Origin: Syntrophomonadaceae bacterium
GTDB taxonomy: Bacteria; Bacillota; DSM-12270; Thermacetogeniales; Thermacetogeniaceae
NCBI GenBank assembly: GCA_012840385.1
Contig: DULK01000048.1
Location: 1 to 64,000, forward strand
Direction of reading: 5' to 3'
Length of the DNA stretch: 64,000 nt
Shown here: piece after piece, positions 1 to 64,000 of the stretch
Layout of the letters: each line of letters opens with the position of its first letter
Numbering within the stretch: position 1 is the stretch's first letter
Notes under the pieces: generated by a model
What the model was told of the DNA's origin: nothing
Seen by the model: only the letters and a program-made list of their open reading frames with translations
Databases searched by the model: none
Position numbers and translations under genes: made by a program

Positions 1-183
1 AGGAGGAAATCGAAAGCTGTTTCCAAATCAAGAAAAAGGAATCCTGGGGACAACTTTGCCTTTTTTCAAATTAAGAATGGCTTAAGATCAGGAGTTTTAG
101 AACCCCAACTGTCAAAGTCGGGAAAAAGTGGCAGCAGTCGTGATAAGGGAAGCATCCAGGTAGGAAACGGAGGTTGGTTTTAC
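1..183. other. left edge, possible tail of a preceding gene
   Basis: Mostly non-coding leader of the next gene. One frame (from base 3) is open from the window edge to a TAA at 72-74 and could be the last 23 codons of an upstream gene, but it is too short to identify. The frame of the next gene is also open to the edge. I place that gene's start at 184 because a GGAGG lies at 170-174 with 9-base spacing. Confidence 0.3.
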
Positions 184-1224
184 ATGCGGACTCAAGTAAT
201 CCCCGTTGAAGAAGCAGTAGGAAAGGTTCTATCCCATGATATCACGAAAGTCGTTCCGGGCGAGTTTAAGGGCGTAGCTTTTAAGAAGGGACATATTATA
301 AGTGAGGATGATATCCCTGAGTTGCTCAAGCTCGGCAAGGAAAGAGTTTATGTTTTGGAACTGGAGGCAGACGATGTACATGAAGATGAGGCCGGAATAC
401 GTTTAGGCCGGGCTGTGGCCGGTGAGGGGGTTAGGTGTTCCGAGCCGAAGGAAAGCCGGGTCAACCTTTATGCTACCAGGTCAGGGCTTTTGAAAATTAA
501 TGTTCTTGCTCTGGAGGCAATTAACGAACTTCGGGAAGTTATTTTGTCTACTTTACCCAATAATACTCCTGTCACAGAGGGGGATATGCTGGCCGGTACA
601 AAAGTGATTCCACTCGCGGTCAAAGAAGAAGTGGTGAGAGCGGTAGAAATAATTTCCGCCGAACAGGGGAAGGTCGTAAGGGTAATTCCGTATCAATCTC
701 TAGATGTGGGAATCATTGTCACCGGCGGTGAGGTTTTTGCCGGGCGAGTTAAAGATGCCTTTGGACCGGTCCTCCGGAAAAAAGTGGAGTCTCTCGGATC
801 ACATGTCCGGGATCTAAAGTATGCATCGGACGAACCCCAAATGATTGCTCGACTAATTGAGGAGATGATAGCAGCAGGGAATCGGCTGGTTCTGGTAAGC
901 GGCGGTATGTCGGTTGATCCGGATGATGTCACACCCCAGGGGATAGCCATGAGCGGTGCATATATTGAAAAATACGGAGCACCCGTGCTGCCCGGAGCCA
1001 TGTTTTTGCTTGCTTACAAAGATAGGATACCAGTCATTGGGGTACCTGCCTGTAGCATGTATTTCCGCACAACTATCTTGGACCTGGTTCTGCCTCGATT
1101 ATTAGCCGGGGAAAGATTAACCCGGAAGGATATAGTTGCCCTGGCGCACGGTGGTCTTTGCCGCAGCTGCCCGGAGTGCCATTACCCGCGGTGTAGTTTC
1201 GGTTTGGCGAGCTCAGAAAGGTAA
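184..1224 (+). CDS. molybdopterin-binding (MoeA/MogA-like) protein
   Basis: A 346-residue protein with a MoCF-type molybdopterin-binding fold (roughly residues 175-310): the motif VGIIVTGGEVFAGRVKD and the segment LVSGGMSVDPDD match the molybdopterin-binding loops of MoeA/MogA/CinA. The N-terminal 170 residues resemble the substrate-handling part of stand-alone proteins found beside molybdenum hydroxylases. The C-terminus carries a cysteine/histidine cluster (CRSCPECHYPRC, about residues 330-341) that may bind metal. Its gene ends 42 bases before pucR, and xanthine-dehydrogenase-type enzymes lie nearby. I infer a role in molybdenum cofactor insertion or modification for those enzymes. The exact reaction is not shown by the sequence. 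Confidence 0.8.
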   Translation: MRTQVIPVEEAVGKVLSHDITKVVPGEFKGVAFKKGHIISEDDIPELLKLGKERVYVLELEADDVHEDEAGIRLGRAVAGEGVRCSEPKESRVNLYATRSGLLKINVLALEAINELREVILSTLPNNTPVTEGDMLAGTKVIPLAVKEEVVRAVEIISAEQGKVVRVIPYQSLDVGIIVTGGEVFAGRVKDAFGPVLRKKVESLGSHVRDLKYASDEPQMIARLIEEMIAAGNRLVLVSGGMSVDPDDVTPQGIAMSGAYIEKYGAPVLPGAMFLLAYKDRIPVIGVPACSMYFRTTILDLVLPRLLAGERLTRKDIVALAHGGLCRSCPECHYPRCSFGLASSER

Positions 1225-1266
1225 ATGGTTTCCAAAATAAAGCAAGTACATACAGGAGGTGCCTTG

Positions 1267-2865
1267 ATGGAAATAAGCTTACAGGATCTGTTATCTTGTG
1301 CCTTTTTTTCCTCTGCAAAAGTGTTAGCAGGTGAAAGAGGGCTTTCCAACATGGTTACCTCTGTAACAGTTTTAGATTCGCCGGACGCACCAAGATACAT
1401 GAAAGGTGGAGAATTAGTAATTACTACAGCATACAGCCTGTTAAATGATGAAAGCGGTCAAAAAGAAGTAATAAAAAATCTGGCCAGGAGTAGAGTAACA
1501 GGCTTAGGTATGAAATTAAGATTTTTCAATAATCAATTACCGAAAATTATGAAAATAACAGCTGATGAATTGAATTTCCCATTGATAAGTATACCGGACG
1601 AATATGCCTATACTGATATATATGAATTTATAACCTCGAATTTAATCTCAAGAACTACTAAAGAAGTAAAACGCGAGGATGAAGTTTATAAAGAAATTAA
1701 TGAAAGCATCTATGAAGAGGGGTTAATGGGTGTTGCTAAATCACTTTATAAGTGGACGGGGTTAGGTGTAGTAATTATATTCAATGAGCAGTTTTTGGCC
1801 TACCCTTGTGACATGATCCCTGAAGATTTTCCTGTAACGACACCAAAGTGGCGCAAGAGGTTCAACAATAATAAACTTTCGCTTAATGTAGACAGTTTTT
1901 ATTATGAGAGAAACGGTAAGGTTTTTGAGTGGCTTGCAGCAGATATAATCGAAAAAGGAAAAACTCAGGGGAAAATACTTCTGTTGAAAGGGGGTAGGGA
2001 ATATGTTAAGGAAGATTATATCCTGCTAGATTGCGCTGCTTCAGCATGCGCTATGGAACTTAAAAGGATAAATTCCATTATCCATGTTCAACGTAAATAT
2101 AGAAAGACTTTTTTGGAATGTTTTTTAAATGGCCAGTATACCTGGGAAGAGGCTGTTTTTCAAGCAGGTGAATTGGATTTTGAACTTCCGGAAGAAGGTA
2201 TTGTAGTTTATATCAATTTTAACCCTAAAGTTGTCAATGTTTTTGATAATAAACATGTTGAAGTTATTGATAGCGCGGTGACAAACATATTAGGAAAAAA
2301 AAGTATAGTATTCGGTCCGTTGGATAATAGCAATATTGCACTGTTTATTCCTAACGATCAGCAGAAGTATCTGCCATTAATTGAAAAGCTTTACTGGCAA
2401 CTAATGAGGGACTTAAGATGCCCTGACATAATTGTTGGGATAGGAAGACCTGCTACCTTTTCGGACGTCAAGAAAAGTTTTGAGGAGGCGAAGAACGCTA
2501 TTAAAATTGGTTCCTGCCTTGACTTAAAACCCAAGATCTACTTATTCAGCAGGCTCGGATTTTACAGGCTCTTAAAATTGCCGGATGTAAGTCAAGAAAT
2601 GAAGAGATACTATGAGGATTACCTGAAACCTTTAGAACAGAAAGATAACAGTTCTGAGTTAATAGATACATTAATCTGTTTTATTGAAAGCGGCTACAAC
2701 TATAGAGAGACTGCACAAAAAATGTATCTCCATCCTAACGCTGTAAGATATAGGATTTCGGTTATTGAGAAGATTTGCAGGGTTAATTTAAAGTACTCCT
2801 ATGACCGCTTAAATATAGAAATAGCCCTTAAAATCTTGCCGCTAATAAATTCCGAAAACAGGTAG
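1267..2865 (+). CDS. PucR-family purine catabolism regulator
   Basis: A 532-residue transcriptional regulator. The N-terminal ~120 residues match the PucR purine-catabolism domain (LQDLLSCAFFSSAKVLAGE, then an STxxY-like GGELVITTAYSLL segment). The C-terminal ~60 residues are the PucR-type helix-turn-helix (GYNYRETAQKMYLHPNAVRYR). The middle resembles the GGDEF-like/CdaR region. ATG at 1267 is preferred to the earlier GTG-type start because AGGAGG sits at 1254-1259, 7 bases upstream. In Bacillus subtilis PucR controls purine degradation genes. Its position at the head of a deaminase, xanthine-dehydrogenase and nucleoside-importer island supports the same role here. The inducer and binding site are unknown. 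Confidence 0.88.
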   Translation: MEISLQDLLSCAFFSSAKVLAGERGLSNMVTSVTVLDSPDAPRYMKGGELVITTAYSLLNDESGQKEVIKNLARSRVTGLGMKLRFFNNQLPKIMKITADELNFPLISIPDEYAYTDIYEFITSNLISRTTKEVKREDEVYKEINESIYEEGLMGVAKSLYKWTGLGVVIIFNEQFLAYPCDMIPEDFPVTTPKWRKRFNNNKLSLNVDSFYYERNGKVFEWLAADIIEKGKTQGKILLLKGGREYVKEDYILLDCAASACAMELKRINSIIHVQRKYRKTFLECFLNGQYTWEEAVFQAGELDFELPEEGIVVYINFNPKVVNVFDNKHVEVIDSAVTNILGKKSIVFGPLDNSNIALFIPNDQQKYLPLIEKLYWQLMRDLRCPDIIVGIGRPATFSDVKKSFEEAKNAIKIGSCLDLKPKIYLFSRLGFYRLLKLPDVSQEMKRYYEDYLKPLEQKDNSSELIDTLICFIESGYNYRETAQKMYLHPNAVRYRISVIEKICRVNLKYSYDRLNIEIALKILPLINSENR

Positions 2866-2977
2866 AGTTACACCAATCTAAACACGTATACTCTGAAACC
2901 CTTGGTCTATGCGGGCTTATGTTTCTTTGTTTGAAATAGATGTGTTAGTAACTATAAAACTAAAAGGGGATGTTAAA

Positions 2978-4342
2978 ATGTCTAAACAGCTATTAATTAA
3001 AAACGCTAGGGCAATTGTTACCTGCGATGAAGAAGACAGAGTCCTTACAGGGCAGAGCATTTTAATCGACGGCGCGAAAATATTTGCAATTGGGAAAGAC
3101 CTTGCCGTGGATAATGCTGAGGTCATTAACGCCCAAGATATGTTTGTTTACCCTGGTTTAGTTAACAGCCATCACCATTTGCTGCAGGCTTTTAGCCGTA
3201 ACATACCGCAAATTCAGACGTTTGAACTCTTCGACTGGTTGCTGTTTCTTTATAACGTATGGACAAATGTCACTCCTGATTACCTTTACTATAGTTCAAT
3301 GGTGGCCATGGGAGAATTTATTAAGTACGGTGGTACGACAATGTTTGACCACCATTTTGCTTTTCCGCGAGGGAAGGGCAGAAATATGATTGATCGGCAG
3401 TTTGAGGCGGCCGAAGCCCTCGGTCTTCGTTTCCACGCAGGTAGAAGCTGTTTCACCAGAGGTAAAAAAGAAGGCGGTTTGCCCCCCGATGAACTGGTAG
3501 AAACCTTAGATGAAGTTTTGGAAGACAGCTTAAGGATTGTTGAACGATATCACGACCCGGGAGAATTCTCCATGAGACAGGTTGTTTTAGCACCCTGTTC
3601 TCCTTTTTCGGTGGATTCAGATGTTATGATTGAATCGGCCAGGTTGGCAAGGGACAAAAAGGTCAGACTGCATACCCATCTGGCGGAAACTCTAGATGAG
3701 GAAAAATATTGCCTGGAGACCTACGGTAAAAGACCGTTGGCCTGGGCGGAGGATTGCGGTTGGGTGGGTAGCGATGTTTGGTACGCGCATGGTATTCACT
3801 TTACTGATGAAGAGATTGACATTCTGAGCCAAACACAGACCGGCGTGGCCCATTGCCCTGTGTCAAACATGAAGATATCCTCCGGGATTGCCAAGATACC
3901 ACAGATGTTGGAGAAAAATGTTCCGGTTGGTCTTGCTGTGGACGGTTGTGGAAGCAACGATGCTTCGAACTTAATGGCAGATATTAGAATTGCATATCTT
4001 TTGCACCGGTTAAATTCAAGTAATAAGGCACCTACAGGGTATCAAATTCTAAAGCTCGCCACCGTAGGCAGCGCTAATTTACTCGGCAGAAACGACATTG
4101 GATCAATTTCTGTGGGAAAGGCCGCCGACCTGTTTATGATTAATGTAAACAAGCTTGAACTGGTGGGGGCATTGTTGGATCCTGCCGCATTTCTTGCTAC
4201 TGTTGGTTATAGTCGGCCTGTAGATTTTACTATTATTAACGGCAAAATTGTTTGCAGAGATGGCAAATTAACAGGGGTAGACGAAGAGAAAATTAAAGAA
4301 CAGGCTGCCAAAGAAGTAGCCAGGGTTTATAACAGGCTTTAG
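2978..4342 (+). CDS. 8-oxoguanine/guanine deaminase-like amidohydrolase
   Basis: A 454-residue TRZ/ATZ-type amidohydrolase that should hydrolytically deaminate a purine-like amine in the cytoplasm. Metal ligands are visible: VNSHHHLLQAF near residue 65, LHTHLAET near 230, AHGIHFTDEEI near 270, and GLAVDGCGSNDASNL near 320, the last being very like 8-oxoguanine deaminases. The ATG at 2978 is chosen over an upstream frame extension because AGGGGA lies 7-8 bases before it and the amidohydrolase fold starts right there. It lies between pucR and a molybdenum hydroxylase subunit. Guanine, 8-oxoguanine, a methylated guanine or another aminopurine are all possible substrates. Confidence 0.85.
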   Translation: MSKQLLIKNARAIVTCDEEDRVLTGQSILIDGAKIFAIGKDLAVDNAEVINAQDMFVYPGLVNSHHHLLQAFSRNIPQIQTFELFDWLLFLYNVWTNVTPDYLYYSSMVAMGEFIKYGGTTMFDHHFAFPRGKGRNMIDRQFEAAEALGLRFHAGRSCFTRGKKEGGLPPDELVETLDEVLEDSLRIVERYHDPGEFSMRQVVLAPCSPFSVDSDVMIESARLARDKKVRLHTHLAETLDEEKYCLETYGKRPLAWAEDCGWVGSDVWYAHGIHFTDEEIDILSQTQTGVAHCPVSNMKISSGIAKIPQMLEKNVPVGLAVDGCGSNDASNLMADIRIAYLLHRLNSSNKAPTGYQILKLATVGSANLLGRNDIGSISVGKAADLFMINVNKLELVGALLDPAAFLATVGYSRPVDFTIINGKIVCRDGKLTGVDEEKIKEQAAKEVARVYNRL

Positions 4343-4455
4343 TAATGATGATTATTAGATGATAAAGTGGATATCTGGAAACACGTGACTCCGGTGCGGC
4401 TTTTCACTCTCAAATCAACCGCATATTAATAGTTTAAAAACGGGGGGTGAGGTCT

Positions 4456-6723
4456 ATGAAGCTTAAGTGGGTCGGAAAGCCAGTTGTAAGAGAAGATGCA
4501 TGGGAAAAGGCAACGGGTAGAACTAAATACATGACAGATTTGACCTTTCCAGATATGGTATGGGGAAAAATTGTGCGGGCTGGGGTACCCCATGCCAGAA
4601 TTTTAGAAATAGATACAACAGAGGCTGAGAGGTTATCTGGCGTTATTGCGGTTGTAACATATAAAGACGTTCCTGGTTTAAACGGGTATGGGATAGCCAT
4701 TCCAGACCAACCTGTTTTCTGTGAGGATAGGGTTAGATACGAAGGAGATCCTATAGCAGGCGTTATAGCTGAAACGAGGGAGATTGCTGAACAAGCGGCG
4801 GCAAGAATCAGGATAAGGTATGAAGGGCTTCCCGGGGTATTTGATCCTCGAGAAGCACTTAAAGCTGAAGCTCCCGCAATACACGATAAAGGAAATGTGC
4901 TCTTGCAGGCTCATGTGAAAAATGGTGATGTGGATGCGGCATTTAAAGAAGCGTATTTGATTGTTGAAAGAGACTATTATGTACCTGTTCAGTTTCCAGT
5001 ATATTTGGAGGTGGAGGGCGGTGTTGCCGAGTATAAAGAAGGACATTTAACTATATGGTGCGGGTCCCAGTATCCCTCCCAGGACCAAAGGCAGCTTAGC
5101 GCTATTCTGGGAATCCCCCAAGAAAAAATCAGGATTATCTCCAATCCGGTTGGCGGGGCATTCGGAGGGAAGGACGATCTTACTATCCAACCTCAGCTTG
5201 CAGTAATGGCACTAAAAGCCGGAAGGCCAGTAAAAGTAGTCAATACAAGGGAAGAATCAAATAGGATTAGCTGGAAACGGCATCCCATGTTTATAACCAT
5301 GAAGACGGCGGTAAGGAAAGACGGTACCTTGCTGGCAAATAGGGTGGAAGTCATAACAGATACCGGTGCCTATGCAGGATTGGGAGGGCCGGTCTTAACC
5401 AATGTTATAGGACATGCATGTGGTGCTTACCGAGTTCCTAATTTAGAAGTTACGGGGTATTGTGTTTATACAAACAACAGCCCATGTTCCGCAATGAGAG
5501 GTTTTGGAGTTCCTCAAATAACTTTTGCCATGGAAAGCCAAATGGATATAATTGCCGAAGAATTGGGGTTAGATCCGTTAGAAATAAGATTAAAAAACGG
5601 CTTGGTTACAGGAGATAAAGGTCCGCTTGGTAATACAATATCAACGGCCATGGGAGTAATACCGACTTTGCTTAAGGCGAAGGAAACCGATTTATGGCGG
5701 AGGCGTGAAGTGCTAAAGAAACAGGTCACAAAGCCTTGGAAGAAACGCGGAGTCGGTATTGCTACTTCAATTAAGGGTGTTGGGCTAGGCCGGGGAATTC
5801 CGGATTACAGTGCCGCAGATATCATCCTGACAGAGGCGGGTGACTACCTCGTTTTCATCGGTTGCCCGGAGATAGGGCAAGGTAATCATGTAGCCTTTGC
5901 TCAGATGGCTGCTGAGTCATTGCATTGTCCAATTAGCAGGGTCAAAGTGATAATGGGCGATTCATCGTGTACCCCGGATTCCGGAATTACAGCAGCTTCA
6001 AGAACTATTTATGCAGGCGGCAACGCTATCCTGCTGGCAGCCGAAGAAATAAAACAAAAGATAATACAGTTTGTCTCAAAATACTGGGAAGTTCCGGCGA
6101 CCGAGGTTTATTTTGATGAGTATAAGGTCTGCAGTAGGAAAGGGCAGATATCTATTTCAGAGTTGGCCCTATTAGCGGGAAAGCAAAGAATAACAATAAA
6201 AGGTTCGGCCTATTTTGATATGCCAACGGCGGATAAAGATGTAGAAGGTCTGAAGGGTCTTCCATGCTTTGTTTTTGGAACCGTCACTCAAATAGCTTTA
6301 GTAGAGGTAGACACCTGTACAGGGTATGTGGAAGTTCTGGAATCTGTTTGCATACCCGATGCAGGGAGAGTTATTAATAACCAAGGGTTGGAAGGGCAGG
6401 CCGAAGGAGGCACTGTCATGGGAATGGGTTATGCCATTATGGAAAAAGGAGTGATAAAGGACGGGCATATTCTGACGGATAACTATGATACCTATATAAT
6501 TCCCACTTCACTGGATTGCCCGGATATAGCAGTGTATCCCGTGGAGGAACTCGAAAAGACGGGTCCTTTTGGGGCCAAAGGTATAGCTGAGGCTTTATCT
6601 ACTGCTATAACTCCTGCAGTTATCAATGCAATATACGACGCCGTGGGAGTCAGAATCAGGCATCTGCCGGCAACAGCGGAGAAGTTATTTGCTGGCATAC
6701 AACAGCAAGGTAATAAGAACTAA
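4456..6723 (+). CDS. xanthine-dehydrogenase-family molybdenum subunit (solo)
   Basis: A 755-residue large subunit of the xanthine dehydrogenase family, which binds the molybdenum cofactor and hydroxylates heteroaromatic rings. Visible family motifs are GGAFGGKDD (about residue 236), SAMRGFGVPQ (about 345) and the catalytic-glutamate segment GAKGIAEAL near the C-terminus. ATG at 4456 is preferred to a GTG 9 bases earlier because GGGGGTGAGG precedes it. No FAD or 2Fe-2S subunit lies next to it. A paralogue with both partners is at 25543-29184, so this subunit may share those partners or use others elsewhere. Substrate is inferred to be purine-like. Confidence 0.9.
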   Translation: MKLKWVGKPVVREDAWEKATGRTKYMTDLTFPDMVWGKIVRAGVPHARILEIDTTEAERLSGVIAVVTYKDVPGLNGYGIAIPDQPVFCEDRVRYEGDPIAGVIAETREIAEQAAARIRIRYEGLPGVFDPREALKAEAPAIHDKGNVLLQAHVKNGDVDAAFKEAYLIVERDYYVPVQFPVYLEVEGGVAEYKEGHLTIWCGSQYPSQDQRQLSAILGIPQEKIRIISNPVGGAFGGKDDLTIQPQLAVMALKAGRPVKVVNTREESNRISWKRHPMFITMKTAVRKDGTLLANRVEVITDTGAYAGLGGPVLTNVIGHACGAYRVPNLEVTGYCVYTNNSPCSAMRGFGVPQITFAMESQMDIIAEELGLDPLEIRLKNGLVTGDKGPLGNTISTAMGVIPTLLKAKETDLWRRREVLKKQVTKPWKKRGVGIATSIKGVGLGRGIPDYSAADIILTEAGDYLVFIGCPEIGQGNHVAFAQMAAESLHCPISRVKVIMGDSSCTPDSGITAASRTIYAGGNAILLAAEEIKQKIIQFVSKYWEVPATEVYFDEYKVCSRKGQISISELALLAGKQRITIKGSAYFDMPTADKDVEGLKGLPCFVFGTVTQIALVEVDTCTGYVEVLESVCIPDAGRVINNQGLEGQAEGGTVMGMGYAIMEKGVIKDGHILTDNYDTYIIPTSLDCPDIAVYPVEELEKTGPFGAKGIAEALSTAITPAVINAIYDAVGVRIRHLPATAEKLFAGIQQQGNKN

Positions 6724-6800
6724 ATGGGCTTGTGCAATGCCTCGATTCACATCGGAATGCTTCGTGGATATTAAATTGAAATATTTAGGGGTTATGGAGA

Positions 6801-8330
6801 ATGAACGAGCTTATTTTAGAAATGCGTGAGATAACCAAATCCTTTTTTGGCGTGCTGGCCAATGATCACGTGAATCTCATGGTCAACAGAGGAGAAATTC
6901 ATGCTTTACTCGGAGAAAATGGTGCCGGTAAGACTACCCTAATGAATATTCTAACAGGTCTATATAAACCTGATTCCGGAGAAATAGTTATTAAAGGCAA
7001 AAAGGTAACCTTTGCATCTCCAAGGGATGCGATTAAATGCGGTATAGGGATGGTTCACCAGAACTTCCGATTGGTTGATTCTTTAACTGTATCTGAAAAT
7101 GTAATTCTTGGATTGAACGATATTCCTAGGTTTCTTAATATCGAAGAAATTCATGAAGCAATAGGCGATTTTTCAAAAAAATACGGACTGAACGTAGATC
7201 CTAAGGCTGAAATATGGCAACTCTCTGTTGGGGAAAGGCAGAGGGTAGAAATCTTGAAAATGCTTTATCGAAATGTAGGGATATTGATTCTTGATGAACC
7301 AACTGCCGTTTTAACACCACAGGAGGTTGTAGATTTATTTTCATCATTGCGAAACATGGCTCAAGAGGGCAAAACGGTTATTATTATTACCCATAAGCTG
7401 AATGAGGTAATGGAGATTGCCGACCGGATCACTGTTCTCAGAGGTGGAAAATCGGTGGCGACAATGTTAAAAAAGGACACAACCCGGCAGGAACTAGCCA
7501 GGATTATGGTGGGTAGAGAAATCCCGGAAGTGTCAAGCCGGCGCTGTGTGATGTCTGAAGAAAAGGTCCTGGAATTAAAGGACATTAAAGCATTAAACGA
7601 CAGAGGTATGGAGGCTTTATCAGGTCTTTCAGTTTGTGTCCGGAAAGGGGAGATCTTAGGAATAGCCGGAGTTGCTGGTAACGGCCAGAAAGAGCTTGTT
7701 GAAGTTATAGCGGGATTAAGACCAGTTCTTGCGGGAAGCATGAAGATTAATGGTAAGAATTTAACCAACAGTAAACCAGGAGATATTATCAATGCGGGAG
7801 TTGCAATAGTGCCGGAAGACCGCACGAGTATGGGCCTTGCTCAAAACTTTAATGTTATAGAAAACTTGATAGTTAAAACGTATAGGGGCAGCGAAAACAG
7901 TAGAAGAGGATTTCTTAGCTGGAAACATTTAAGAGAGAATGCAGAAAAGATTGTAAGGGATTTTGATATTAAAACGGCAGGCGTGTTCAGTCCGGTCAAA
8001 TTGATGTCAGGTGGGAATCAACAAAAGCTTTTGTTTGCGAGAGAGACTTCCAAAAAACCGAGTTTACTTGTGGCGGCCTATCCCTGTCGAGGTCTAGATC
8101 TGGGAGCTACCCATGCTGTACACCAAATCTTATTAAGTCAGAAAGAACAGGGAACAGGAATACTGTTAATTTCCGAGGATCTAGATGAGCTACTCAATCT
8201 CTCCGATAGGATTGCGGTAATTTACGAGGGGAAAATTACTGGTGTAGTTGTACCGGGTAAGGCTACTATTGAGCAAATAGGTTTAATGATGTGTGGTGGA
8301 GGGAAAGAATGTATCTTTCAGACAAATTAA
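6801..8330 (+). CDS. BMP-type nucleoside/purine ABC importer, ATPase A
   Basis: A 509-residue double ATP-binding protein of the kind that powers BMP-dependent nucleoside importers (B. subtilis NupO type). First ATPase domain: Walker A GENGAGKTT near residue 40, signature LSVGERQRVEI, Walker B ILILDEPTAVL. Second domain: GVAGNGQKELVE, signature MSGGNQQKLLFARE and a degenerate Walker B (VAAYPCRGLDLGA), which is normal for this family. The gene overlaps the next permease by 22 bases, so the four transport genes form one unit. It is clearly paralogous to the ATPase at 15123. Substrates are inferred from the purine context. Confidence 0.93.
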   Translation: MNELILEMREITKSFFGVLANDHVNLMVNRGEIHALLGENGAGKTTLMNILTGLYKPDSGEIVIKGKKVTFASPRDAIKCGIGMVHQNFRLVDSLTVSENVILGLNDIPRFLNIEEIHEAIGDFSKKYGLNVDPKAEIWQLSVGERQRVEILKMLYRNVGILILDEPTAVLTPQEVVDLFSSLRNMAQEGKTVIIITHKLNEVMEIADRITVLRGGKSVATMLKKDTTRQELARIMVGREIPEVSSRRCVMSEEKVLELKDIKALNDRGMEALSGLSVCVRKGEILGIAGVAGNGQKELVEVIAGLRPVLAGSMKINGKNLTNSKPGDIINAGVAIVPEDRTSMGLAQNFNVIENLIVKTYRGSENSRRGFLSWKHLRENAEKIVRDFDIKTAGVFSPVKLMSGGNQQKLLFARETSKKPSLLVAAYPCRGLDLGATHAVHQILLSQKEQGTGILLISEDLDELLNLSDRIAVIYEGKITGVVVPGKATIEQIGLMMCGGGKECIFQTN

Positions 8331-9403
8331 ACCTGGGCAAAAGCATAAAGCTTGAGAAAAGACTGTCTGTACCACCGGTTTTGTATTTAATAGTTCCGGT
8401 TGTTTCCGTGATACTGGTGTTGCTACTCGGTGGTCTCTTTTTAGCGGTGCTAGGGTACAATCCAATCGAAGTATACGAAATCCTCCTTAATGGGGCTTTT
8501 GGAAATACTTATAATTTTACTGAGACGATTGTACATGCGATCCCCTTGATGTTAACAGGATTAGGAGTTAGTTTGGCCTTTAAAATGGGGTTATGGAATA
8601 TCGGCGCCGAAGGCCAGCTTTACTTCGGTGCTTTTATGGCTAGCGGTGTGGCATTATTTTTCCATGACCTGCCTACCCCCTTAATGTTAACACTGGTTTT
8701 GATCGCTGGGTTCTTGGGTGGTGCCTTATGGGGGTTTGTTCCCGCTGCTCTAAAGGTTTTCCTTGGTGTAAATGAGACCCTTACAACTCTTCTCCTGAAT
8801 TATGTGGCAATTCTCTGGGTCGATTATTTTATATTTGGTCCATGGAAAGATCCTAAGGGATTTTTACCGTATTCCAAAGTTTTTCCCCAATCAGCCATGC
8901 TACCGGTTTTCCCGGGGACAAGGATTCATGCCGGTCTTGTTCTCGCTATACTCGCTGCGATAATTTTATGGATAATTATCTGGAAGACGACCTGGGGATA
9001 TGAAATAAGACTTATTGGCGAAAACACACAGGTTGCCCGTGCTGCAGGTATCAACATTGCAAGGAACATGCTGCTGGTTATGATCATCAGCGGAGGATTG
9101 GCAGGATTGGCGGGTATGGGAGAGGTTTGTGGTATCATAGGCAGGCTTCAGCATAATATTTCACCCGGCTACGGTTATACTGCTATAATTATCGCTTGGC
9201 TGAGCAGGTTGAACCCGTTGGTTATCCTTTTAGTAGCAGTTATATTTGGAGGATTAAACAATGGGGGCTACGCCTTACAGATGGTAGGTTTGCCTGAGTC
9301 CACTGTGACCATGTTACAAGGGGCAATTCTCTTATTCGTGCTTGGGGGAGATATATTGACACAGTACAGAGTCAAAATCCACAGAAGGGGATGCGGGGCC
9401 TGA
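8309..9403 (+). CDS. BMP-type ABC importer permease A1
   Basis: A 364-residue integral membrane permease (BPD_transp_2 family, NupP-like) with a first membrane helix at about residues 25-50 and about eight more hydrophobic segments. The conserved permease loop is seen in the glycine-rich stretch ISGGLAGLAGMGEV. The ATG at 8309 is used: it follows GGTGGAGGG by 5 bases and overlaps the ATPase gene. It should form the membrane pore with the following permease. Closest relative in the window is the permease at 16643. Confidence 0.92.
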   Translation: MYLSDKLNLGKSIKLEKRLSVPPVLYLIVPVVSVILVLLLGGLFLAVLGYNPIEVYEILLNGAFGNTYNFTETIVHAIPLMLTGLGVSLAFKMGLWNIGAEGQLYFGAFMASGVALFFHDLPTPLMLTLVLIAGFLGGALWGFVPAALKVFLGVNETLTTLLLNYVAILWVDYFIFGPWKDPKGFLPYSKVFPQSAMLPVFPGTRIHAGLVLAILAAIILWIIIWKTTWGYEIRLIGENTQVARAAGINIARNMLLVMIISGGLAGLAGMGEVCGIIGRLQHNISPGYGYTAIIIAWLSRLNPLVILLVAVIFGGLNNGGYALQMVGLPESTVTMLQGAILLFVLGGDILTQYRVKIHRRGCGA

Positions 9404-10338
9404 TGGAGATGGTGACACTGTTGACGGCTACTTTGCATGCAGCAATTATATCAGCCACACCAATTCTGTACGCAGCGTTAGGGGAAATCTTTGCTGAAAG
9501 GTCCGGTGTCTTAAACCTTGGTGTGGAAGGCATCATGCTTGTCGGTGCAGCAACAGGCTTTTACACGGTGGTCAATTCGCAAAGCCTGTTACTGGGGGTT
9601 CTTGCGACAGTAGCTGTGTCGCTGTTATTTGGTCTGATCTTTTCGTTTATTACAATTACTCTCCGGGCGAGCCAGGTAGTGACAGGTCTTGTCCTGACAA
9701 TTTTCGGGACCGGTTTAAGCGCTTTTTTAGGAAAGTCGATGATTGGGCAGGCCTCGCCTGTTATATTTCATAAGATACCTGTACCGGTATTATCAAAGAT
9801 TCCTATCTTGGGTCATGTACTATTTAATCACGACATGCTGGTTTATGTTCTCTACCTGTTAGTGCCTTTGTCCTGGTTTTTTATTTACCGGACACGGGAA
9901 GGCCTGAATTTGCGAGCTGTAGGTGAGAACCCCGCTGCTGCAGACGCACTGGGTATAAATGTATTTGCAGTACGCTACTTTTATGTATGTTTGGGAAGTA
10001 TATTCGCCGGATTAGCGGGTGCATACCTTTCCCTTGCTTATGCACCCTCCTGGTTAGAGAATATGTCGGGTGGAAGAGGGTGGATCGCAATCGTTTTAGT
10101 TATATTCGCCACCTGGAACCCGGTACGTGCCGCTTTAGGTGCCCTTATTTTTGGTGGAGTCGACGTTTTAGGGTTTAAATTTCAGGCCAGAGGCATAGGT
10201 ATTTCTCCATACTTCATGAGAATGTTGCCCTATTTAATAACAATAATTGTCCTCATTATCATAACAGCAAGGTCACAGATGGCAAAAAATTTGATGCCAA
10301 AGGCTTTAACTATTCCATACGACCGTGAAGAAAGATAA
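9403..10338 (+). CDS. BMP-type ABC importer permease A2
   Basis: A 311-residue second permease (NupQ-like) with the family start LLTATLHAAIISATPILYAA and the segment GVLNLGVEGIMLVGA. Many hydrophobic helices follow, then the C-terminal FATWNPVRAALGALIFGG region. The start at 9403 shares bases with the TGA of the previous gene (TGATG), a typical coupled start. An in-frame ATG at 9391 is the alternative. It pairs with permease A1. Confidence 0.92.
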   Translation: MEMVTLLTATLHAAIISATPILYAALGEIFAERSGVLNLGVEGIMLVGAATGFYTVVNSQSLLLGVLATVAVSLLFGLIFSFITITLRASQVVTGLVLTIFGTGLSAFLGKSMIGQASPVIFHKIPVPVLSKIPILGHVLFNHDMLVYVLYLLVPLSWFFIYRTREGLNLRAVGENPAAADALGINVFAVRYFYVCLGSIFAGLAGAYLSLAYAPSWLENMSGGRGWIAIVLVIFATWNPVRAALGALIFGGVDVLGFKFQARGIGISPYFMRMLPYLITIIVLIIITARSQMAKNLMPKALTIPYDREER

Positions 10339-10501
10339 CAATTCTAAAGGGGGGGATTACTCAAGACAAGCATATAAATAATTTATCCTCTGTATTGGCG
10401 AAACACGCAGGAAGGGGGATGGATAAAACTACATAATTCTGGTAGTCTGAGCGTTAAAAGTGGGTTTTGGGGTATCAAAAATCACACTAGGGGGAATTTG
10501 T

Positions 10502-11614
10502 ATGAAAACCAAGAGAGTATTTGTAGTGATAGCTTTTTTGTTAATAGCTATCACATTGTTTGCGGCAGGTTGCGGTTCTAAACAGACCTCTGCACCTGGG
10601 AATCAAAATCAAGGAAAAGATAAGTTAAAAGTTGGTTTTGTGTTTATCGGACCTGTTACTGACGGAGGCTGGAATACATCTCATAATAATGGTAGACTAT
10701 ATTTGGAAAAACAATTACCCTATGTTGAAACCATATTTGTTCAAAACGTCCCGGCAGGTAGTGATTCTGAAAGAGTAATGCGCCAACTCATACAACAAGG
10801 AGCAAAAGTGATTGTAGCAACTAGTTTTAACTATGGGGACACTGTGAAAAAACTGGCCAAGGAATTTCCTGACGTATACTTCTTGCATGCAACCGGTTTA
10901 GAAGTTGCTCCTAATGTTTCAACTTATGATATCCGGGAATATGAAGGAACTTATCTGACTGGAATGGTTGCAGGGAAAATGACCAAGACCAATATCATTG
11001 GTTATGTTGCGGCCAACCCCATTCCTTGCGTTGTGAGGGCAATTAATGGTTTTGCCATGGGTGTTAAAGCAGTAAATCCAAACGCTAAAGTGAAACTTCT
11101 CTGGACAAGTACCTGGTATGACCCGGCAAAAGAAAAAGAGGCGGCTTTAAGCCTGGCAGATGAGAAGGCCGACGTTCTGGCCCAATACCAGGACAGTCCG
11201 GCAGTACAGCAGGCGGCCCAGGAACGAGGTATATACAGTATAGGGTACCATGCAGATATGAGACATTTTGCGCCACAGGCCAACCTGACTTCGTTTACAT
11301 GGAATTGGGGACCCATCTATGTACAAGAGGTCAAGGCATATCACGATGGGAACTGGAAGGGAAAAGCTATTTGGGCCAGCGCGCAGGAAGGAGCAGCAAC
11401 CATTGCTCCGCTGAATGACAAGTTGGTACCGGCCGATATTAAGAAATTAGTAGAGGAAACCAAGGACAAGTTATCCAAAGGCGAATTGACCGTTTTTAAA
11501 GGCCCGATTAAAGACAATAAAGGTAAAACAATAGTCGGCGAAGGACAGAAGATTAGCGATGCAGAACTGGTCAAATGTAACTGGTTACTGGACAACATAG
11601 AAGGCAAGCTGTAG
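10502..11614 (+). CDS. BMP-family substrate-binding lipoprotein A
   Basis: A 370-residue BMP-family (basic membrane protein) lipoprotein. Residues 1-25 are a signal peptide ending in the lipobox LFAAGC, so the protein should be lipid-anchored outside the cell. The mature part is a periplasmic-binding-type fold starting KVGFVFIGPVTDGGW. Family members bind nucleosides or purines, and here it should feed the ATPase/permease set just upstream. ATG at 10502 follows CTAGGGGGA by about 6 bases. It is about half identical by eye to the lipoprotein at 18759, so the two importers are duplicated but may differ in ligand. A strong terminator follows. Confidence 0.93.
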   Translation: MKTKRVFVVIAFLLIAITLFAAGCGSKQTSAPGNQNQGKDKLKVGFVFIGPVTDGGWNTSHNNGRLYLEKQLPYVETIFVQNVPAGSDSERVMRQLIQQGAKVIVATSFNYGDTVKKLAKEFPDVYFLHATGLEVAPNVSTYDIREYEGTYLTGMVAGKMTKTNIIGYVAANPIPCVVRAINGFAMGVKAVNPNAKVKLLWTSTWYDPAKEKEAALSLADEKADVLAQYQDSPAVQQAAQERGIYSIGYHADMRHFAPQANLTSFTWNWGPIYVQEVKAYHDGNWKGKAIWASAQEGAATIAPLNDKLVPADIKKLVEETKDKLSKGELTVFKGPIKDNKGKTIVGEGQKISDAELVKCNWLLDNIEGKL

Positions 11615-11638
11615 GTGTCGTTGTTAATATACATTTTC

Positions 11639-11676
11639 GTGGTCACAGCATTTTGAGTGCTGTGACCACTATTTTG
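11639..11676 (+). terminator. intrinsic terminator after importer A
   Basis: A perfect 12-bp stem (11639-11650 with 11658-11669), loop TTTTGAG, followed by TATTTTGG. It lies 25 bases after the lipoprotein gene. The T-tract is modest. Confidence 0.75.
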
Positions 11677-12016
11677 GTGCGCCAGGCATGCACGGTAGGA
11701 ATCTGCAGTTAAAGAGGCAGTTGCTTTTCAATAACTATCTTGTATAAATGTACAAAAACGATAATGATAAACATATTTTTTCGGTAATTTTTTTGTAGAG
11801 ATAATTAAAGGTATAGTTTTCAAATAATTGAATTAACTTCTTAGAACTATGAACTATCAACGATCGACCAAAAAATTATTCTAAGTATGACTAAAAAAGG
11901 CAACGGATTTGATTTAACAAAAGGGGAGTCGCGCATCACAATGACGAAATGGATGGTTGTTTATCAATAAAAGAGAATTGGTAGAACGAATTCAATATAA
12001 GGAGGAGTAAATTTGT
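11677..12016 (+). promoter_or_regulatory. AT-rich leader of the first methyltransferase pair
   Basis: No gene seen in this 340-base stretch. It contains TGATAAACA at 11765-11773 and the same nonamer inverted at 11958-11966. The nonamer recurs at 14251-14259 after the methyltransferase gene. These could be operator half-sites, but this is only a pattern. A strong ribosome-binding site (AAGGAGGAG) precedes the next start. Confidence 0.3.
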
Positions 12017-12718
12017 ATGAAAGAACAAATTCTAGAACGTTTATGCAATGCCATTGTCGAGTGCGACGTCGAACAAGCGGCCAAAGTGGCGCAGGAAGCG
12101 CTGGATGCAAGTATCCCGGCCATAGAAGCTATCCAAAATGGAGCGGCTAAAGGTCTGGATATCATTGGGTCAAAGTTCAACTCCGGCGAAGCGTATTTAC
12201 CGGAATTAATCCTGGCCGGTGATGCGATGAAAGCGGTCTTTGACGTGCTTTCAAAAGCTCTGAAGGAGGAAAATGCGGATAGTAGTGCTCAACTTGGTAA
12301 GGTTGTGATCGGTACAGTATCGGGGGACCTGCATGATATTGGTAAAAACATCGTTGCAGCACTATTAGCTGTCAATGGTTTTGAAGTTTACGATCTCGGC
12401 ATTAACGTTGAGCCGAAGACTTTTGTTCAAAAAGCTGAGGAAATAGGTGCAACGATTATAGCCGCGTCAACATTATTGACTACATCGATGCCTTATCAGC
12501 AAGATATAGTTCAGTACTTAATTGATTCAGGTCTTAGGGGCAAGTATTACTACGTGGTGGGCGGTGGTCCGGTAACCGCTGACTGGACAATAAAAATCAA
12601 GGCCGACGGGCACGGGTATACCGCAACAGATGCAGTGGAGGTATGCAAGAGATTGGTTAGATCCGGACAAACTCCGGGAACTTTTGAACCGGTCATTCTT
12701 GAATATTATCAAGGTTAG
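12017..12718 (+). CDS. corrinoid protein (MtmC/MtbC-like) A
   Basis: A 233-residue methyltransferase corrinoid protein. Residues 1-85 form the four-helix cap domain (B12-binding_2), and residues 90-215 the Rossmann-like B12-binding domain. The cobalt-ligand motif DxHxxG is present as DLHDIG, with His106 as the lower axial ligand. It should carry a methyl group on Co(III) between a substrate methyltransferase and a tetrahydrofolate methyltransferase. It is followed 11 bases later by an MtmB-family gene, as in methylamine systems of methanogens. A similar protein is at 23312. Start ATG 12017 follows AAGGAGGAG. Confidence 0.95.
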   Translation: MKEQILERLCNAIVECDVEQAAKVAQEALDASIPAIEAIQNGAAKGLDIIGSKFNSGEAYLPELILAGDAMKAVFDVLSKALKEENADSSAQLGKVVIGTVSGDLHDIGKNIVAALLAVNGFEVYDLGINVEPKTFVQKAEEIGATIIAASTLLTTSMPYQQDIVQYLIDSGLRGKYYYVVGGGPVTADWTIKIKADGHGYTATDAVEVCKRLVRSGQTPGTFEPVILEYYQG

Positions 12719-12729
12719 GAGTGAACTCG

Positions 12730-14130
12730 ATGTCATTGAGAACTGAGAAGATATTGAGGAGTCTTGACCGGGCCTATAACGGACCCATCTGTTCGGTTAA
12801 GGATTGGGATACCAAGGTTATACCGCAAACAATCAGAGCCATACTGAAGAAATACGGGCTTGAAAAAACCTGCGATCTGGAAAACCCGATCAACTGCGAT
12901 GACGATCTGGCCGATCAGTTTTTTAGAGCCGGTTGGGAACTGGCGTTGGAACTGGGGATGCTCAACGTTGAGACAGAGAGAATCATCAAGATTACAGAGG
13001 AGGAATTGATCGACACATTAAAGCATAAGCCGAAGGAAATCATTTTGGGAAGCGGAAGCGACCAGGTTATACTCAAGGCGAGGAAACCCGAGGATCCGAC
13101 TCCTCCATTACTGGCTGCATCTCTGGGAATTGTTGTATCAGAGGAATTATATGTACCAATCGTTGAAGGTATCGTTAAATATAAAAAATTGGTTGACGTT
13201 CTTCACGGGCCTTCCCTTGCAACGGTTTATGGCAGGAAAATCCGTTCCGGGACCCCCTACGAGACGCTGATGGGCGGTTATGAGGCAGAGTTGAGGTGCG
13301 AGGCTCTCTGGCGAGCCGGCCGGCCTGGTATGGCCCATACCGGTATTGCAGGAGCGGTCACTGAATATGGCCATTTAGGGGGTGCCGCCGCCATAGGAGG
13401 ACCCGGTAATGTGACGATGGCCCTTTGCCCCGTAGAACTGAAAACCAATTTCGCGGTCTTTCACCGGATTATGATGGCCATCAATAATAATATGCGCATC
13501 CGGGCAGGCGGATTCTCTTACATCGGCGGTTACGCGGGACCGCCGGAAGGCGCAGCATTGGCCAACATTGCCGTCGACTTGCTCATTGCTACCATCCTTG
13601 ATAGCGATTACACAAGCTCCTACGTTTATGATATCCAGTTGCTCGGGAACTGTGGTCGCAAGGCTCTCTGGGCCAACAGTATCGCTATTCAAGCTGTTAG
13701 TAGAAACACCAACCTGATCCGCAACAAGATTGTGAACGAGACTGGCGGCCCATGTACTGACATGTTCATGTATGAGGCGGCAATTGGTTTAATGAACCAT
13801 TGTGTATCAGGCGCATCAAAGACCACGCAGCCGAGATCTGCAGGCGGCAAGTTAACGGATTATCTGACGCCGATGGAAGCTTGGTGGTGCGGTGAGGTAT
13901 TTAAGTCTTGTGCAGGTATGACCCGTAAGCAGGCCAATGAAATTGCCAAGAAGGTTCTTCCCAAGTACGAAGAGCGCTTGAGTAACCCGCCGAAAGGCAA
14001 GAGTGTTCTGGAATGCTTTGATCTGAAGGAAATGAGACCTTCACCGGAGTACCAGAAGCTTTATCTGGACATCAGGAAAGAACTCATTGACTTAGGAATG
14101 CCTCTGGACAAGGTATACGAAGAGTTCTAA
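12730..14130 (+). CDS. MtmB-family methyltransferase lacking pyrrolysine (A)
   Basis: A 466-residue homologue of monomethylamine:corrinoid methyltransferase MtmB (458 residues in Methanosarcina). End-to-end resemblance includes the N-terminal CSVKDWDTKVIP, the glycine-rich GGYAGPPEG and GGPCTDMFMYEAA segments, and the C-terminal PPKGKSVLECFD. The residue at the pyrrolysine position (after GMAH, compare GMGV-Pyl-G in MtmB) is Thr204, codon ACC at 13339-13341, with no in-frame amber codon. The substrate is therefore probably not monomethylamine by the known mechanism. ATG at 12730 is chosen because GGAG lies 8 bases upstream; a GTG at 12721 is the alternative. Transcribed with the corrinoid gene. 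An N-methylated purine-like substrate is my inference from the neighbours. Confidence 0.88.
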   Translation: MSLRTEKILRSLDRAYNGPICSVKDWDTKVIPQTIRAILKKYGLEKTCDLENPINCDDDLADQFFRAGWELALELGMLNVETERIIKITEEELIDTLKHKPKEIILGSGSDQVILKARKPEDPTPPLLAASLGIVVSEELYVPIVEGIVKYKKLVDVLHGPSLATVYGRKIRSGTPYETLMGGYEAELRCEALWRAGRPGMAHTGIAGAVTEYGHLGGAAAIGGPGNVTMALCPVELKTNFAVFHRIMMAINNNMRIRAGGFSYIGGYAGPPEGAALANIAVDLLIATILDSDYTSSYVYDIQLLGNCGRKALWANSIAIQAVSRNTNLIRNKIVNETGGPCTDMFMYEAAIGLMNHCVSGASKTTQPRSAGGKLTDYLTPMEAWWCGEVFKSCAGMTRKQANEIAKKVLPKYEERLSNPPKGKSVLECFDLKEMRPSPEYQKLYLDIRKELIDLGMPLDKVYEEF

Positions 14131-14163
14131 AAATTGTCGGCAGTGTTAGACGATATATAAGCT

Positions 14164-14199
14164 ATGTGAACAACTTCCTATCCCCCTAGTTGTTCACAT
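14164..14199. repeat. 12-bp hairpin after methyltransferase A
   Basis: Perfect inverted repeat 14164-14175 / 14188-14199 (ATGTGAACAACT arms) with a 12-base loop. No T-tract follows on the plus strand, so it may stabilise the transcript end or be a protein site. Confidence 0.5.
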
Positions 14200-14222
14200 G
14201 GTATAAAAAAATGGCTCGGTAA

Positions 14223-14255
14223 TATCAATATGATATACAATATATCATATTGATA
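14223..14255. repeat. 15-bp perfect AT-rich palindrome
   Basis: TATCAATATGATATA at 14223-14237 is repeated inverted at 14241-14255 around a CAA centre. A related core (TTATCATATTGATAA) recurs at 14404-14418. This looks like a repressor or activator operator family, although no assigned regulator is known. Confidence 0.5.
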
Positions 14256-14308
14256 AACACTCAAGGCTATCTGGATAAATGCTTAGGGAATGTGTATTGA
14301 TTCCGGGA

Positions 14309-14335
14309 AGCTGCCCGTCGGGCAGCTATTTTTAT
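14309..14335 (+). terminator. intrinsic terminator of methyltransferase unit A
   Basis: Stem AGCTGCCC/GGGCAGCT (14309-14316 with 14320-14327), three-base loop, followed by ATTTTTATT. It lies about 180 bases after the MtmB-like gene and is the best terminator for that transcript. Confidence 0.8.
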
Positions 14336-14855
14336 TGGACTTTTTGCCGTAATTAATAATGAAGAAAATCTATAATAGCACAACAAGGTACGTTTCAAAG
14401 AGTTATCATATTGATAAGTTTTTCGAAGGACAAGTCGCTAGAGATCGTATAAATCACTTGTTTTAAAGCTTGGCATAAATCTTGCTGTTAGATTACATGG
14501 GAGTGAATTGTCGATGTTTACCACTTCAACCGGTTTCTTGGAGAACTTCTCTATTTCGTGAAAAATACTTACGTATTATAGATTATAGGGGGGTTCTCCA
14601 AGAAAGTTGATAATTAGTAATTAGCTTAATGCAACAAAAACTCATGATGATCAACATAGAACCCTTTTATTCTTAACATCTCTCCTCAACAGGATGTGTG
14701 GCGGGAGTGGATTGATTTGCACTGCCGGGTGTTTGTTTAAAGGAGTCGGGACTATTGTTAAGTTTAAGAAGTAGACAGTAGTGAGTGGCTCAAAGAGATG
14801 AGATACTATTAAGTATACCTGTATACATACCTCAAAGGGTTTGCATAATTAGGTG
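14336..14855. repeat. gene-free stretch with a long-armed inverted repeat
   Basis: No convincing gene lies here. The clearest structure is a 13-bp perfect inverted repeat: TTTCTTGGAGAAC at 14534-14546 and its complement at 14593-14605, with 46 bases between that contain a smaller AATAC/GTATT hairpin. It could be a structured RNA, a decayed mobile-element end pair or an operator. A partial copy of the TATCATATTGATAA motif is at 14404-14418. Confidence 0.4.
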
Positions 14856-14963
14856 CAGGGGCTTATAATAGTAGGCAAAAACATAAAGTAACTTTAGACC
14901 ATAACGAATGTATCCAGCGAGGCAATGAAGCCCCTGTTTGAGTGCTGTATCTCAAATGTGGGG
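14856..14963 (+). promoter_or_regulatory. possible alternating hairpins in leader of importer B
   Basis: CAGGGGCTT at 14856-14864 can pair with AAGCCCCTG at 14928-14936. The latter segment can instead pair downstream (CCCCTGTTTGAG 14931-14942 with CTCAAATGTGGGG 14951-14963, imperfect). Mutually exclusive pairings about 160 bases before an importer operon are what an attenuator would look like. There is no strong T-run after the second hairpin and no known riboswitch consensus, so this is tentative. Confidence 0.3.
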
Positions 14964-15122
14964 CTTATTTGTTTGAGAAACATACTGGTAGGCATGTTTT
15001 TTAAAGATATCCAATGAATAGAGAGCCATTTTTTATCTTTGACCTGGCAACATTGATGCTTAAGGCGCAACATTTCCTCTGAAATGTTTTCGATGCTGAA
15101 TCGGGGAGGACAGTAGGAAGAA

Positions 15123-16649
15123 ATGGAACAGGCAACTGTTGAGATGAGGAATATTACAAAGCGGTTTCCAGGGGTTTTAGCCAATGAAAGGGTAAACTTT
15201 AAGGTAACTGCTGGTGAAGTGCATGCCTTGCTCGGTGAAAACGGGGCGGGTAAAACCACCTTAATGAGCATTCTTTGCGGTTTATATAGGGCTGATGAAG
15301 GAGAAATTTTTATTAAGGGAAAAAAGGTGTCCTTTAGTTCTCCGAGAGATGCAATCAATATGGGAATTGGTATGGTTCACCAGCATTTTCGGTTGGTACG
15401 TCCTTTTACTGTAGCTGAAAATATACTGTTGGGTTCAAACGATGCCGGTTTTATACTAGACATGGACAGAGTGGAAAAAAAAATCGAAAATCTTTCAAAA
15501 AAGTACGGACTGAAAGTAGATACCAAGGCCAAAGTGTGGCAGCTTTCCATTGGTGAGCAACAAAGGGTGGAAATTATAAAAACCCTCTATCAGGGTGCGG
15601 ATATTCTCATACTCGATGAGCCGACGGCTGTACTTACTCCCCAGGAAGCCGAGGAATTGTTTAAGGTACTACAGCAGATTGCTCAGGACGGAAAAGCCGT
15701 TATTCTTATTACCCATAAATTAAATGAAGTCATGAGTGTAGCTGATAGAATTACGGTATTGCGAAATGGTAAATTTGTAGCTACTGTGGAAAAAAAGAAG
15801 ACGAACATTCATGAACTGACAAAATTAATGGTAGGGCGAGAGATGCCGGAAGTAAAGAAAGCGGAGGATTTTTCTCCTGGAGGGGTAGTCTTGGAGTTAA
15901 AAAATGTTAATGCTCTTAACGATAAAGGTTACCCCGCCTTGAGGAATTTTTCACTCTCTGTTCATGAAAGGGAAATTGTAGGGATAGCTGGGGTTGCCGG
16001 TAATGGGCAGCGTGAATTGACTGAAGTGATTAATGGTCTTAGGCTTGCGGAATCCGGGGAAATCTTCATTTTGGGCAAAAATATGACTAATCGTCCAGCG
16101 CAGGAAATAATTGACGCCGGTGTGGCTTTTATTCCTGAAGACAGGTTGGGGATGGGGCTTGTACCCAATTTAAATATTTTAGATAACATCATTTTAAAAA
16201 GCTACCGGAAAGGTTTGTTTTTGAAGGGACCTTTTCTCGACTGGTCATCGATAAGGGAAAAAGCGGAATCTCTAGTTAAAGAATTTGACATCAAAACCCC
16301 AGGTCTAAACCATCCCGTAAAAACAATGTCAGGGGGTCACTTGCAAAGATTGCTGCTTTCGAGAGAAGTTCATTCCTCCCCTAAACTGATCGTTGCGGTC
16401 TATCCCACGCGGGGACTTGATGTCAGCGCTGTAGAGTTTATTCACCATGTTCTTTTAGCGCAAAGAGCGAAAGGCGCGGCAATTTTAATGATTTCCGAGG
16501 ACCTGGATGAAATTTTTAAACTTGCCGATAGAATTGCAGTCTTATATGAGGGTAAAGTCATGGGAACCATGCCTGTAAAAGAGGCAGATTTAAGGGAGAT
16601 CGGCTTGCTGATGGCCGGGGTAGACCGGGGAGGGGAAATGGCATGCTAA
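15123..16649 (+). CDS. BMP-type nucleoside/purine ABC importer, ATPase B
   Basis: A 508-residue double ATPase paralogous over its whole length to the one at 6801. First domain: Walker A GENGAGKTT, signature LSIGEQQRVEI, Walker B ILILDEPTAVL. Second domain: GVAGNGQRELTE, MSGGHLQRLLLSRE and a degenerate Walker B (VAVYPTRGLDVSA), as usual for this family. It starts the second importer operon and overlaps the next gene by 7 bases. The start ATG follows GGGGAGGACAGTAGGAAG. Confidence 0.93.
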   Translation: MEQATVEMRNITKRFPGVLANERVNFKVTAGEVHALLGENGAGKTTLMSILCGLYRADEGEIFIKGKKVSFSSPRDAINMGIGMVHQHFRLVRPFTVAENILLGSNDAGFILDMDRVEKKIENLSKKYGLKVDTKAKVWQLSIGEQQRVEIIKTLYQGADILILDEPTAVLTPQEAEELFKVLQQIAQDGKAVILITHKLNEVMSVADRITVLRNGKFVATVEKKKTNIHELTKLMVGREMPEVKKAEDFSPGGVVLELKNVNALNDKGYPALRNFSLSVHEREIVGIAGVAGNGQRELTEVINGLRLAESGEIFILGKNMTNRPAQEIIDAGVAFIPEDRLGMGLVPNLNILDNIILKSYRKGLFLKGPFLDWSSIREKAESLVKEFDIKTPGLNHPVKTMSGGHLQRLLLSREVHSSPKLIVAVYPTRGLDVSAVEFIHHVLLAQRAKGAAILMISEDLDEIFKLADRIAVLYEGKVMGTMPVKEADLREIGLLMAGVDRGGEMAC

Positions 16650-17731
16650 GTGTATTTGAGAAGAAAAAAAGGATTTTGAGATTTGAAAGGAAATTAACCA
16701 TTTCACCCCTTTCCTATTTAATTGTGCTAGTAATTTCAATCCTTCTTGCTTTAGCGGTTGGCGCCATTTTCATCCGGATTAACAGTTTTAATCCTTTAGA
16801 AGTCTACCAATTTATGTTTGAGAGTTCCTTTGGTTCGGCTTATGGTATTTCAGAGACAGTCGTGAAGGCAATTCCCTTGATGCTGGCGGGATTAGGGGTG
16901 GCTTTGGCTTTTCGTATGTTGCTCTGGAATATCGGCGCAGAAGGCCAGATTTACATGGGAGCCTTTGCTGCGACTGCGATAGCATTATATTTACCCCGTT
17001 TACCTGCCGGTATCATGATTACGGCTATGTTGTTAGCCGGTTTTGCGGGAGGAGCTATATGGAGTCTTATTCCGGGAATAATGCGTGCACGGGCCGGGGT
17101 TAATGAGATTATTACAACCTTGATGTTTAATTATATTGCGATTTTATGGGTTAATTACCTTGTATTCGGGCCTTGGAGCGATCCCGCCAGCTTCAACCAA
17201 CCAATAACCCCAAAGTTTCCCGTTTCGGCTATGCTACCCACCCTACCAGGGTCCCGGATTCATCTGGGAATATTTTTTGGCTTAGTGGCTGCTATAGTTT
17301 TGTACCTGGTATTAACACACACCCGCTGGGGATACGAGGTAAGAGTTACAGGTGAAAGTGAAAGTGCGGCCAAGTACGCTGGGATTAACATTACACGCAA
17401 CATTATGCTTGTCATGCTTATCAGCGGGGGGTTAGCCGGTCTTGCCGGGATGGCAGAGGTGGCAGGCGTTTTAGGACGGCTGCAACAAAATATTTCCCCG
17501 GGCTACGGATACACGGCTATTTTGGTTGCTATTCTTGCAAAGTTAAACCCTTTGGCAGTAGTCATTGTCTCTTTTCTTTTCAGCAGCTTGTTGGTAGGCG
17601 GATATGCCGCTCAGACCATCGGTGTCCCGGCAGCGATAGTTTCCACATTGCAGGGCGCCATTTTGTTTTTTGTTCTAGCAGGAGAGTTTATGGCTAGATT
17701 CAGACTAAGGTATGTGCGAAGGGGGGATTAG
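16643..17731 (+). CDS. BMP-type ABC importer permease B1
   Basis: A 362-residue permease paralogous to that at 8309, with hydrophobic helices from about residue 22 and the conserved loop ISGGLAGLAGMAEVAGV. The start overlaps the ATPase gene end, with GGGGAGGGG 7 bases before it. It should form the pore of importer B with the next gene. Confidence 0.92.
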   Translation: MLSVFEKKKRILRFERKLTISPLSYLIVLVISILLALAVGAIFIRINSFNPLEVYQFMFESSFGSAYGISETVVKAIPLMLAGLGVALAFRMLLWNIGAEGQIYMGAFAATAIALYLPRLPAGIMITAMLLAGFAGGAIWSLIPGIMRARAGVNEIITTLMFNYIAILWVNYLVFGPWSDPASFNQPITPKFPVSAMLPTLPGSRIHLGIFFGLVAAIVLYLVLTHTRWGYEVRVTGESESAAKYAGINITRNIMLVMLISGGLAGLAGMAEVAGVLGRLQQNISPGYGYTAILVAILAKLNPLAVVIVSFLFSSLLVGGYAAQTIGVPAAIVSTLQGAILFFVLAGEFMARFRLRYVRRGD

Positions 17732-17734
17732 CCC

Positions 17735-18673
17735 ATGGATCTGTATTCCATCCTGACGGCAATCTTATCAGCAACGATTATTGCGGGAACCCCAATACTC
17801 TTTGCCAGTCTAGGAGAACTATTGACTGAAAAAGCAGGTGTGTTGAATCTCGGTGTAGAGGGCATGATGATGATCGGCGCTGTTGCGGGATTCCTGGTTT
17901 CTTTTAAAACCATGAATCCGTGGCTTGGTATTATCGCAGCTATGCTTGCAGGGGGCTGTTTAAGTTTGGTACATGCTTTGATGTCTGTTTCCTTGCGAGT
18001 CAATCAAGTCGTTAGCGGGCTTGCCTTGACCATTCTAGGTACCGGCCTTAGCGCTTTTTTGGGCAAGTCTATGATCGGTATTCAAGCACCGGTTACTTTC
18101 AACAAAATGTCAATCCCGGTTTTAAGCAAGATCCCCTTCATCGGCCCTATTCTTTTTCAAAATGATATTCTGGTTTATTTGAGCATCATCCTGGTTTTAG
18201 CCTTTTGGTTTTTGATCTATAAAACAAAGCATGGCTTAAGGTTGCGTGCCGTTGGAGAAAACCCCGCTGCTGCCGATGCTATGGGCGTTAATGTATTTGC
18301 ATTTCGTTATTTATATGTAGTCATAGGGGGGATGCTGGCAGGTTTAGGAGGAGCTTACCTTTCTTTGGTTTACACCTCTACGTGGCTTGAAAATATGACG
18401 GCGGGGAGGGGGTGGATTGCGGTTGCCCTCGTGATTTTCGCTACGTGGAACCCTCTGCGTGCTTTATTGGGAGCCTACATTTTTGGTGGTGTAGAAGCTT
18501 CGGTATTCCGGTTGCAGGCTTTAAACATTCTCAGGATATCGTCATTCTTTTTGAAAATGCTGCCTTACATTTTAACAGTGATTGTGCTCTATTGGGCTAC
18601 CCGTGAAACAGTGCGAAAACGAATTGGAGCCCCGAGTGCTTTAGGACTTCCCTATGAGCGCGAAGAGCGGTAA
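17735..18673 (+). CDS. BMP-type ABC importer permease B2
   Basis: A 312-residue permease paralogous to the one at 9403: the N-terminal TPILFASLGELLTEKAGVLN and the LNLGVEGMMMIGA segment are shared with the family. The start lies 3 bases after the preceding stop, with a GGGGGG Shine-Dalgarno inside the previous gene. Confidence 0.92.
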   Translation: MDLYSILTAILSATIIAGTPILFASLGELLTEKAGVLNLGVEGMMMIGAVAGFLVSFKTMNPWLGIIAAMLAGGCLSLVHALMSVSLRVNQVVSGLALTILGTGLSAFLGKSMIGIQAPVTFNKMSIPVLSKIPFIGPILFQNDILVYLSIILVLAFWFLIYKTKHGLRLRAVGENPAAADAMGVNVFAFRYLYVVIGGMLAGLGGAYLSLVYTSTWLENMTAGRGWIAVALVIFATWNPLRALLGAYIFGGVEASVFRLQALNILRISSFFLKMLPYILTVIVLYWATRETVRKRIGAPSALGLPYEREER

Positions 18674-18758
18674 CCCTGCGGCAGGGTACATGAATTTCAA
18701 GTGTTGTGCGGTATGTGTTTCTTTAGTTAGATAAATTACATTGGGGGAGGGAAAAGTT

Positions 18759-19874
18759 ATGAAGTGGAGATTTCGGTCGATCATCTTTGTAACACTGCTG
18801 ATTTTATGTCTAGGACTTTTGGCAGCCGGTTGTGGCAGCAAACAGACTAATTCCGGACAGGGAGAAAAGAAGGATAAACTCAAAGTAGCCTTTGTCTATC
18901 CTGGCGCAAAGGACGATTTTGGATGGGCCACAACTCAAGAAAATGCCAGGAAAAAGCTCATGAAAGAATTTCCGGATGTTCAGTTCACCGCAGTAGAAAA
19001 TATTCCGGAAGGTAGTGACTCCGCACGCACCTTTACGCAACTATGTGAGCAGGGCTATAAATTAATCATAGCTTCAAGTTTTGGGTACCAGGATGCCGTC
19101 CACGAGGTTGCGAAGAAATACCCCGATGTCAAATTTCTTCACTGTGTCGGGACCAAAACTGCGCCCAATGTATCCACCTATTTCGGAAAAATGTACCAGT
19201 TAAGGTACCTCTCCGGTATTTTAGCAGGAAAGATCACCAAGTCCAACATTATCGGTTACACAGCAGCATATCCTGTTCCGGCATGTATAAGCGGTATAAA
19301 TGCTTTCACACTGGGGGTTAAGTCTGTAAATCCCAATGCTAAAGTAAAGGTCGTCTGGACTAATACCTGGTATGACCCGGCTGTAGAAAAAGAGGCGGCT
19401 AAGAGCCTCCTGGATGCGGGGGCCGATATCATTTCCATGCACCAGGATACCCCCCAGGGGCTCATTGCTGCGGCGGAACGAGGTAAATACGGCTTTGGTT
19501 ATGATAATGACATGACTTCCTTTGCTCCTAAAGCGGCTATCACATCCCTGTACTGGGACTGGACCAAGATTTTTGCACCGGAAGTCCAGGCCGTTTTGGA
19601 TGGTACCTGGAAAAGCCAGCGAATATTTAAGGGTCTGGAAGTCCCCGGCTTCTTAAATCTGGCTCCTTATGGGCCCATGGTTCCGGAAGATGCCAAGAAG
19701 TTGGTTGAGGAGAAAAAGGCCCTGATGGAATCACAAAAATGGGATGTCTTTACAGGGCCAATTAAGGACCAGAATGGTCAGATACGTGTGAAAGAGGGAG
19801 AAAGGCTCTCAGATGACGATATCTGGGGCATGAACTGGCTTGTTGAAGGCGTGGAAGGGAAGCTTCCCCAATGA
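18759..19874 (+). CDS. BMP-family substrate-binding lipoprotein B
   Basis: A 371-residue BMP-family lipoprotein with a signal peptide and lipobox LLAAGC near residue 25, followed by the binding fold starting KVAFVYPGAKDDFGW. ATG at 18759 is used because GGGGGAGGG precedes it. It differs from lipoprotein A in several ligand-region segments (for example SSFGYQDAVHEVAKK against TSFNYGDTVKKLAKE), which would fit a different but related ligand. Last gene of importer B; a terminator follows. Confidence 0.93.
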   Translation: MKWRFRSIIFVTLLILCLGLLAAGCGSKQTNSGQGEKKDKLKVAFVYPGAKDDFGWATTQENARKKLMKEFPDVQFTAVENIPEGSDSARTFTQLCEQGYKLIIASSFGYQDAVHEVAKKYPDVKFLHCVGTKTAPNVSTYFGKMYQLRYLSGILAGKITKSNIIGYTAAYPVPACISGINAFTLGVKSVNPNAKVKVVWTNTWYDPAVEKEAAKSLLDAGADIISMHQDTPQGLIAAAERGKYGFGYDNDMTSFAPKAAITSLYWDWTKIFAPEVQAVLDGTWKSQRIFKGLEVPGFLNLAPYGPMVPEDAKKLVEEKKALMESQKWDVFTGPIKDQNGQIRVKEGERLSDDDIWGMNWLVEGVEGKLPQ

Positions 19875-19906
19875 GGTAAATAAAAAGACAGCTAAAAAAG
19901 TTTTTA

Positions 19907-19955
19907 AGGGGATGGTTCTGATTTTTGCAGAACTGTCCCCTAAGTAAAATTTTTT
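19907..19955 (+). terminator. intrinsic terminator after importer B
   Basis: A 14-bp stem with two G-T pairs (19907-19920 with 19928-19941), loop ATTTTTG, followed by AAGTAAAATTTTTT. The next ~220 bases to 20177 are AT-rich and hold no recognisable gene. Confidence 0.75.
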
Positions 19956-20177
19956 CCCAAAATTTTAATGTTGTAGAGTAGTTTTCGGAAACAGTTAGAA
20001 AGACCCAGGGAAATAATAGCAGAAGCATCATATACAACAAGGGCAGGAAAATAGAAGTAAGCCAAAAACAATCAAAGAGGAGAATAAAAGCAAAATCAAC
20101 TTAAAGTTTTAAAAATCACCTAAAAAAGGCAGCAAAAGACCAAGCCTTTTAGAAAAAGGTAATAACTGGCAGTATAT

Positions 20178-21619
20178 TTAATAAGGAACAGAAAAACTTA
20201 AGCGCCTTAATCGGGGTGCCCAGCACCTCAGACCAGACATCGAAGCCCATATTTTAGATTGCTCCACCCAAGCGTCAAAATGTTGATTCATGGCAGCGAA
20301 ATGGGCTCGCCAGTACCAGGCCCCTTAAGGCTTCTCACCTGGCAGCGTTCCAGCTCGTAATCTTTCTTTTTACGGCTGAAGGAACGTTCCGAGCCGGACC
20401 GAAGCTTGAAAACGTTCCTCCAGGCCTTGGAGTTACGAGGGGTAGGGGTAAAGAAGCGCAGATTATCATAGGGTTTGGTGTACACCGTACGGCCATAGGC
20501 AGACGGCGAACACGGCGATTCACAAAGAACCTGACATTTAGAGCGCTTGCTGCCGGCAACAGCAGGGCAGCGCCATTTTAAGCGATTACGTTTTTTCTGA
20601 AAGCCCCAAAAAACCATATCAAAGCCCTTGGGGCACGAAGGGATACCGTAATCATTAAAGGCAACGGGTGGAGCATAAGGAAAATGCCCTTTGTTTTTGG
20701 GGGTTAAATCGATAAAAGGTTCAACCGACTAATAGTTTAAGAGTTCATAAAAAGAGTAGACATCATGATCCGAATCATCCAAGAACCTGCCCAACTTTAG
20801 CTGGGGATATACCTGCATAAACTCAGACAAAGACACAACAGCCATTACCGAATCATGGCGCTGGGCCTGGGCAAAACGAAGATAAACCGGCAAGCTATGG
20901 GAGCTACCGACAGCATTCAGCTCATAAAGCATATAGCAGTAGAAATACTCCTGGCGGTAACTGTCCCAGCCCTAGCGGGCCTGGGGGTCGGAGAAACGTA
21001 GTGGACAATCGCAGTTAAGAACACCGTTCTTGCGGCAATCACAGACCCTGGCACCGTAATGGCTGGCGCCGGTACGAACAGAAGTGCCGTCACCGGCGAG
21101 GACTAGATCAAGAGGGTGTGGTATCAAGCCCAACTGCAGCGAGCGGTAGACAACGCAGCGGGCGAAAACCAGATGGATCAACCTTTTGGCGCGAAGGGGG
21201 AAAGGGTCCCTACCCTTGACGGCATAAGCGACAAGCTTCTCCACGATTCCAGGGTGCTTAACCGGCAGTTTTTCACCTGGCTTGAGCCTCTTTGACGGTT
21301 TTCTAGAAGGTTTTACCAAGCGTTTGCGGCGTTGGGTCTGAACATCATCATCCTCAAGCCAGAAACGGTTAAGGAAATCGTAAAAAGTACCGACATCGGG
21401 AGTATTGTTGGGTTCGAAACCGGACAGCACAGCCAGGATACTATCACAACGCGGCATACTGACCCACCGGGTAATGCCGAACACCTTCTGGTCCGACATC
21501 AAAATTAATGAACACAAAAGATCGATGGGATCGAACTCAACAGGTCTTCCGAAGACCGGGAAATGAGGCATTAAAAGAGGGATTGCGGGGTCCAAATCAA
21601 GCAGCCAGAGTTTAGACAG
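20178..21619 (-). pseudogene. decayed DDE transposase (IS4-superfamily type)
   Basis: One minus-strand frame reads through as a transposase of a type common in Clostridia (FGRPVEFDPIDLL near the start, DGTSVRTGASHYGA, GRTVYTKPYDNLRFFTPTPR, ERSFSRKKKDYELERC). It is broken by two in-frame TAG codons (20969-20971 and 20726-20728), both where tryptophan is expected (R-stop-GWDSYR and NY-stop-SVEPFIDL), i.e. TGG to TAG changes. A one-base shift near 20317 moves the C-terminal WYWRAHFAAMNQHFDAWV into another frame. No usable start codon is evident. The element separates importer B from the second amidohydrolase and is inactive. Confidence 0.85.
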
Positions 21620-21872
21620 GGGTTAAGCAAACGACTCTATTCTGTGAGGGTCACCGTTCCATAGCACTGGGACCCAAGAGCGGAGAGTCTCATAAACGGT
21701 TAATTTTCGACATCAAGCAGCTTCTATGCAAAATATTTATTGTTTTAAGCGTTATCGAATATTATCGCCTATCATCAAAATGGAGGTGAAAAAAGATAAG
21801 TCCTCCTCCGAGGGCTTGGAAGCAGTAAGTTAGGACTTTCCGAAAACATTCTTGTAATGAAGGAGGGATTAC

Positions 21873-23198
21873 ATGCTGCTGATCGGGAATGGCCCGCTAT
21901 TATCCCTGGTCCCAGGCTCGCCGTATCAACAAGATGGCGCAGTAGCCGTGGAAGGTGATCTCATTGTTGATGTCGGGCCAATTCAAGAACTAAAGGCGCG
22001 TTATCCTGAGGCGGAATGGCTCGATGCCAGGGGTATGTTGATCATGCCCGGTATGACCAACACCCACATGCACCTTTACAGCACTTTCGCCAGAGGGATG
22101 GCTTTGAAGGATCCACCGCCCGGCAATTTTATTGAAATATTGCAGAGGCTCTGGTGGCGTCTGGATAAGGCTTTAACCCTTGAAGATGTATATTACAGCG
22201 CCCTCATTCCTCTGGTAGATTGTATCAAAAGTGGTACGACAACTATCGTAGACCACCATGCCAGTCCCCACGCTGTACAGGGCAGCCTGGAGATCATCGC
22301 AAGGGCAGCCGAAGAAACTGGTGTGCGAACCTGCCTGGCCTACGAGGTTTCCGACCGTGACGGCGAGGAAATAATGCGTCAGGGTATTGAAGAAAATATC
22401 ATGGCTATAAAAAAGTACCGAGGAAAGGAAGGCCTTTTGTCAGCCACCTTTGGCCTGCATGCTTCCTTAACCCTATCCGACGCAGCCCTCGCGGCCTGTA
22501 GGGAGGCCGAAGCGGATGTGGATAGCGGCTTTCATATTCATGTTGCCGAAGGAATCGAGGATGTGGAAAACGCCCTTGAACGTTCCGGCAAGCGTGTGGT
22601 GGAACGCCTGGCGGACCATGGTATCTTAGGTCCAAAAACCATAGCTGCCCACTGTGTTCATATAACAGAAAAAGAGATTTCCATTCTAAAGGAAACCGGA
22701 GCCATGGTCGTCCACAACCCAGAGTCCAATATGAGCAATGCGGTGGGTTGTTCTCCGGTTGGTGATTTGCTGGAGGCAGGAGTACCGGTCGGGCTTGGGA
22801 CAGATGGTTATACCAGCGACATGTTTGAATCGCTAAAAGTGGCAAACTTGTTGCGCAAACACGCTTCGGGGAACCCCAGTAGCGGCTGGGCGGAAGTACC
22901 TGCAATGGCCTTTGCCAATAACCGCTTTATCCTGTCCAGGTTTTTCCCCCATCCCGTGGGCCGGTTGGAACCGGGGGCCTACGCCGATATCATCCTTGTA
23001 AACTATAAGAGTCCGACCCCCCTAAATGCAGATAACTGGTTTGGCCACCTGCTTTTTGGCTTCAACGGAGCCCTGGTGGATACGACAATTGTAGGCGGAA
23101 AAGTTCTCATGAGGGGACGAGAGCTGCTTTATCTGGATGAAGAGGCAATTGCTGCCAAGGCCCGGGAATTGGCAGCCCGGATGTGGGAACGGTTCTAA
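21873..23198 (+). CDS. ssnA: SsnA-type amidohydrolase
   Basis: A 441-residue amidohydrolase matching the SsnA group (putative aminohydrolases linked to purine and selenium-dependent molybdenum-hydroxylase clusters). Metal-binding motifs: TNTHMHLYSTFARGM near residue 60, FHIHVAE near 215, AHCVHITEKE near 255 and GLGTDGYTSDMFE near 305. It is cytoplasmic and should hydrolyse a C-N bond of a ring amine or cyclic amide. The start ATG has GGAGG 8 bases before it. It heads the second methyltransferase/hydroxylase set and parallels the amidohydrolase at 2978. SsnA's precise reaction is not established to my knowledge. Confidence 0.88.
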   Translation: MLLIGNGPLLSLVPGSPYQQDGAVAVEGDLIVDVGPIQELKARYPEAEWLDARGMLIMPGMTNTHMHLYSTFARGMALKDPPPGNFIEILQRLWWRLDKALTLEDVYYSALIPLVDCIKSGTTTIVDHHASPHAVQGSLEIIARAAEETGVRTCLAYEVSDRDGEEIMRQGIEENIMAIKKYRGKEGLLSATFGLHASLTLSDAALAACREAEADVDSGFHIHVAEGIEDVENALERSGKRVVERLADHGILGPKTIAAHCVHITEKEISILKETGAMVVHNPESNMSNAVGCSPVGDLLEAGVPVGLGTDGYTSDMFESLKVANLLRKHASGNPSSGWAEVPAMAFANNRFILSRFFPHPVGRLEPGAYADIILVNYKSPTPLNADNWFGHLLFGFNGALVDTTIVGGKVLMRGRELLYLDEEAIAAKARELAARMWERF

Positions 23199-23311
23199 AG
23201 TAGACACATCGTGGATTGGGGAAGGTTTAATTTTTATTATTGTTAAGCAACAATGTATCATAATATGAAACAATTACCTGTTTTAAATATTAAAAAAGGG
23301 AGTGAAGATGC

Positions 23312-23980
23312 ATGGGAGATATTTTTAACAGGATTTCAGAAGCAGTCAGGTATGGGCAAAGGGATGAGATCGAAAAGCTTGCCGATGAAGTTATCGCCAA
23401 TAAAATCAACCCTATCGATGCCATTCAGAAAGGGGGAGTGGATGGATTAAAAAAATTAGGGGATGCTTTTGAAAACCTCGAAGCTTTTCTGCCGGAGCTT
23501 ATGGCCGGCGGCGAAGCCATGAAACTTTTGATAAATAAATTGACTCCTTATTTGGAGAGCGATAAAAGCGCACTTGAAGGTACAGTGGTTATTGGAACGG
23601 TCAAAGGTGACCTTCATGATATTGGAAAGAATTTAGTTGCAACGCAGCTTGCCGTAAACGGATTCAATGTCATTGACCTGGGTGTTGACGTTAGCAACAA
23701 TAAATTTATCGAAGAGGCTGAAGCAAATAAGGCAGATATAATAGCTCTTTCATCCCTGCTTACGACTTCTGCTTATTACATTCAAGAGTTTATAGAAAGA
23801 TTAGAAAAGGATGGCTTGAGGTCAAAGTACAAGATTATTGTCGGTGGAGGGCCGATTGAGCCTGAGTGGGCAAGAGAAATTGGCGCGGATGGATATTCTA
23901 GAACTGCTGTTGGCGCAGTGAAAGTGTGCAAAGAATTAATGAAGCAAGATAAAATTACCGAGATCATAATTGGTGACTAA
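23312..23980 (+). CDS. corrinoid protein (MtmC/MtbC-like) B
   Basis: A 222-residue corrinoid protein with the helical cap (residues 1-80) and B12-binding domain. The cobalt-ligand motif is DLHDIGKN near residue 100. It is paralogous to the protein at 12017. Start ATG 23312 follows AAAAAAGGGAGTGAAG; another ATG four bases earlier is out of frame. The MtmB-family gene begins 15 bases after its stop, so the two are co-transcribed and are likely partners. Confidence 0.95.
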   Translation: MGDIFNRISEAVRYGQRDEIEKLADEVIANKINPIDAIQKGGVDGLKKLGDAFENLEAFLPELMAGGEAMKLLINKLTPYLESDKSALEGTVVIGTVKGDLHDIGKNLVATQLAVNGFNVIDLGVDVSNNKFIEEAEANKADIIALSSLLTTSAYYIQEFIERLEKDGLRSKYKIIVGGGPIEPEWAREIGADGYSRTAVGAVKVCKELMKQDKITEIIIGD

Positions 23981-23995
23981 AGGGAGGGATCAGGG

Positions 23996-25387
23996 TTGAG
24001 TTCAGCAGTTAGAGTTTTAAAAACATTGGAAAAGGCCAGAACAGGCGAAAGATGTACAGTGAAGGAATGGGACTATGAAATTGTTCCGAAGACCCTGAAT
24101 GAAATTTTGAAGAAATATAATTTGGAGAAAACATGTGATATCAACAAACCAGTCAATGAAGATATGGAGCTTGCTGACAGATTCTATCAGGCTGGGCTGG
24201 AAGCAGCCTTACGGCTTGGTTTTCTCTGCGTGGATACAGAAACTATCGTAAAGGTCAAAGAGGAAGAACTACTGAGGAGTTTACAACAGGTACCGTCTAG
24301 TTTTACTATCGGTGAGGGAAGCGAGCAGGTAACCGTCAAGGCAAGAAGACCGAGCGACGGGCAACCCCCGGTATATTTTGGACCATTGTCAATCCAAATG
24401 AACGAAGAGTACTATGTTCCCGTAGCACAGGGGATCTTGATGAGCCGCCTGGTGGATGGCCAAGAGGGTCCTTCGCTTGATACGGTTATGGACTGCCCCT
24501 TATTGGCGAATAGCCCTTATGAAAGCTTTGCTGGTATTTACGAGGCACGTCTGAGGAAAGAGGCTCAGTGGAGAGCAGGCCGTGTAGGTATCGGCAATGC
24601 TATAGTGGCCAGCAGCAGCACTGAATATGGCTTTTTAGCCGGTTTTGCATTATATAAACCACCCCAGATCGTTTTGTGTTTGAACCCGGCTTCAATGAAA
24701 ATAAACTATGTCAACTTGCATAAAACTATTGTTGCCCATGAATACGGGCATTATGTAAGGACCGAATCACCTACTATGATCGGGGGATATACGGGTGGCC
24801 CCGAAGGAAGCGCATTGGCTTCCATTGCAACTGACTTATTGCAGTATCATTTCCATGGTACCCATCTGGCAGGTTCTCCGACCTATGATCTCCGCTATGC
24901 TGGAAACTGTGGGCGTCATGCATTGTGGGCACAAACCATTGCCAGTCAAGCGATCTCCAGGAACACCAATATTCTTATGAACAAGACAATCAACCAGGTT
25001 TCCGGACCGTGCACCGAAATGTTCTTCCTTGAAACTATAGCCGGATTTGTAGCAGCAGGGGTTTCTGGCCTTGAATTTACCATCAGTCCAAGATCGGGTG
25101 GTGGAAGGCACAAGAACCACCTCACGCCCTTCGAAGCCTGGTACAGTTCGGCGGTATTCAAGGGTTCTGCCGGGCTCAGTGCTGAGAAAGCCAACGAAAT
25201 TCTCAATGAGGTATTACCGAAATACGAGAAAGAACTGAGAAACCCACCTAAGGGAAAGAGTTTCCCGGAATGCTTTAATGTAAAGACATTACAACCTACC
25301 GAGGAATACCTGAAAATGTATCTTAGAATGAGAGAATATGCTATTAGTCTGGGTATTCCTATGCCTCCTGATGGCGTAGTGTCCTAA
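23996..25387 (+). CDS. MtmB-family methyltransferase lacking pyrrolysine (B)
   Basis: A 463-residue MtmB-family protein, co-linear with the one at 12730 (both have STEYG/VTEYG after the key site, GGYTGGPEG, RNTNILMNK, SGPCTEMFFLE, NPPKGKSFPECF). At the pyrrolysine position it has Ala202, codon GCT at 24599-24601. The start is TTG at 23996 behind GGGAGGGATCAGGG. The two paralogues differ strongly around the key residue (GMAHTGIAGAV against GIGNAIVASSS), which suggests different substrates. It should methylate corrinoid protein B. The flanking SsnA and xanthine-dehydrogenase-type genes point to a purine-like methyl donor, by inference. Confidence 0.88.
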   Translation: MSSAVRVLKTLEKARTGERCTVKEWDYEIVPKTLNEILKKYNLEKTCDINKPVNEDMELADRFYQAGLEAALRLGFLCVDTETIVKVKEEELLRSLQQVPSSFTIGEGSEQVTVKARRPSDGQPPVYFGPLSIQMNEEYYVPVAQGILMSRLVDGQEGPSLDTVMDCPLLANSPYESFAGIYEARLRKEAQWRAGRVGIGNAIVASSSTEYGFLAGFALYKPPQIVLCLNPASMKINYVNLHKTIVAHEYGHYVRTESPTMIGGYTGGPEGSALASIATDLLQYHFHGTHLAGSPTYDLRYAGNCGRHALWAQTIASQAISRNTNILMNKTINQVSGPCTEMFFLETIAGFVAAGVSGLEFTISPRSGGGRHKNHLTPFEAWYSSAVFKGSAGLSAEKANEILNEVLPKYEKELRNPPKGKSFPECFNVKTLQPTEEYLKMYLRMREYAISLGIPMPPDGVVS

Positions 25388-25451
25388 GGTTCAATGCCGG
25401 TCTAGACAATTTCTACTACCTGTGTTTAATTAACTGGGAGTAAAATAAGAG

Positions 25452-25494
25452 TCGGGCTGCTTGGTAAAAGCCGGCAGCCCGAGCAAGAAATTTT
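25452..25494 (+). terminator. hairpin between methyltransferase B and hydroxylase genes
   Basis: A 9-bp stem (TCGGGCTGC 25452-25460 with GCAGCCCGA 25474-25482) followed after nine bases by TTTT. It may terminate or attenuate transcription between the two gene sets. Confidence 0.5.
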
Positions 25495-25542
25495 GGTTGT
25501 TGACAATGAAATGGTGTTAAACAAATTTAAGGAGGTAACCGC

Positions 25543-26037
25543 ATGGAAAAGGTTACGGTTAATTTTACCTTAAATGGTGAACGTCAAAGTATCACCGTCA
25601 ATCCCAATCTAACACTTCTTGAAGTGATTAGAGATATTTTTGAGTTAACCGGAACCAAAGAAGGTTGCGGGCATGGTGAATGTGGGGCATGTACGGTTCT
25701 TCTGAATGGTAAAGCAGTTAATTCTTGCCTGGTATTGATCTCCCAGGTGGAGGGGAAAGAGGTAACTACTATCGAGGGTTTAAGTAAAGACGGCTCGGTG
25801 GATCCGCTGCAAGCCAGCTTTATAGAAGCCGGAGCCATTCAGTGCGGATACTGCACGCCGGGCATGATCATGTCCGCCAAGAGTCTGTTATTAGAAAACA
25901 GCAATCCATCAGTCGAAGAAATTAAGACAGCCATATCTGGAAACCTTTGCCGCTGTACTGGTTATGCCAAGATAATAAAGGCCATTCAGCTTGCAGCCAG
26001 GAATGTTAAAGCAGGGGAGGCAGGAGGTGAGGTATAG
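25543..26037 (+). CDS. xanthine-dehydrogenase-type 2Fe-2S subunit
   Basis: A 164-residue iron-sulfur subunit that carries two [2Fe-2S] clusters and passes electrons from the molybdenum site to FAD. Both cysteine sets are complete: CGHGECGACTVLLNG plus a later Cys for the plant-ferredoxin-like cluster, and QCGYCTPGM with CRCTGY for the C-terminal cluster. Start ATG at 25543 follows AAGGAGGT. Its stop overlaps the GTG of the molybdenum subunit. Confidence 0.95.
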   Translation: MEKVTVNFTLNGERQSITVNPNLTLLEVIRDIFELTGTKEGCGHGECGACTVLLNGKAVNSCLVLISQVEGKEVTTIEGLSKDGSVDPLQASFIEAGAIQCGYCTPGMIMSAKSLLLENSNPSVEEIKTAISGNLCRCTGYAKIIKAIQLAARNVKAGEAGGEV

Positions 26038-28316
26038 TGTCTGAGTTCAAGTGGGTCGGAAAGGCATATCCCCGTGTTGATGGTTACGACAAGGCAACGG
26101 GCATGGCGAAGTATGTAACAGATCGCTTTTTTCCAAACATGCTTTGGGGGGCCGTCTTAAGAAGCCGGTATCCTCATGCTTTGATCAAGGGGATTGATAC
26201 GAGCAGAGCCGAAGCCTCTAAAGGGGTTGTAGCTGTTCTCACACACAAAGATGTTCCTGGTTTAAATGCTTTCGGAATTATCAACCAGGATCAGCCGGTC
26301 TTGTGTAAAGACAAGGTTAGATATCTCGGGGATTCAATAGCTCTTGTCCTTGCAGAGAGCAAAGAATGTGCATATAGTGCTCTTGACCTTATTGAAGTGG
26401 ACTACGAGCCACTCCCGGTGGTTTCCGATATGGAAGATGCCCTTAAGACTAATATCAAGATCCATGAAAAAGGGAACATTATTGAGCATGTAAGGATCAC
26501 CAAAGGTGATGTCGAAAAAGGTTTTAGAGAAGCCGACCTGATAGTTGAAGAAACCTACTACACCCCCAGGCAAATGCATACGTTCCTTGAAACCGAGGGT
26601 GGGGTAGCAACCATCGACCAAGATGGAAACATCACCCTGTTTGTAGGCTCCCAATACCCGAACCGGGATATAATTCAGATTGCCCGTTCCTTGAATTACC
26701 CTATGGAAAAGATCCGTGTCATTGCTCACTACCTGGGTGGAGGATTTGGAGGTAAGGACGAAATTACAGCACAGATCCTGCTTGCCCTGGGGACATTAAA
26801 GACTGGCCGCCCGGTGAAGATTGTTTGGAACCGCGAAGAGTCCCTAATTGCCGGCCAAAAAAGACTGCCGATGAAAATTACTCTAAAGACAGGTGTAACC
26901 AAGGACGGGAAATTGCTGGCGAATAAGGCAAGAATCATCGCCGATAATGGGCCCTATACGTGCCTGGGATCCGCTATTATGAAACTTGCTGTGGAACATG
27001 TTAGCGGTCCCTATTACGTCCCACATACAGATTTGGAAGGATTTAGTGTATATACTAACAATTGTATAGGTTCAGCTTTTAGAGGCTTCGGTGCTACCCA
27101 GGCTACTTTCGCCATCGAGTGTCAGTTGGATCTGATCAGCAAAAAGATCGGGATTGATCCTCTGGAACTCAGGTTGAAGAATGCATTGCGAGATTACCAG
27201 AGTGCCAACCTGGGCCACATACCCTCTCCCAGTGTAGGGATAGCGGATACTCTGGAAACCTTGAAAAACCATGATCTCTGGAAAAATAAGGGATATTATC
27301 TTAAAACCGATAAGCCTTATCTGAAGAGGGGAATAGGCCTTGCATGTTCCCACCAGGGATGTGGCCTCGGCTCCTTCTTCCCGGATTATGGAGCGGCCAC
27401 GATTATTCTACTGCCTGGCGGTAGATTTGCTCTGAAGATAGGCTGCCCGGACCTAGGGCAGGGAAACGGCACAGCCTTTGTTATGATTGCTTCCGAGGTT
27501 TTATGTTGCAACCCCGAAGATATCGATCTAGAGATTGGAGATACCAGAAGCACCCCGGACTCAGGAAGCACGAGCGCTTCCCGTACTACCTATACTGGAG
27601 GGAGAGCTATTATCCAGGCTGGCAATAAGATGAAAGCAAATCTTTTTGCAGAAGCCTCAAGGATGCTGGGAGTGTCCCCGGATTCTTTGGAACTAAGACC
27701 GCATTGTGTCGCTGTTAAAGATTCTGATTTAAAGGTTACCTATGCTGAAATTGCCGAAAGATTGAGCAAAGAAAACCGTTCCCTGGAGTGCTACGCCAGG
27801 TTTGACTGGCCTACTGCCGACCTGGAGTTTAAAGAGGCTCTTGGCCTGCCGCATTTTATCTACAGCTATATATCTGAAATGGCACTGGTGGAAGTAAATG
27901 TTCTAACGGGTGAGGTCAGAGTATTAAAGGCGGTAGTCAGCCCTGATGCTGGTCGCATTATCAACAGGCAGGGTTTGGAAGGACAGGCGGAGGGAGGTAC
28001 AGTTATGGGAATGGGGTATGCCCTGATGGAAGAAATCCGACAAGTCGATGGACACTATATGAACAAGGATCTTTCAACCTATATCATTCCGACTGCCAAG
28101 GATGCCCCTGAGATTGAGACTGTTCCGGTGGAAAAATTGGAAGCGTCAGGTCCTTTCGGAGCTAAAGGTATCGGCGAAGCGGTATGCAACCCGATCACTC
28201 CTGCCATTATCAATGCTATCAGAAACGCCTTGGGGATTAACATTACTAAAATTCCTGCGACTCCTGAGGATATTTATTTCATGGCTAAGAACAAATTCGA
28301 TCTTCTGCGCTCTTAG
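26037..28316 (+). CDS. xanthine-dehydrogenase-family molybdenum subunit
   Basis: A 759-residue molybdenum-cofactor subunit. Family landmarks: GGGFGGKDE near residue 240, SAFRGFGATQ near 345, and the catalytic-glutamate segment GAKGIGEAV near 715. The GTG start overlaps the previous stop (TAGTG). It is paralogous to the solo subunit at 4456, with near identical C-terminal blocks (GQAEGGTVMGMGYA in both). With the small and FAD subunits it forms a complete hydroxylase, likely acting on a purine or a similar N-heterocycle. Confidence 0.95.
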   Translation: MSEFKWVGKAYPRVDGYDKATGMAKYVTDRFFPNMLWGAVLRSRYPHALIKGIDTSRAEASKGVVAVLTHKDVPGLNAFGIINQDQPVLCKDKVRYLGDSIALVLAESKECAYSALDLIEVDYEPLPVVSDMEDALKTNIKIHEKGNIIEHVRITKGDVEKGFREADLIVEETYYTPRQMHTFLETEGGVATIDQDGNITLFVGSQYPNRDIIQIARSLNYPMEKIRVIAHYLGGGFGGKDEITAQILLALGTLKTGRPVKIVWNREESLIAGQKRLPMKITLKTGVTKDGKLLANKARIIADNGPYTCLGSAIMKLAVEHVSGPYYVPHTDLEGFSVYTNNCIGSAFRGFGATQATFAIECQLDLISKKIGIDPLELRLKNALRDYQSANLGHIPSPSVGIADTLETLKNHDLWKNKGYYLKTDKPYLKRGIGLACSHQGCGLGSFFPDYGAATIILLPGGRFALKIGCPDLGQGNGTAFVMIASEVLCCNPEDIDLEIGDTRSTPDSGSTSASRTTYTGGRAIIQAGNKMKANLFAEASRMLGVSPDSLELRPHCVAVKDSDLKVTYAEIAERLSKENRSLECYARFDWPTADLEFKEALGLPHFIYSYISEMALVEVNVLTGEVRVLKAVVSPDAGRIINRQGLEGQAEGGTVMGMGYALMEEIRQVDGHYMNKDLSTYIIPTAKDAPEIETVPVEKLEASGPFGAKGIGEAVCNPITPAIINAIRNALGINITKIPATPEDIYFMAKNKFDLLRS

Positions 28317-28332
28317 TAAGGGAGGTGTTAGC

Positions 28333-29184
28333 ATGTTAAAGGCTTTTGAACTAATAAGGCCCGGTGATCTTGCCGAAGCCGTGGCGGCTGTTGCCGATGG
28401 AGCCATCCCTTTAGCTGGTGGTACCGACCTACTGGTCAGAATGAAAAAGGGGATAATTGCACCAAAGAAGATTGTAGATCTTTCAGGTCTCAAGGAGTTA
28501 CGCGAAATAAAAGAAGATGAGGAAAACATTATTCTGGGATCGCTTGTTACCCATGGAGATGTTGTGAATTCAGAGCTGACTAACAAGTATTTATCTCTTC
28601 TTGTGCAGGGATGCAGGACAGTGGGCTCACCACAAATAAGAAATACGGGAACTTTAGGTGGTAATATTATAAACGCATCTCCCGCGGCCGACTCTGTTCC
28701 TCCCTTGGTTGCCCTTGGGGCGAAGGTTGTTCTGAGTTCAGTTAATGGCGAGAGAGAGATGAAAATAGAAGAATTTCTTGTTGGCCCGGGGAAGACTCTG
28801 AAAAGGCCTGATGAGCTTTTGACCGGTATTGTAGTCAAGAAAATGAAGCCTGAAGAGAGGTGCCTGTATAGAAAGCTAGGGCAGCGAAAGGCGCTAGCAA
28901 TATCCATAGCCAGTGTAGCTGTAAAGTTTGGGTTTGACCCTGTAACAAAGAGATGCACTAACCCGGCGATCGCTTTCGGGGCTGTGGGGCCGGTAGTAAA
29001 AAGAGCTGTTGAGCTGGAAAGGCTGCTCGAGCAGAGAATATTAGACCAGCAAACAATTAAAGAGATTTCGTTAAAAGCCAGGGAGTTCTGCGATCCCATA
29101 TCGGACATTAGGGCCTCGGCGGAGTACCGCAGGGAAATGTGCTGTTCTCTTCTATATGAGGCTTTATATGAATTAACATGTTAG
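28333..29184 (+). CDS. xanthine-dehydrogenase-type FAD subunit
   Basis: A 283-residue FAD-binding medium subunit with the two flavin motifs PLAGGTDLLV (near residue 30) and TLGGNIINASPAAD (near 110). ATG 28333 follows GGAGGTG and begins exactly with the domain. The open frame extends further upstream, but only inside the preceding gene. Completes the three-subunit hydroxylase. Confidence 0.95.
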   Translation: MLKAFELIRPGDLAEAVAAVADGAIPLAGGTDLLVRMKKGIIAPKKIVDLSGLKELREIKEDEENIILGSLVTHGDVVNSELTNKYLSLLVQGCRTVGSPQIRNTGTLGGNIINASPAADSVPPLVALGAKVVLSSVNGEREMKIEEFLVGPGKTLKRPDELLTGIVVKKMKPEERCLYRKLGQRKALAISIASVAVKFGFDPVTKRCTNPAIAFGAVGPVVKRAVELERLLEQRILDQQTIKEISLKAREFCDPISDIRASAEYRREMCCSLLYEALYELTC

Positions 29185-29339
29185 AGTTATTACCTACTAA
29201 AAATTTGTACCGGTGAGGCTACTATTGACACTGACACACATGGTTTTTAAAATGGTCCTACCTTGGTAAGTATAAAAGCGGATATTCCGAATGAGCTGAA
29301 TAAATGAACTGAATATTCATTTAGGGAAGGTGAGATTAT

Positions 29340-30152
29340 ATGTCGCTTCTAATAGTTGGTGAATTAATTAACACAAGCCGTAAACCCATTAAAGAGGCAG
29401 TAGCTACCCGAGATGCGGAAACCATTAAAAAAATTGCTAGGGATCAGGTACAGGCCGGTGCCCATTACATTGATATTAACTGCGGCAACTTTGTTACAGA
29501 AGAAGAACAGATTATGGAATGGCTCGTAAATATTGTACAGGAAGTGATTGAAGATACACCTTTATGTATAGACAGTCCTAACCCAAAAGCACTCGAGGTA
29601 GGGCTAAAACTGCACAAAAAATCAATTAAGCCGATGATTAACTCGATTACGGCTGAAAAAGAAAGATTTAGCCGGGTTCTTCCTCTTGTTTTGGAATATA
29701 ACGCAAAAGTTATTGCATTGTTGATGGATGATTCTGGTATTCCCGACACTGCCGAAAAAAGAATTGCCATTGTTGATAAGTTACTCCCACAACTTCTCGA
29801 TAATGGTGTACCTGCACAGGATATATATTTTGATCCTCTTGTTAAACCTATTAGCGTCAGCAATCAGGCCGGTCAAGAGGTCCTCCAGACCATTCAATAT
29901 ATAAAAGATAATTATCCGGATGTACATACCATTTGTGGCTTAAGCAACATCTCCTACGGGCTGCCCAACCGCAGGTTGCTCAATCAAACCTTTACTGTTC
30001 TGACTATGGGTAGAGGAATGGATTCCTATATTCTAGATCCTACCGATAAACAGATGATGAGCTTAATTTATGCTTCTCAGGCCTTGCTCGGGTTGGATCA
30101 GTTCATGATGAACTATCTGAAAGCTTACCGTAAGGGCATTTTCGGCAAATGA
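29340..30152 (+). CDS. methyltetrahydrofolate:corrinoid methyltransferase (MT2)
   Basis: A 270-residue pterin-binding TIM-barrel methyltransferase of the AcsE/MtgA/MtvA type. Visible motifs are GELINTSRKPIKEAV at the start, HYIDINCG near residue 45, LCIDSPN near 80 and ICGLSNISYGLPNRR near 200. In demethylating systems such proteins move the methyl group from the methyl-corrinoid protein to tetrahydrofolate. Its position just after the second methyltransferase/hydroxylase set makes it the obvious acceptor enzyme for corrinoid proteins A and B. ATG at 29340 has GGGAAGGTGAG upstream. Confidence 0.93.
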   Translation: MSLLIVGELINTSRKPIKEAVATRDAETIKKIARDQVQAGAHYIDINCGNFVTEEEQIMEWLVNIVQEVIEDTPLCIDSPNPKALEVGLKLHKKSIKPMINSITAEKERFSRVLPLVLEYNAKVIALLMDDSGIPDTAEKRIAIVDKLLPQLLDNGVPAQDIYFDPLVKPISVSNQAGQEVLQTIQYIKDNYPDVHTICGLSNISYGLPNRRLLNQTFTVLTMGRGMDSYILDPTDKQMMSLIYASQALLGLDQFMMNYLKAYRKGIFGK

Positions 30153-30202
30153 TTTGTGCCGATACCATTAAACCGGCCAGTTAGCTGTAAATGTGTGCGA
30201 GG

Positions 30203-30321
30203 TAGCCCTGTCATCTTCTCGTTCCAAGTTAACCTAGAAGAGAAGACTCGATCACCGAGATTCAGTGAAAGATTCGTGCCTTATAGATATGTTCGAATAT
30301 ACGTGTAATATGACAGGGTTA
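30203..30321 (+). ncRNA. candidate structured leader RNA before the mod operon
   Basis: TAGCCCTGTCAT at 30203-30214 pairs with ATGACAGGGTTA at 30310-30321 through 12 consecutive pairs (one G-U). Inside lie at least three short hairpins: CTTCTC/GAGAAG (30215-30220 with 30240-30245), CTCG/CGAG (30247-30250 with 30256-30259) and ATTCG/CGAAT. A closed multi-branch junction of this size upstream of a molybdate transporter could be a riboswitch. I do not recognise the Moco consensus or any other class in it. Confidence 0.4.
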
Positions 30322-30384
30322 TCCTCTGCACTGTAATCTGTCCGGAAAACGAAAAAGCAATGTCTTGGCTGATTTTTTATTCCA

Positions 30385-30410
30385 CCGTTATACTAGTATA
30401 AGCATAACGG
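30385..30410. promoter_or_regulatory. ModE-like operator
   Basis: Palindrome CCGTTAT-N12-ATAACGG, 49 bases before modA. The half-site resembles the CGTTATAT/ATATAACG arms known for ModE operators, and a ModE-like regulator is encoded at 33700 at the end of this operon. It overlaps TATA-rich sequence (TATACT, TATAAG) that could serve as the promoter -10 region, so binding would repress transcription. Confidence 0.65.
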
Positions 30411-30458
30411 ACCCGAGAGATTTGATAGTTCGAATATGGATGAGAAAGGAGGATCTAC

Positions 30459-31283
30459 ATGTTTAAATGGTCAAGGTTCTGTATTGTCCTGTTGGCGATA
30501 GTTCTGTTGACTGCGGGCTGTGGTTCGCAACTGAACGTCGCAAACAAACCAGGAACTACAGGAGGTGACGGTAAGAAGAATGTTAAGGGTAAAAGCATAC
30601 TTGTTTACAGTGGCGCTGGCTTGCGTAAGCCCCTGGAGGAGCTAAGTAAAAAGTTCCAGGCAGAAACTGGCATTACAGTTGAATTGACCTACGGCGGCAG
30701 TTCCCAGTGCACGGCCCAGATTCTGACGACAGAAAAGGGGGACGTATTTTTGCCAGGTGATGTGGCGGAATTGCAGCCTCTTACGGAAAAAGGAAAAATA
30801 GAATTGCAGAAGCCGGTGGTATTACACATTCCCGTACTGGCCGTACCTAAAGGCAACCCGGCTAAGATTAAATCGTTGCAGGATATGGCAAAACAGGGAG
30901 TTAAAGTGGCTCTCGGGGACCCGCAATCCTGCCCGATTGGAAAGGTGGCCGACAAGATATTAAAGGATCAGGGACTTTTAGAAAAGGTGGAGCCGAACAT
31001 CGTCGTCCGGACTGCTAATGTGAGTGAACTTTTCACCTACCTTGCCTTACAGCAAGCGGACGCGGCCATCATTTGGGAAGACAACCTGTTAGGAAATGAC
31101 AAGATTGAGGCGGTCTCTGTACCAGAAATGACACGATATATAAAGACCGTTCCGGTCGCTTCACTGAAATGCTCCCGGCAGCCGGAAGCTGCAGCCCAAT
31201 TCATTGATTTCGTTACCTCAGAGAAGGCCATGACGGTATGGGAAAAACGGGGGTTCAAACCAGCGCGGAGGTCAATTAGCTAG
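30459..31283 (+). CDS. modA: molybdate/tungstate-binding lipoprotein
   Basis: A 274-residue ModA/WtpA-type binding protein. Signal peptide with lipobox LLTAGC near residue 21, then the fold beginning ILVYSGAGLRKPLEELSKKF and GGSSQ, the segments that contact the oxyanion in the family. It should capture molybdate or tungstate outside the cell. Which metal is favoured cannot be told, and the neighbouring AOR favours tungsten. ATG follows GAAAGGAGGA. The stop overlaps the GTG of modB. Confidence 0.88.
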   Translation: MFKWSRFCIVLLAIVLLTAGCGSQLNVANKPGTTGGDGKKNVKGKSILVYSGAGLRKPLEELSKKFQAETGITVELTYGGSSQCTAQILTTEKGDVFLPGDVAELQPLTEKGKIELQKPVVLHIPVLAVPKGNPAKIKSLQDMAKQGVKVALGDPQSCPIGKVADKILKDQGLLEKVEPNIVVRTANVSELFTYLALQQADAAIIWEDNLLGNDKIEAVSVPEMTRYIKTVPVASLKCSRQPEAAAQFIDFVTSEKAMTVWEKRGFKPARRSIS

Positions 31284-32092
31284 TGCAAAAAGAATGTACT
31301 TTCGACAGTTTTCAAATCATCACAGCGATCATTACATATCTGACGGCAGCTTTTATCCTGGCCACCCTGATGATGGTACTTGCGAAAGGTCTGCCACACA
31401 TCGGGAAGTCTCTGGTATCCGCAGAAATACAGTTCGCAATTAGGCTTAGCTTATATACTTCTATTATTTCGACTATGCTTTGCCTTATTATTGCCATCCC
31501 CGTAGCTTACTCCCTGGCCAGGGTAGAGTTTCCCTTGAAAGGGATCTTATGTACGTTACTTGAAATTCCCCTTGCGCTGCCTCACATTGTGTCAGGCTTC
31601 TGCCTGTTGCTTCTCTTTGGTTCTACTGCTTTCGGTGGCTGGCTTGAGAAACTAGGTTTGTCTTTTGTCTTCACGACGAAGGGGATTATTACTGTTCAAT
31701 TGTTTGTAAACTTGCCTTTCATGATCCGGGTTCTGCACTCTACTATTTTATCGGTAGACCGTCGCCTGGAATTTGTGGCAAGGACTCTGGGATGCACTCC
31801 GTTCGCGGCGTTTTTAAAAGTAACCCTTCCCCTCTCAAGGAACGGGCTTATCGCTGGAACGGTAATCACCTGGACCAGGGCACTAGGAGAGTTCGGAGGT
31901 GCTCTCATGATCGCGGGAGCGACACGGTTTCGTACAGAAACCCTTCCCGTGTCCCTTTTCTTGAATCTTTCTACGGGGGATTTGGATACTGCTATGGCAG
32001 TCGCCAACCTCTTGATCATCATCTCTGTGGTTTCGCTTTATATTTTCAACAAATTGGGAGGGAAACATATTGGCAGTACCGAGAGTTTTTAG
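31283..32092 (+). CDS. modB: molybdate/tungstate ABC permease
   Basis: A 269-residue integral membrane permease (BPD_transp_1) with about six helices and the ATPase-contact loop (EFVARTLGCTPFAAFLKVTLP, then TWTRALGEFGGALM). GTG start overlaps the modA stop. Works with the lipoprotein and the ATPase at 32861. Confidence 0.9.
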   Translation: MQKECTFDSFQIITAIITYLTAAFILATLMMVLAKGLPHIGKSLVSAEIQFAIRLSLYTSIISTMLCLIIAIPVAYSLARVEFPLKGILCTLLEIPLALPHIVSGFCLLLLFGSTAFGGWLEKLGLSFVFTTKGIITVQLFVNLPFMIRVLHSTILSVDRRLEFVARTLGCTPFAAFLKVTLPLSRNGLIAGTVITWTRALGEFGGALMIAGATRFRTETLPVSLFLNLSTGDLDTAMAVANLLIIISVVSLYIFNKLGGKHIGSTESF

Positions 32093-32810
32093 GGCATTGG
32101 AGCCTGCAATCCAGAAGATGCTGGATGACCCGGAGCTTGCTGCTAGCTGCATTCAGATATCCTGCAAGGTGCTCACGGCCCGGGACGCTATAGGGGACCC
32201 CGACAGGAACGACTTTCCGCTTCAAAAGGGGAAAGAGAGCCTGATGCATGCGATGATAAAAGGGTATGCAGGACAGGCTTATACCGATCTCCCGGGCAGC
32301 TTTGAGGGAACACTGAAAGAGGTCTTTGCCCTGCTACCTACCGACAATTACCGTCGTGGGGCTATTATTGCAGCCCTGAATGCTGTTCTTCGAATGAGAG
32401 GTGCCATAACTAATACCATTCACTGTAAGGATAAGGGGCCTGGAATATGCAGTACCAAGCTTGTTGAAAAGATAGCATCCGAGTATGGAAAGCCACGTAT
32501 TGCTGTAATCGGATTGCAACCCGCCATGGTAGACCAGCTTGCTCGCAATTACCAGATCAGGGTCTTTGACCTCGACCCCAATAATATCGGGAAAGAGATC
32601 AACGGGGTTTGCATTGAAAATGGTGGAGAATGCGACCTGGATGAGGTCGATGCTTGGTGTGATCTAATCCTGGCTACAGGGAGCACAGTGGTAAATGGAA
32701 GCATCGATTCCCTCTTGCAGATGAAGAAACCGAAACTCTTTTACGGGACTACTATTGCCGGACCCGCAAAAATTATGGGGCTGAACAGGTTTTGCCCCGT
32801 TTCTACTTAA
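32070..32810 (+). CDS. DUF364-family protein in the mod operon
   Basis: A 246-residue cytoplasmic protein of the DUF364 type: a Rossmann-like C-terminal half (IAVIGLQPAMVDQLA, FDLDPNNIG, LILATGSTVVNGSID) and the ending KPKLFYGTTIAGPAKIMGL. TTG start at 32070 with GGGAGGG 7 bases upstream, overlapping modB by 23 bases. Proteins of this family occur beside transition-metal transport and molybdenum/nitrogen-fixation genes; no reaction is established. Here it sits between permease and ATPase genes, suggesting a role in metal handling or cofactor chemistry. Confidence 0.75.
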   Translation: MAVPRVFRALEPAIQKMLDDPELAASCIQISCKVLTARDAIGDPDRNDFPLQKGKESLMHAMIKGYAGQAYTDLPGSFEGTLKEVFALLPTDNYRRGAIIAALNAVLRMRGAITNTIHCKDKGPGICSTKLVEKIASEYGKPRIAVIGLQPAMVDQLARNYQIRVFDLDPNNIGKEINGVCIENGGECDLDEVDAWCDLILATGSTVVNGSIDSLLQMKKPKLFYGTTIAGPAKIMGLNRFCPVST

Positions 32811-32860
32811 GCTGTTGCGGGGCGAGTACTTGATAATCCTTGAATCGGGAGGCTCTTGCT

Positions 32861-33640
32861 GTGATTAAACTGATCAATGTCTCAATAAGACTTGGGGAGT
32901 TTTCACTGGAAAATGTCAATCTGGATATTCGACAAGGGGAATTTTTTTCGATCCTTGGCCCCACAGGCACAGGTAAATCTGTCATTTTGGAAATGATAGC
33001 AGGGTTCTACAAGCCCGATTCAGGTAAAATTTTTCTTGCCGGTAGAGATGCTGCTCACATTCCCCCAGAAAAGAGGAATTTAGGTTTTGTTTACCAGGAT
33101 TACGCCCTTTTCCCTCACCTGAACGTGTACAAGAATATTGCATTCGGGCTCTATCTGAAGAGGATTCCTTCGTTGACTATAAAGGCAAGGGTTAAGGAAG
33201 TGGCGGAAATGCTCGGCATCGTTAAGCTCCTAAACAGGTATCCGACAACACTGAGTGGAGGTGAGCAACAGAGAATCGCCCTTGCCAGGGCGCTGGTTCT
33301 TCGTCCTCCGGTTCTGCTTATGGACGAGCCCTTTAGCGCCCTGGACCCGAATACCAGGAAAAAGGTGTACAGCGATCTGAAGAGATTGCATGCAAAGTAT
33401 AAATTTACCGCTGTCCACGTGACCCATGATTTTGCTGAAGCTGCCCTGCTTGCGGATCGGATAGGTATTATCCTGAATGGGACGGTTAGAAAGGTTGGAG
33501 TGCCCGGCAGTATCTTCAGCAATCCCGGGGATCCGGAAATAGCCGCTTTTCTTAACATAAACCAGGAGTCGTCAGATGCAGATATTGAGGGCTTGACTGG
33601 TATGAATTTTCAGCAGCATAATGTCTGCGGGGCTGGTTAA
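32861..33640 (+). CDS. molybdate/tungstate ABC transporter ATPase
   Basis: A 259-residue ABC ATPase with Walker A GPTGTGKS near residue 35, signature LSGGEQQRIALARAL and Walker B VLLMDEPFSALD. It lacks the C-terminal molybdate-binding (MOP) extension of E. coli ModC, so it is of the shorter WtpC/archaeal-like kind. GTG 32861 is chosen because GGGAGG lies 8 bases before it; the alternative TTG at 32840 has no good site. Confidence 0.88.
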   Translation: MIKLINVSIRLGEFSLENVNLDIRQGEFFSILGPTGTGKSVILEMIAGFYKPDSGKIFLAGRDAAHIPPEKRNLGFVYQDYALFPHLNVYKNIAFGLYLKRIPSLTIKARVKEVAEMLGIVKLLNRYPTTLSGGEQQRIALARALVLRPPVLLMDEPFSALDPNTRKKVYSDLKRLHAKYKFTAVHVTHDFAEAALLADRIGIILNGTVRKVGVPGSIFSNPGDPEIAAFLNINQESSDADIEGLTGMNFQQHNVCGAG

Positions 33641-33699
33641 ACATTGTTCTGAAAACTGCTCAGATCACTGGATTAAATTGTGATAGGGAGGTTGACAAC

Positions 33700-34053
33700 G
33701 TGGAGGCAAATAAGAGATTGATCTTGAAATATAAAATTTGGCTGGAGACAACAGGAAAGGCATTCGGGGATGGTCCCTGCGAGATTCTATGCGGTGTAGA
33801 CCGGCTTGGTTCTCTGAGGGCAGCTGCCGAGGGGATGAACATGTCCTATAGCCATGCCTGGAACTTGATAAGAAGGCTGGAGCAACGGTTGGGGTTTAAA
33901 CTGCTGCATTTCCAGGTTGGGGGGAGATCAGGCGGTGGTGCTTCCCTGACACCTGAAGCCAGAAACCTGCTTAACAGATATCAGGGGTTAAAGCAGGAAG
34001 CCGAAAGTGCCCTTGCTGCCCTTTTTAGGCGGTATTTTGGTGAAAGCTTGTAG
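33700..34053 (+). CDS. ModE-like molybdate-responsive regulator
   Basis: A 117-residue winged helix-turn-helix protein matching the ModE N-terminal domain: GSLRAAAEGMNMSYSHAWNLI followed by GGRSGGGASLTPEARNLL. It has no C-terminal molybdate-binding domains, so it must sense the metal indirectly or act constitutively. GTG start with TAGGGAGG upstream. A matching palindrome lies before modA (30385-30410), suggesting autoregulation of the operon. Confidence 0.85.
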   Translation: MEANKRLILKYKIWLETTGKAFGDGPCEILCGVDRLGSLRAAAEGMNMSYSHAWNLIRRLEQRLGFKLLHFQVGGRSGGGASLTPEARNLLNRYQGLKQEAESALAALFRRYFGESL

Positions 34054-34163
34054 GGTTTCCTGCGCCCCTTATACTTAAAAAGAATCCAACCTTTTAACTC
34101 TTTCCAACTGCAACGCGGGCTGGTAATACCGATTGCAAAAGATGCGTTGTGATGTGCGAAACA

Positions 34164-34910
34164 CTATAATCTATACCCCAACTGCCATGAAATTTTCGCA
34201 CAGGTTTCCTTGAGATTTACTGCAACCTGCTGAAGGTGTGGCGGAGTGGCCCTGTCCTTTGGCAGGGGTACGCCGACCGCCCCTACCACTTGGTTATCAA
34301 ATCCAAAAATTGGGCTGCCGATGGCTATGACGCCCGGATCGACTTCTTCTTTACTTATTGCATAGCCCGATTTCCTTATTTCTTCGAATTCTTTTCTTAA
34401 CTTTTCTTTGTCTAAATTCCCAGTTGGGGGGGAGGATGCAAATTTATCTAAAATCTTTTCCTGTTCTTCAAAAGGAAGGTGGGCTGTGAAAGCCTTGGCG
34501 GCACTACCCATATAAAGCGGTACCTTGGCGCCTATTTGAGCGTGTACTCTCAAAGCATGGTTGCTGTCAATTTTATCGATGTACGTTCCATAGAAGACTC
34601 CTTCCCTAATCAAAAGGCAAACGGTTTCATTAATTTTGTGACTCAACTGTTGCAAGTACGGTCTCGCAACTTGTACAAGGTTTAAATTGCTTAAGTAGCA
34701 ATAGCCAATTCTGATCGTCTCCGGCCCCAATTGATATTTCTTTGTGACGGAATCCTTGCAAACAAATTTTTTCTTTTCCAGAGTACTTAAAAGTCTAAAC
34801 GCTGTTGCTGCATTTACCTCTAGAAGTCTTGCTAGTTCCCTAATACCCACTTCTTTGTTTTCAGCCAGGTAGAGTAGAATATCCAATGCGCGATTCACCG
34901 ATTTAATCAA
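34164..34910 (-). CDS. IclR-family transcriptional regulator
   Basis: A 248-residue IclR regulator: N-terminal winged helix (IKSVNRALDILLYLAENKE, then ELARLLEVNAATAFRLLSTL) and a C-terminal effector domain (PLYMGSAAKAFTAHLP, SKEEVDPGVIAIGSPIF). TTG at 34910 is preferred to an ATG 63 bases earlier because GGAGGG lies just before it and IclR proteins begin there. Its target and effector are unknown. It is divergent from the transposase relics and convergent with the mod operon. Confidence 0.88.
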   Translation of the reverse strand: MIKSVNRALDILLYLAENKEVGIRELARLLEVNAATAFRLLSTLEKKKFVCKDSVTKKYQLGPETIRIGYCYLSNLNLVQVARPYLQQLSHKINETVCLLIREGVFYGTYIDKIDSNHALRVHAQIGAKVPLYMGSAAKAFTAHLPFEEQEKILDKFASSPPTGNLDKEKLRKEFEEIRKSGYAISKEEVDPGVIAIGSPIFGFDNQVVGAVGVPLPKDRATPPHLQQVAVNLKETCAKISWQLGYRL

Positions 34911-35045
34911 ATTTAGGCCCTCCAGATAAAAATATAAGATATAAGGAATGTCTCTACCGATTTTCCGCATCAAGACAAATCTTATTTAACCTCGATGAAG
35001 AGGATTTTTTAAAAAAGTTTAGGTTCAAGAGGATTGGATTTAGCT

Positions 35046-36522
35046 TCAACCAGTATCCATGCCATCCAGCTCCATTGGTTTGACTTTCAAGGCATCCAGT
35101 ATCTCATGCATAAACGGCTTGATATTACCGATCTGCTAAACTACCTGACCATTGACGGTCAGGGTGACGATGGCCGGCATGCGGAACATAAAAAGCGCCT
35201 GTTTGGCCGATTTAGCGAGCCCTTCCTGCTGGCAGACATATTCGATCAGGGCATAGACTATAAGGGCGATGATATTGACCAGAACCAGTGACCTGATCCG
35301 GTCGTCCGACTGTAGGAACACCGGTCTGATCTTGAGGGTGCTCTTCGTCGCCCGGAATCTGGCTTCGACTTGGTGGCGGGACTTATACCCCTCCAACACC
35401 TGGTTTGCATCATAGGTCGATCTCGCCAGGTTGGTGGCCAGGATGTACTTCCCCAGGAGGCGGTGCTGCTGCTCCAGCATCTCCGGGTTGTAGCTCCAGC
35501 TAAGTTCGAGACCGAGCCTCTTAGCTATTTTATCGAGCTATTTATCAAGGGTTTTGCGCTGCTGCTTGTAGAGATCATCGCTCTTTACGACCACCGCCCT
35601 GCAGGTGTAATGCCTGCCATCGTGGGTGAAGTTGTAGGATGTATCGATCCCGGAGTAGTCGCCCTTGCTCTTGGCCGAGGTGTAGGCCAGGGGCTGGAAT
35701 TCTTCCTCGGGGAAGCTGAGGAGGAATTCCCTGTCCTTGCAGGCAAGCGGCCCCAGGAACTTCATTTTTTTCTGATCAGTGCGGCCAGATTGGGCTTGGT
35801 CATCATCGCCCGGTCGTCGATGATCAAAAAGTCCTTGGTTTTGAGCCGCTTCTTCAGCGTCTCCAGGTTCTTAAAGGCCTATTTCTGGTCAGAGGCGTTG
35901 CCGGGAAGGAGGCGGTGGCACAGGGGGATACCCTCCTTGGCTGTTACGTTCAGTTCCACCACCGCTTGCTTCTTGTCCTTCTTCTGGTCACGGCTGTAGC
36001 CTAGTCTGATCAGTTCGCTTTCGTCGTAGTCTCCTTCGAAGTAGGAGGTGAGGTCCCAGATTATCTGGTCTGTATCGATTTTGCCGAAGCGGGAAAGAAC
36101 GCAGAGCACGATGGCCTCTTCGATATCGTTGTCGTAGGGAGCAATTGCATCCAACGCCCTTCCCACCCGGTCGTCGTTCAGCTTATCAGGCGGTATCCCG
36201 TAGAGCTCCAGAATGCCTCTTGCCTCGGCCCATTCTTCGATGTACAGGAGCGGGCAGGGATCGTTGAGATGGTTTAGAACCAGTTGCTCATCACCTGGCC
36301 GTGGGTCAGCCATCCTTCGACATTACGTTCCATGGGTACGATCCTGTCCACGATCTCCCGGATGCCCAGGGCCTGGAGGAACGGACCCAGCAGGTAGAGG
36401 GAGCCGATCGTCTTCATGGCATCGATATTGATGTTAATCCCTGGTATGCCCTGAAAACGGCTGGCGGGCTTTCCCTGAAACATGCCGGAGTAATTTCTCC
36501 TCTTGTAAGACACAAGGAGCAT
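35046..36522 (-). pseudogene. decayed IS1634-like transposase
   Basis: Minus-strand remains of an IS1634-type DDE transposase: DUF4277-like start (MKTIGSLYLLGPFLQALGIREIVDR), the middle LPGNASDQK and the C-terminal SRHQVEARFRATKSTLKIRPVF. Lesions: a one-base loss near 36290 (MSNWF to LNHLNDP), TAG at 35876-35878, a one-base loss in an A7 run near 35765, TAG at 35535-35537 and TAG at 35136-35138. It cannot make active protein. Confidence 0.82.
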
Positions 36523-36867
36523 CTTCCTTTAAAAATGCCGGTTTTATAGGAAATTCGCGCCTTATCAAAGATTTCCTCCTTTCTTGAGAAAAATTTTTAA
36601 AAATATTTTTGCGTCTGATTAAAGATTGCTTAGTACGGAAGATGGGTCTCAACATTTAAAGTATTTGGTGTATGATTCGCTGTTTTAGTTAGATTCCGCT
36701 GAAAAAGTCAGCCAACAAGTTCCTTGACAATGCATATAAATCAAGGGATTCCGGCTCCTATGGCGAATTGTTTAAGTAGAGGAAAACAAAACAAAAGCCC
36801 AGGAGGAAATCCCTATGATGATCATGGTTCGACGCGAAAACTCTTTTTCCTGCGGGGGTGAAAAATA

Positions 36868-38241
36868 ATGTTGCGGCTCCGGCAGGAAGAGAGCAGACAA
36901 ATATCAAGGGTGGATTTACTACTCCCGCCCGAGGTGCTTGAGCTTCCAGAAGATCTGGCCAAACTGGACGCCTGGCTGGATGATGAGCGTTTCTTCACAC
37001 CGTTTCGGAACAAATACCATCGGTGTTTGGGGCGGCCCTCCGTGCCGGCGGAAAGCTATTTGCGCATGGTCGCCCTTAAGCACCAGTACGGGCTCAGCGA
37101 CCGGCACCTTTGCGCTTTGGTCAATGACCGGATCAGCTGGCGTCAAATCTAGGGATTCCCCCATGCACAAGCCGGTGCCCCATCCCAGCAGTCTGTCCAA
37201 GATCCGGCAGCAGCTGGGTGCCGGCGGCAGTGACCACATGGCCGAGTTAAATACTCACCTGGTCCGCAAAGCACAGGAAGAAAGGCTCTTAAAGAACAGA
37301 AACAAAGTGCGGGTGGACACCACCGTGGTCGAGGCGGACATCCACCATCCCACCGATTCCGGGTTGATTGCGGACACAGTGCGGGTGGTGACACGCCTGG
37401 TGAAACAGGCCCGGGCTGCCGTTGGTGAGGCGAGAACAGCTGTCCGGGACCGCACGCGCAGCATCAAAAAACGGGTGCTGGCGATCACCAAGGTACTGAA
37501 GCGGCGCACACAAGAGGCGGTAGAGGAAGTGCGGCGGATCACCGGCGAAATGGCCGACATCGCAGAAAAAACCCTTAAGGCCGCCCGGGGAGTGGTGGAA
37601 CACCTTCGCCGGGAAGCCCAAAACCTGGCCCGTACGGTACAGGCAAGGCAACAGCGTCTTGAGGTACAGCTGGAAAGAGCCCTTGCCCTGGGAGAACAGA
37701 TAATCAAACAGGCTCGGCAGGTGAATGCCGGCCAGCTAATCCTGCCGGACCGCGTGGTGAGTATTTTTGACCCGGAGGCCAGGCCCATCAAACGCGGCAA
37801 GGCACACCGGGAAACCGAGTTCGGCTACAAAATACGGCTGACGGAAAATGCAGAGCGGTTGGTGACCGAGTACGCGACGTGATGATAGGCAACCCTTCGG
37901 ATAAAGAACTACTTGTCCCCGGAGTCAAGGAACACATTCACCGCACCGTGCGAGTGCCCCAATCCGTTGCTACTGACCGGGGATTCTGGGCTCCGGCCAA
38001 CGAACGCACTTTAAAGAAAATGGGTGTGCAAAAAGTCAGCCTGCCCTTTAAAGGCAAACGCAGCCGCCGGCGCACCGAACACGAGCGCCAATCCTGGTTC
38101 CGTCGGCTTCAGCGTTGGCGGGCCGGTCAAGAAGGAACAAAAAGACGGCTGAAAAGGCGCTACGGGCTCGACCGGACCCTTTACCGGGGATTGAACGGCT
38201 GCCGGCGCTGGGTGGGCGGAGCCATTTGGGGACTGATCTAA
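36868..38241 (+). pseudogene. frameshifted ISNCY-like transposase
   Basis: Plus-strand transposase remains in three frames: residues to DRISWRQI (36868-37152), then HKPVPHPSSLSKIRQQLG to TENAERLVT (about 37160-37880) with DTTVVEADIHHPTDSG and DPEARPIKRGK, then GNPSDKELLVPGVKEH to the end. Two single-base shifts separate them. The motif order is that of ISNCY/IS1202-like elements. The long charged coiled-coil-like central region (many R/E/A) belongs to this family. Confidence 0.78.
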
Positions 38242-38304
38242 GCCAGGCGGCAGTGTCAAACCTTGATAAACCATGATCAAGTTATCAAGGAGCAACCTAC
38301 AGAC

Positions 38305-39440
38305 CTATAGAAGAGTAATCAGGAAATTGCTTTTTTCAGCAGAATCGGAAAAATGGCAGAAACCATTGCCCTTAAGCTCAAGGAACGGGAATTCTTGAAT
38401 GGCCTGGTTTCCTCGAACCGCTATCTCAACTCTATTATCGACTGTTTGGAAGAAGGGCTGCTGACCGTTGATGTTTCCGGGACGTTCCAGGTCTGAAGTC
38501 TCTGGTGCTTCTTCTGTTCGGCTCAGGAAGTAGTTCGCTGCATTCCGGAATTCCACGGCGCTGTACAGCTTTAACTCGAGGCAGTAATTAATGGCCTGTT
38601 CGACGATTGTAGGTGGATACTTCCTGGCCACATCTGCCAATAGTTTAAACTTGTCTCGCACATAGCGGGATTTTTCACGGCGAATGGCTTTAAGAAAGGC
38701 TTCTGCCCGGTTTGTGCTGCCCAGCATTTTCAGGACCTTTTCCTGGAGATCGTTTATCTTCTGGCAGTTGTCCCGCAGGTGGTTGTTGTTCCGGATCAAT
38801 ATCCCCTTTTCCGGGCTGATTTTGTGGCCGGCCACAATGGCGCCTGTGGTCATCTCATACAGGATCAGGTAACCGTCATCCTCCCGCACTTCAAGCCTCA
38901 GGCCAGGCTTTTAGGTGCCGAAGGGAACCGTGTACCTGTTACCCTTGTACAAAACAGTGTTGTCCTTTCGCACTTCCCTTGTTACAATGTCAACAGGTAT
39001 TGGTTTTATGTAGGGTACCGGCCGCAAGTATTGCTGTTCGACGAGGAATACTTCCGCCGGTACTTTTTTTGTGGTCCCGTGCGGTTAGCGATTGGCTGTT
39101 CTGTCCAGCCAGTCTTCGAAATAACTGTTCCAGGTCTTAATGTCTATAAAGAAACGGTTTGATGCGAAGTTCTTTTTCATGTATTTGGCTACTGTTTCGA
39201 TCTTGCCCTTGCTTTCGGGATCATTTTTCCGGCACAGCCTGACCTTGAACCCCATATTGCCTGCTTGAACTTCTCAAACTCGTAAGTGTAAATGATATCC
39301 GCTGGTTCTCGCTGGCAGTAAGCAGTTTGTCCTGATCAAAAACGAGTTCTTCAGGTACCCCGCCCAGGTAGTCGAAACAGCGGCCAAGCATCTGGATGAG
39401 GCTTGTTGTGGTCAGGGGCTTTTCAGACCATTTTGATCTC
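38305..39440 (-). pseudogene. decayed IS21-type istA transposase
   Basis: C-terminal IstA-like half is open from 38889 to 38305 (REDDGYLILYEMTTG, then STNRAEAFLKAIRREK). Upstream in the same frame lies KKVPAEVFLVEQQYLRPVP and NRYTVPFGT followed by a TAA (near 38910), and another TAA precedes it near 39085. Further upstream, DYLGGVPEELVFDQDKL-like sequence appears in another frame. No istB partner is visible. Confidence 0.72.
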
Positions 39441-39487
39441 CACTCCCTTCAGTTAACCAGATAAGTATACCAGTCAACTGGAGGATC

Positions 39488-39751
39488 GTGGGAAAGATCA
39501 TCCATTTTTATTGGCCGAAATTCATTCCTTTTAATTTACCGCTTACAGAGGTGAGCATTAAAATGTCGGCATTGCAGATCAAGTGCATTCTGCTGGGTTT
39601 GTTGATCAGCGGCGGCATGCTAATCCCCGGGAATATCCCCAATATTATCACTGCCAGCAAGCTGAAGATCGGTAGCAGAGAGTGGGCCAGACTGGGGATT
39701 CCCTTGGGTCTGTCGAGCATGGCTATTTATTTTGTAATCCTCAACATATAA
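39488..39751 (+). pseudogene. 3' fragment of a DUF1646-type membrane protein
   Basis: The last 63 or so residues (from ATG 39563) include LISGGMLIPGNIPNIITASKL and EWARLGIPLGLSSMAIYF, which I recognise as the C-terminal signature of DUF1646 putative transporters. Those proteins are normally over 330 residues, so the 5' part is gone, most likely displaced by the adjacent insertion sequences. Confidence 0.6.
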
Positions 39752-40021
39752 TACCGAACTCCAACTCTAGATCGATACCCTCTGTGTGTAGGGGGGTGAG
39801 ATCAGGTTATCAACGCTGGCCGGCTGCCTCGTGGCATGGATCATGTGAAAGAAAGGGTTTATAGAATATTTGTCGAAATATAGACACAGAAAACCGTTTT
39901 TGAAAGATTATTTAATGACCGAATTTATTGTTTGGTAGGGCTTGCAACGCTTTTATTTTAAGAAATAAAATTGTAATAGGGACCAAACCGTTATGCGGAA
40001 TCTGGAGGGAGAACTCCGAAA

Positions 40022-41944
40022 ATGACTCCTAATCCTAATGCAACATATAGTGGGGAAAATGGCAGGGAAAATTTTCAGGAAGATTTGATATGGCGCCATT
40101 TTGTCGAAAAAGGAGTTCTTATCGAGCCTAGAGTTCGCCCTATAATTGCAAGATCATGGCAGCGTTCAACAAAAATAGACCCATTCCGCAATCAGAGAAG
40201 CGTCTTGCCGAAGCATCAACTGGATTTACGAAGAACACGCAATCAAGATCTTATTGCAATTGCCTGGCCTGTAATGCAGGAAATATCCTCGCTGGATGGA
40301 AAGATTTTTGTGCTGCTATGTGATAACGAAGGTTATGTTATAGAGAAAGTGAGTAATGTAGATTGCCCTATTCCATTAGGAGCGAAGTGCAGGGAAGAGG
40401 ATATAGGAACCAATGCAATCGGGACGGCACTGATTGAAAGAGGGCCTGTAGAGATCAAAGGTTATGAGCATTATGTTTCAAGGTTGCACGGTTATCATTG
40501 TGCGGCCGTACCCATCCGTGATGTGAGTGGAAGCATTATCGGGGTGATAGATGTCACTAACCCTCATGGAGATCTGCCTGCAGGCATTATGCAGTTATTA
40601 AAGTTTGCAGTGCAACTGATTGAGCATCAATTGTGCTCCAGACAGAAATATCATTGCAGTGAAGAGATGATAAAAAATCTTAAAAAATTAATAGATCTGA
40701 TAGATAATTGCGTTGTTATTATTGACTCGGAAGGAAAAATTGCTTATGTAAACAAAAAATTCTGCGATATCCTTGAAATAGAAAATAAAGAAAAAATTAT
40801 AGGGCTTCACTATTTGGATTTTCTGAAGTTTAAAGATAAGGCAGTTTTTTTGCAGAACTGTTCTCCGGGAAGCCTCGTGAAATTAGAAAAAGATAGAGAA
40901 AGCCTAATCTGTAAAGTTATTGATGTAAAACAAATACCGTCTTGTAAAGAAACCGATACTCTCCTTTTTCTTGAATTTCCAAAGAAAATTACTTCTACCT
41001 CTGCCGACGGTTCTGATTACAGGTTTCATGATATCATAGGTAGAGCGAGATCTTGGAGCGAAATTATCTGGAGGGCAAAAAAGGCTGCCCAGGTTTCATC
41101 AAATGTGCTTATTGAAGGGGAAAGCGGAACCGGCAAAGAGTTAATTGCCCAGGCTATCCATTATGAGAGCGGGAGAAAGGGGCCTTTCGTCCCGATAAAC
41201 TGTGGAGCCATACCAAAAGAATTAATCGAGAGCGAATTATTTGGCTATGAAGATGGGGCTTTTACAGGTGCAAAAAGAGGCGGGAAGATGGGCAAGTTTG
41301 AGGTGGCAGATGGGGGAACGCTTTTCCTCGATGAGATAGGTGAGATGCCCCTGGAAATGCAGGTGCACTTGCTCCGGGTACTCCAGGAAAAGAAGATCAT
41401 TCGTATTGGTGGAAGCAAGCCAAGGCCGGTTGACGTCCGGATTATAGCTGCAACGAATCGTGATCTTCGCGAAGAGATTAAAGCCGGTAGATTTAGAGAA
41501 GACCTTTACTTCCGTTTGAATGTAATCAATATTAATTTACCTCCTTTAAGAGAGAGAAAAAAAGACATTCCGCTTCTGGTAGAGCACTTTTTGGAAAGGT
41601 ATTGTCGTCAATTTCACAAGAACATTACGGCAGTTGATAAGGAAGTGATGGATATTCTCTGCTGCTACGAGTGGCCTGGTAATGTTAGAGAACTGAGCAA
41701 TGTGATTGAAAATGCAGTGGTTTTTACAGAGGGGAATATCATATTGCCCGAGGTCATCCCTTCTTTTATAAAAGAATATACGCCTGTTCGTTATTCCAGA
41801 GGGGGCAGCCTGAGGGAGCACGAAGAAAGATTGATATTTGAAACACTTAAAAGGTACAATGGAAATATATCCAAAACGGCTAAAGCTTTGGGTATAACCC
41901 GTAATACCGTTTATCGGAAAATAAACAAGCAGCGTCTGAATTAA
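40022..41944 (+). CDS. sigma-54-dependent AcoR-type activator
   Basis: A 640-residue enhancer-binding protein. N-terminal GAF-like sensor (about 60-200), PAS domain (about 220-300, [20 protein letters not shown]), AAA+ domain (about 335-560) with Walker [14 protein letters not shown] and the sigma-54 contact loop GAFTGA, and a Fis-type helix-turn-helix at the end ([19 protein letters not shown]). It should activate sigma-54 promoters in response to a small molecule, AcoR-like. The divergent pair of -24/-12 promoters at 46521 and 46743 are its likely targets. Start ATG follows GGAGGGAG. No -24/-12 site precedes its own gene with correct spacing. Confidence 0.92.
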
Positions 41945-41959
41945 TCCTTGAAAAAAAAC

Positions 41960-42000
41960 AAGAACCGCGGGTTATCATTTCCCGCGGTTCTTAATATTTT
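41960..42000. terminator. bidirectional terminator
   Basis: Perfect 12-bp stem AAGAACCGCGGG/CCCGCGGTTCTT (41960-41971 with 41981-41992), 9-base loop. T-rich on the plus side and A8 on the other, so it can stop both the regulator gene and the convergent thiamine-diphosphate enzyme gene. Confidence 0.9.
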
Positions 42001-42016
42001 TGGCATGGGGATCATT

Positions 42017-43708
42017 TCACTTTTTCTGGAACGGTGCCCCAAAGGACTTCGTCACAGGACTCATATTCATCCTATCAACTTCGACATTAATGATAGCCGG
42101 TTTCCCGGATTCCGCTCCTTTCTTGATGGCGGATATTATGTCCTCCGGCTTGGTTACTAATTCACCATAACCATCCCACATTGCGACCATTTTATCATAG
42201 CGGCGCAGGTATGCTAATTCAGTTGCAACGTGCCCTTTCTTGACCTCTTCCGGATGGATAAATGTTTCTGAAAGCTTAATCATTCCCCACGACGAATCGT
42301 TGGAGATTACGCAAACAACGGGGATACCCTGCTTGAGGAAGGTATCGAACTCCATTGGATAAAAACCGAAGCTGCCATCACCTGTGTAATAAAGAATGGG
42401 TTTACCGTTAGCAGCCCATGCTCCTAAAGAGAATCCTGCTCCCGTTCCGATGGTCCCGAGCGGTCCAAAGTTGATGACTTGCCCGGGGCGTCGTGCTGTA
42501 ACAGCAGTCTTTATCCACTGTGCTGCATCGCCACCATCGCATACTACTGTCCAATCTTTACCTTCTGTATTTAAGAATTTAGCAACCTCGTATGCACAAC
42601 GGCCGGGGTGGATAGGAATTGCATCAGAAGTAAAACCTTCCATCCAGGGTGTGGCAGCAGCTTGTGCCATCTCTTTTGCTTTATTAACCCAGGTCAGATC
42701 TTCTCTTTTTGGGATCCTGGCTTTGACTGCTTCAAGAATTTGTTTTGCTACAGGTCCCGCACCACCCACGATACCAATTTCTGCAGGTGCATTATAGCCG
42801 ATCATTGTTATGTCGGGATGCACCTGGATTAGTTTTGCTTCTTTATTGAAAAGGGGAGGACGTGCTTTTCCTATCCTGTAGTTATTTTCCACGCAGAGCA
42901 TCAGAACGACATCCGCAGCAGGCAGTGCGGCTGTACCGATTTTAAACAGCATATTTGTTTCTTCGTTTGCAAATAAACCGCGACACATTGTCTGAACTGA
43001 GACAGGGATTTTCAAGTAATCAGCCAGTTCGGCGATCGCTTCACCATGTTTTGCGCTAAATCTGGCAGTATCACCGATAACCATTACGGGGCTTTTTGCT
43101 GAAACCAAGAGATCCGCTGCTTTTTCTATCAATTCTGGATCTCCAAAAGGTATGGCGTCAGTCCGATACTTTTCGGGGTAATTGACCTTTTCTTCCTCAA
43201 CAAAATTCGTTACCAGGACATCCATCGGGCATTCCAGATAGACGGGTCCTGGTGTGTCGTCGAGTGCATGTCTGAACGCCATAGAGACATATTCCGGTAT
43301 CCGTTCGGTATGATAGATCTTGCGCGCCCACTTGGTGGCTGTTGCCATCATTTCTAAGGTGTTCAGATCCTGAAGCGGTCCTGTATCGTTTTCACGTACA
43401 TTGGACGCACCTCCGATATGAATGATTGGAACTCCCTGAAGTTTTGCTTCTGCCATTGCTGTGAGGGTATCGGTGACACCAGGTCCAGCGGTGGTCACAA
43501 TAACACCCGGTTTCCCCGTGACGCGTGCATAAGCATCGGCGGCGTATGCTCCAGCACATTCGTGGCGCACGTCAATCACTTTAATACCTTCCTCCCGGCA
43601 GCCGTAAAAAATCGGCATAATATGCCCACCGGCGAGGCAGAAGATGCATTCTACCCCTTCCTTTTTGAGAGCTTTTGCGAACAACCTACCACCATCAACC
43701 TTACCCAT
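42017..43708 (-). CDS. thiamine-diphosphate-dependent enzyme (acyloin/2-oxo acid lyase type)
   Basis: A 563-residue ThDP enzyme of the acetolactate-synthase/oxalyl-CoA-decarboxylase/benzaldehyde-lyase superfamily. The activating glutamate is present (VRHECAGAYAADAYARVTG, about residue 50), and the C-terminal cofactor motif GDGSFGFYPMEFDTFLKQG ends in a conserved Asn about 28 residues after GDG. No FAD-specific hallmark is obvious. Cytoplasmic. With an aldehyde:ferredoxin oxidoreductase and two alcohol-type dehydrogenases in the same regulon, cleavage of an acyloin, diketone or 2-hydroxyacyl compound to an aldehyde is the most likely role. Last gene of the leftward unit, 78 bases after the MoaD-like gene. 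Confidence 0.82.
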   Translation of the reverse strand: MGKVDGGRLFAKALKKEGVECIFCLAGGHIMPIFYGCREEGIKVIDVRHECAGAYAADAYARVTGKPGVIVTTAGPGVTDTLTAMAEAKLQGVPIIHIGGASNVRENDTGPLQDLNTLEMMATATKWARKIYHTERIPEYVSMAFRHALDDTPGPVYLECPMDVLVTNFVEEEKVNYPEKYRTDAIPFGDPELIEKAADLLVSAKSPVMVIGDTARFSAKHGEAIAELADYLKIPVSVQTMCRGLFANEETNMLFKIGTAALPAADVVLMLCVENNYRIGKARPPLFNKEAKLIQVHPDITMIGYNAPAEIGIVGGAGPVAKQILEAVKARIPKREDLTWVNKAKEMAQAAATPWMEGFTSDAIPIHPGRCAYEVAKFLNTEGKDWTVVCDGGDAAQWIKTAVTARRPGQVINFGPLGTIGTGAGFSLGAWAANGKPILYYTGDGSFGFYPMEFDTFLKQGIPVVCVISNDSSWGMIKLSETFIHPEEVKKGHVATELAYLRRYDKMVAMWDGYGELVTKPEDIISAIKKGAESGKPAIINVEVDRMNMSPVTKSFGAPFQKK

Positions 43709-43786
43709 TCTAAGACCTCCTTGTAAACTTTAACTTGTTAAATAAAACTAATAGTGGTTGACAGCCAAGTATTAGCTGTCTGTAGA

Positions 43787-44065
43787 CTATCCTCCAGCAA
43801 AAGGAACAACAAACCAGATCTCACTTAAACCGCTAATATCAGTGTTAAGGTCATCCAAGCGTTTACCCGATACATCTCCTACCCTAACTAGTTTGTGATT
43901 GAGGAGCCCTTCATTGCTCTTGTAGTCTTCGTTGATATCGTTGCCGTATATTCTGACGATGTCTTTTTCAAGATCACCAAGGGTATAAAGTGAATCTACT
44001 TCAAACTCCTGAACGAAGAAATCCCCCTTTATTAGCCCATAAAAATGGACTTTTATTTTAGACAT
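43787..44065 (-). CDS. MoaD/ThiS-like ubiquitin-fold protein
   Basis: A 92-residue beta-grasp protein ending in the diagnostic Gly-Gly (WFVVPFAGG), as in MoaD/ThiS sulfur carriers. The gene overlaps the AOR stop by 8 bases; ATG 44065 is used. Such proteins often accompany aldehyde:ferredoxin oxidoreductases and should deliver sulfur for the dithiolene of the tungsten or molybdenum pterin. Given ThiN and a ThDP enzyme in the same unit, a thiamine sulfur role is also possible. Confidence 0.85.
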   Translation of the reverse strand: MSKIKVHFYGLIKGDFFVQEFEVDSLYTLGDLEKDIVRIYGNDINEDYKSNEGLLNHKLVRVGDVSGKRLDDLNTDISGLSEIWFVVPFAGG

Positions 44066-45911
44066 ACAGATCACCGATGACAAAATCTAAGCCTAATTCG
44101 CGCAGCTTTTCTTTTGAAGGCTTTCCGTCTTCTTCCCAGCCGCGCAGTTGATAGTATTCTTTTAATTGCTCTTCAAGATTTGGAACATATCCCTCATTAG
44201 GACCGCCTTCCGTTGATGTTAAAACTCTTTTTGGCAATGTGTCGTCCTTTCGAGTAATTCCTAAACGGTTATTAAATGCCCTCTGGAGATTGAAAATTCT
44301 CTCCCCTATCTTGAGAACGGTTTGGGCATCATAATGTATTCCCGTCGCCACGGAAAGCGCTTTAGCCAGATCGCCTGGGCCAACACCGTAGGTCATGAAA
44401 TAGCAAACTATGGAAGATTGTACGACACTGTCGTAATCTTGTACTATCTTGGCGAGAAAACCTTTGCCAGTTAAGGCGTGAGCATCCTGCGGCTCGATTA
44501 GTCCTGCTTCTGGCATCACACCTCTTCCGTCGTAGCCTCCCACATAACCGTGGAGGTGGCATGCCCCGCGGGGAGAGGTGGCATAGGTAGGAGCGTAACC
44601 AAAAAATGCCCGTGGATCGTGCATTGGCAATTCTAATCCTTTAACGTGTACGGCGAATTCTTCAGATCCACGCCCAAGGACTTCGGCAGCTTTTCGTACT
44701 CCCTGACCCAATAAATCGCCAATACCTTCCTGTTTAGCGATTTTCTTGACGAGAGCTACAATAGCCTCTGTGTTGCCCCATGTCAATTGAATTCCGTCTG
44801 TATCCTTATGAGTTATGATGCCTTTTTCAAAAGCTTCCATTGCGAATGCAATTGCTGCACCTGTCGATATGCTATCCAGGCCATATTCATTGCACAGCAT
44901 GTTGGCATAAGCTATGGATTCCAGGTTGTCGTTTAGACACATTGAACCAAACGATCCAAGAGCTTCATATTCGGGACCCTCGCCTTTCATTGCATAAGGT
45001 CCTTCGTCAATTTCTACATAGCGGGCGCAATGAATTGGGCATGCGTGGCATGGAGAAGAATGCTTTCTCAGGATAGTTTGAGCCATCGTAATTCCGCTGA
45101 TTTTCGAGTAACCATCCCAGGTCCCAAGTTTCCAGTTCTTTGTTGGCGCATCTCCGGTCTGTGATGCTGCGGCCATTGCCACACCGGTTCCGTAAGCCTT
45201 TAATGATTTTGTGACGGGTTGTTCGTTAATCTTTTTCGTTATTTCTTTGATTACTTCTTTCCACTTTTCCTCATCGGAGACTGCAGGTTCCTTATCTCCA
45301 TAAACAAAGATGGCTTTCAGCTTTTTTGATCCCATGAGAGCGCCAGCGCCACCGCGCCCTGCTGCTCGTGTTGTATCCCCCATAATGTTGGCAAGTTTCA
45401 CAAGTTTTTCTCCCGCAGGCCCTATTGCGCAGCAACTTCCGCGGGTATGACCGCATTCGTCGAATATATTTAGGACAGTTTCAGAAACAACCTTGCCCCA
45501 TATTTTTGATGCATCTTTTAGTTGTATATCATCGTTATTGATGTAGAGATAAACAGGCTGGGGGGATTTTCCTTCGATTATTATCGCATCCAATCCTGCG
45601 CGTTTCAGGTTATAACTGAATTTTCCGGACCAAACAGAGTCCAGCCAAATTCCCGTTAAAGGGGAGCGACAGGCCACACAACACCTCCCAGAGGTTGGAA
45701 AGTGCCTTCCGTTTAACGGGCCAGCAGAAAAGAAAAGCTTGTTATTTTCACTAAAAACATCTTCTTCGACGGGTATTTCGTTGTAAAGGTACCGTGCTGC
45801 TAAACCAGAACCTCCCAGAAAGTCTCGCAAGTAATCTTCAGGAATTTTTTCTCTTGTTATCTTGGCTGAAGTGAGGTCTACCCTTAACAGGTTACCTGTA
45901 AATCCATACAT
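44058..45911 (-). CDS. aldehyde:ferredoxin oxidoreductase (tungsten type)
   Basis: A 617-residue AOR-family enzyme oxidising an aldehyde to the acid with ferredoxin as acceptor; it carries a tungsto-bispterin and one [4Fe-4S] cluster. The N-terminal domain starts YGFTGNLLRVDLT. The cluster cysteines are seen as CHACPIHC (about residues 288-295) plus a distal Cys in SSIVCYFMTYG. Pterin-binding segments TTRAAGRGGAGALMGSKKL and HDPRAFFGYAPTYATSPRG are typical. ATG 45911 is favoured over the TTG at 45917 because GAGGTG lies 9 bases before it. Follows the ThiN gene by 20 bases. Confidence 0.95.
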   Translation of the reverse strand: MYGFTGNLLRVDLTSAKITREKIPEDYLRDFLGGSGLAARYLYNEIPVEEDVFSENNKLFFSAGPLNGRHFPTSGRCCVACRSPLTGIWLDSVWSGKFSYNLKRAGLDAIIIEGKSPQPVYLYINNDDIQLKDASKIWGKVVSETVLNIFDECGHTRGSCCAIGPAGEKLVKLANIMGDTTRAAGRGGAGALMGSKKLKAIFVYGDKEPAVSDEEKWKEVIKEITKKINEQPVTKSLKAYGTGVAMAAASQTGDAPTKNWKLGTWDGYSKISGITMAQTILRKHSSPCHACPIHCARYVEIDEGPYAMKGEGPEYEALGSFGSMCLNDNLESIAYANMLCNEYGLDSISTGAAIAFAMEAFEKGIITHKDTDGIQLTWGNTEAIVALVKKIAKQEGIGDLLGQGVRKAAEVLGRGSEEFAVHVKGLELPMHDPRAFFGYAPTYATSPRGACHLHGYVGGYDGRGVMPEAGLIEPQDAHALTGKGFLAKIVQDYDSVVQSSIVCYFMTYGVGPGDLAKALSVATGIHYDAQTVLKIGERIFNLQRAFNNRLGITRKDDTLPKRVLTSTEGGPNEGYVPNLEEQLKEYYQLRGWEEDGKPSKEKLRELGLDFVIGDLYV

Positions 45912-45931
45912 GAACAATACACCTCATTTAC

Positions 45932-46414
45932 TTAAATGTTTAACAATTCAGCAATTTTGATAACGATTTTTACAACTTCAACAGCGTTTTGTCCTGTGAT
46001 AATTATTGCCCCTTCTCTTGCAAACCCCCCTTCAGTGAAAAAAGCTGTGGGTAACTTGCCATCTTTCATATATTCCCTTAAGGTGTCGGTGAGTGTTTTA
46101 CCCGGCCTTACATCAAGGCGCTCGATATCGATACCCTCTCTTTTTATTAATCCTACTAATTCTTCGGAATATCTGATCTCCATTGCTGCTCGACGTGAGG
46201 GATCAAATTGCATTACTGCCATAAGGATGCGAGCTGTGTAACGAGAAGCACCCCATGCTGGGTACGCCGGTGCCGTTATTCTTCCGAAAACTTCAGTCAG
46301 CCTCCCGGGGATGCCGGCTATGTCGTCTGTTTTCTGGGCTCCTTCCTTAGCCATTACGATGTTGCTTCGTATCTCCGGTAGCAGTAAATAAACCTTCTCT
46401 GCCTTGGCAAGCAT
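45932..46414 (-). CDS. ThiN-domain (thiamine-phosphate synthase-type) protein
   Basis: A protein of at least 160 residues matching the ThiN domain (LLLPEIRSNIVMAK, DDIAGIPGRLTEVFGRI, ASRYTARILMAVMQFDP, MEIRYSEELVGLIKREG). ThiN joins the thiazole and pyrimidine phosphates of thiamine. That fits a unit containing a ThDP enzyme. Homology-like sequence (VLGQLVEAVN) continues in frame upstream of ATG 46414, and a strong GAAAGGGGGA (46481-46490, minus strand) lies 6 bases before an in-frame ACG at 46474. No ATG/GTG/TTG exists there, so the true start may be a rare codon. First gene after the leftward sigma-54 promoter. It could also act as a ligand-binding regulator. Confidence 0.75.
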   Translation of the reverse strand: MLAKAEKVYLLLPEIRSNIVMAKEGAQKTDDIAGIPGRLTEVFGRITAPAYPAWGASRYTARILMAVMQFDPSRRAAMEIRYSEELVGLIKREGIDIERLDVRPGKTLTDTLREYMKDGKLPTAFFTEGGFAREGAIIITGQNAVEVVKIVIKIAELLNI

Positions 46415-46520
46415 ATTTACTGCTTCTACGAGTTGACCGAGAACATAATAAGCATCAATGGTTTCGTTAGTCGTATATGTTCCCCCTTTCTTTATGAATT
46501 CTTTTTCTTTTGGTGACTAA

Positions 46521-46536
46521 TGCAAAAAGAATGCCA
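46521..46536 (-). promoter_or_regulatory. sigma-54 promoter, leftward unit
   Basis: On the minus strand TGGCAT-N5-TTGCA, with the required GG-N10-GC spacing, 30 bases before the ThiN ribosome-binding site. Drives the ThiN/AOR/MoaD/ThDP genes. Confidence 0.85.
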
Positions 46537-46628
46537 CCCAAAAGCAAACTCTGATAACACCTAGTTCCTTGTCGGGATTATTGAGAGATTATAACTGGCG
46601 GCAAGATAAATGACATAATGCTCAAATA

Positions 46629-46653
46629 TTACACATTGTTACATTATTACACA
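46629..46653. promoter_or_regulatory. possible activator-binding repeats between divergent promoters
   Basis: TTACACA (46629), GTTACA (46638) and TTACACA (46647) form a short direct-repeat array roughly midway between two divergent sigma-54 promoters, where an enhancer-binding protein would sit. Confidence 0.45.
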
Positions 46654-46742
46654 CGCTTAATTCGGGGAGATGCTCCGTTTGGGAAATAATCTTAATGGAT
46701 TATTTTCTTGCTGGTTTTTGGACATAAGCATTTACTTTTATT

Positions 46743-46758
46743 TGGTACGAATATTGCA
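46743..46758 (+). promoter_or_regulatory. sigma-54 promoter, rightward unit
   Basis: TGGTAC-GAATA-TTGCA with GG-N10-GC spacing, 75 bases before the alcohol dehydrogenase gene. Likely activated by the regulator encoded at 40022. Confidence 0.87.
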
Positions 46759-46832
46759 TTAATTATTTCGGCAAAAGCTCGTTGCGGGCCCGCGAGCTGT
46801 AAAAATACTTTTGAAGGGGGTAGCGAAAATCT

Positions 46833-47849
46833 ATGCGGGTTGTCTCGCTTGCAGGGGAAAGGCAGTTATCGGTGATTGAAACTGAAGAGCCGAAGAGTGA
46901 GGGGGAAAAAGTAATTATTTCTGTTGCGAAGGTTGGTATTTGCGGTTCAGACATTCATCTATGGGAAAAAGGGGAACGCGTTGGTCTCGTGATGGGACAT
47001 GAGTTTTCGGGAAAAGTTGTTGATCCCGGTGGCTGTAAGGACAAATTTAGGGTTGGAGACAGGGTCACGGTTATTCCCCTGAACAACTGTGGAGAATGTG
47101 TTAACTGTAAGAACGGAAAGATAAACATGTGCCTCAACGGGCTAGCGGCATGTCCAGGCATAACGGCTCCCGGCGCTTATGCAGAATACTACGCAGCAAG
47201 ACCGGACATGGTGCGGAAATTACCGGATAATGTCAGCGACGAAGAGGGGGCGATGATTGAGCCGACTGCTGTTGCTCTGCATGCTGTACGCCTTGCGGGG
47301 GTGAAGCCAGGAGATAAAGTGCTGATAACGGGTGGTGGCATCATTGGTTTGCTGTGCGCAATGTGGGCGAGGGCAGCCGGTGCATCCTACATTGCTCTCA
47401 CCGAAACAAATCCCTTGCGGCGTGATAATGCCCTCAAGATGGGAGATGTTTCCGAGGTTTTCGATGCCACAGACAAAGATTTGGTTAATAAATTGAGAGA
47501 AGCTTCTAAAGGAGGGTTTGACCAGGCTCTGGAATGTGCAGCAGTTGCTCCTGCCGTCAATACAGCAATCCAAGCATTAAGGCATGGTGGGAAGATGGTC
47601 TTGGTGGGAGTAAACTATTCTCTCGTGCCGATTTACACTCTGCTCGCTGTTCTGCACGAATTGGAGATTAAAGGAGTAATCGGTTATTTGCCTTATGAGT
47701 TTGATCTCTGCATTGAACTCATGGGTAAGAAAGCGATTAATGTTGAGCGTTTCGTAAGCAGAACGGTTGGTTTCGACGGCGTTCAGGAAGCATTTGAAAG
47801 GCTTGTCAGCCAGAATAATCCGGATGTAAAGGTTTTGGTTCAACCTTAA
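46833..47849 (+). CDS. zinc-dependent alcohol/diol dehydrogenase
   Basis: A 338-residue medium-chain dehydrogenase (sorbitol, threonine or 2,3-butanediol dehydrogenase type). Catalytic zinc ligands: GICGSDIH near residue 37 and GHEFSGKV near 60. Structural zinc cysteines: CGECVNCKNGKINMC near 88-102. NAD-binding Rossmann motif: LITGGGIIGLL near 165. Should oxidise a secondary alcohol or diol to a ketone. First gene of the rightward sigma-54 unit, with AAGGGGG before ATG. Confidence 0.92.
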   Translation: MRVVSLAGERQLSVIETEEPKSEGEKVIISVAKVGICGSDIHLWEKGERVGLVMGHEFSGKVVDPGGCKDKFRVGDRVTVIPLNNCGECVNCKNGKINMCLNGLAACPGITAPGAYAEYYAARPDMVRKLPDNVSDEEGAMIEPTAVALHAVRLAGVKPGDKVLITGGGIIGLLCAMWARAAGASYIALTETNPLRRDNALKMGDVSEVFDATDKDLVNKLREASKGGFDQALECAAVAPAVNTAIQALRHGGKMVLVGVNYSLVPIYTLLAVLHELEIKGVIGYLPYEFDLCIELMGKKAINVERFVSRTVGFDGVQEAFERLVSQNNPDVKVLVQP

Positions 47850-47892
47850 ATTTTAACCTTAAAACTCTTTAGAGAGGAAGGGAGAAGTAAGT

Positions 47893-48390
47893 ATGAACGA
47901 AAAACAGGGTTTTAAAAAAGAGACGCTGATAGCTGCCGTTGTTATCGCGGCCATGGTTGTTGTCACACTGGTAGTGTTGGGTATATTCAAAGTAAAATCA
48001 GGTTGGCCGGCTTTTCTGACATTGCTTTTCTTCTTCGAATCAGGTGCTAAAACAGAAAACCTTAAGAATATTTTTTGCGGTGCAGTTGTTGGCCTGTTGC
48101 TTGCTGGAGGATTGCCTTTGGCAGTGAAAGCTCTTGTTCCGTCGCTTGGCTTAGAACCTGCTATATTGCTTGTTGTCTTTATAATTATCTTCTTAATAGT
48201 GGCTTTGGGCGATGTTGCTCACATGTTTTTTAATAACTATGCCTTTGTCTATTTCACAGTAGCGTCAATTTTCCCGAAGCAATCTACGTTGGAATGGATA
48301 GTTGTAGCAGTACTTGGAGGCATGCTTTTCACCGGGGGCTCACTCGGCCTATTAAAGCTGCTGATCAGGCATGAGGGGCATGAAAGTTAA
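47893..48390 (+). CDS. small membrane protein, DUF1097-like
   Basis: A 165-residue integral membrane protein with about five hydrophobic helices. The segment SGWPAFLTLLFFFESGAKTENLKNIFCG resembles the DUF1097 (YcdZ) family. No function is known to me. Its place between two dehydrogenase genes suggests transport or sensing of the pathway substrate. ATG follows GAGAGGAAGGGAGAAG. Confidence 0.65.
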   Translation: MNEKQGFKKETLIAAVVIAAMVVVTLVVLGIFKVKSGWPAFLTLLFFFESGAKTENLKNIFCGAVVGLLLAGGLPLAVKALVPSLGLEPAILLVVFIIIFLIVALGDVAHMFFNNYAFVYFTVASIFPKQSTLEWIVVAVLGGMLFTGGSLGLLKLLIRHEGHES

Positions 48391-48412
48391 GTAATTAAAG
48401 GAGTGGTATGAG

Positions 48413-49204
48413 ATGATAGCATTTGATCTCACCGGAAAAGTTGCAGTTGTGACAGGAGCAGGTGGTGGCATCGGAGGGGATATCACCAAAAAGCTTGCAG
48501 AAGTGGGCGCAGCAGTTGCTGCGAGCGACATCAACAAAGAAAATGTCGATCAGGTTGTTGTAGAAATCAACAAGTCAGGTGGTAAAGCTAAAAGCTATCA
48601 ACTGGATATCTCTGATGAAGCAGCGGTGTATGCTCACTTTGATACTGTTGCAAACGATTTCGGCACTATTGATATACTGGTTGCAGCGGCAGGAGTGTCG
48701 GGTGAAGGGCCGAATTTCTATGAGACACCTACAGAAGTCGCCAGGAAAATATACGATGTCAACCTATTTGGAACAGGTTTTTGCATAAAGGCTGCCTTGA
48801 AGTATATGATACCCAAGAAGTCCGGGAAAATTGTTACGATTTCTTCGATTGCCGGCAGGATCGGTATGCCATCTGTGGCTAACTATTCCATTTCCAAAGC
48901 GGCCATAATTGCCATGACCCAATCGGTGGCGCGGGCACATGCTAAGGATAATATCAATATCAACGCAATTTGTCCGGGTTATCTGTACACTCCGATGTGG
49001 CAAAAAGGCGTAGAAAAGTTTAGCAAAATTCTAGGCAAAACGCCAGAAGAGACCTGGAAAATGTTAGCTCTCGATAATATTGCCATGGGACGTGCTCAGG
49101 AAGTGGAAGACATTTCGTACGCTACCTTGTTTCTGGTTTCCGATTTCTCAAAGAATATCACCGGACAAGCCTTGAATGTATGCGGCGGGTCTCGCTTCAA
49201 TTGA
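48413..49204 (+). CDS. short-chain dehydrogenase/reductase
   Basis: A 263-residue classical SDR. Cofactor motif TGAGGGIG near residue 13, AAAGVSG at the NNAG position, catalytic serine in TISSIAGRIG and YxxxK as NYSISK (about residues 160-164). Oxidises or reduces a hydroxyl/carbonyl pair with NAD(P). Last gene of the rightward unit. A paired secondary-alcohol dehydrogenase and SDR could act on successive hydroxyl groups of a diol. Confidence 0.92.
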   Translation: MIAFDLTGKVAVVTGAGGGIGGDITKKLAEVGAAVAASDINKENVDQVVVEINKSGGKAKSYQLDISDEAAVYAHFDTVANDFGTIDILVAAAGVSGEGPNFYETPTEVARKIYDVNLFGTGFCIKAALKYMIPKKSGKIVTISSIAGRIGMPSVANYSISKAAIIAMTQSVARAHAKDNININAICPGYLYTPMWQKGVEKFSKILGKTPEETWKMLALDNIAMGRAQEVEDISYATLFLVSDFSKNITGQALNVCGGSRFN

Positions 49205-49251
49205 GCTAGGAATTAAGAAAGTATCCATAGATTAAGACTTTTATGGAGATA

Positions 49252-49283
49252 GGGCTATTGGAGATTATCCAGTAGCCTTTTTC
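49252..49283 (+). terminator. intrinsic terminator of the rightward sigma-54 unit
   Basis: 10-bp stem (GGGCTATTGG 49252-49261 with CCAGTAGCCT 49269-49278, with G-U pairs), followed by TTTTT. Confidence 0.8.
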
Positions 49284-49330
49284 CTTTGTTCTTCAATTTT
49301 TTAACCCTTTCGTAAACCCTCCTCGCACTC

Positions 49331-49465
49331 GATGGTCTTGGGAATTCCCGGATTAGCCTTTTGGGCGGTAGGATGCCCTGGGGCTTTATGAGGAGATGGC
49401 CGTAAGCCGCCAGAGCATAAGGTGCCGCCCCATCGGTGCGGTGAGACGCTGACTAATGAAGTTAA
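49331..49465 (+). other. GC-rich, possibly structured intergenic RNA region
   Basis: No gene fits here. The stretch is markedly richer in GC than the DNA just before it and contains several nested complementary segments: GGGAATTCCC (49340-49349), GGCGG 49364-49368 with CCGCC 49407-49411, and GATGG 49395-49399 with CCATC 49430-49434. It ends before an AT-rich tail and the helicase gene. I could not match it to a riboswitch or RNA class. Confidence 0.3.
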
Positions 49466-49549
49466 GAATGCCTTTATTTATATTGTTTTTCTGGCTAAAG
49501 GCAGGATATTAACCGGGGCGGGTCGTAATAGCTAGTTGGGGGTTTTTAA

Positions 49550-51445
49550 ATGAGGATCACGGTATCGCCTGTAGAGAAAATCTTCCGGGAAACACTGCCC
49601 GAAAAACTGCTGCATTACGAGGTGCGGGAGCAGCAGATCGAGATGGCCCTGATGGTAGAAAGGGCCTTGCTGCATGAGACCAACCTGCTGGCGGAGGCGG
49701 GGACCGGTACGGGCAAGAGCTTCGCCTATCTCATTCCCCTTGCCCTGGATCTGGAACAGAACGGCGGGAGGGCGGTGGTCAGCACGGCCACCATCGCCCT
49801 GCAGGAGCAACTCGTGAGCAAGGACATCCCCCTGCTGGAGGATGTCCTGGGACTGGACCTGGGAGTGCAGCTGGCCAAAGGTAAGGGGAACTACCTTTGC
49901 CTGGTGAGGTTTATCGAGGAAACCCAGACCCCGACTCTTTTCGAGGATGCGGAGATACTGGAGCGGCTCCGGGAGTGGTCGGATCGCACCGAAACGGGGG
50001 ACAGATCGGAACTCCCCTTCGAACCAGGGGAGATCTGGAATCGCATCTGTCCGGACGACGCCTGCCCCGGAAGGAAGTGCTACCTCTACAAGGAATGCTT
50101 TTATTTCAAGGCCAGGAACAGGCTGCAGCAGGCCCGGTTGATCGTCTGCAACCACGCCCTGTTTTTTATCGACCTGAGCATGAGATGCAACGACGTCTTC
50201 CTGCTTCCGGAATACCGGGTGGTGGTTCTGGATGAAGCCCAGCACGTGGAGGGGATCGCCCGCAACACCATGAGCACCAAGGTATCCAGCATGCGCCTGC
50301 CGGTCCTGCTCTATCAGCTGCGCAAGAGAGAGGGCTGCAACCAGGAGGCGGTCCAGAGGGCGCTGGCTCTAAACGACGAGTTTTTTGCGGTCGTGGCGGG
50401 CGGTGGCGTTTCCGGAAGCGATAAATATTTGTTGCCAAGTAATCCGGAGATCGCAAGACTGGGGGAGGAACTACAGAAAGCGGTGGAGGACACGGAGCTT
50501 TTATTTGACGCGGATTGCGCCGGTGAACGGGAGCAGGCCTTATTTTACTGCCTGAGCCGTTACAATGCAGACCTGCGGGAAATCCTCGACGCGGGGGATC
50601 CAGGTAAGGTTTTCTGGGTAGAGAAAACCCTGTCCAGCAGGCGACTCCTGGTAACACTTCACGCCACCCCCCTCGACGTTTCCGGGACCCTCGCACAGAA
50701 CCTGTTTGAAAACGAGCAGATCGCCAGTGTGATCATGACCTCGGCAACCCTGAGTGTAGCCGGGGATTTCTCGTATTTAAAGTCCGCAGTGGGCTGCGAG
50801 ATGGCAGAAGAGCTTTCCGTGGAGTCCCCCTTCAATTACGAGGAACAGTGCCTTCTCTACTTGCCGGAGGGGCTGCCTGATCCCAAGGCCTCGGATTTCC
50901 ACGAGCGGGTGACTCCCTTTATCGAGGAGATCCTGCATAAAACGGAGGGACGTGCCTTTGTGCTGTTCACCTCTTACAAAGGAATGAATGAGGCTTACGA
51001 ACTGCTGGCCCCCAGGCTTCCCTGGAGGGTCCTCAAACAGGGGGACAAGCCCAAGCAGGGGCTGCTGGAGGATTTCAAGCAAGACATCCATTCGGTGCTC
51101 TTCGCCACCGCCTCCTTTTGGGAAGGGGTGGACGTGCAGGGCGAGGCCCTTTCCTGCGTGATACTCGTAAAACTCCCTTTCGCGGTACCGGACGACCCCA
51201 TCACAGAGGCCAGAATTGAGGCCATCGAGCGCGCCGGTGGAAACGCCTTTTTAAGTTACTCCCTTCCCGAAGCGGTGATCCGCTTGAAGCAGGGTTTCGG
51301 AAGGCTGATCAGGTCGCAGCAGGACCGGGGGATCGTGGCAATACTCGATCCCCGGGTCAAAACCAGGTGGTACGGCAGGCATTTTTTGAGTTCTCTCCCC
51401 AGGTGCCGGGAGATAACCAGCCTTTATGAGGTGGATATCTTTTGA
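49550..51445 (+). CDS. DinG/XPD-type iron-sulfur helicase
   Basis: A 631-residue superfamily 2 DNA helicase of the DinG/YoaA type. Walker A AEAGTGTGKS near residue 45, the iron-sulfur cysteines in ICPDDACPGRKCYLYKEC (about 167-184), the Walker B box VVLDEAQH near 228, and the late motifs FWEGVDVQG and GFGRLIRSQQDRG. Lacks the N-terminal exonuclease domain of B. subtilis DinG. Expected to unwind DNA, for example at R-loops or damage sites. Starts the higher-GC part of the window. Confidence 0.92.
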   Translation: MRITVSPVEKIFRETLPEKLLHYEVREQQIEMALMVERALLHETNLLAEAGTGTGKSFAYLIPLALDLEQNGGRAVVSTATIALQEQLVSKDIPLLEDVLGLDLGVQLAKGKGNYLCLVRFIEETQTPTLFEDAEILERLREWSDRTETGDRSELPFEPGEIWNRICPDDACPGRKCYLYKECFYFKARNRLQQARLIVCNHALFFIDLSMRCNDVFLLPEYRVVVLDEAQHVEGIARNTMSTKVSSMRLPVLLYQLRKREGCNQEAVQRALALNDEFFAVVAGGGVSGSDKYLLPSNPEIARLGEELQKAVEDTELLFDADCAGEREQALFYCLSRYNADLREILDAGDPGKVFWVEKTLSSRRLLVTLHATPLDVSGTLAQNLFENEQIASVIMTSATLSVAGDFSYLKSAVGCEMAEELSVESPFNYEEQCLLYLPEGLPDPKASDFHERVTPFIEEILHKTEGRAFVLFTSYKGMNEAYELLAPRLPWRVLKQGDKPKQGLLEDFKQDIHSVLFATASFWEGVDVQGEALSCVILVKLPFAVPDDPITEARIEAIERAGGNAFLSYSLPEAVIRLKQGFGRLIRSQQDRGIVAILDPRVKTRWYGRHFLSSLPRCREITSLYEVDIF

Positions 51446-51481
51446 AATGTCTCGTATTACTCTTAAACGGGGAGGTCTGAC

Positions 51482-51718
51482 ATGGACTGCAGAAAGAGCC
51501 CCGAGTTTGTTCACCTTATTACCGTATACCCTCCGGAAGATATTTTCGTTGAAGGCGTTCTCCAGACAGCAGGCATCGGGGTGATCAAAAGGCGGGAATC
51601 CATTGCACCGGTGGAGGGGATCACGGTGGGCCCTCTTGCAGAGATTCACATTTACGTTCCCAGGGAGCGTGAAAGGGATGCAAGAGAGGCTCTCGCCGCG
51701 GCCCGGGAGGATTTGTGA
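51482..51718 (+). CDS. DUF2007-type small protein
   Basis: A 78-residue protein resembling the DUF2007 'putative signal transducing' domain (EDIFVEGVLQTAGIGVIKR, then EIHIYVPRERERDAREAL). No enzymatic residues seen. It follows the helicase gene by 36 bases with GGGGAGG before ATG and may be co-transcribed. Confidence 0.7.
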   Translation: MDCRKSPEFVHLITVYPPEDIFVEGVLQTAGIGVIKRRESIAPVEGITVGPLAEIHIYVPRERERDAREALAAAREDL

Positions 51719-51756
51719 TAAAATAACACGAGCGTTATGAAATTGGAGTGATCTGG

Positions 51757-52269
51757 ATGGACCCGGTTGAACGCGTGCGTCAGTACCTGGCGCAGTTTCC
51801 CTATGATGTAGAGATCTTTGAATTTGCCGAAAGCACCAGGACTGCCGAACTGGCCGCACGGACGGTCGGTGTGGAAGTTGGGCAGATAGCCAAGTCCATT
51901 TTGTTCCTCATCGGCGAGGAGAGGGTAATGGTGGTCACCAGCGGGGATGTGAAGGTGAGCCAGGCCAGGTTGAAGCAGCACCTGGGACTGACGGGGAAGG
52001 TAAGGCTGCCCGATCCCGAAACTACGGAGGCTATCACCGGCTTTCCCCCGGGTGGGGTGTGCCCCTTCGCCCTGAAAGAGCCCGTGCGGATTCTCATCGA
52101 TGTGAGCATGAAGAGGTACCCGGTGGTCTACATTGCGGCGGGCAGCCCGCGGTCGGCTGCTCCCGTCACCGTTGAACAACTCCTGGCGATAACCGGCGGC
52201 GAACTGTGCGATCTATGCGGCGCGGCCGTTCAGGGTTCCCGGGCGGTTGCTCAGGCACCGGAAGACTGA
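51757..52269 (+). CDS. YbaK/EbsC-type aminoacyl-tRNA deacylase
   Basis: A 170-residue YbaK/ProX-domain protein, which hydrolyses mis-charged aminoacyl-tRNAs. Family segments: AARTVGVEVGQIAKSILFL, MVVTSGDVKVSQARLK, TGFPPGGVCPFAL and the terminal YIAAGSPRSAAPVTVEQLL. ATG at 51757 follows GGAG by 8 bases; the upstream GTG is less well placed. Confidence 0.9.
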   Translation: MDPVERVRQYLAQFPYDVEIFEFAESTRTAELAARTVGVEVGQIAKSILFLIGEERVMVVTSGDVKVSQARLKQHLGLTGKVRLPDPETTEAITGFPPGGVCPFALKEPVRILIDVSMKRYPVVYIAAGSPRSAAPVTVEQLLAITGGELCDLCGAAVQGSRAVAQAPED

Positions 52270-52302
52270 AAGTTTATGATTGAAGGCGGGTTCTGATAGA
52301 AC

Positions 52303-52345
52303 AGCCCGGGTCGTGGAGTCCCCAGGAACCCGGGCTTTCAACTTT
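52303..52345. terminator. terminator between convergent genes
   Basis: 9-bp GC-rich stem (AGCCCGGGT 52303-52311 with ACCCGGGCT 52328-52336) followed by TTCAACTTTTTT on the plus strand. It ends the deacylase gene. Confidence 0.82.
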
Positions 52346-52347
52346 TT

Positions 52348-52665
52348 TCAACCTTTTTTGGGAAAGGCGATGTTGCCCATGATCAGCGGTCTTGAGCCCG
52401 AAACGCTGTAGACCAGGCGCAGAACCTCGTTGATCTCCTGGTCTGTGGCTCCAAGTTCACGGGCGCGGTTGGCCAGCACCATCACGCCGCGTTCCGATCC
52501 GAGACAGGCGTCAAGAGCCAGGCTGATCAGGGTTTTTGTCTTGGCGTCCAGGGCACCGGGGGCGTTTGCCAGTTCCATGACCTTTGCCACCGCTTCATAA
52601 AATTCCCGATCTCGTTCGGCAACCTCCTGCATGAAGGGCGGGAGATTCGGCTTCACAGGTTTCAC
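52348..52665 (-). CDS. carboxymuconolactone-decarboxylase-family (AhpD-like) protein
   Basis: A 105-residue CMD-domain protein (LDAKTKTLISLALDACLGSE, ARELGATDQEINEVLRL). The usual CxxC of AhpD-type peroxidases is reduced to a single cysteine in the DACLGSERG segment, so disulfide-reductase activity is doubtful. Cytoplasmic. Start ATG has GGAGGTG upstream. Stands alone. Confidence 0.85.
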   Translation of the reverse strand: MKPVKPNLPPFMQEVAERDREFYEAVAKVMELANAPGALDAKTKTLISLALDACLGSERGVMVLANRARELGATDQEINEVLRLVYSVSGSRPLIMGNIAFPKKG

Positions 52666-52768
52666 CTCCTGGTAATCGAAATGCCTTTTATATATTCTTT
52701 CTGATTTTTTCCAGAAAGTCCTGCTAAAAACGGCAACAAATCGATGGGCGGGATTTTCCCGTGAATAA

Positions 52769-53893
52769 TTATGAGCGGGGAATCCCCAGGTCCGGAGCCG
52801 CCGGGAGCCGCTGCTGGTAGTTGTAGACGATCCGGGAGATCTCCGCGATGTTGCGGAAGCCCGTATCTTCGTCGGTTATCCCCCGGGAGAGCACCACCAG
52901 GATGTAGGGGCGCCTGCCGAAGACGATCCCCATGTCGTTGGCCACCCCGTTGATGCTGCCTTCCTTATGGGCGACCTGGAGTTTGGGAGGAAGTTCCCCG
53001 GGGAGTCCTACGTGAAAGATGGTGTGCGAGAGGTCGTCGATCAGCCTTCCCCCCTGCCGGGGGTTTTCCCTGGCGAATTTGATAACCGCCTCGATTACAG
53101 ATCCCATGTCGCTGGCGGTCGTTGCCCCACTCCCGTAAGGCCTGGTGGTGCTAGGGGCTATGCTTTTGATATAGTTCATGACATTGCCGTAACCCAGGTA
53201 GCGCACCAGCATGTTGTGGGCCACGTTGTCGCTGATGGTGATAGCCACCGTTGCCAGGCAGCGCAGGGAAAAGGTGTCTCCGTCCCGCGCCGTGTATTGG
53301 AGCGCTCCTGCCCCCACCTGGTAATCGCTTGCCCTGTCGTACCGGACCCGGTCATTCCATTGCAGCCTCCCTTCCGCTACCTGACGGTAAAGGTAGAGAA
53401 CCACCGGCACCTTAATGCAGCTTGCGGGAGGTATGGGGATGTTTTCATTGATCCCGAAGGTTTGGCCTGATTCCAGGTCCTTGAAATATATGCCGTAGGT
53501 GCCCGGCAGGGTGTTCAGGTAGCCGGCGACTTCCTGTCTGAGGGGTCCGTAGTCCGGTTTTCCCAGGGACGGCGGCAGAGGTTTTAATTGCCGGGTGCCG
53601 GCCAGGTGGCCCAGCAGGGCAATAAAAAGGAAAGCCGCGGCGACCAGGGACAGGGAAAGAATTGCCCGGTACTTTCCTTGCAACCGCGATGCTCTCGTAA
53701 TATAGTTCTCCAGTGCAGGGCTTCTTCGTGCAGCTCTTTCAAGGAACGGTTTTAGCTTTTCCCAAAGAACATACAAAGCCAGGCAAAATTTGTAATCGGC
53801 TTTTCTGTAGGAGGGTTCCAACCTCTTTCTTATCTCAAAGACTTTGGCGACGATTCTATCTATAATCTTTTGGAGAATGGGCACGATACTCAA
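52769..53893 (-). CDS. membrane-anchored class-A beta-lactamase-like serine hydrolase
   Basis: A 374-residue protein with a cytoplasmic N-terminus (1-75), one membrane helix at about 77-98, and an external serine hydrolase domain. The active-site motif SxxK appears as PPASCIKVP (SCIK, about residue 182), SDN as TISDNVAHN, and the third box as AHKEGSI in place of KTG. It may be a penicillin-binding-type esterase or a lactamase relative. The unusually long basic N-terminal segment is odd for a lactamase. Confidence 0.82.
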   Translation of the reverse strand: MSIVPILQKIIDRIVAKVFEIRKRLEPSYRKADYKFCLALYVLWEKLKPFLERAARRSPALENYITRASRLQGKYRAILSLSLVAAAFLFIALLGHLAGTRQLKPLPPSLGKPDYGPLRQEVAGYLNTLPGTYGIYFKDLESGQTFGINENIPIPPASCIKVPVVLYLYRQVAEGRLQWNDRVRYDRASDYQVGAGALQYTARDGDTFSLRCLATVAITISDNVAHNMLVRYLGYGNVMNYIKSIAPSTTRPYGSGATTASDMGSVIEAVIKFARENPRQGGRLIDDLSHTIFHVGLPGELPPKLQVAHKEGSINGVANDMGIVFGRRPYILVVLSRGITDEDTGFRNIAEISRIVYNYQQRLPAAPDLGIPRS

Positions 53894-54004
53894 ACCACCT
53901 CATGCAGTATGTTTAGAGTCATGGAACTGATACGAGCTATAAATAGGGTGCCCACCAGGGGTTGGGTAGATACATCCTCCCTGTCGGTGCTGCCGGAAAA
54001 ACGG

Positions 54005-54604
54005 TCAGGCTCCAGGCTTCTGCAGGCAGCGGCGCAGGCGGTTGTTTACCACGTCCCAGTCGATGTTCCGGAAAAAGGTGTTCAGGTAAGCTTTCCTGTC
54101 GGTCATGTAGTCGATGAAGTAGGCATGTTCGTAAACGTCGAGGACCAGCAGGGGTACGGTGTGCGTGATAACCCCTGCTTTGTGGGCGTCCTGTAGGAAG
54201 TTGCGCACTTCTCTCTCGTCGAGATCGAAAGCCAGAATCCCCCATCCCCTTGCCGCCAGACCGAGGGCATAGAAATCCTGCATCCAGTTTTCCAAGGACC
54301 CGAAAGACCGTCTCAGGTGGTATGCGATTTCCTCGCCGGGCCGGCCTCCGGCCATGCCCAGGTTGTCAAAGTAGAGCTCATGGAGTTTGATCCCGTTGAG
54401 GCTGAAGGTCTCTTCCAGTTTCAGCTCACGGTAATCGCTGTAAGTGGCATTGGCCTGCCGGCGGTCGGCCCGAGGCAGCTTTTCTCGTATCTCGTTGGTT
54501 TTATTGACATAACCGACATAGAGTTTATAGTGCTCTGCCAGCTGGGTTTCTGAAAGGCCGGGTAAGGACCTGTACTTAAGGGGTTTCGGTTCAAAGGCAG
54601 GCAT
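54005..54604 (-). CDS. Fe/Mn superoxide dismutase-like protein
   Basis: A 199-residue SOD-family protein. Metal-ligand motifs are clear in the second half (LHELYFDNLG for the second His; LVLDVYEHAYFIDY with Asp and His). In the first helix the sequence is AEHYKLYVGYVN: counted back from the conserved Tyr, Glu sits where the first ligand His is expected and His is one place later. ATG 54604 is used because GGGAGGGAG precedes it; the upstream frame extension has no support. Should detoxify superoxide if the metal site is intact. Confidence 0.82.
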   Translation of the reverse strand: MPAFEPKPLKYRSLPGLSETQLAEHYKLYVGYVNKTNEIREKLPRADRRQANATYSDYRELKLEETFSLNGIKLHELYFDNLGMAGGRPGEEIAYHLRRSFGSLENWMQDFYALGLAARGWGILAFDLDEREVRNFLQDAHKAGVITHTVPLLVLDVYEHAYFIDYMTDRKAYLNTFFRNIDWDVVNNRLRRCLQKPGA

Positions 54605-54751
54605 AATTCTCCCTCCCGAAATGCAGTTGAGGTATTTGTTACCAGAATATGCTTCCGGCCGGAGAAGTGTCCTCCCGGACTTCACGGGATGGCGGCAGGC
54701 GGCAGGAATAGAATATGTTAATAGAGAAAGAAATCTCAGGGGTGCATAGCG

Positions 54752-55591
54752 ATGCCGGACGCAGATTTGCTCACAACTGCTCAGGTTTGCAGTGCTTTAG
54801 GCATGACCCCGCGCCAGATCCACAGGCTTACCGCCGACGGTTATCTGGAGGTGCAGCAGGTCGCCAGAAATAAACACGGTGCCGTGAAGCTGTTCAGCGG
54901 GGAACAGGTAGAAGCGGTCAGGCAGGAGTTACCCCGGATTCTGAAAAAGTGGGAGATTGAAGACGGGGCCCGGTATGGGGTTGCAGCAGCCTGGCGGCGG
55001 CTCGCGAACTGGCGTACCTTTCAGCGGACCAGGTCGCGGAAGGAGAGGTTTTTAAATACCTTGAGCGGCCTTCCCGAAAAAAGCGCCTCCCTGCTGCGTG
55101 CCGCTTACTTTCTTTATCATCTCAACCACTACGCCAAGGCCGGAGAGTCATACCTTTATGAGCTGAAGGAAAAGGTGCTGGCGGCTTTCTCGGCTCATTT
55201 CACAGCGGAGGACGGCCTGCAGATCTATTTTATTCCTGGCCCGGCCCGGATTCGCCTCTGCCCGGACTGCAGACGGCGGGCCCAGGGCGAAAACAGGAGT
55301 TACCTGGAATATGCCCGGTTGACCGGGGGATGCCCCAACTGCCGTAAAGAGGAGGATTATTTCAGCCTGTATGAATTCCTGATCACCTGTGATGTCCACC
55401 GGTTCTGCTTTCATTCCCCGGTCCAAATCGCCTGGAAGTGGCTGAAGGGAAAGGAAATTCCACAGAAGGAGGGTTCCGAGCGGGAAGGCGGTTACCCCTT
55501 CGGAAGGGCGATCGCCCCGGGAGAGGCGGCCGCAGTTAACCTCGCCGAAGTGATTGCCGAACTGGAGAGGTTTCTCGATGCATGGGGGTAA
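54752..55591 (+). CDS. MerR-like HTH protein with Cys pairs, function unknown
   Basis: A 279-residue protein not assigned to a family. Residues 5-55 look like a MerR-type helix-turn-helix (LLTTAQVCSALGMTPRQIHRL with wing LFSGEQVEAV). In the middle are two cysteine pairs (CPDCRRRA near 169 and CPNC near 195), a likely zinc ribbon. The rest is helical. GTG/ATG context is ordinary. It may be a regulator; no target is apparent. Confidence 0.65.
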   Translation: MPDADLLTTAQVCSALGMTPRQIHRLTADGYLEVQQVARNKHGAVKLFSGEQVEAVRQELPRILKKWEIEDGARYGVAAAWRRLANWRTFQRTRSRKERFLNTLSGLPEKSASLLRAAYFLYHLNHYAKAGESYLYELKEKVLAAFSAHFTAEDGLQIYFIPGPARIRLCPDCRRRAQGENRSYLEYARLTGGCPNCRKEEDYFSLYEFLITCDVHRFCFHSPVQIAWKWLKGKEIPQKEGSEREGGYPFGRAIAPGEAAAVNLAEVIAELERFLDAWG

Positions 55592-55786
55592 AGCAGGTAC
55601 GGCAATGTTCTCCTGATAAGAAAATTTTTCTGTGTGAAGAATAAAGTCTTATTGAAAAGTTTTTCCGGGATGCTAAAATAAACATGATACCAGGTATACT
55701 GGAAGCATGACATTAGTATACATGCTGTCCGTTCGAAACCGGGAAATGTTAAGGCAGCGGGAAAGTGCCGACGGGGAGGATGACCT

Positions 55787-56773
55787 GTGGAGAGGAGAAA
55801 ACTGGTTGCGGCGGTTTTGACCTTGCTGAGCCTGGCGGGGGTGGCTTACTGGGCGTATCCCCGGCTTTTAACCAAAACCAAACCGGTGCTTCAGGCGACG
55901 GGCACCATTGAGGCGACAAGTGTGGAGTTGACCGCCAAAACGGCGGGTACCATTTCAATGCTCAAGATCGAAGAGGGGGACACCGTCATCAGGGGACAAC
56001 TGGTAGCGGAGCTCTCGCGCAACGACCTGGTTGCACAGCGGGAACGGGACGCCATGGCTCTTTTGAAGGCTGAAAACCAGTTAAAGGAAATGCTTTCCGG
56101 CGCCAGGGTCCAGGAGAGGGATGCGGCTGCCGCCGAGGTGCGCATTGCCGAGGCCAACCTTGAAAAGGCCACGGCGGATCTGGAGCGCAGGCAGCTGCTC
56201 TACGATCAGGGCGCCGTAACCCGGGAGGAACTGGACCGCTATAAGACAAACCTCGAAGTGGCCAAAAACCAACTGCAGGCGGCACAGGCAAGGCTGAGCC
56301 TGCTGGAGGCGGGCAGCAGGCCGGAGGCGATTGCCACCGCCAGGGCCGAGGTGGAGCGCAGCAGGGCGGTGCTCAAGGCAACGGATGCCGTGCTCCAGGA
56401 TCTGAAGATCTATTCCCCCATTACGGGAGTGGTGGTTGCCAAGAACTATCAGGAGGGGGAATTCGTCCAGATTGGTTCTTCTGTAGCTACGGTGGCCGAC
56501 CTTTCCCACCTCTGGATTAAGGTGTACGTGGCCACCGATGATCTCCCGGCGGTGAAGCTAGGACAGAAGGTGCATTTTACAGTGAGCGGTGACCCCGCCG
56601 TTTATCAGGGGACGGTAAACTGGATCTCTCCAAAAGGGGAGTATACCCCGAAGACCATTCAGACCAGGCAGGAAAGGGCGAACGTGGTCTTTGCGGTCAA
56701 GATTGGGATCGATAACGGCAGGGGCCGCTTGAAGCCCGGGATGCCTGCCGACGTGACCTTCGACCGGGGTTAG
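55787..56773 (+). CDS. HlyD-family membrane-fusion/adaptor protein (YbhG-like)
   Basis: A 328-residue HlyD-type protein anchored by one N-terminal helix (residues 6-24). It has biotinyl-lipoyl-like halves ([39 protein letters not shown]) around a coiled coil (about residues 85-200). GTG start with GGGGAGGA 6 bases before it. It belongs with the two ATPases and permease that follow, an ABC-2 exporter of the YbhGFSR kind. Confidence 0.9.
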
Positions 56774-56777
56774 GCCG

Positions 56778-57680
56778 ATGATCAGGACGGAGCAGTTGAC
56801 GAAAGCCTTTGGCGGGAATGTGGCGGTTGACGGCGTGAGCATGCACGTCAGGGAGCGGGAGATCTTCGGACTGGTGGGTCCCGACGGGGCGGGAAAAACC
56901 ACTCTGATACGGATGATCTGCGGCCTGATTACCCCCGACCGCGGCAACACTCTCCTGATGGGGATGACGCCGCGCCAGATGGAGCGGAATAAAGAGAAGC
57001 TGGGGTATATGCCGCAGCGCTTCAGCCTGTACGGCGACCTCACGGTAATGGAGAATATAGACTTCTTTGGTTCCATGTACGGGCTGGACCGGCGGACCGT
57101 CCGGGAGCGGGCAGAGGAGATCCTGGAGATTACAAGGCTGCAGGGTTTTGAAAACCGGTTTGCCGATCAACTCTCCGGGGGAATGAAGCAGAAGCTGGCC
57201 CTGACCTGCGCCCTGATCACCAGGCCGAGGGTCCTGGTGCTGGATGAGCCGACCTACGGCGTCGATCCGGAGTCGCGCAAGGAGTTCTGGAGGATCCTTT
57301 ACTACCTCAACAAAGAGGGAATGACGGTGCTGGTTTCCACCCCGTACATGGACGAGGCGGAGCTCTGCCATACCGTCGGTTTCCTGAACCGCGGCCGGCT
57401 GGTTGCCACCGGTTCCCCGGTTGCGCTCAAGAGAAGCTTTCCCTACCGCCTGCTCGAGGTGTGCGCGGAGGTGAGGGACCCCAACTTTTTTAAGGGAATG
57501 AGCGGGGTCATCGACTCCTCCGTTTACGGGGACAGGTTTCACCTGGCGGTGGAGGATCCGGTAACGGCCGGGAGGGCAATAGAGGTGATGCTGGCTGCAA
57601 GAGGGATCCGGCTTATTTCCCTCCGGGAAATATCTCCTTCGATGGAAGACATCTTTGTAGCGCTGGCGGATAAGGGGTGA
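56778..57680 (+). CDS. ABC-2 exporter ATPase 1
   Basis: A 300-residue ABC ATPase with Walker [10 protein letters not shown], signature [11 protein letters not shown] and Walker [13 protein letters not shown]. With the next gene it corresponds to the two halves of E. coli YbhF, here encoded separately. Four bases separate it from the adaptor gene. Confidence 0.93.
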
Positions 57681-57684
57681 TCCG

Positions 57685-58611
57685 ATGAGCGTAGCGGTGG
57701 AAACCCGGGATCTGACAAAGAAGTTCGGGAACTTTACGGCAGTCGACCGCATCACCATGCAGATAGAAGAGGGGGAGATCTGCGGGTTTATGGGACCTAA
57801 CGGAGCCGGGAAATCCACCCTCATCAGGATGCTCTGCGGCATCCTGGAACCCACCTCCGGTAGGGGCAGGGTGCTGGGTTTTGATCTGGCCGGGGAGACC
57901 GAGGAGATCAGACGCAGGCTGGGTTATATGTCCCAGAAATTCAGCCTTTACGAGGACCTGACGGTGAGGGAGAATCTGGACTTCTATGCGGGGCTGTACA
58001 GCATCCCGTTGCGGGAGAGGAAGAACCGCATCTCCGATATGCTAACAATGGCGGGATTGACCGGAAGGGAAAACGCTCTGGTGGCGAATTTGAGCAGCGG
58101 CTGGAAGCAGCGGCTGGCCCTGGGCTGTGCCATCATCGGCCGGCCGGCCATCATTTTTCTGGATGAGCCCACCAGCGGCGTCAGCCCTACCGCCCGGCGG
58201 GAATTCTTCAGCATTATCCAGCAACTGGCGAACGAGGGCACCACCGTGATCGTAACCACCCATTTTATGGATGAAGCGGAACGCTGCACCAGGATCGCCT
58301 TCATTTCCGGAGGACGGCTGCTGGCATATGACACTCCTGACCACCTCAAGGCCGTCTCCCTGGAGGGGTATCTGGTGGAGGTGGAATTGCCCGATCCGGT
58401 GGAGAGCATCCGGCGCATCGAGGAGCAGCCCTATGTCAGGGAATGCAGCCTGCACGGGCCGCTGCTCCACGTGCTGCTTGCCGGTAAATCCGACGTGACG
58501 GCTCTGGAACGGTTCACCGGAGCGACCGTCAGACCGATCACCCCGACCCTTGAGGATGTTTTCATAGCCCTTGCCAGACGGCAGCGGGAGGGAAGACCAG
58601 AGAATGGGTAG
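57685..58611 (+). CDS. ABC-2 exporter ATPase 2
   Basis: A 308-residue ABC ATPase: Walker A GPNGAGKST, signature LSSGWKQRLAL (an unusual LSSGW in place of LSGGQ) and Walker B IIFLDEPTSGVS (Ser for the usual Asp after GV). It is the second half of a YbhF-like pair and overlaps the permease gene by 8 bases. Confidence 0.93.
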   Translation: MSVAVETRDLTKKFGNFTAVDRITMQIEEGEICGFMGPNGAGKSTLIRMLCGILEPTSGRGRVLGFDLAGETEEIRRRLGYMSQKFSLYEDLTVRENLDFYAGLYSIPLRERKNRISDMLTMAGLTGRENALVANLSSGWKQRLALGCAIIGRPAIIFLDEPTSGVSPTARREFFSIIQQLANEGTTVIVTTHFMDEAERCTRIAFISGGRLLAYDTPDHLKAVSLEGYLVEVELPDPVESIRRIEEQPYVRECSLHGPLLHVLLAGKSDVTALERFTGATVRPITPTLEDVFIALARRQREGRPENG

Positions 58612-59716
58612 AATAGTTTCCGTCTTGAAAAAGGAGTTTCTCCAGATGCGGCGGGACCGGCTGACTCTCGCTCTGGTTTTCATGCTGCCCCTGGTGCAAC
58701 TGGTGCTGTTCGGCTACGCCATCCAGACCGAGGTCAAGCACATCGCCACCGTTGTGTTCGACCAATCCCTGTCTGCGGAGAGCCGGGATGTGATCGAGGC
58801 CTTTACCGCTTCGGGTTACTTTGACGTAACCGGGGTGGCCTGGAGTTATGCCGATGTAAACAGGCTGATCGACAGCGGCAGGGCGAAAGTGGGTATTATT
58901 TTCCCCCCGGATTTTGCTACCAACCTGAAGCGCGGTGGATCGGCGCAGGTCCAGGTTATCGTTGATGCCAGCGACAGCATGGTCTCCAACCAGGCCGTGG
59001 CCATTGCCAACGCCATCGGGTTGTTGAAGTCCCAGGAGGTGCTTGCCGGGAAAATGCAATTCAGAGGTGCAATGCCGTACGATGTGCGGGTGCGCCCCTG
59101 GTACAACCCGGACGGGATCACCGCTTACTACATGGTGCCCGCCATCCTGGGGGTAATCGTGACGATGACCATGGTGCTGATGACCGCCGTCGGGATCGTG
59201 CGCGAACGGGAACGGGGAACTTTAGAGCAGCTGATCGTCACACCCATCAGGCCGTATGAACTGATGATCGGAAAGATCGTGCCTTACATCCTGCTGGGAT
59301 ATCTCCAGATCACGGTGGCCCTGCTGGTCGGCTCTTTTGTGTTTCACGTGCCGATCCGGGGAAGCCTCCTGCAGCTTTACCTGTTGACCCTTTTCTTCAT
59401 CACCGCATCGCTGGGGCTGGGCATTCTCATCTCCAATATTGCCAAAACCCAGATGCAGGCGATGCAGCTGTCGTTCTTTGTCTTTCTGCCGAGCATAATG
59501 CTCTCCGGTTTTCTCTTTCCCCGCGCCGCCATGCCGAAAATCATCTATTATCTCAGTTGTGTCATTCCCCTTACTTATTATCTGGATATCATCAGGGGAA
59601 TTATCCTGAAGGGGATCGGATTCCCGTACCTGATCGGGCAGGTGACGGCGCTCCTGGTGTTTTCGGTGATCTTCCTGACCATCAGCATTCTCAAGTTTAA
59701 GAAGAAAATAGCCTGA
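58604..59716 (+). CDS. ABC-2 exporter permease (YbhR/YbhS-like)
   Basis: A 370-residue ABC-2 membrane protein: one N-terminal helix (about 22-40), a large external loop and five C-terminal helices, with the signature RERERGTLEQLIVTPI. ATG 58604 is used, overlapping the ATPase gene. Only one permease is present, so it probably works as a dimer. The exported substrate is unknown. Confidence 0.92.
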   Translation: MGRIVSVLKKEFLQMRRDRLTLALVFMLPLVQLVLFGYAIQTEVKHIATVVFDQSLSAESRDVIEAFTASGYFDVTGVAWSYADVNRLIDSGRAKVGIIFPPDFATNLKRGGSAQVQVIVDASDSMVSNQAVAIANAIGLLKSQEVLAGKMQFRGAMPYDVRVRPWYNPDGITAYYMVPAILGVIVTMTMVLMTAVGIVRERERGTLEQLIVTPIRPYELMIGKIVPYILLGYLQITVALLVGSFVFHVPIRGSLLQLYLLTLFFITASLGLGILISNIAKTQMQAMQLSFFVFLPSIMLSGFLFPRAAMPKIIYYLSCVIPLTYYLDIIRGIILKGIGFPYLIGQVTALLVFSVIFLTISILKFKKKIA

Positions 59717-59732
59717 TACGGGGTGACGGGAC

Positions 59733-60296
59733 GTGGACATCAGGGAAAGGATCATCGCCGCCTGCAGGGAACTCGCCCGGGCGCAGGGGTTCCATGCTAT
59801 AACGGTGGACGAGCTGGCTTACCGGGCGGGGGTTAGCAAGCGTACCCTCTACCGCTATTTCAGGAGCAAGGAAGAAGTCATCGAGGCCACCCTGGATGCC
59901 TTTATGCAGGAAATCGGCAGCGAGGCTGACCGGCTGACTGCTTCCCGGGCAAAAGCGGCTGACATTATCGACTCCATGATCGGTTACCTGGTCACCAGGG
60001 GACAGTTCCTTACCAGCTCCCGGGGGCTGCATGACTTGAAGCGGCACTACCCCCGTTTGTGGGAAAAGATCGTTCGCTTCAGAGCGGAAAAAATGCAGGA
60101 TGTGATCGCGGCCTTGATTCAAAAGAGTGAGCGGGAAGCGGTGCGACGGATCGATCCCAGGATTATCACCGAAGCCTTTATTGCTGCCATTAACGCTGTT
60201 GCAAACCCCGATTTCATCCTGTCCAACGGTATGACCTTTGAAGAAACCGCCAGGCAACTGATCGAACTGATAAAGTATACCTTTACCGGTGAGTAG
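59733..60296 (+). CDS. TetR-family regulator
   Basis: A 187-residue TetR protein with the N-terminal HTH (GFHAITVDELAYRAGVSKRTLYRYFRSKEEV). GTG start 16 bases after the exporter permease. It probably represses the adaptor/exporter operon it ends, as common for YbhG-type sets (YbiH/CecR in E. coli). Confidence 0.92.
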   Translation: MDIRERIIAACRELARAQGFHAITVDELAYRAGVSKRTLYRYFRSKEEVIEATLDAFMQEIGSEADRLTASRAKAADIIDSMIGYLVTRGQFLTSSRGLHDLKRHYPRLWEKIVRFRAEKMQDVIAALIQKSEREAVRRIDPRIITEAFIAAINAVANPDFILSNGMTFEETARQLIELIKYTFTGE

Positions 60297-60453
60297 CTGC
60301 CGGGGCAGATTCGTGAGGAAACGGTTTAGTGACTTAGGTCTTGCGCCGGCTCGAGCATAGCTATAAGATTATAAAAAGAAACCACCCGAAATATGTCAAA
60401 TGGCGCCGGAATGAAAGCAATAGCCATCACTGAAGAGCGACGGGGAGAGAGAA

Positions 60454-61134
60454 ATGGAACAGAAAAACACAGCGCTGGTCATCTGCGAATCCCTGGCCCG
60501 GGAGATCGAAAGGATCGTACCTCCAGATCTTGAAATCAGGGAAATCGAGTTGGGCCTGCACGATTACCCCAGGAAGCTCAACGAAAAACTGGGCAGGGTA
60601 CTGTCCGAGCTGGAAGAGGAGCGGGAGTGGGACGTGATCCTGCTGGGGTTCGGCCTCTGCTCGGAAGGGACGGTCGGGTTGAAGGCGAAGCGGGCCAGAC
60701 TTGTTTTACCGAAAACCGATGACTGCATCGCCATTTTTCTCGGCTCCCGGGAAGTATACATGGAACAATTCAGAAAACAACCCGGGACCTATTATTTTAC
60801 TAAAGGGTTCTTAAAGGACGGTACCGGTCCCCTGGCAATGTACCTGGGGGAGCACGAATGGACGAGGAAATACAGCAAGGAAAAGGCGCAGTGGCTTGCC
60901 AAAGAGATGATGAAGAATTACAGGCGGGCTGCCCTGATCGATACAGGCGTTTATGACATTACCCCCTACATAGCCAAAGTCAAAAAGACGGCAGAGGTTT
61001 TCGGCCTGGAGTTCGAGATTATCCCAGGGTCACTGGCCATCCTGGAAGCCCTTGTAAAGGGCCCGTGGGACGACCGGTTTGTTGTAGTCGAGCCCGGTCA
61101 GGAAATTACCAGGCAGATGTTTAACAACGGATAA
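60454..61134 (+). CDS. DUF1638-family protein
   Basis: A 226-residue DUF1638 protein (VICESLAREIERIV at the start; VILLGFGLCSEGTVGLKA; LPKTDDCIAIFLGS; YYFTKGF). These proteins are regularly found beside corrinoid methyltransferase genes, but their reaction is not known to me. It lies just before a corrinoid-protein activator and is likely co-transcribed (32-base gap). The single Cys-His-type pairs (LGFGLC, DDC) could bind metal. Confidence 0.85.
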   Translation: MEQKNTALVICESLAREIERIVPPDLEIREIELGLHDYPRKLNEKLGRVLSELEEEREWDVILLGFGLCSEGTVGLKAKRARLVLPKTDDCIAIFLGSREVYMEQFRKQPGTYYFTKGFLKDGTGPLAMYLGEHEWTRKYSKEKAQWLAKEMMKNYRRAALIDTGVYDITPYIAKVKKTAEVFGLEFEIIPGSLAILEALVKGPWDDRFVVVEPGQEITRQMFNNG

Positions 61135-61166
61135 AGCAGATATGGAATAAAAAGGAGGGCTTGCTG

Positions 61167-63023
61167 TTGAAGCGATTCAGAGTCGTGTTCCAGCCCGGAG
61201 GCCGTGAAATATACATCCCGGAGGGAATTACGGTCAAGGACGCCATCAACATGGCCGGGATCGGCTTTGACTTCCCCTGCGGCGGGAGGGGCAAATGCGG
61301 AAAATGCCGCGTCAGGATCCTGGAGGGTGCCGGCCGGCCGACGGCCGCCGATAAGGAACACCTGGAGGCCGGGGAAATCGAGCAGGGCATTCGCCTTGCC
61401 TGTCTTACGATAATTAATGGTGATCTTGTCGTAGAGCTTCCTTATGAAACAATTCCGGAGCACAAGATCTTGCTGGCGACTGAGGAGAGGAGTGTAAAGA
61501 TAGAGCCCCATCTTACAAAAACCTGCGTGGAGATGGACCGGCCGTCGCTGGAGGACCAGAGATCCGATTGGCAGCGCTTGAAGGATGCCCTGGTCCAAAA
61601 GAATGAGAAATATAAAGATTTAGAGGTTCCCCTCCAAATCCTGCGCAAACTTCCGCAAACCCTCCGTGCGGCAAAATACCGTCTCACCGCAGTTACAGAC
61701 GACCGGCACGTTCTGGGAATTGAAGAACAGGATACCACCGGGAAAATGCTCGGTATTGCCTTCGACATCGGGACCACCACCATGGTGGGATACCTCCTGG
61801 ATCTTTACACGGGAGAAGAATTAAGCGTCGTATCTGCCCTCAACCCCCAGACCCGGTTCGGGGCGGACGTGATCACCCGGATCACCTTTGCCGGTCAGGA
61901 AGAAAACGGTCTGGAAAAGCTGCAGTCCGCGGTTGTAGAAATGCTCGACAGGCTGGTAGGAGAGGCCGCGGAGAAAGCCGGCGTAACACGGGATGATATT
62001 TACGCAGTAACCGTCGTCGGGAATACCTGCATGCACCACCTGTTTCTGGGGCTCAATCCCCAGTATATCGCCTTATCTCCCTACGTGCCTGTGGTAAGTG
62101 AACCCTTGACCTTTGCTGCGGAAGAGCTTCATATAAATGTAAATCCGGCAGGAAGAATTTTTGTGCTTCCCAACATTGCGGGATTCGTCGGGGCGGATAC
62201 GGTGGCGGTACTTCTGGCGACGGAGATGGACTGGAGCGACAGGATCAAACTGGCCATCGACATCGGAACCAACGGTGAAATCGCCCTGGGATCGAGGGAC
62301 AGGCTGGTGTCCTGCTCGGCCGCGGCCGGCCCCGCTTTTGAAGGCGCTCAAATCAGCAGCGGTATGAGGGGAGCCGTGGGAGCCATTGATCACGTCCGCT
62401 TCGGGGACGGCGTTGAATATTCTGTTATCGGGGGCGGAAAACCCAAAGGCATCTGCGGTTCCGGGCTGCTCGACGCAGTGGCCGGGCTGATTGAAGCAGG
62501 TATAATTGACAAAAGGGGAAGGATCTTAACCCCGGAGCAGTTAACAGGCACACCGGCGGAAAGGTTCAAAGATCGTATTGTCAGGCACGAGGGAGCCAAC
62601 GCCTTTTTACTCGTTGACGGGTCTGCAACAGAACACGGCAGGCCGATCATGATCACCCAGCGCGACGTTCGTGAACTCCAGCTGGCCAAGGGCGCCATTG
62701 CCACGGGGATACAGGTTCTGCTGGACAAATACGGCATCGGAGTAGGGGACGTCACGGAGGTGCTGCTGGCGGGTGCTTTCGGAAACTACCTGGATCCCCA
62801 CAGCGCCTGCGTGATCGGGTTGATCCCACCGGAACTTGAGAAAAAGGTAAAGATGGTGGGTAATGCCGCCGGAACCGGCGCAAAACTTGCCCTGCTTTCA
62901 CAGGGCGAGTTCAGGCGGGCGGCCGCCATAGCCGGGTTTGTGGAATATGTGGAGTTGGGCTCCTATCCGGATTTTGCCTCGATCTTTGCGAATTCGATGA
63001 GCTTTCCCACTATATCTAAATAG
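61167..63023 (+). CDS. RACo/RamA-like corrinoid-protein reductive activator
   Basis: A 618-residue ferredoxin-ASKHA protein. Residues 1-95 form a 2Fe-2S domain (CGGRGKCGKCRVRI and a later Cys in RLACL). The rest is the DUF4445 ASKHA ATPase: AFDIGTTTMVGYLLD, VVGNTCMHHLFLGL, AIDIGTNGEIALGS, AAAGPAFEGAQI. Such proteins use ATP to reduce inactive Co(II) corrinoid proteins to Co(I). TTG 61167 is chosen because AAGGAGGG sits 7 bases upstream. It is the natural reactivator for the corrinoid proteins at 12017 and 23312, although it is 30 kb away. Confidence 0.93.
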   Translation: MKRFRVVFQPGGREIYIPEGITVKDAINMAGIGFDFPCGGRGKCGKCRVRILEGAGRPTAADKEHLEAGEIEQGIRLACLTIINGDLVVELPYETIPEHKILLATEERSVKIEPHLTKTCVEMDRPSLEDQRSDWQRLKDALVQKNEKYKDLEVPLQILRKLPQTLRAAKYRLTAVTDDRHVLGIEEQDTTGKMLGIAFDIGTTTMVGYLLDLYTGEELSVVSALNPQTRFGADVITRITFAGQEENGLEKLQSAVVEMLDRLVGEAAEKAGVTRDDIYAVTVVGNTCMHHLFLGLNPQYIALSPYVPVVSEPLTFAAEELHINVNPAGRIFVLPNIAGFVGADTVAVLLATEMDWSDRIKLAIDIGTNGEIALGSRDRLVSCSAAAGPAFEGAQISSGMRGAVGAIDHVRFGDGVEYSVIGGGKPKGICGSGLLDAVAGLIEAGIIDKRGRILTPEQLTGTPAERFKDRIVRHEGANAFLLVDGSATEHGRPIMITQRDVRELQLAKGAIATGIQVLLDKYGIGVGDVTEVLLAGAFGNYLDPHSACVIGLIPPELEKKVKMVGNAAGTGAKLALLSQGEFRRAAAIAGFVEYVELGSYPDFASIFANSMSFPTISK

Positions 63024-63059
63024 CCGTTCGATATGTTTATCGGCCTGTTTATCGGCGTG

Positions 63060-63088
63060 TTGACAGGTGCCGACCTATTCAGTATAAT
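63060..63088 (+). promoter_or_regulatory. sigma-A promoter of the cysE T-box unit
   Basis: TTGACA (63060-63065), 17-base spacer, TATAAT (63083-63088): a perfect consensus pair. Transcription should start near 63095, just before the T-box leader. Confidence 0.9.
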
Positions 63089-63106
63089 GAGTCCAAATTA
63101 TTGTTC

Positions 63107-63349
63107 GAATACTGCAAAGACGAGGAACGGGAAGAGTAGGTACAAATGCTTTCCTCAGAGAGGAACCGTCACCGGCTGCAAGCGGTTCTGGCAAAGCGGT
63201 ACCGAAAGTGCGCCCGGGAGTCGTGGCGCTGAAACCAGTAGGCGCCGACGGTTACAACCGTTATCTGAGATGAGGGGTTGGCTTTGCCTGAAACAGAGTG
63301 GAACCGCGGAAGATATCCTTTCGTCTCTGAAGATGAAAGGATTTTTTTA
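63107..63349 (+). ncRNA. T-box leader, cysteine specific
   Basis: Stem I hallmarks are present: GAGGAACGGGAAGAGTAG, AGAGAGGAACCG and the apical GGCTGCAAGCGG. The specifier is read as TGC (Cys) at 63209-63211 within GAAAGTGCG. The T-box TGGAACCGCGG is at 63299-63309; its TGGA would pair with the UCCA end of tRNA-Cys, which has U as discriminator. The terminator stem is 63315-63326 with 63331-63342, followed by a T7 run. Uncharged tRNA-Cys should turn on cysE. Confidence 0.93.
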
Positions 63350-63377
63350 TTATTAGGAACCAGAGGAGGGAAGAAAT

Positions 63378-64000
63378 ATGGGGTTTATCAGCCGGATCAA
63401 GAAGGATATCCAGGTCATTTTCGAGCGTGACCCTGCCGCAAAAAGCATCTGGGAGGTTGTTCTCTGTTACCCCGGCCTGCATGCCCTATGGATGCACCGC
63501 TTCGCTCACTGGCTCTACAAGAAGGGACTGGTACTGCTTCCCCGGTTGATCTCTCAATTAAACAGGTTCCTGACCGGAATTGAGATCCATCCCGGTGCAA
63601 CAATTGGGGAAGGTCTTTTTATAGACCACGGGATGGGGGTGGTCATCGGTGAGACAACCGAAATCGGAGATAATGTGACTATTTATCAAGGGGTGACCCT
63701 GGGGGGTACCGGGAAGGAAAAGGGGAAACGGCACCCCACCATCGGCAATAATGTGGTCATCAGCACCGGGGCCAAGGTTTTGGGATCCCTCACCGTTGGG
63801 GATAACGTCAAAATCGGCGCCGGCTCGGTGGTGCTCAGGGACGTTCCGGCAAACTGCACTGTCGTGGGAGTTCCCGGAAAGGTTGTTGTGAGGGATGGAC
63901 GCAAGATAGCCGATGCCCCGCAACCTGACATCATTGACCTGCAACACCACCTCTTACCTGACCCCGTCGGCGAGATGATCCTCTGCCTGCAGCGGAAGAT
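63378..64000 (+). CDS. cysE: serine O-acetyltransferase (partial, runs off the window)
   Basis: The first 207 codons of CysE, which makes O-acetylserine for cysteine synthesis. Left-handed beta-helix repeats are visible ([55 protein letters not shown]), with the active-site region [10 protein letters not shown]. The N-terminus is short, as in low-GC Gram-positive CysE. Preceded by GAGGAGGG and the cysteine T-box. The 3' end lies beyond 64000; cysS often follows. Confidence 0.96.

Follow-up and report, generated by a model that had tools for sequence, protein, structure and literature searches.

Pyrrolysine-free MtmB-family methyltransferases in a bacterial purine-catabolism locus: candidate corrinoid-dependent purine N-demethylases

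Results

The window, a stretch of 64,000 nucleotides, encodes two methyltransferases of the MtmB family that lack pyrrolysine (Pyl), A (12730..14130, 466 aa) and B (23996..25387, 463 aa), both on the forward strand. A starts with ATG downstream of a purine-rich AGGAGTG, and B starts with TTG. Profile searches matched PF05369 to both proteins end to end (A 262.8 bits, B 275.4 bits; curated cut-off 25 bits) and found no match in either to PF06253, the MttB superfamily that includes MtgB. The two proteins are 47% identical to each other and about 28–30% identical to MtmB1 of M. barkeri. Their AF2 models (pLDDT 95 for A and 94 for B) have the MtmB TIM-barrel fold, with TM scores of 0.91–0.94 to 1L2Q, 1NTH and 1TV2 (A 0.92–0.94 to 1NTH/1L2Q, B 0.91–0.93 to MtmB) and a next best fold of at most 0.5. 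By profile, alignment and fold, A and B are members of the MtmB family, as the original prediction had it. The dN/dS values relative to the sister species, 0.051 for A and 0.034 for B, indicate purifying selection, so both are maintained genes.

Pyl202 of M. barkeri MtmB1 (1L2Q) aligns by phmmer with Thr204 of A (GMAH-T-G, codon ACC) and Ala202 of B (GIGN-A-I, codon GCT), the residues previously placed there by eye. The reading frames of A and B contain no in-frame stop, TAG included, confirming that both genes run through the amber position without one. No PylS above the curated cut-off was found in the genome by profile search, where two weak matches lie far below it.

A, B and their relatives form a well-supported clade with long branches in the tree, apart from the Pyl-MtmBs and still within the MtmB family, which bears out the placement expected at the outset. 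Thr and Ala had been treated alike; both are indeed non-Pyl residues, but their distributions differ. Thr is invariant at the Pyl202 column in all 11 rows of the A clade, whereas the B-clade relatives mostly have Met, and Ala occurs only in the window and the sister species. On this alignment Thr is the mark of a clade, and Ala a local departure from Met. We also compared active-site positions by column equivalence in the alignment. Glu229, Glu259, Gln333 and Tyr335, invariant across 12 Pyl-MtmB rows, are replaced by Met, Gly, Ile and Asn in A and by Leu, Gly, Thr and Asn in the B clade, in which only the window and its sister have Glu at the Glu259 column.

Because these four columns are replaced in addition to Pyl, the substrate of A and B is likely to be other than monomethylamine, in line with the earlier suggestion. 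MtmB ancestry, together with the deaminases encoded next to both A and a further non-Pyl MtmB (below), would fit a donor that is methylamine or another simple amine, which an N6-methyladenine-type deaminase, for instance, could free from N-methylated nucleobases, and which would be used by a Pyl-independent mechanism. We consider this very unlikely given the replaced columns and the view that Pyl is essential for monomethylamine chemistry.

Each methyltransferase gene is preceded by a gene for a corrinoid protein on the same strand. The putative partner of A (12017..12718; B12-binding and B12-binding_2 domains) ends 11 bases before it, has DLHDIG for the DxHxxG motif, and is closest among NCBIfam models to MtgC and pyl_corrinoid, both below cut-off. 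The partner of B (23312..23980; B12-binding domains) ends 15 bases before it and shares 47% identity with that of A. A methyl-THF:corrinoid methyltransferase (MeTr; 29340..30152, forward; NF005719 366.6 bits, cut-off 259; Pterin_bind) is probably the methyl acceptor component, an assignment made by proximity. The MT1/CoP/MT2 set is thus encoded together, as the pairs at 12017–14130 and 23312–25387 plus the MeTr at 29340–30152, and CoP, MtmB and MeTr are kept together in genome G003, strain DCMF and others. A RACo-like ferredoxin-domain ASKHA protein (61161..63023, forward; ORF assigned by eye) may be the reductive activator of the corrinoid proteins, and is assigned to the A/B system by proximity; homologs adjoin MtmB genes at three other loci (L016, L083 and L099).

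B lies in an operon with the order ssnA, corrinoid protein, B, xdh iron-sulfur, Mo and FAD subunits, and MeTr, all on the forward strand with short gaps. SsnA (21873..23198; TIGR03314 687.9 bits, cut-off 455.5), encoded directly upstream of the corrinoid protein–B pair, opens the ring in the reductive urate pathway (PMC12507026). The XDH-type Mo hydroxylase downstream of B consists of an iron-sulfur subunit (25543..26037, by eye) that overlaps by 1 base a Mo subunit (26037..28316; PF02738, with PucD/selenium-dependent XDH as best NCBIfam), followed by a FAD subunit (28333..29184, by eye) with a 90% ortholog in the sister genome G001; the XDH subunits score below equivalog cut-offs.

The same strand carries, upstream of A, genes for a MoeA-like molybdopterin-binding protein (184..1224, by eye; conserved in G001), a PucR-family purine catabolism regulator (1225..2865; PF07905 PucR N-domain and PF13556 HTH_30), an 8-oxoguanine-deaminase-like aminohydrolase (2975..4342) and a second XDH-type Mo subunit (4447..6723; PF02738). 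The aminohydrolase narrowly misses the NF006055 cut-off of 532 with 528.3 bits, and its best PDB match is the 8-oxoguanine deaminase 7WW2. Next come a BMP/PnrA-type ABC transporter with an ATPase and two permeases (6801..10338, ORFs by eye) and a solute receptor related to AtzT (guanine/2-hydroxyatrazine; 10460..11614; PF02608; 6PI5 322 bits). A second BMP-type ABC transporter (15123..19874, forward) lies between A and B; its receptor (18741..19874; PF02608) is likewise AtzT-like. This purine-catabolic neighborhood, the main clue to the substrate, was absent from the original prediction. No riboswitch in the locus exceeded Rfam thresholds; the only such match was a T-box at 63114–63331.

The transporters and deaminase leave room for a different N-methyl heterocycle, such as an N-alkyl s-triazine or a compound of the N-methylhydantoin/creatinine type, with the purine-like proteins handling that substrate. 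Among proteins of known structure, the closest kin of the receptor and deaminase include AtzT, which binds 2-hydroxyatrazine, and triazine hydrolases. The first receptor has aromatic residues at the ring-sandwich positions, and its polar edge residues are not those of AtzT. AtzT itself, however, retains guanine (Kd 110 nM), 3S99, the best PDB match of the second receptor, was modelled with adenine, and PucR, SsnA, XDH, xanthine permease and adenine deaminase indicate purines. We therefore regard another heterocycle as unlikely.

Two of the three MoCoBD_1 proteins of the genome are encoded in the A/B locus (contig C36) and the third at the end of contig C71, which also encodes YgeY, a carbamoyltransferase, carbamate kinase, a DHO-dehydrogenase-like (UacX-type) protein and D-hydantoinase. 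In G001, the MoeA end of the locus leads straight into hydantoinase, UacX-like and XDH genes, and from this synteny alone we infer that C71 is contiguous with C36. The genome carries the gene set for reductive purine (urate) degradation, of which SsnA, YgeY, D-hydantoinase and carbamate kinase exceed their cut-offs and the others are assigned by similarity. The described cluster comprises XdhD, YgfK/UacX, SsnA, HyuA, YgeW, YgeY and YgeX (PMC12507026). The locus resembles it in having SsnA beside B and, on the synteny-placed contig, XDH, the DHO-dehydrogenase-like protein, D-hydantoinase, the carbamoyltransferase, YgeY, carbamate kinase and a PLP-lyase-like protein. It differs in that corrinoid methyltransferase modules are built in, whereas the described cluster has no methyltransferases.

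We surveyed relatives of A and B in a census sample of 399 genomes; an earlier scan of named genomes with the A/B alignment had given 7 loci. Purine markers lie within 10 kb at 16 of 17 dereplicated A/B loci as compared to none of 7 Pyl-MtmB loci (Fisher 2.3e-5), and at least two marker classes at 13/17 versus 0/7 (Fisher 9.5e-4). The marker-poor A/B loci are L078 (none) and L074, L073 and L081 (one class each). At L064 and L067, on short contigs, only MeTr was found. All 13 genomes with the subfamily encode ssnA, as against 89/399 (22%) of those sampled (p 1.6e-9, the genomes being phylogenetically non-independent); counted by genus the figures are 8/8 and 56/267 (p 2.5e-6). In several genomes ssnA and the subfamily genes are on different contigs. 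In ‘Ca. Formimonas warabiya’ non-orthologous genes take the place of the transporter, namely a xanthine permease (pbuX, over cut-off) and NCS1-type permeases, and an adenine deaminase with a full score is encoded next to a further non-Pyl MtmB. Genomes contain several subfamily paralogs, ‘Ca. Formimonas warabiya’ among them, as expected of position-specific demethylases. The cultured Syntrophaceticus schinkii also has the subfamily, its genes being divided between ends of contigs.

This recurrence over many genera, with swapped transporters, argues against A and B being bacterial counterparts of MtqB for tetramethylammonium, choline or similar cations with purine genes as accidental neighbors. 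Quaternary amines are the substrates of other non-Pyl methyltransferases (MtgB, MtcB), and MtqB, the sole characterized non-Pyl MtmB, does use them (PMC13044021). No betaine/choline transporter was recognized among the neighboring ORFs. MtqB is reported to lie near the Pyl-MtmBs (PMC13044021), from which the long-branched A/B clade is set apart in our tree. We consider quaternary amines quite improbable substrates.

A role in C1 halide metabolism is suggested by Ga0180325_111810, a non-Pyl MtmB that is the most raised protein in dichloromethane-grown strain DCMF. Rough interpolation of locus tags puts it near 1.88 Mb, close to the A ortholog (1.867 Mb) and to a further non-Pyl MtmB at 1.874 Mb, although this tag-to-position matching cannot separate the two neighboring genes. 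For most of the genomes that carry the subfamily no use of dichloromethane is known, and the purine context would be unexplained, making such a role extremely unlikely.

Discussion

The purine-gene setting in the window and in many relatives suggests demethylation of methylated purines, for instance methylxanthines. From this gene context we propose, at a probability of roughly 60%, that A and B are corrinoid-dependent, O2-independent N-demethylases of methylated purines that deliver the methyl group to tetrahydrofolate. For the whole of this MtmB branch, which extends across anaerobic bacteria of the phylum, the odds are perhaps slightly better than even that its members are cob(I)alamin-dependent purine N-demethylases. 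They would let anaerobes demethylate methylxanthines or methylated nucleobases without oxygen, drawing C1 units from the methyl group and nitrogen and carbon from the ring. The neighborhood shows a pathway rather than a reaction, and a different N-methyl heterocycle imported by the same transporters could be the substrate. Searches of open-access papers turned up neither corrinoid-dependent purine demethylation nor an anaerobic enzyme for this reaction.

A and B would each serve as the MT1 component, the methyltransferase that binds the substrate, of its own corrinoid system. Their substrates would be methylxanthines, methylguanines or a closely related N-methyl purine, and the two would differ in ring position or base. 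The methylpurine would be imported by the BMP-type transporter, or by an NCS1/NCS2 permease in relatives, and held in the MtmB barrel in the cavity left by the missing pyrrolysine, with its N-CH3 presented to Co(I) of the adjacent corrinoid protein. SN2 attack of Co(I) on the methyl would release the purine N-anion, whose conjugate acid should have a pKa near 7.5–10, like the phenolates of O-demethylation. Since on chemical grounds this anion would leave readily, the reaction may do without the activation by pyrrolysine on which amines, as poor leaving groups, depend. The methyl would pass to tetrahydrofolate and the Wood-Ljungdahl pathway via a MeTr such as 29340–30152; MeTr and acetyl-CoA synthase genes are present in the genome. 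The bare purine would be deaminated, hydroxylated or dehydroxylated by deaminases, XDH-type enzymes and the UacX-like enzyme, then opened by SsnA and processed by HyuA/YgeW/YgeY-type steps, for which genes are present.

NdmA/B/C, the aerobic methylxanthine N-demethylases, are O2-dependent, formaldehyde-releasing Rieske oxygenases. The proposed outcome for A and B is the same, removal of purine N-methyl groups by several position-specific paralogs, but the fold is unrelated and cob(I)alamin methyl transfer would replace oxygen. The Ndm enzymes are covered in a review (PMC4408171). M. barkeri MtmB1 (1L2Q/1NTH) shares with A and B the family, fold and adjacent corrinoid protein; A and B differ from it in sequence, in the missing pyrrolysine and four replaced columns, in the purine neighborhood and in a genome with no PylS over cut-off. 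MtgB and other non-Pyl enzymes of the MttB superfamily (PF06253) are likewise Pyl-free kin of a Pyl enzyme, with a different substrate from the Pyl relative, a corrinoid protein and a THF methyltransferase; they belong to another family (TM at most 0.5 between A or B and MttB/MtgB structures). The statement that no characterized counterpart was known within the MtmB family was overtaken in March 2026 by MtqB, an archaeal methanogen enzyme for tetramethylammonium and choline (PMC13044021). Compared here from its published description, MtqB also has its own corrinoid protein and shows that non-Pyl MtmBs can demethylate; unlike A and B it comes from an archaeon, and it is reported to branch near the Pyl-MtmBs and to use quaternary amines.

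In a published tree of 1,061 MtmB sequences, all members outside the Pyl and MtqB clades lack Pyl and are functionally uncharacterized (PMC13044021). If our proposal is true, a Pfam-based label of monomethylamine methyltransferase would be no evidence of methylamine use. A large MtmB branch would gain a testable function, and the ability of a Pyl enzyme family to work without Pyl would be explained by a leaving group that departs more easily instead of by activation of the substrate. Anaerobes would also have an equivalent of the oxygenase route by which caffeine and methylxanthines are broken down, with a bearing on anaerobic digesters, groundwater and guts.

Two MtmB-family proteins have lost pyrrolysine and residues conserved with it

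Genes A (12730–14130, forward strand) and B (23996–25387, forward strand) were predicted from the sequence to be MtmB-family methyltransferases that read through the amber position, with Thr or Ala replacing pyrrolysine (Pyl). Both genes are complete and in frame, their PF05369 matches cover the whole profile, and alignment with M. barkeri MtmB1 (X at Pyl202) confirmed Thr204 in A (codon ACC) and Ala202 in B (GCT). A pyrrolysyl-tRNA synthetase search of the genome gave no match above cut-off. The dN/dS values against the sister genome are 0.051 (A) and 0.034 (B). The AlphaFold models (pLDDT 95 and 94) agree with the family assignment, with TM scores of 0.91–0.94 to MtmB crystal structures versus ≤0.5 to MttB/MtgB. 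Non-Pyl MtmBs are a large group already known, and one member, MtqB, has been characterised (PMC13044021), where the original prediction knew of no such example.

In a maximum-likelihood tree of 49 MtmB-family rows, all non-Pyl rows group together (SH-aLRT 100), separate from Pyl-MtmBs. Among them, the A and B clades unite as a 24-row clade (support 100); the branching order of the other non-Pyl rows is uncertain because of long branches. A profile built from A and B (A1) sets this subfamily sharply apart within the family, scoring 529–941 bits for full-length members and ≤314 for other MtmB-family proteins. The Pyl column is Thr without exception in the A clade (signature TG[VI]AGA) and Met in most rows of the B clade, where Ala is a local variant.

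Glu229, Glu259, Gln333 and Tyr335, which we take to be the columns serving Pyl in the MtmB structure, are invariant across 12 Pyl-MtmB rows. The corresponding residues are Met, Gly, Ile and Asn in A, and Leu, Gly, Thr and Asn in the B clade, with Glu at the Glu259 column only in B and its sister. The aligned columns thus indicate a change from Pyl-MtmB that goes beyond a single point substitution.

A and B lie among purine genes

Upstream of A are genes for a MoeA-like protein, a PucR regulator, an 8-oxoguanine-deaminase-like protein, a xanthine-dehydrogenase-type (XDH) Mo subunit and a BMP-type ABC transporter, with a corrinoid-protein gene directly 5' of A. Downstream, a second BMP transporter is followed by a transposase fragment and then by ssnA, a corrinoid-protein gene, B, XDH FeS, Mo and FAD subunits and a methyl-THF:corrinoid methyltransferase (MeTr). 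SsnA passed its family cut-off (687.9 versus 455.5). The nearest relative of the first BMP receptor is AtzT, which binds guanine with a Kd of 110 nM (PMC6834077). Mapped on AtzT, the receptor has a Trp/Trp ring-stacking pair versus Tyr45 and Trp194, retains Ser97, Phe98 and Thr139, and carries Cys, Ala, Tyr and Asp for Glu165, Asn169, Asn218 and Asn220, which points to a receptor for flat rings whose edges it recognises differently.

Between A and the second transporter is a perfect inverted repeat, TATCAATATGATATA-N3-TATATCATATTGATA (14223–14255), with a third exact copy of TATCATATTGATA 160 bases further (14404–14416). All three sites are conserved in the sister genome and appear operator-like. 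By eye, a hairpin with a T-rich tail lies 3' of A near 14308–14337, and transposase-like ORFs lie at 20972–21595 and 36938–38241; the former, between the second transporter and ssnA, suggests that mobile elements assembled or interrupted the locus. Immediately after the MeTr gene come ABC transporter genes of the molybdate/tungstate type and a DUF364-like ORF (30459–33640, by eye), also kept in the sister genome; the transporter is in keeping with the Mo that XDH enzymes need. A T-box leader (113.5 bits) lies close to the window's right edge at 63114–63331.

Of the genome's three MoCoBD_1 proteins, this locus encodes two. The third is encoded at the end of another contig, C71, beside a PLP-lyase-like protein, YgeY, a carbamoyltransferase, carbamate kinase, XDH maturation-like genes, a DHO-dehydrogenase-like protein and a D-hydantoinase. 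C71 probably adjoins the start of the window's contig, since hydantoinase, DHO-dehydrogenase-like and XDH genes directly adjoin MoeA in the sister genome. Taken together, the locus and C71 cover the genes of the reductive uric acid pathway, UacX standing in for YgfK (PMC12507026).

The purine context recurs across the subfamily

Subfamily loci elsewhere have similar neighbors: XDH, SsnA, deaminase, PucR and MeTr in genome G003; PucR, deaminase and NCS2 at locus L021; XDH in Syntrophaceticus; and XDH, deaminase and NCS1 or BMP at several copies in G066, plus one copy within a YgeW/YgeY-like run. 'Ca. Formimonas warabiya' DCMF has a locus with PucR, MeTr, deaminase, xanthine permease and NCS1-type permeases, adjoined by a different non-Pyl MtmB with adenine deaminase, and two B-type loci, where XDH is accompanied by SsnA-like and BMP genes at one and by an NCS2 permease at the other. 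One non-Pyl MtmB of DCMF rises strongly during growth on dichloromethane (PMC9768040); an approximate interpolation, which does not pin down the exact gene, places it at about 1.88 Mb, next to the A orthologue.

We collapsed loci at 90% identity and sought purine markers within 10 kb, defined by their resemblance to proteins of the window and of DCMF at fixed score limits (PucR and BMP being broad families). At least one marker was found at 16 of 17 A/B loci and at least two at 13 of 17, as compared to none at 7 Pyl-MtmB loci. Other non-Pyl loci had at least one in 7/13 and at least two in 4/13, so some of these clades may share the purine theme. Locus L020:2285–7043 of DCMF may be a methyladenine system: alongside a different non-Pyl MtmB, whose Pyl column is Ile, it encodes a full-score adenine deaminase, an NCS1-type permease, a corrinoid protein and an MtrH-like protein. 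A third clade with Gly at this column (L065, L082, L101) adjoins 8-oxoguanine-deaminase-like and BMP receptor genes. A broken A-type remnant with several frame stops (L102, ∼10000–11300), close to a partial PucR gene, reflects gene decay in a genome (G079) that retains ssnA.

Among 399 genomes of the phylum searched for both proteins, an SsnA match occurs in 13/13 subfamily genomes (one with a broken subfamily copy; in G170 the match is a fragment under cut-off) versus 89/399 overall (hypergeometric 1.6e-9, kinship ignored). By genus the counts are 8/8 versus 56/267 (2.5e-6, kinship again ignored). The association is more than adjacency, because ssnA and the subfamily gene are on separate contigs in several genomes.

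A proposed role in purine N-demethylation

Our searches of open-access literature turned up no paper connecting MtmB-family proteins with purines; the fold and system type are known, and the substrate class is the new part proposed here. With a probability of roughly 60%, A and B are corrinoid-dependent N-demethylases of methylated purines. The analysis establishes the genes, their family and fold, the loss of Pyl together with its co-conserved columns, and the repeated purine setting; from these, the substrate class, the transfer of the methyl group and the sequence of steps are inferred. The leaving group would be a purine N-anion, whose conjugate acid has a pKa of about 7.5–10. Such an anion is comparable to the phenolates displaced by known O-demethylases, unlike the amide ion from methylamine, which could explain why Pyl is dispensable. 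With a deaminase adjoining A, methylguanines could serve as substrates in addition to methylxanthines. The N-methyl group would be taken by the corrinoid-dependent system and handed on to THF, in a genome that encodes acetyl-CoA synthase, and the demethylated ring would enter the reductive purine pathway.

Follow-up and report, generated by a model that had tools for sequence, protein, structure and literature searches.

A putative sigma-54 enhancer and promoter region of the YgeV/DioR type upstream of an ABC importer in a Syntrophomonadaceae bacterium

In a stretch of 64,000 nucleotides from a Syntrophomonadaceae bacterium (here called the window), the intergenic interval of 992 bases between an MtmB-like gene (12721-14130) and the ATPase gene of an ABC importer (importer B, start at 15123) very probably comprises the promoter of importer B and its upstream activating sequences, on which an activator of purine catabolism of the YgeV/DioR type would act. 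We base this on comparisons of the interval with a syntenic relative, with the rest of the same genome, with other genomes of the phylum and with Escherichia coli K-12. An unexplained intergenic stretch would become a testable circuit with one activator, one short site and one promoter class.

Results

The sequence-only reading had listed several structured elements in this interval, and all of them are present (Table 1): a terminator, a perfect 12-bp hairpin (14164-14199), a palindrome with 15-bp arms and a 3-base centre (14223-14255), a second copy of its core (14 bases, 14404-14417), a 13-bp inverted repeat with a spacer of 46 bases (arms 14534-14546 and 14593-14605), and two mutually exclusive GC pairings (14856-14864 with 14928-14936 versus the hairpin 14928-14942/14951-14966). 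The inverted repeats go beyond chance, because the interval holds four perfect ones (arms of at least 9, spacer of at most 60 bases) against a mean of 0.30 and a maximum of 2 in 300 dinucleotide shuffles, one of which had arms of at least 12 bases and none arms of at least 13. A single open reading frame (ORF) of at least 60 amino acids overlaps the interval (14894-15358, minus strand), and it is mostly antisense to the importer gene. The tRNA/tmRNA scan returned none, the comparison with phage and plasmid DNA gave no match, and a mobile element was rejected because a second copy of the interval is absent from the genome. Two weak genomic matches (17 and 29 bases), which overlap at about 14910-14942, were taken as chance: C71:8947 (E 0.67), located within a helicase-like ORF (named by eye), and C38:6605 (E 0.05).

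Table 1. Coordinates of features in and next to the interval (positions of the window)
Feature	Position	Strand	Remark
Stem-loop, 12 perfect bp (15 pairs as RNA)	14161..14202	+	just 3' of MtmB-like gene
Enhancer site 1 (predicted), TATCAATATGATA	14223..14235	.	kept in L035
Enhancer site 2 (predicted), TATCATATTGATA	14243..14255	.	20 bp from site 1
Intrinsic terminator of upstream corrinoid/MtmB-like genes	14309..14327	+	terminator scan, fold
Enhancer site 3 (predicted), TATCATATTGATA, the second core	14404..14416	.	kept in L035
Sigma-54 -24/-12 promoter, TGGCATAAATCTTGCT	14471..14486	+	perfect consensus match
Strong hairpin, 13-bp perfect core, in predicted leader	14526..14610	+	fold; not conserved
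Sigma-70-like TTTGCA-18-TATAAT, 10/12	14840..14869	+	weak evidence
GC hairpin, exclusive with pairing 14856-14864/14928-14936	14928..14966	+	without L035 counterpart
Importer B: ATPase, two permeases, BMP-type binding protein	15123..19874	+	predicted target
Site sequence to set against published DioR motif, TTATCAWWWTGATAA			

The palindrome consists of two copies of TATCA-N3-TGATA (starting at 14223 and 14243, 20 bp from centre to centre), and this 13-bp site occurs a third time at 14404, as the second core. For the window, 0.03 sites would be expected where three are present, and none of 100 shuffles had three; when the AT-rich interval was shuffled 5000 times, one site turned up in 12 cases and two in none. 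The whole genome (2.7 Mb) has eight perfect sites, against none of the reversed control: three in the window, three on contig C71, and one each on C1 and C104. Two of the C71 sites lie behind an activator gene and one (11048) inside the preceding ORF, the C1 site lies within an ORF, and the context of the C104 site was read from the sequence without ORF calling; the sites on C1, C104 and C71:11048 were taken as chance. With one mismatch allowed, the genome contains 69 sites against 27 of the reversed control, therefore isolated one-mismatch sites carry little meaning. Across 29 sites the form is mostly TTATCA-WWW-TGATAA, ten bases of which are fixed by the way the sites were selected. That such elements may be operators, as had been proposed, fits the palindrome and the second core: the sites are kept in a syntenic relative and, within this genome, recur next to a gene for an activator. 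Judged by these sequence comparisons, the two elements are best explained as putative sigma-54 enhancer sites.

Overlooked by the earlier reading was a perfect match to the -24/-12 consensus (Table 1), which begins 54 bases past the third site. TGGCAYN5TTGC occurs 24 times in the genome against 8 times for the reversed control, rpoN is present (C51:15593-16072, E 1.5e-61), and six strong sigma-54 activators are encoded among 11 domain matches. The position of the promoter predicts a transcription start near 14497 and with it a leader of about 626 nt, compared with about 345 nt in the syntenic relative (L035, the same contig as G001:C7); such a long leader could hold further control. Neither a 15-aa leader ORF (14515, behind GGGAG) nor a second GG-N10-GC match near 15045 is kept in L035, as judged by eye. 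Importer B could also be transcribed from the sigma-70-like sequence at 14840; in 13800-15500, six such sequences were found against 4.1 in shuffles. Elsewhere in the window, a second sigma-54 activator (PF00158; 40022-41944, plus strand) and a second perfect -24/-12 match (46521-46536, minus strand) face what appears by eye to be a minus-strand aldehyde:ferredoxin oxidoreductase operon.

The activator gene on C71 (L061:11411-13270) encodes a protein with an AAA+ and a helix-turn-helix domain (PF00158 and PF02954), in which GAFTGA is present. Located 3' of it are a pair of sites, one at 13263 with one mismatch and a perfect one at 13284, what by eye is a GC-rich hairpin with a run of T, a third site at 13442 (TATCATAATGATA, the same as the ygfK site of E. 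coli) and, 53 bases past the third site, a perfect sigma-54 promoter at 13508. Downstream of this promoter follow glyA (SHMT), two ORFs, the second of which encodes a PLP enzyme (Pfam), and a YgeY-family hydrolase gene as part of the operon. The site pair, terminator, third site and promoter occur in the same order on C71 as in the window, at nearly equal distances. In G001, a member of the same genus, the window locus and the activator are both on contig C7, and the activator is 23,571 bases from importer A; the distance here would be 23,708 bases if C71 and C36 adjoin. Because these two values agree, C71 and C36 are probably chromosomal neighbours, and the activator gene probably lies some tens of kb upstream of the window region on the chromosome.

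Comparative alignment of the interval, which the sequence-only reading had suggested as a check, gave a split result for L035, the only syntenic relative: it keeps the three sites, the terminator and the promoter and lacks the other hairpins and the GC pairings. Sites 1 and 2 are spaced 21 bp there (20 bp in the window), the promoter reads TGGCATAGATCTTGCT, and the terminator has kept its stem and changed its loop. BLAST against L035 gave no counterpart of the 12-bp hairpin; 14487-14598, where the 13-bp inverted repeat largely lies, and 14646-15028, which includes the GC pairings, also went unmatched. Two leader stretches align, 14599-14645 (47 bases, 85%) and 15029-15121 (the last 93 bases before the importer gene, 83%), the sequence between them being missing from L035; we propose nothing for these beyond ordinary leader sequence. 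Among 30 loci with importer homologues (1.5-kb flanks), sites were found near two, the window and its G001 orthologue, which counts against the circuit. Three other loci with the MtmB-like gene (L036, L037 and L038) had no perfect site in the stretches examined, therefore the MtmB-like gene is not generally tied to the sites.

The hairpins 14161-14202 (-20.6 kcal/mol, z -8.6) and 14526-14610 (-35.6, z -6.3) fold far better than shuffles, and the GC hairpin 14928-14966 folds well (-24.6, z -4.5). In L035, the region after the MtmB-like gene folds into other, weaker hairpins (z -2.6), and the counterpart of the 14526-14610 hairpin and the remaining stretch both have z +1.2. At gathering score, Rfam matched the window once, in a T-box leader far from the interval (63114-63331, plus strand, 113.5 bits); with E up to 10, the interval had four sub-threshold matches, the best of which (E 0.042) was a plant microRNA family on both strands, i.e., the hairpin itself. 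An unknown small RNA, which had been suggested for this interval and which could be, or include, the 14161-14202 or the 14526-14610 hairpin, finds its argument in the first two z values; however, neither the 12-bp hairpin nor the 13-bp inverted repeat has a counterpart in L035, no Rfam family reaches the gathering score in the interval, and related DNA is absent from 18 other genomes of the family that were searched, so that we regard a small RNA as extremely improbable. The suggested attenuator fares little differently and is very unlikely: RNA from the sigma-54 promoter would pair 14856-14864 with 14928-14936, whereas RNA from the sigma-70-like promoter, lacking that arm, would form the 14928-14966 hairpin and terminate. 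Both GC pairings do exist, the GC hairpin folds well and the sigma-70-like sequence matches at 10 of 12 positions, but the minimum-energy fold of the longer stretch still favours the local hairpin, which is missing from the list of the terminator scan, Rfam gives no match, and the whole of 14646-15028 is without alignment in L035. A conserved alternative structure is absent from this one syntenic relative, and it is predicted folding from which both ideas would have to draw. The 12-bp hairpin, the 13-bp inverted repeat and the GC pairings are real and unconserved, and no function is assigned to them.

We searched 398 genomes of the phylum for a pattern of TATCA-N3-TGATA followed after 40-70 bases by a sigma-54 promoter and found it at 16 places in 11 genomes (reversed control 0), with an additional perfect site upstream at 13 of the 16. 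An activator of the family is encoded on the same contig as a pattern match in 10 of the 11 genomes (70-175 bp from the match in seven, 0.67 and 1.1 kb in two and 7.6 kb in one) and on another contig in G092; some pattern matches, the window's among them, are not adjacent to the activator. The family was also matched in four of seven comparison genomes without the pattern, and its mere presence is not telling. In the stretches examined of seven genomes with activators at least 63% identical, perfect sites occur in five; G022 and G018 (63-67% identical) have one-mismatch sites only, a point against the circuit. First ORFs, scanned at 10 of the 16 places, encode the xanthine permease PbuX (three genomes), carbamate kinase, an amidohydrolase and a PLP enzyme, and also a serine dehydratase alpha chain, an octopine dehydrogenase-like protein, an FAD-binding protein and Peripla_BP_6, which are without a plain purine link and likewise count against it. 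By eye, G010, G005, G018 and G001 have SHMT-like genes next, and G022 has a xanthine dehydrogenase-like operon there. Four contigs (G170:C3, G289:C20, G243:C36 and G022:C20) each carry two YgeV-family activators, 8 to 23 kb apart, from different subgroups (one 63-69%, the other 46-47% identical to the C71 activator), which may split a purine cluster between two signals.

We compared the sites with the recognition helix of the activator. Among only the 30 activator loci found by protein similarity, a perfect site lies at most 1.1 kb downstream in 5 of 7 with the helix GI[GS][IL]AT; none of the 13 with another helix and none of the 10 whose helix was unparsed has one (p 0.0014 with the unparsed left out, an optimistic value owing to the relatedness of the loci). 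A larger count of 44 loci, biased by the addition of 14 loci from 14 genomes of which seven were chosen with and seven without the pattern, gave a perfect site in 10 of 12 with GI[GS][IL]AT and 2 of 22 with other helices (10 unparsed). The two activators with another helix and a nearby perfect site also count against the circuit and would agree with another regulator, e.g., a repressor, using the TATCA sites while one of the five other strong activators among the six encoded in the genome serves the sigma-54 promoter. We consider this quite unlikely, as the same sites adjoin the C71 activator and related activators elsewhere and are separated from the promoter by similar distances.

Over its full length, the C71 activator shares 37% identity with E. 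coli YgeV (616 aligned positions, E 2e-124). For K-12, one mismatch was allowed, which was our choice, and four intergenic regions (1684 bases) then contain five sites with 0-1 mismatch where the frequency in 250 kb of K-12 sequence from elsewhere predicts 0.108; the ygfK site (TATCATAATGATA) is the sole perfect match among the five. In 28 kb of K-12, five sites with 0-1 mismatch were found against 0.68 expected from shuffles and 1.79 from real sequence (16 sites in 250 kb of real K-12 sequence). One of these five, a perfect match within ygeX (L117:9787), was counted as chance. The best-scoring K-12 sequences of our scan are at xdhA (tied), ygeW and ygfK, three of the places where sigma-54 ChIP peaks are published (xdhA, ygeW, ygfK and ygfT; PMC4591121). 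The YgeV iModulon includes the operons of the xdhA, ygeW, ygfK and ygfT-uacT regions (PMC12132413), and ygeV-ygeW is listed by an RpoN in-vitro screen (PMC8743547). In the literature searched, supplements excepted, we found no published DNA motif for E. coli YgeV.

The binding protein of importer B is closest to 3s99 (E 9e-96), followed by the atrazine binding protein 6pi5 (E 5e-93), which is reported with bound guanine (PMC6834077), and importer B is a probable carrier of purines. The window also encodes SsnA, a marker of purine/selenium metabolism (21873-23198, plus strand), with no perfect TATCA-N3-TGATA site near it. Two corrinoid protein/MtmB-family methyltransferase pairs without a pyrrolysine codon lie at 12017-14130 and 23312-25387 (both plus strand), the first with Thr at the pyrrolysine position of solved MtmB. 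MtmB-like relatives in L036 (89%) and L037 (85%) likewise lie near what by eye are amidohydrolase and nucleobase-type genes; the substrate may be a methylated purine-type compound.

Discussion

The interval would thus be made up of the end of the corrinoid/MtmB-like genes, marked by the terminator, and of a region that controls importer B. What was computed directly is that the sites and the promoter exist, that one relative has kept them, that they recur next to activator genes and that the genome has rpoN; from this we infer the following course of events. The YgeV/DioR-family activator from C71 would bind the three TATCA-N3-TGATA sites, of which sites 1 and 2, 20 bp apart, would be about two helical turns from each other. 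DNA looping would take the bound activator to the sigma-54 RNA polymerase at 14471-14486, where its ATPase would open the promoter, and importer B would be made together with the glyA/YgeY-type operon upon a presumed purine-related signal. The terminator between the sites would block read-through from the upstream genes. The palindromes are ordinary in kind and, by sequence comparison, well supported as putative sigma-54 enhancer sites; they are useful in that they allow an operator to be predicted, in testable form, across phyla. Sites that match them occur at genes for the anaerobic breakdown of purines in other bacteria, E. coli among them. A bolder reading, which we hold to be doubtful, is that TTATCA-WWW-TGATAA might be an ancient enhancer code that Bacillota and E. 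coli have in common for the anaerobic catabolism of purines, as well as the operator of orphan YgeV, and that the circuit here might have captured an ABC nucleobase importer beside a pyrrolysine-free MtmB-type corrinoid methyltransferase, which would point to one pathway of methylated-purine uptake and demethylation.

With classical sigma-54 enhancers, the predicted sites share the arrangement of inverted repeats upstream of a -24/-12 promoter, but the classical form is given as TGT-N10-12-ACA (PMC6615313), whereas TATCA/TGATA half-sites occur here. E. coli YgeV (also IsrR, under which name pathogenic strains were described as having an indole-related regulator of virulence; PMC9426417) has the same recognition helix as the C71 activator, LGIGIATLYRK, and 0-1-mismatch sites upstream of xdhA, ygeW and ygfK and in ygfT-uacT; however, its target genes differ, the K-12 sites are mostly one-mismatch, and no BMP importer occurs in the K-12 stretches examined. 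Our analysis predicts the DNA site of this regulator, whose iModulon and sigma-54 peaks are already published.

The DioR regulon was predicted in Clostridiales with its function given as 'Unknown' (Nie et al. 2019, PMC6615313), and its described targets include pbuX, ygeW-ygfK-ssnA-ygeY and dpaL-pyrC-argE; promoter mapping in C. difficile placed DioR1 with pbuX and DioR2 with dpaL (PMC7438776), and a later paper points to a purine link (PMC11448449). Drawn from the description and targets of the regulon, with the family assigned via E. coli YgeV, the likeness extends to a sigma-54 activator, upstream sites and -24/-12 promoters, to pbuX, which is a listed target and is preceded by three of our pattern matches, and to ygeY, which is listed as well and has a family member in the C71 operon. 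In contrast, a BMP-type ABC importer is absent from its target table (PMC6615313). The window region is best seen as a new DioR-type target of this kind, which would add an ABC importer to the regulon and supports purine catabolism as its function.
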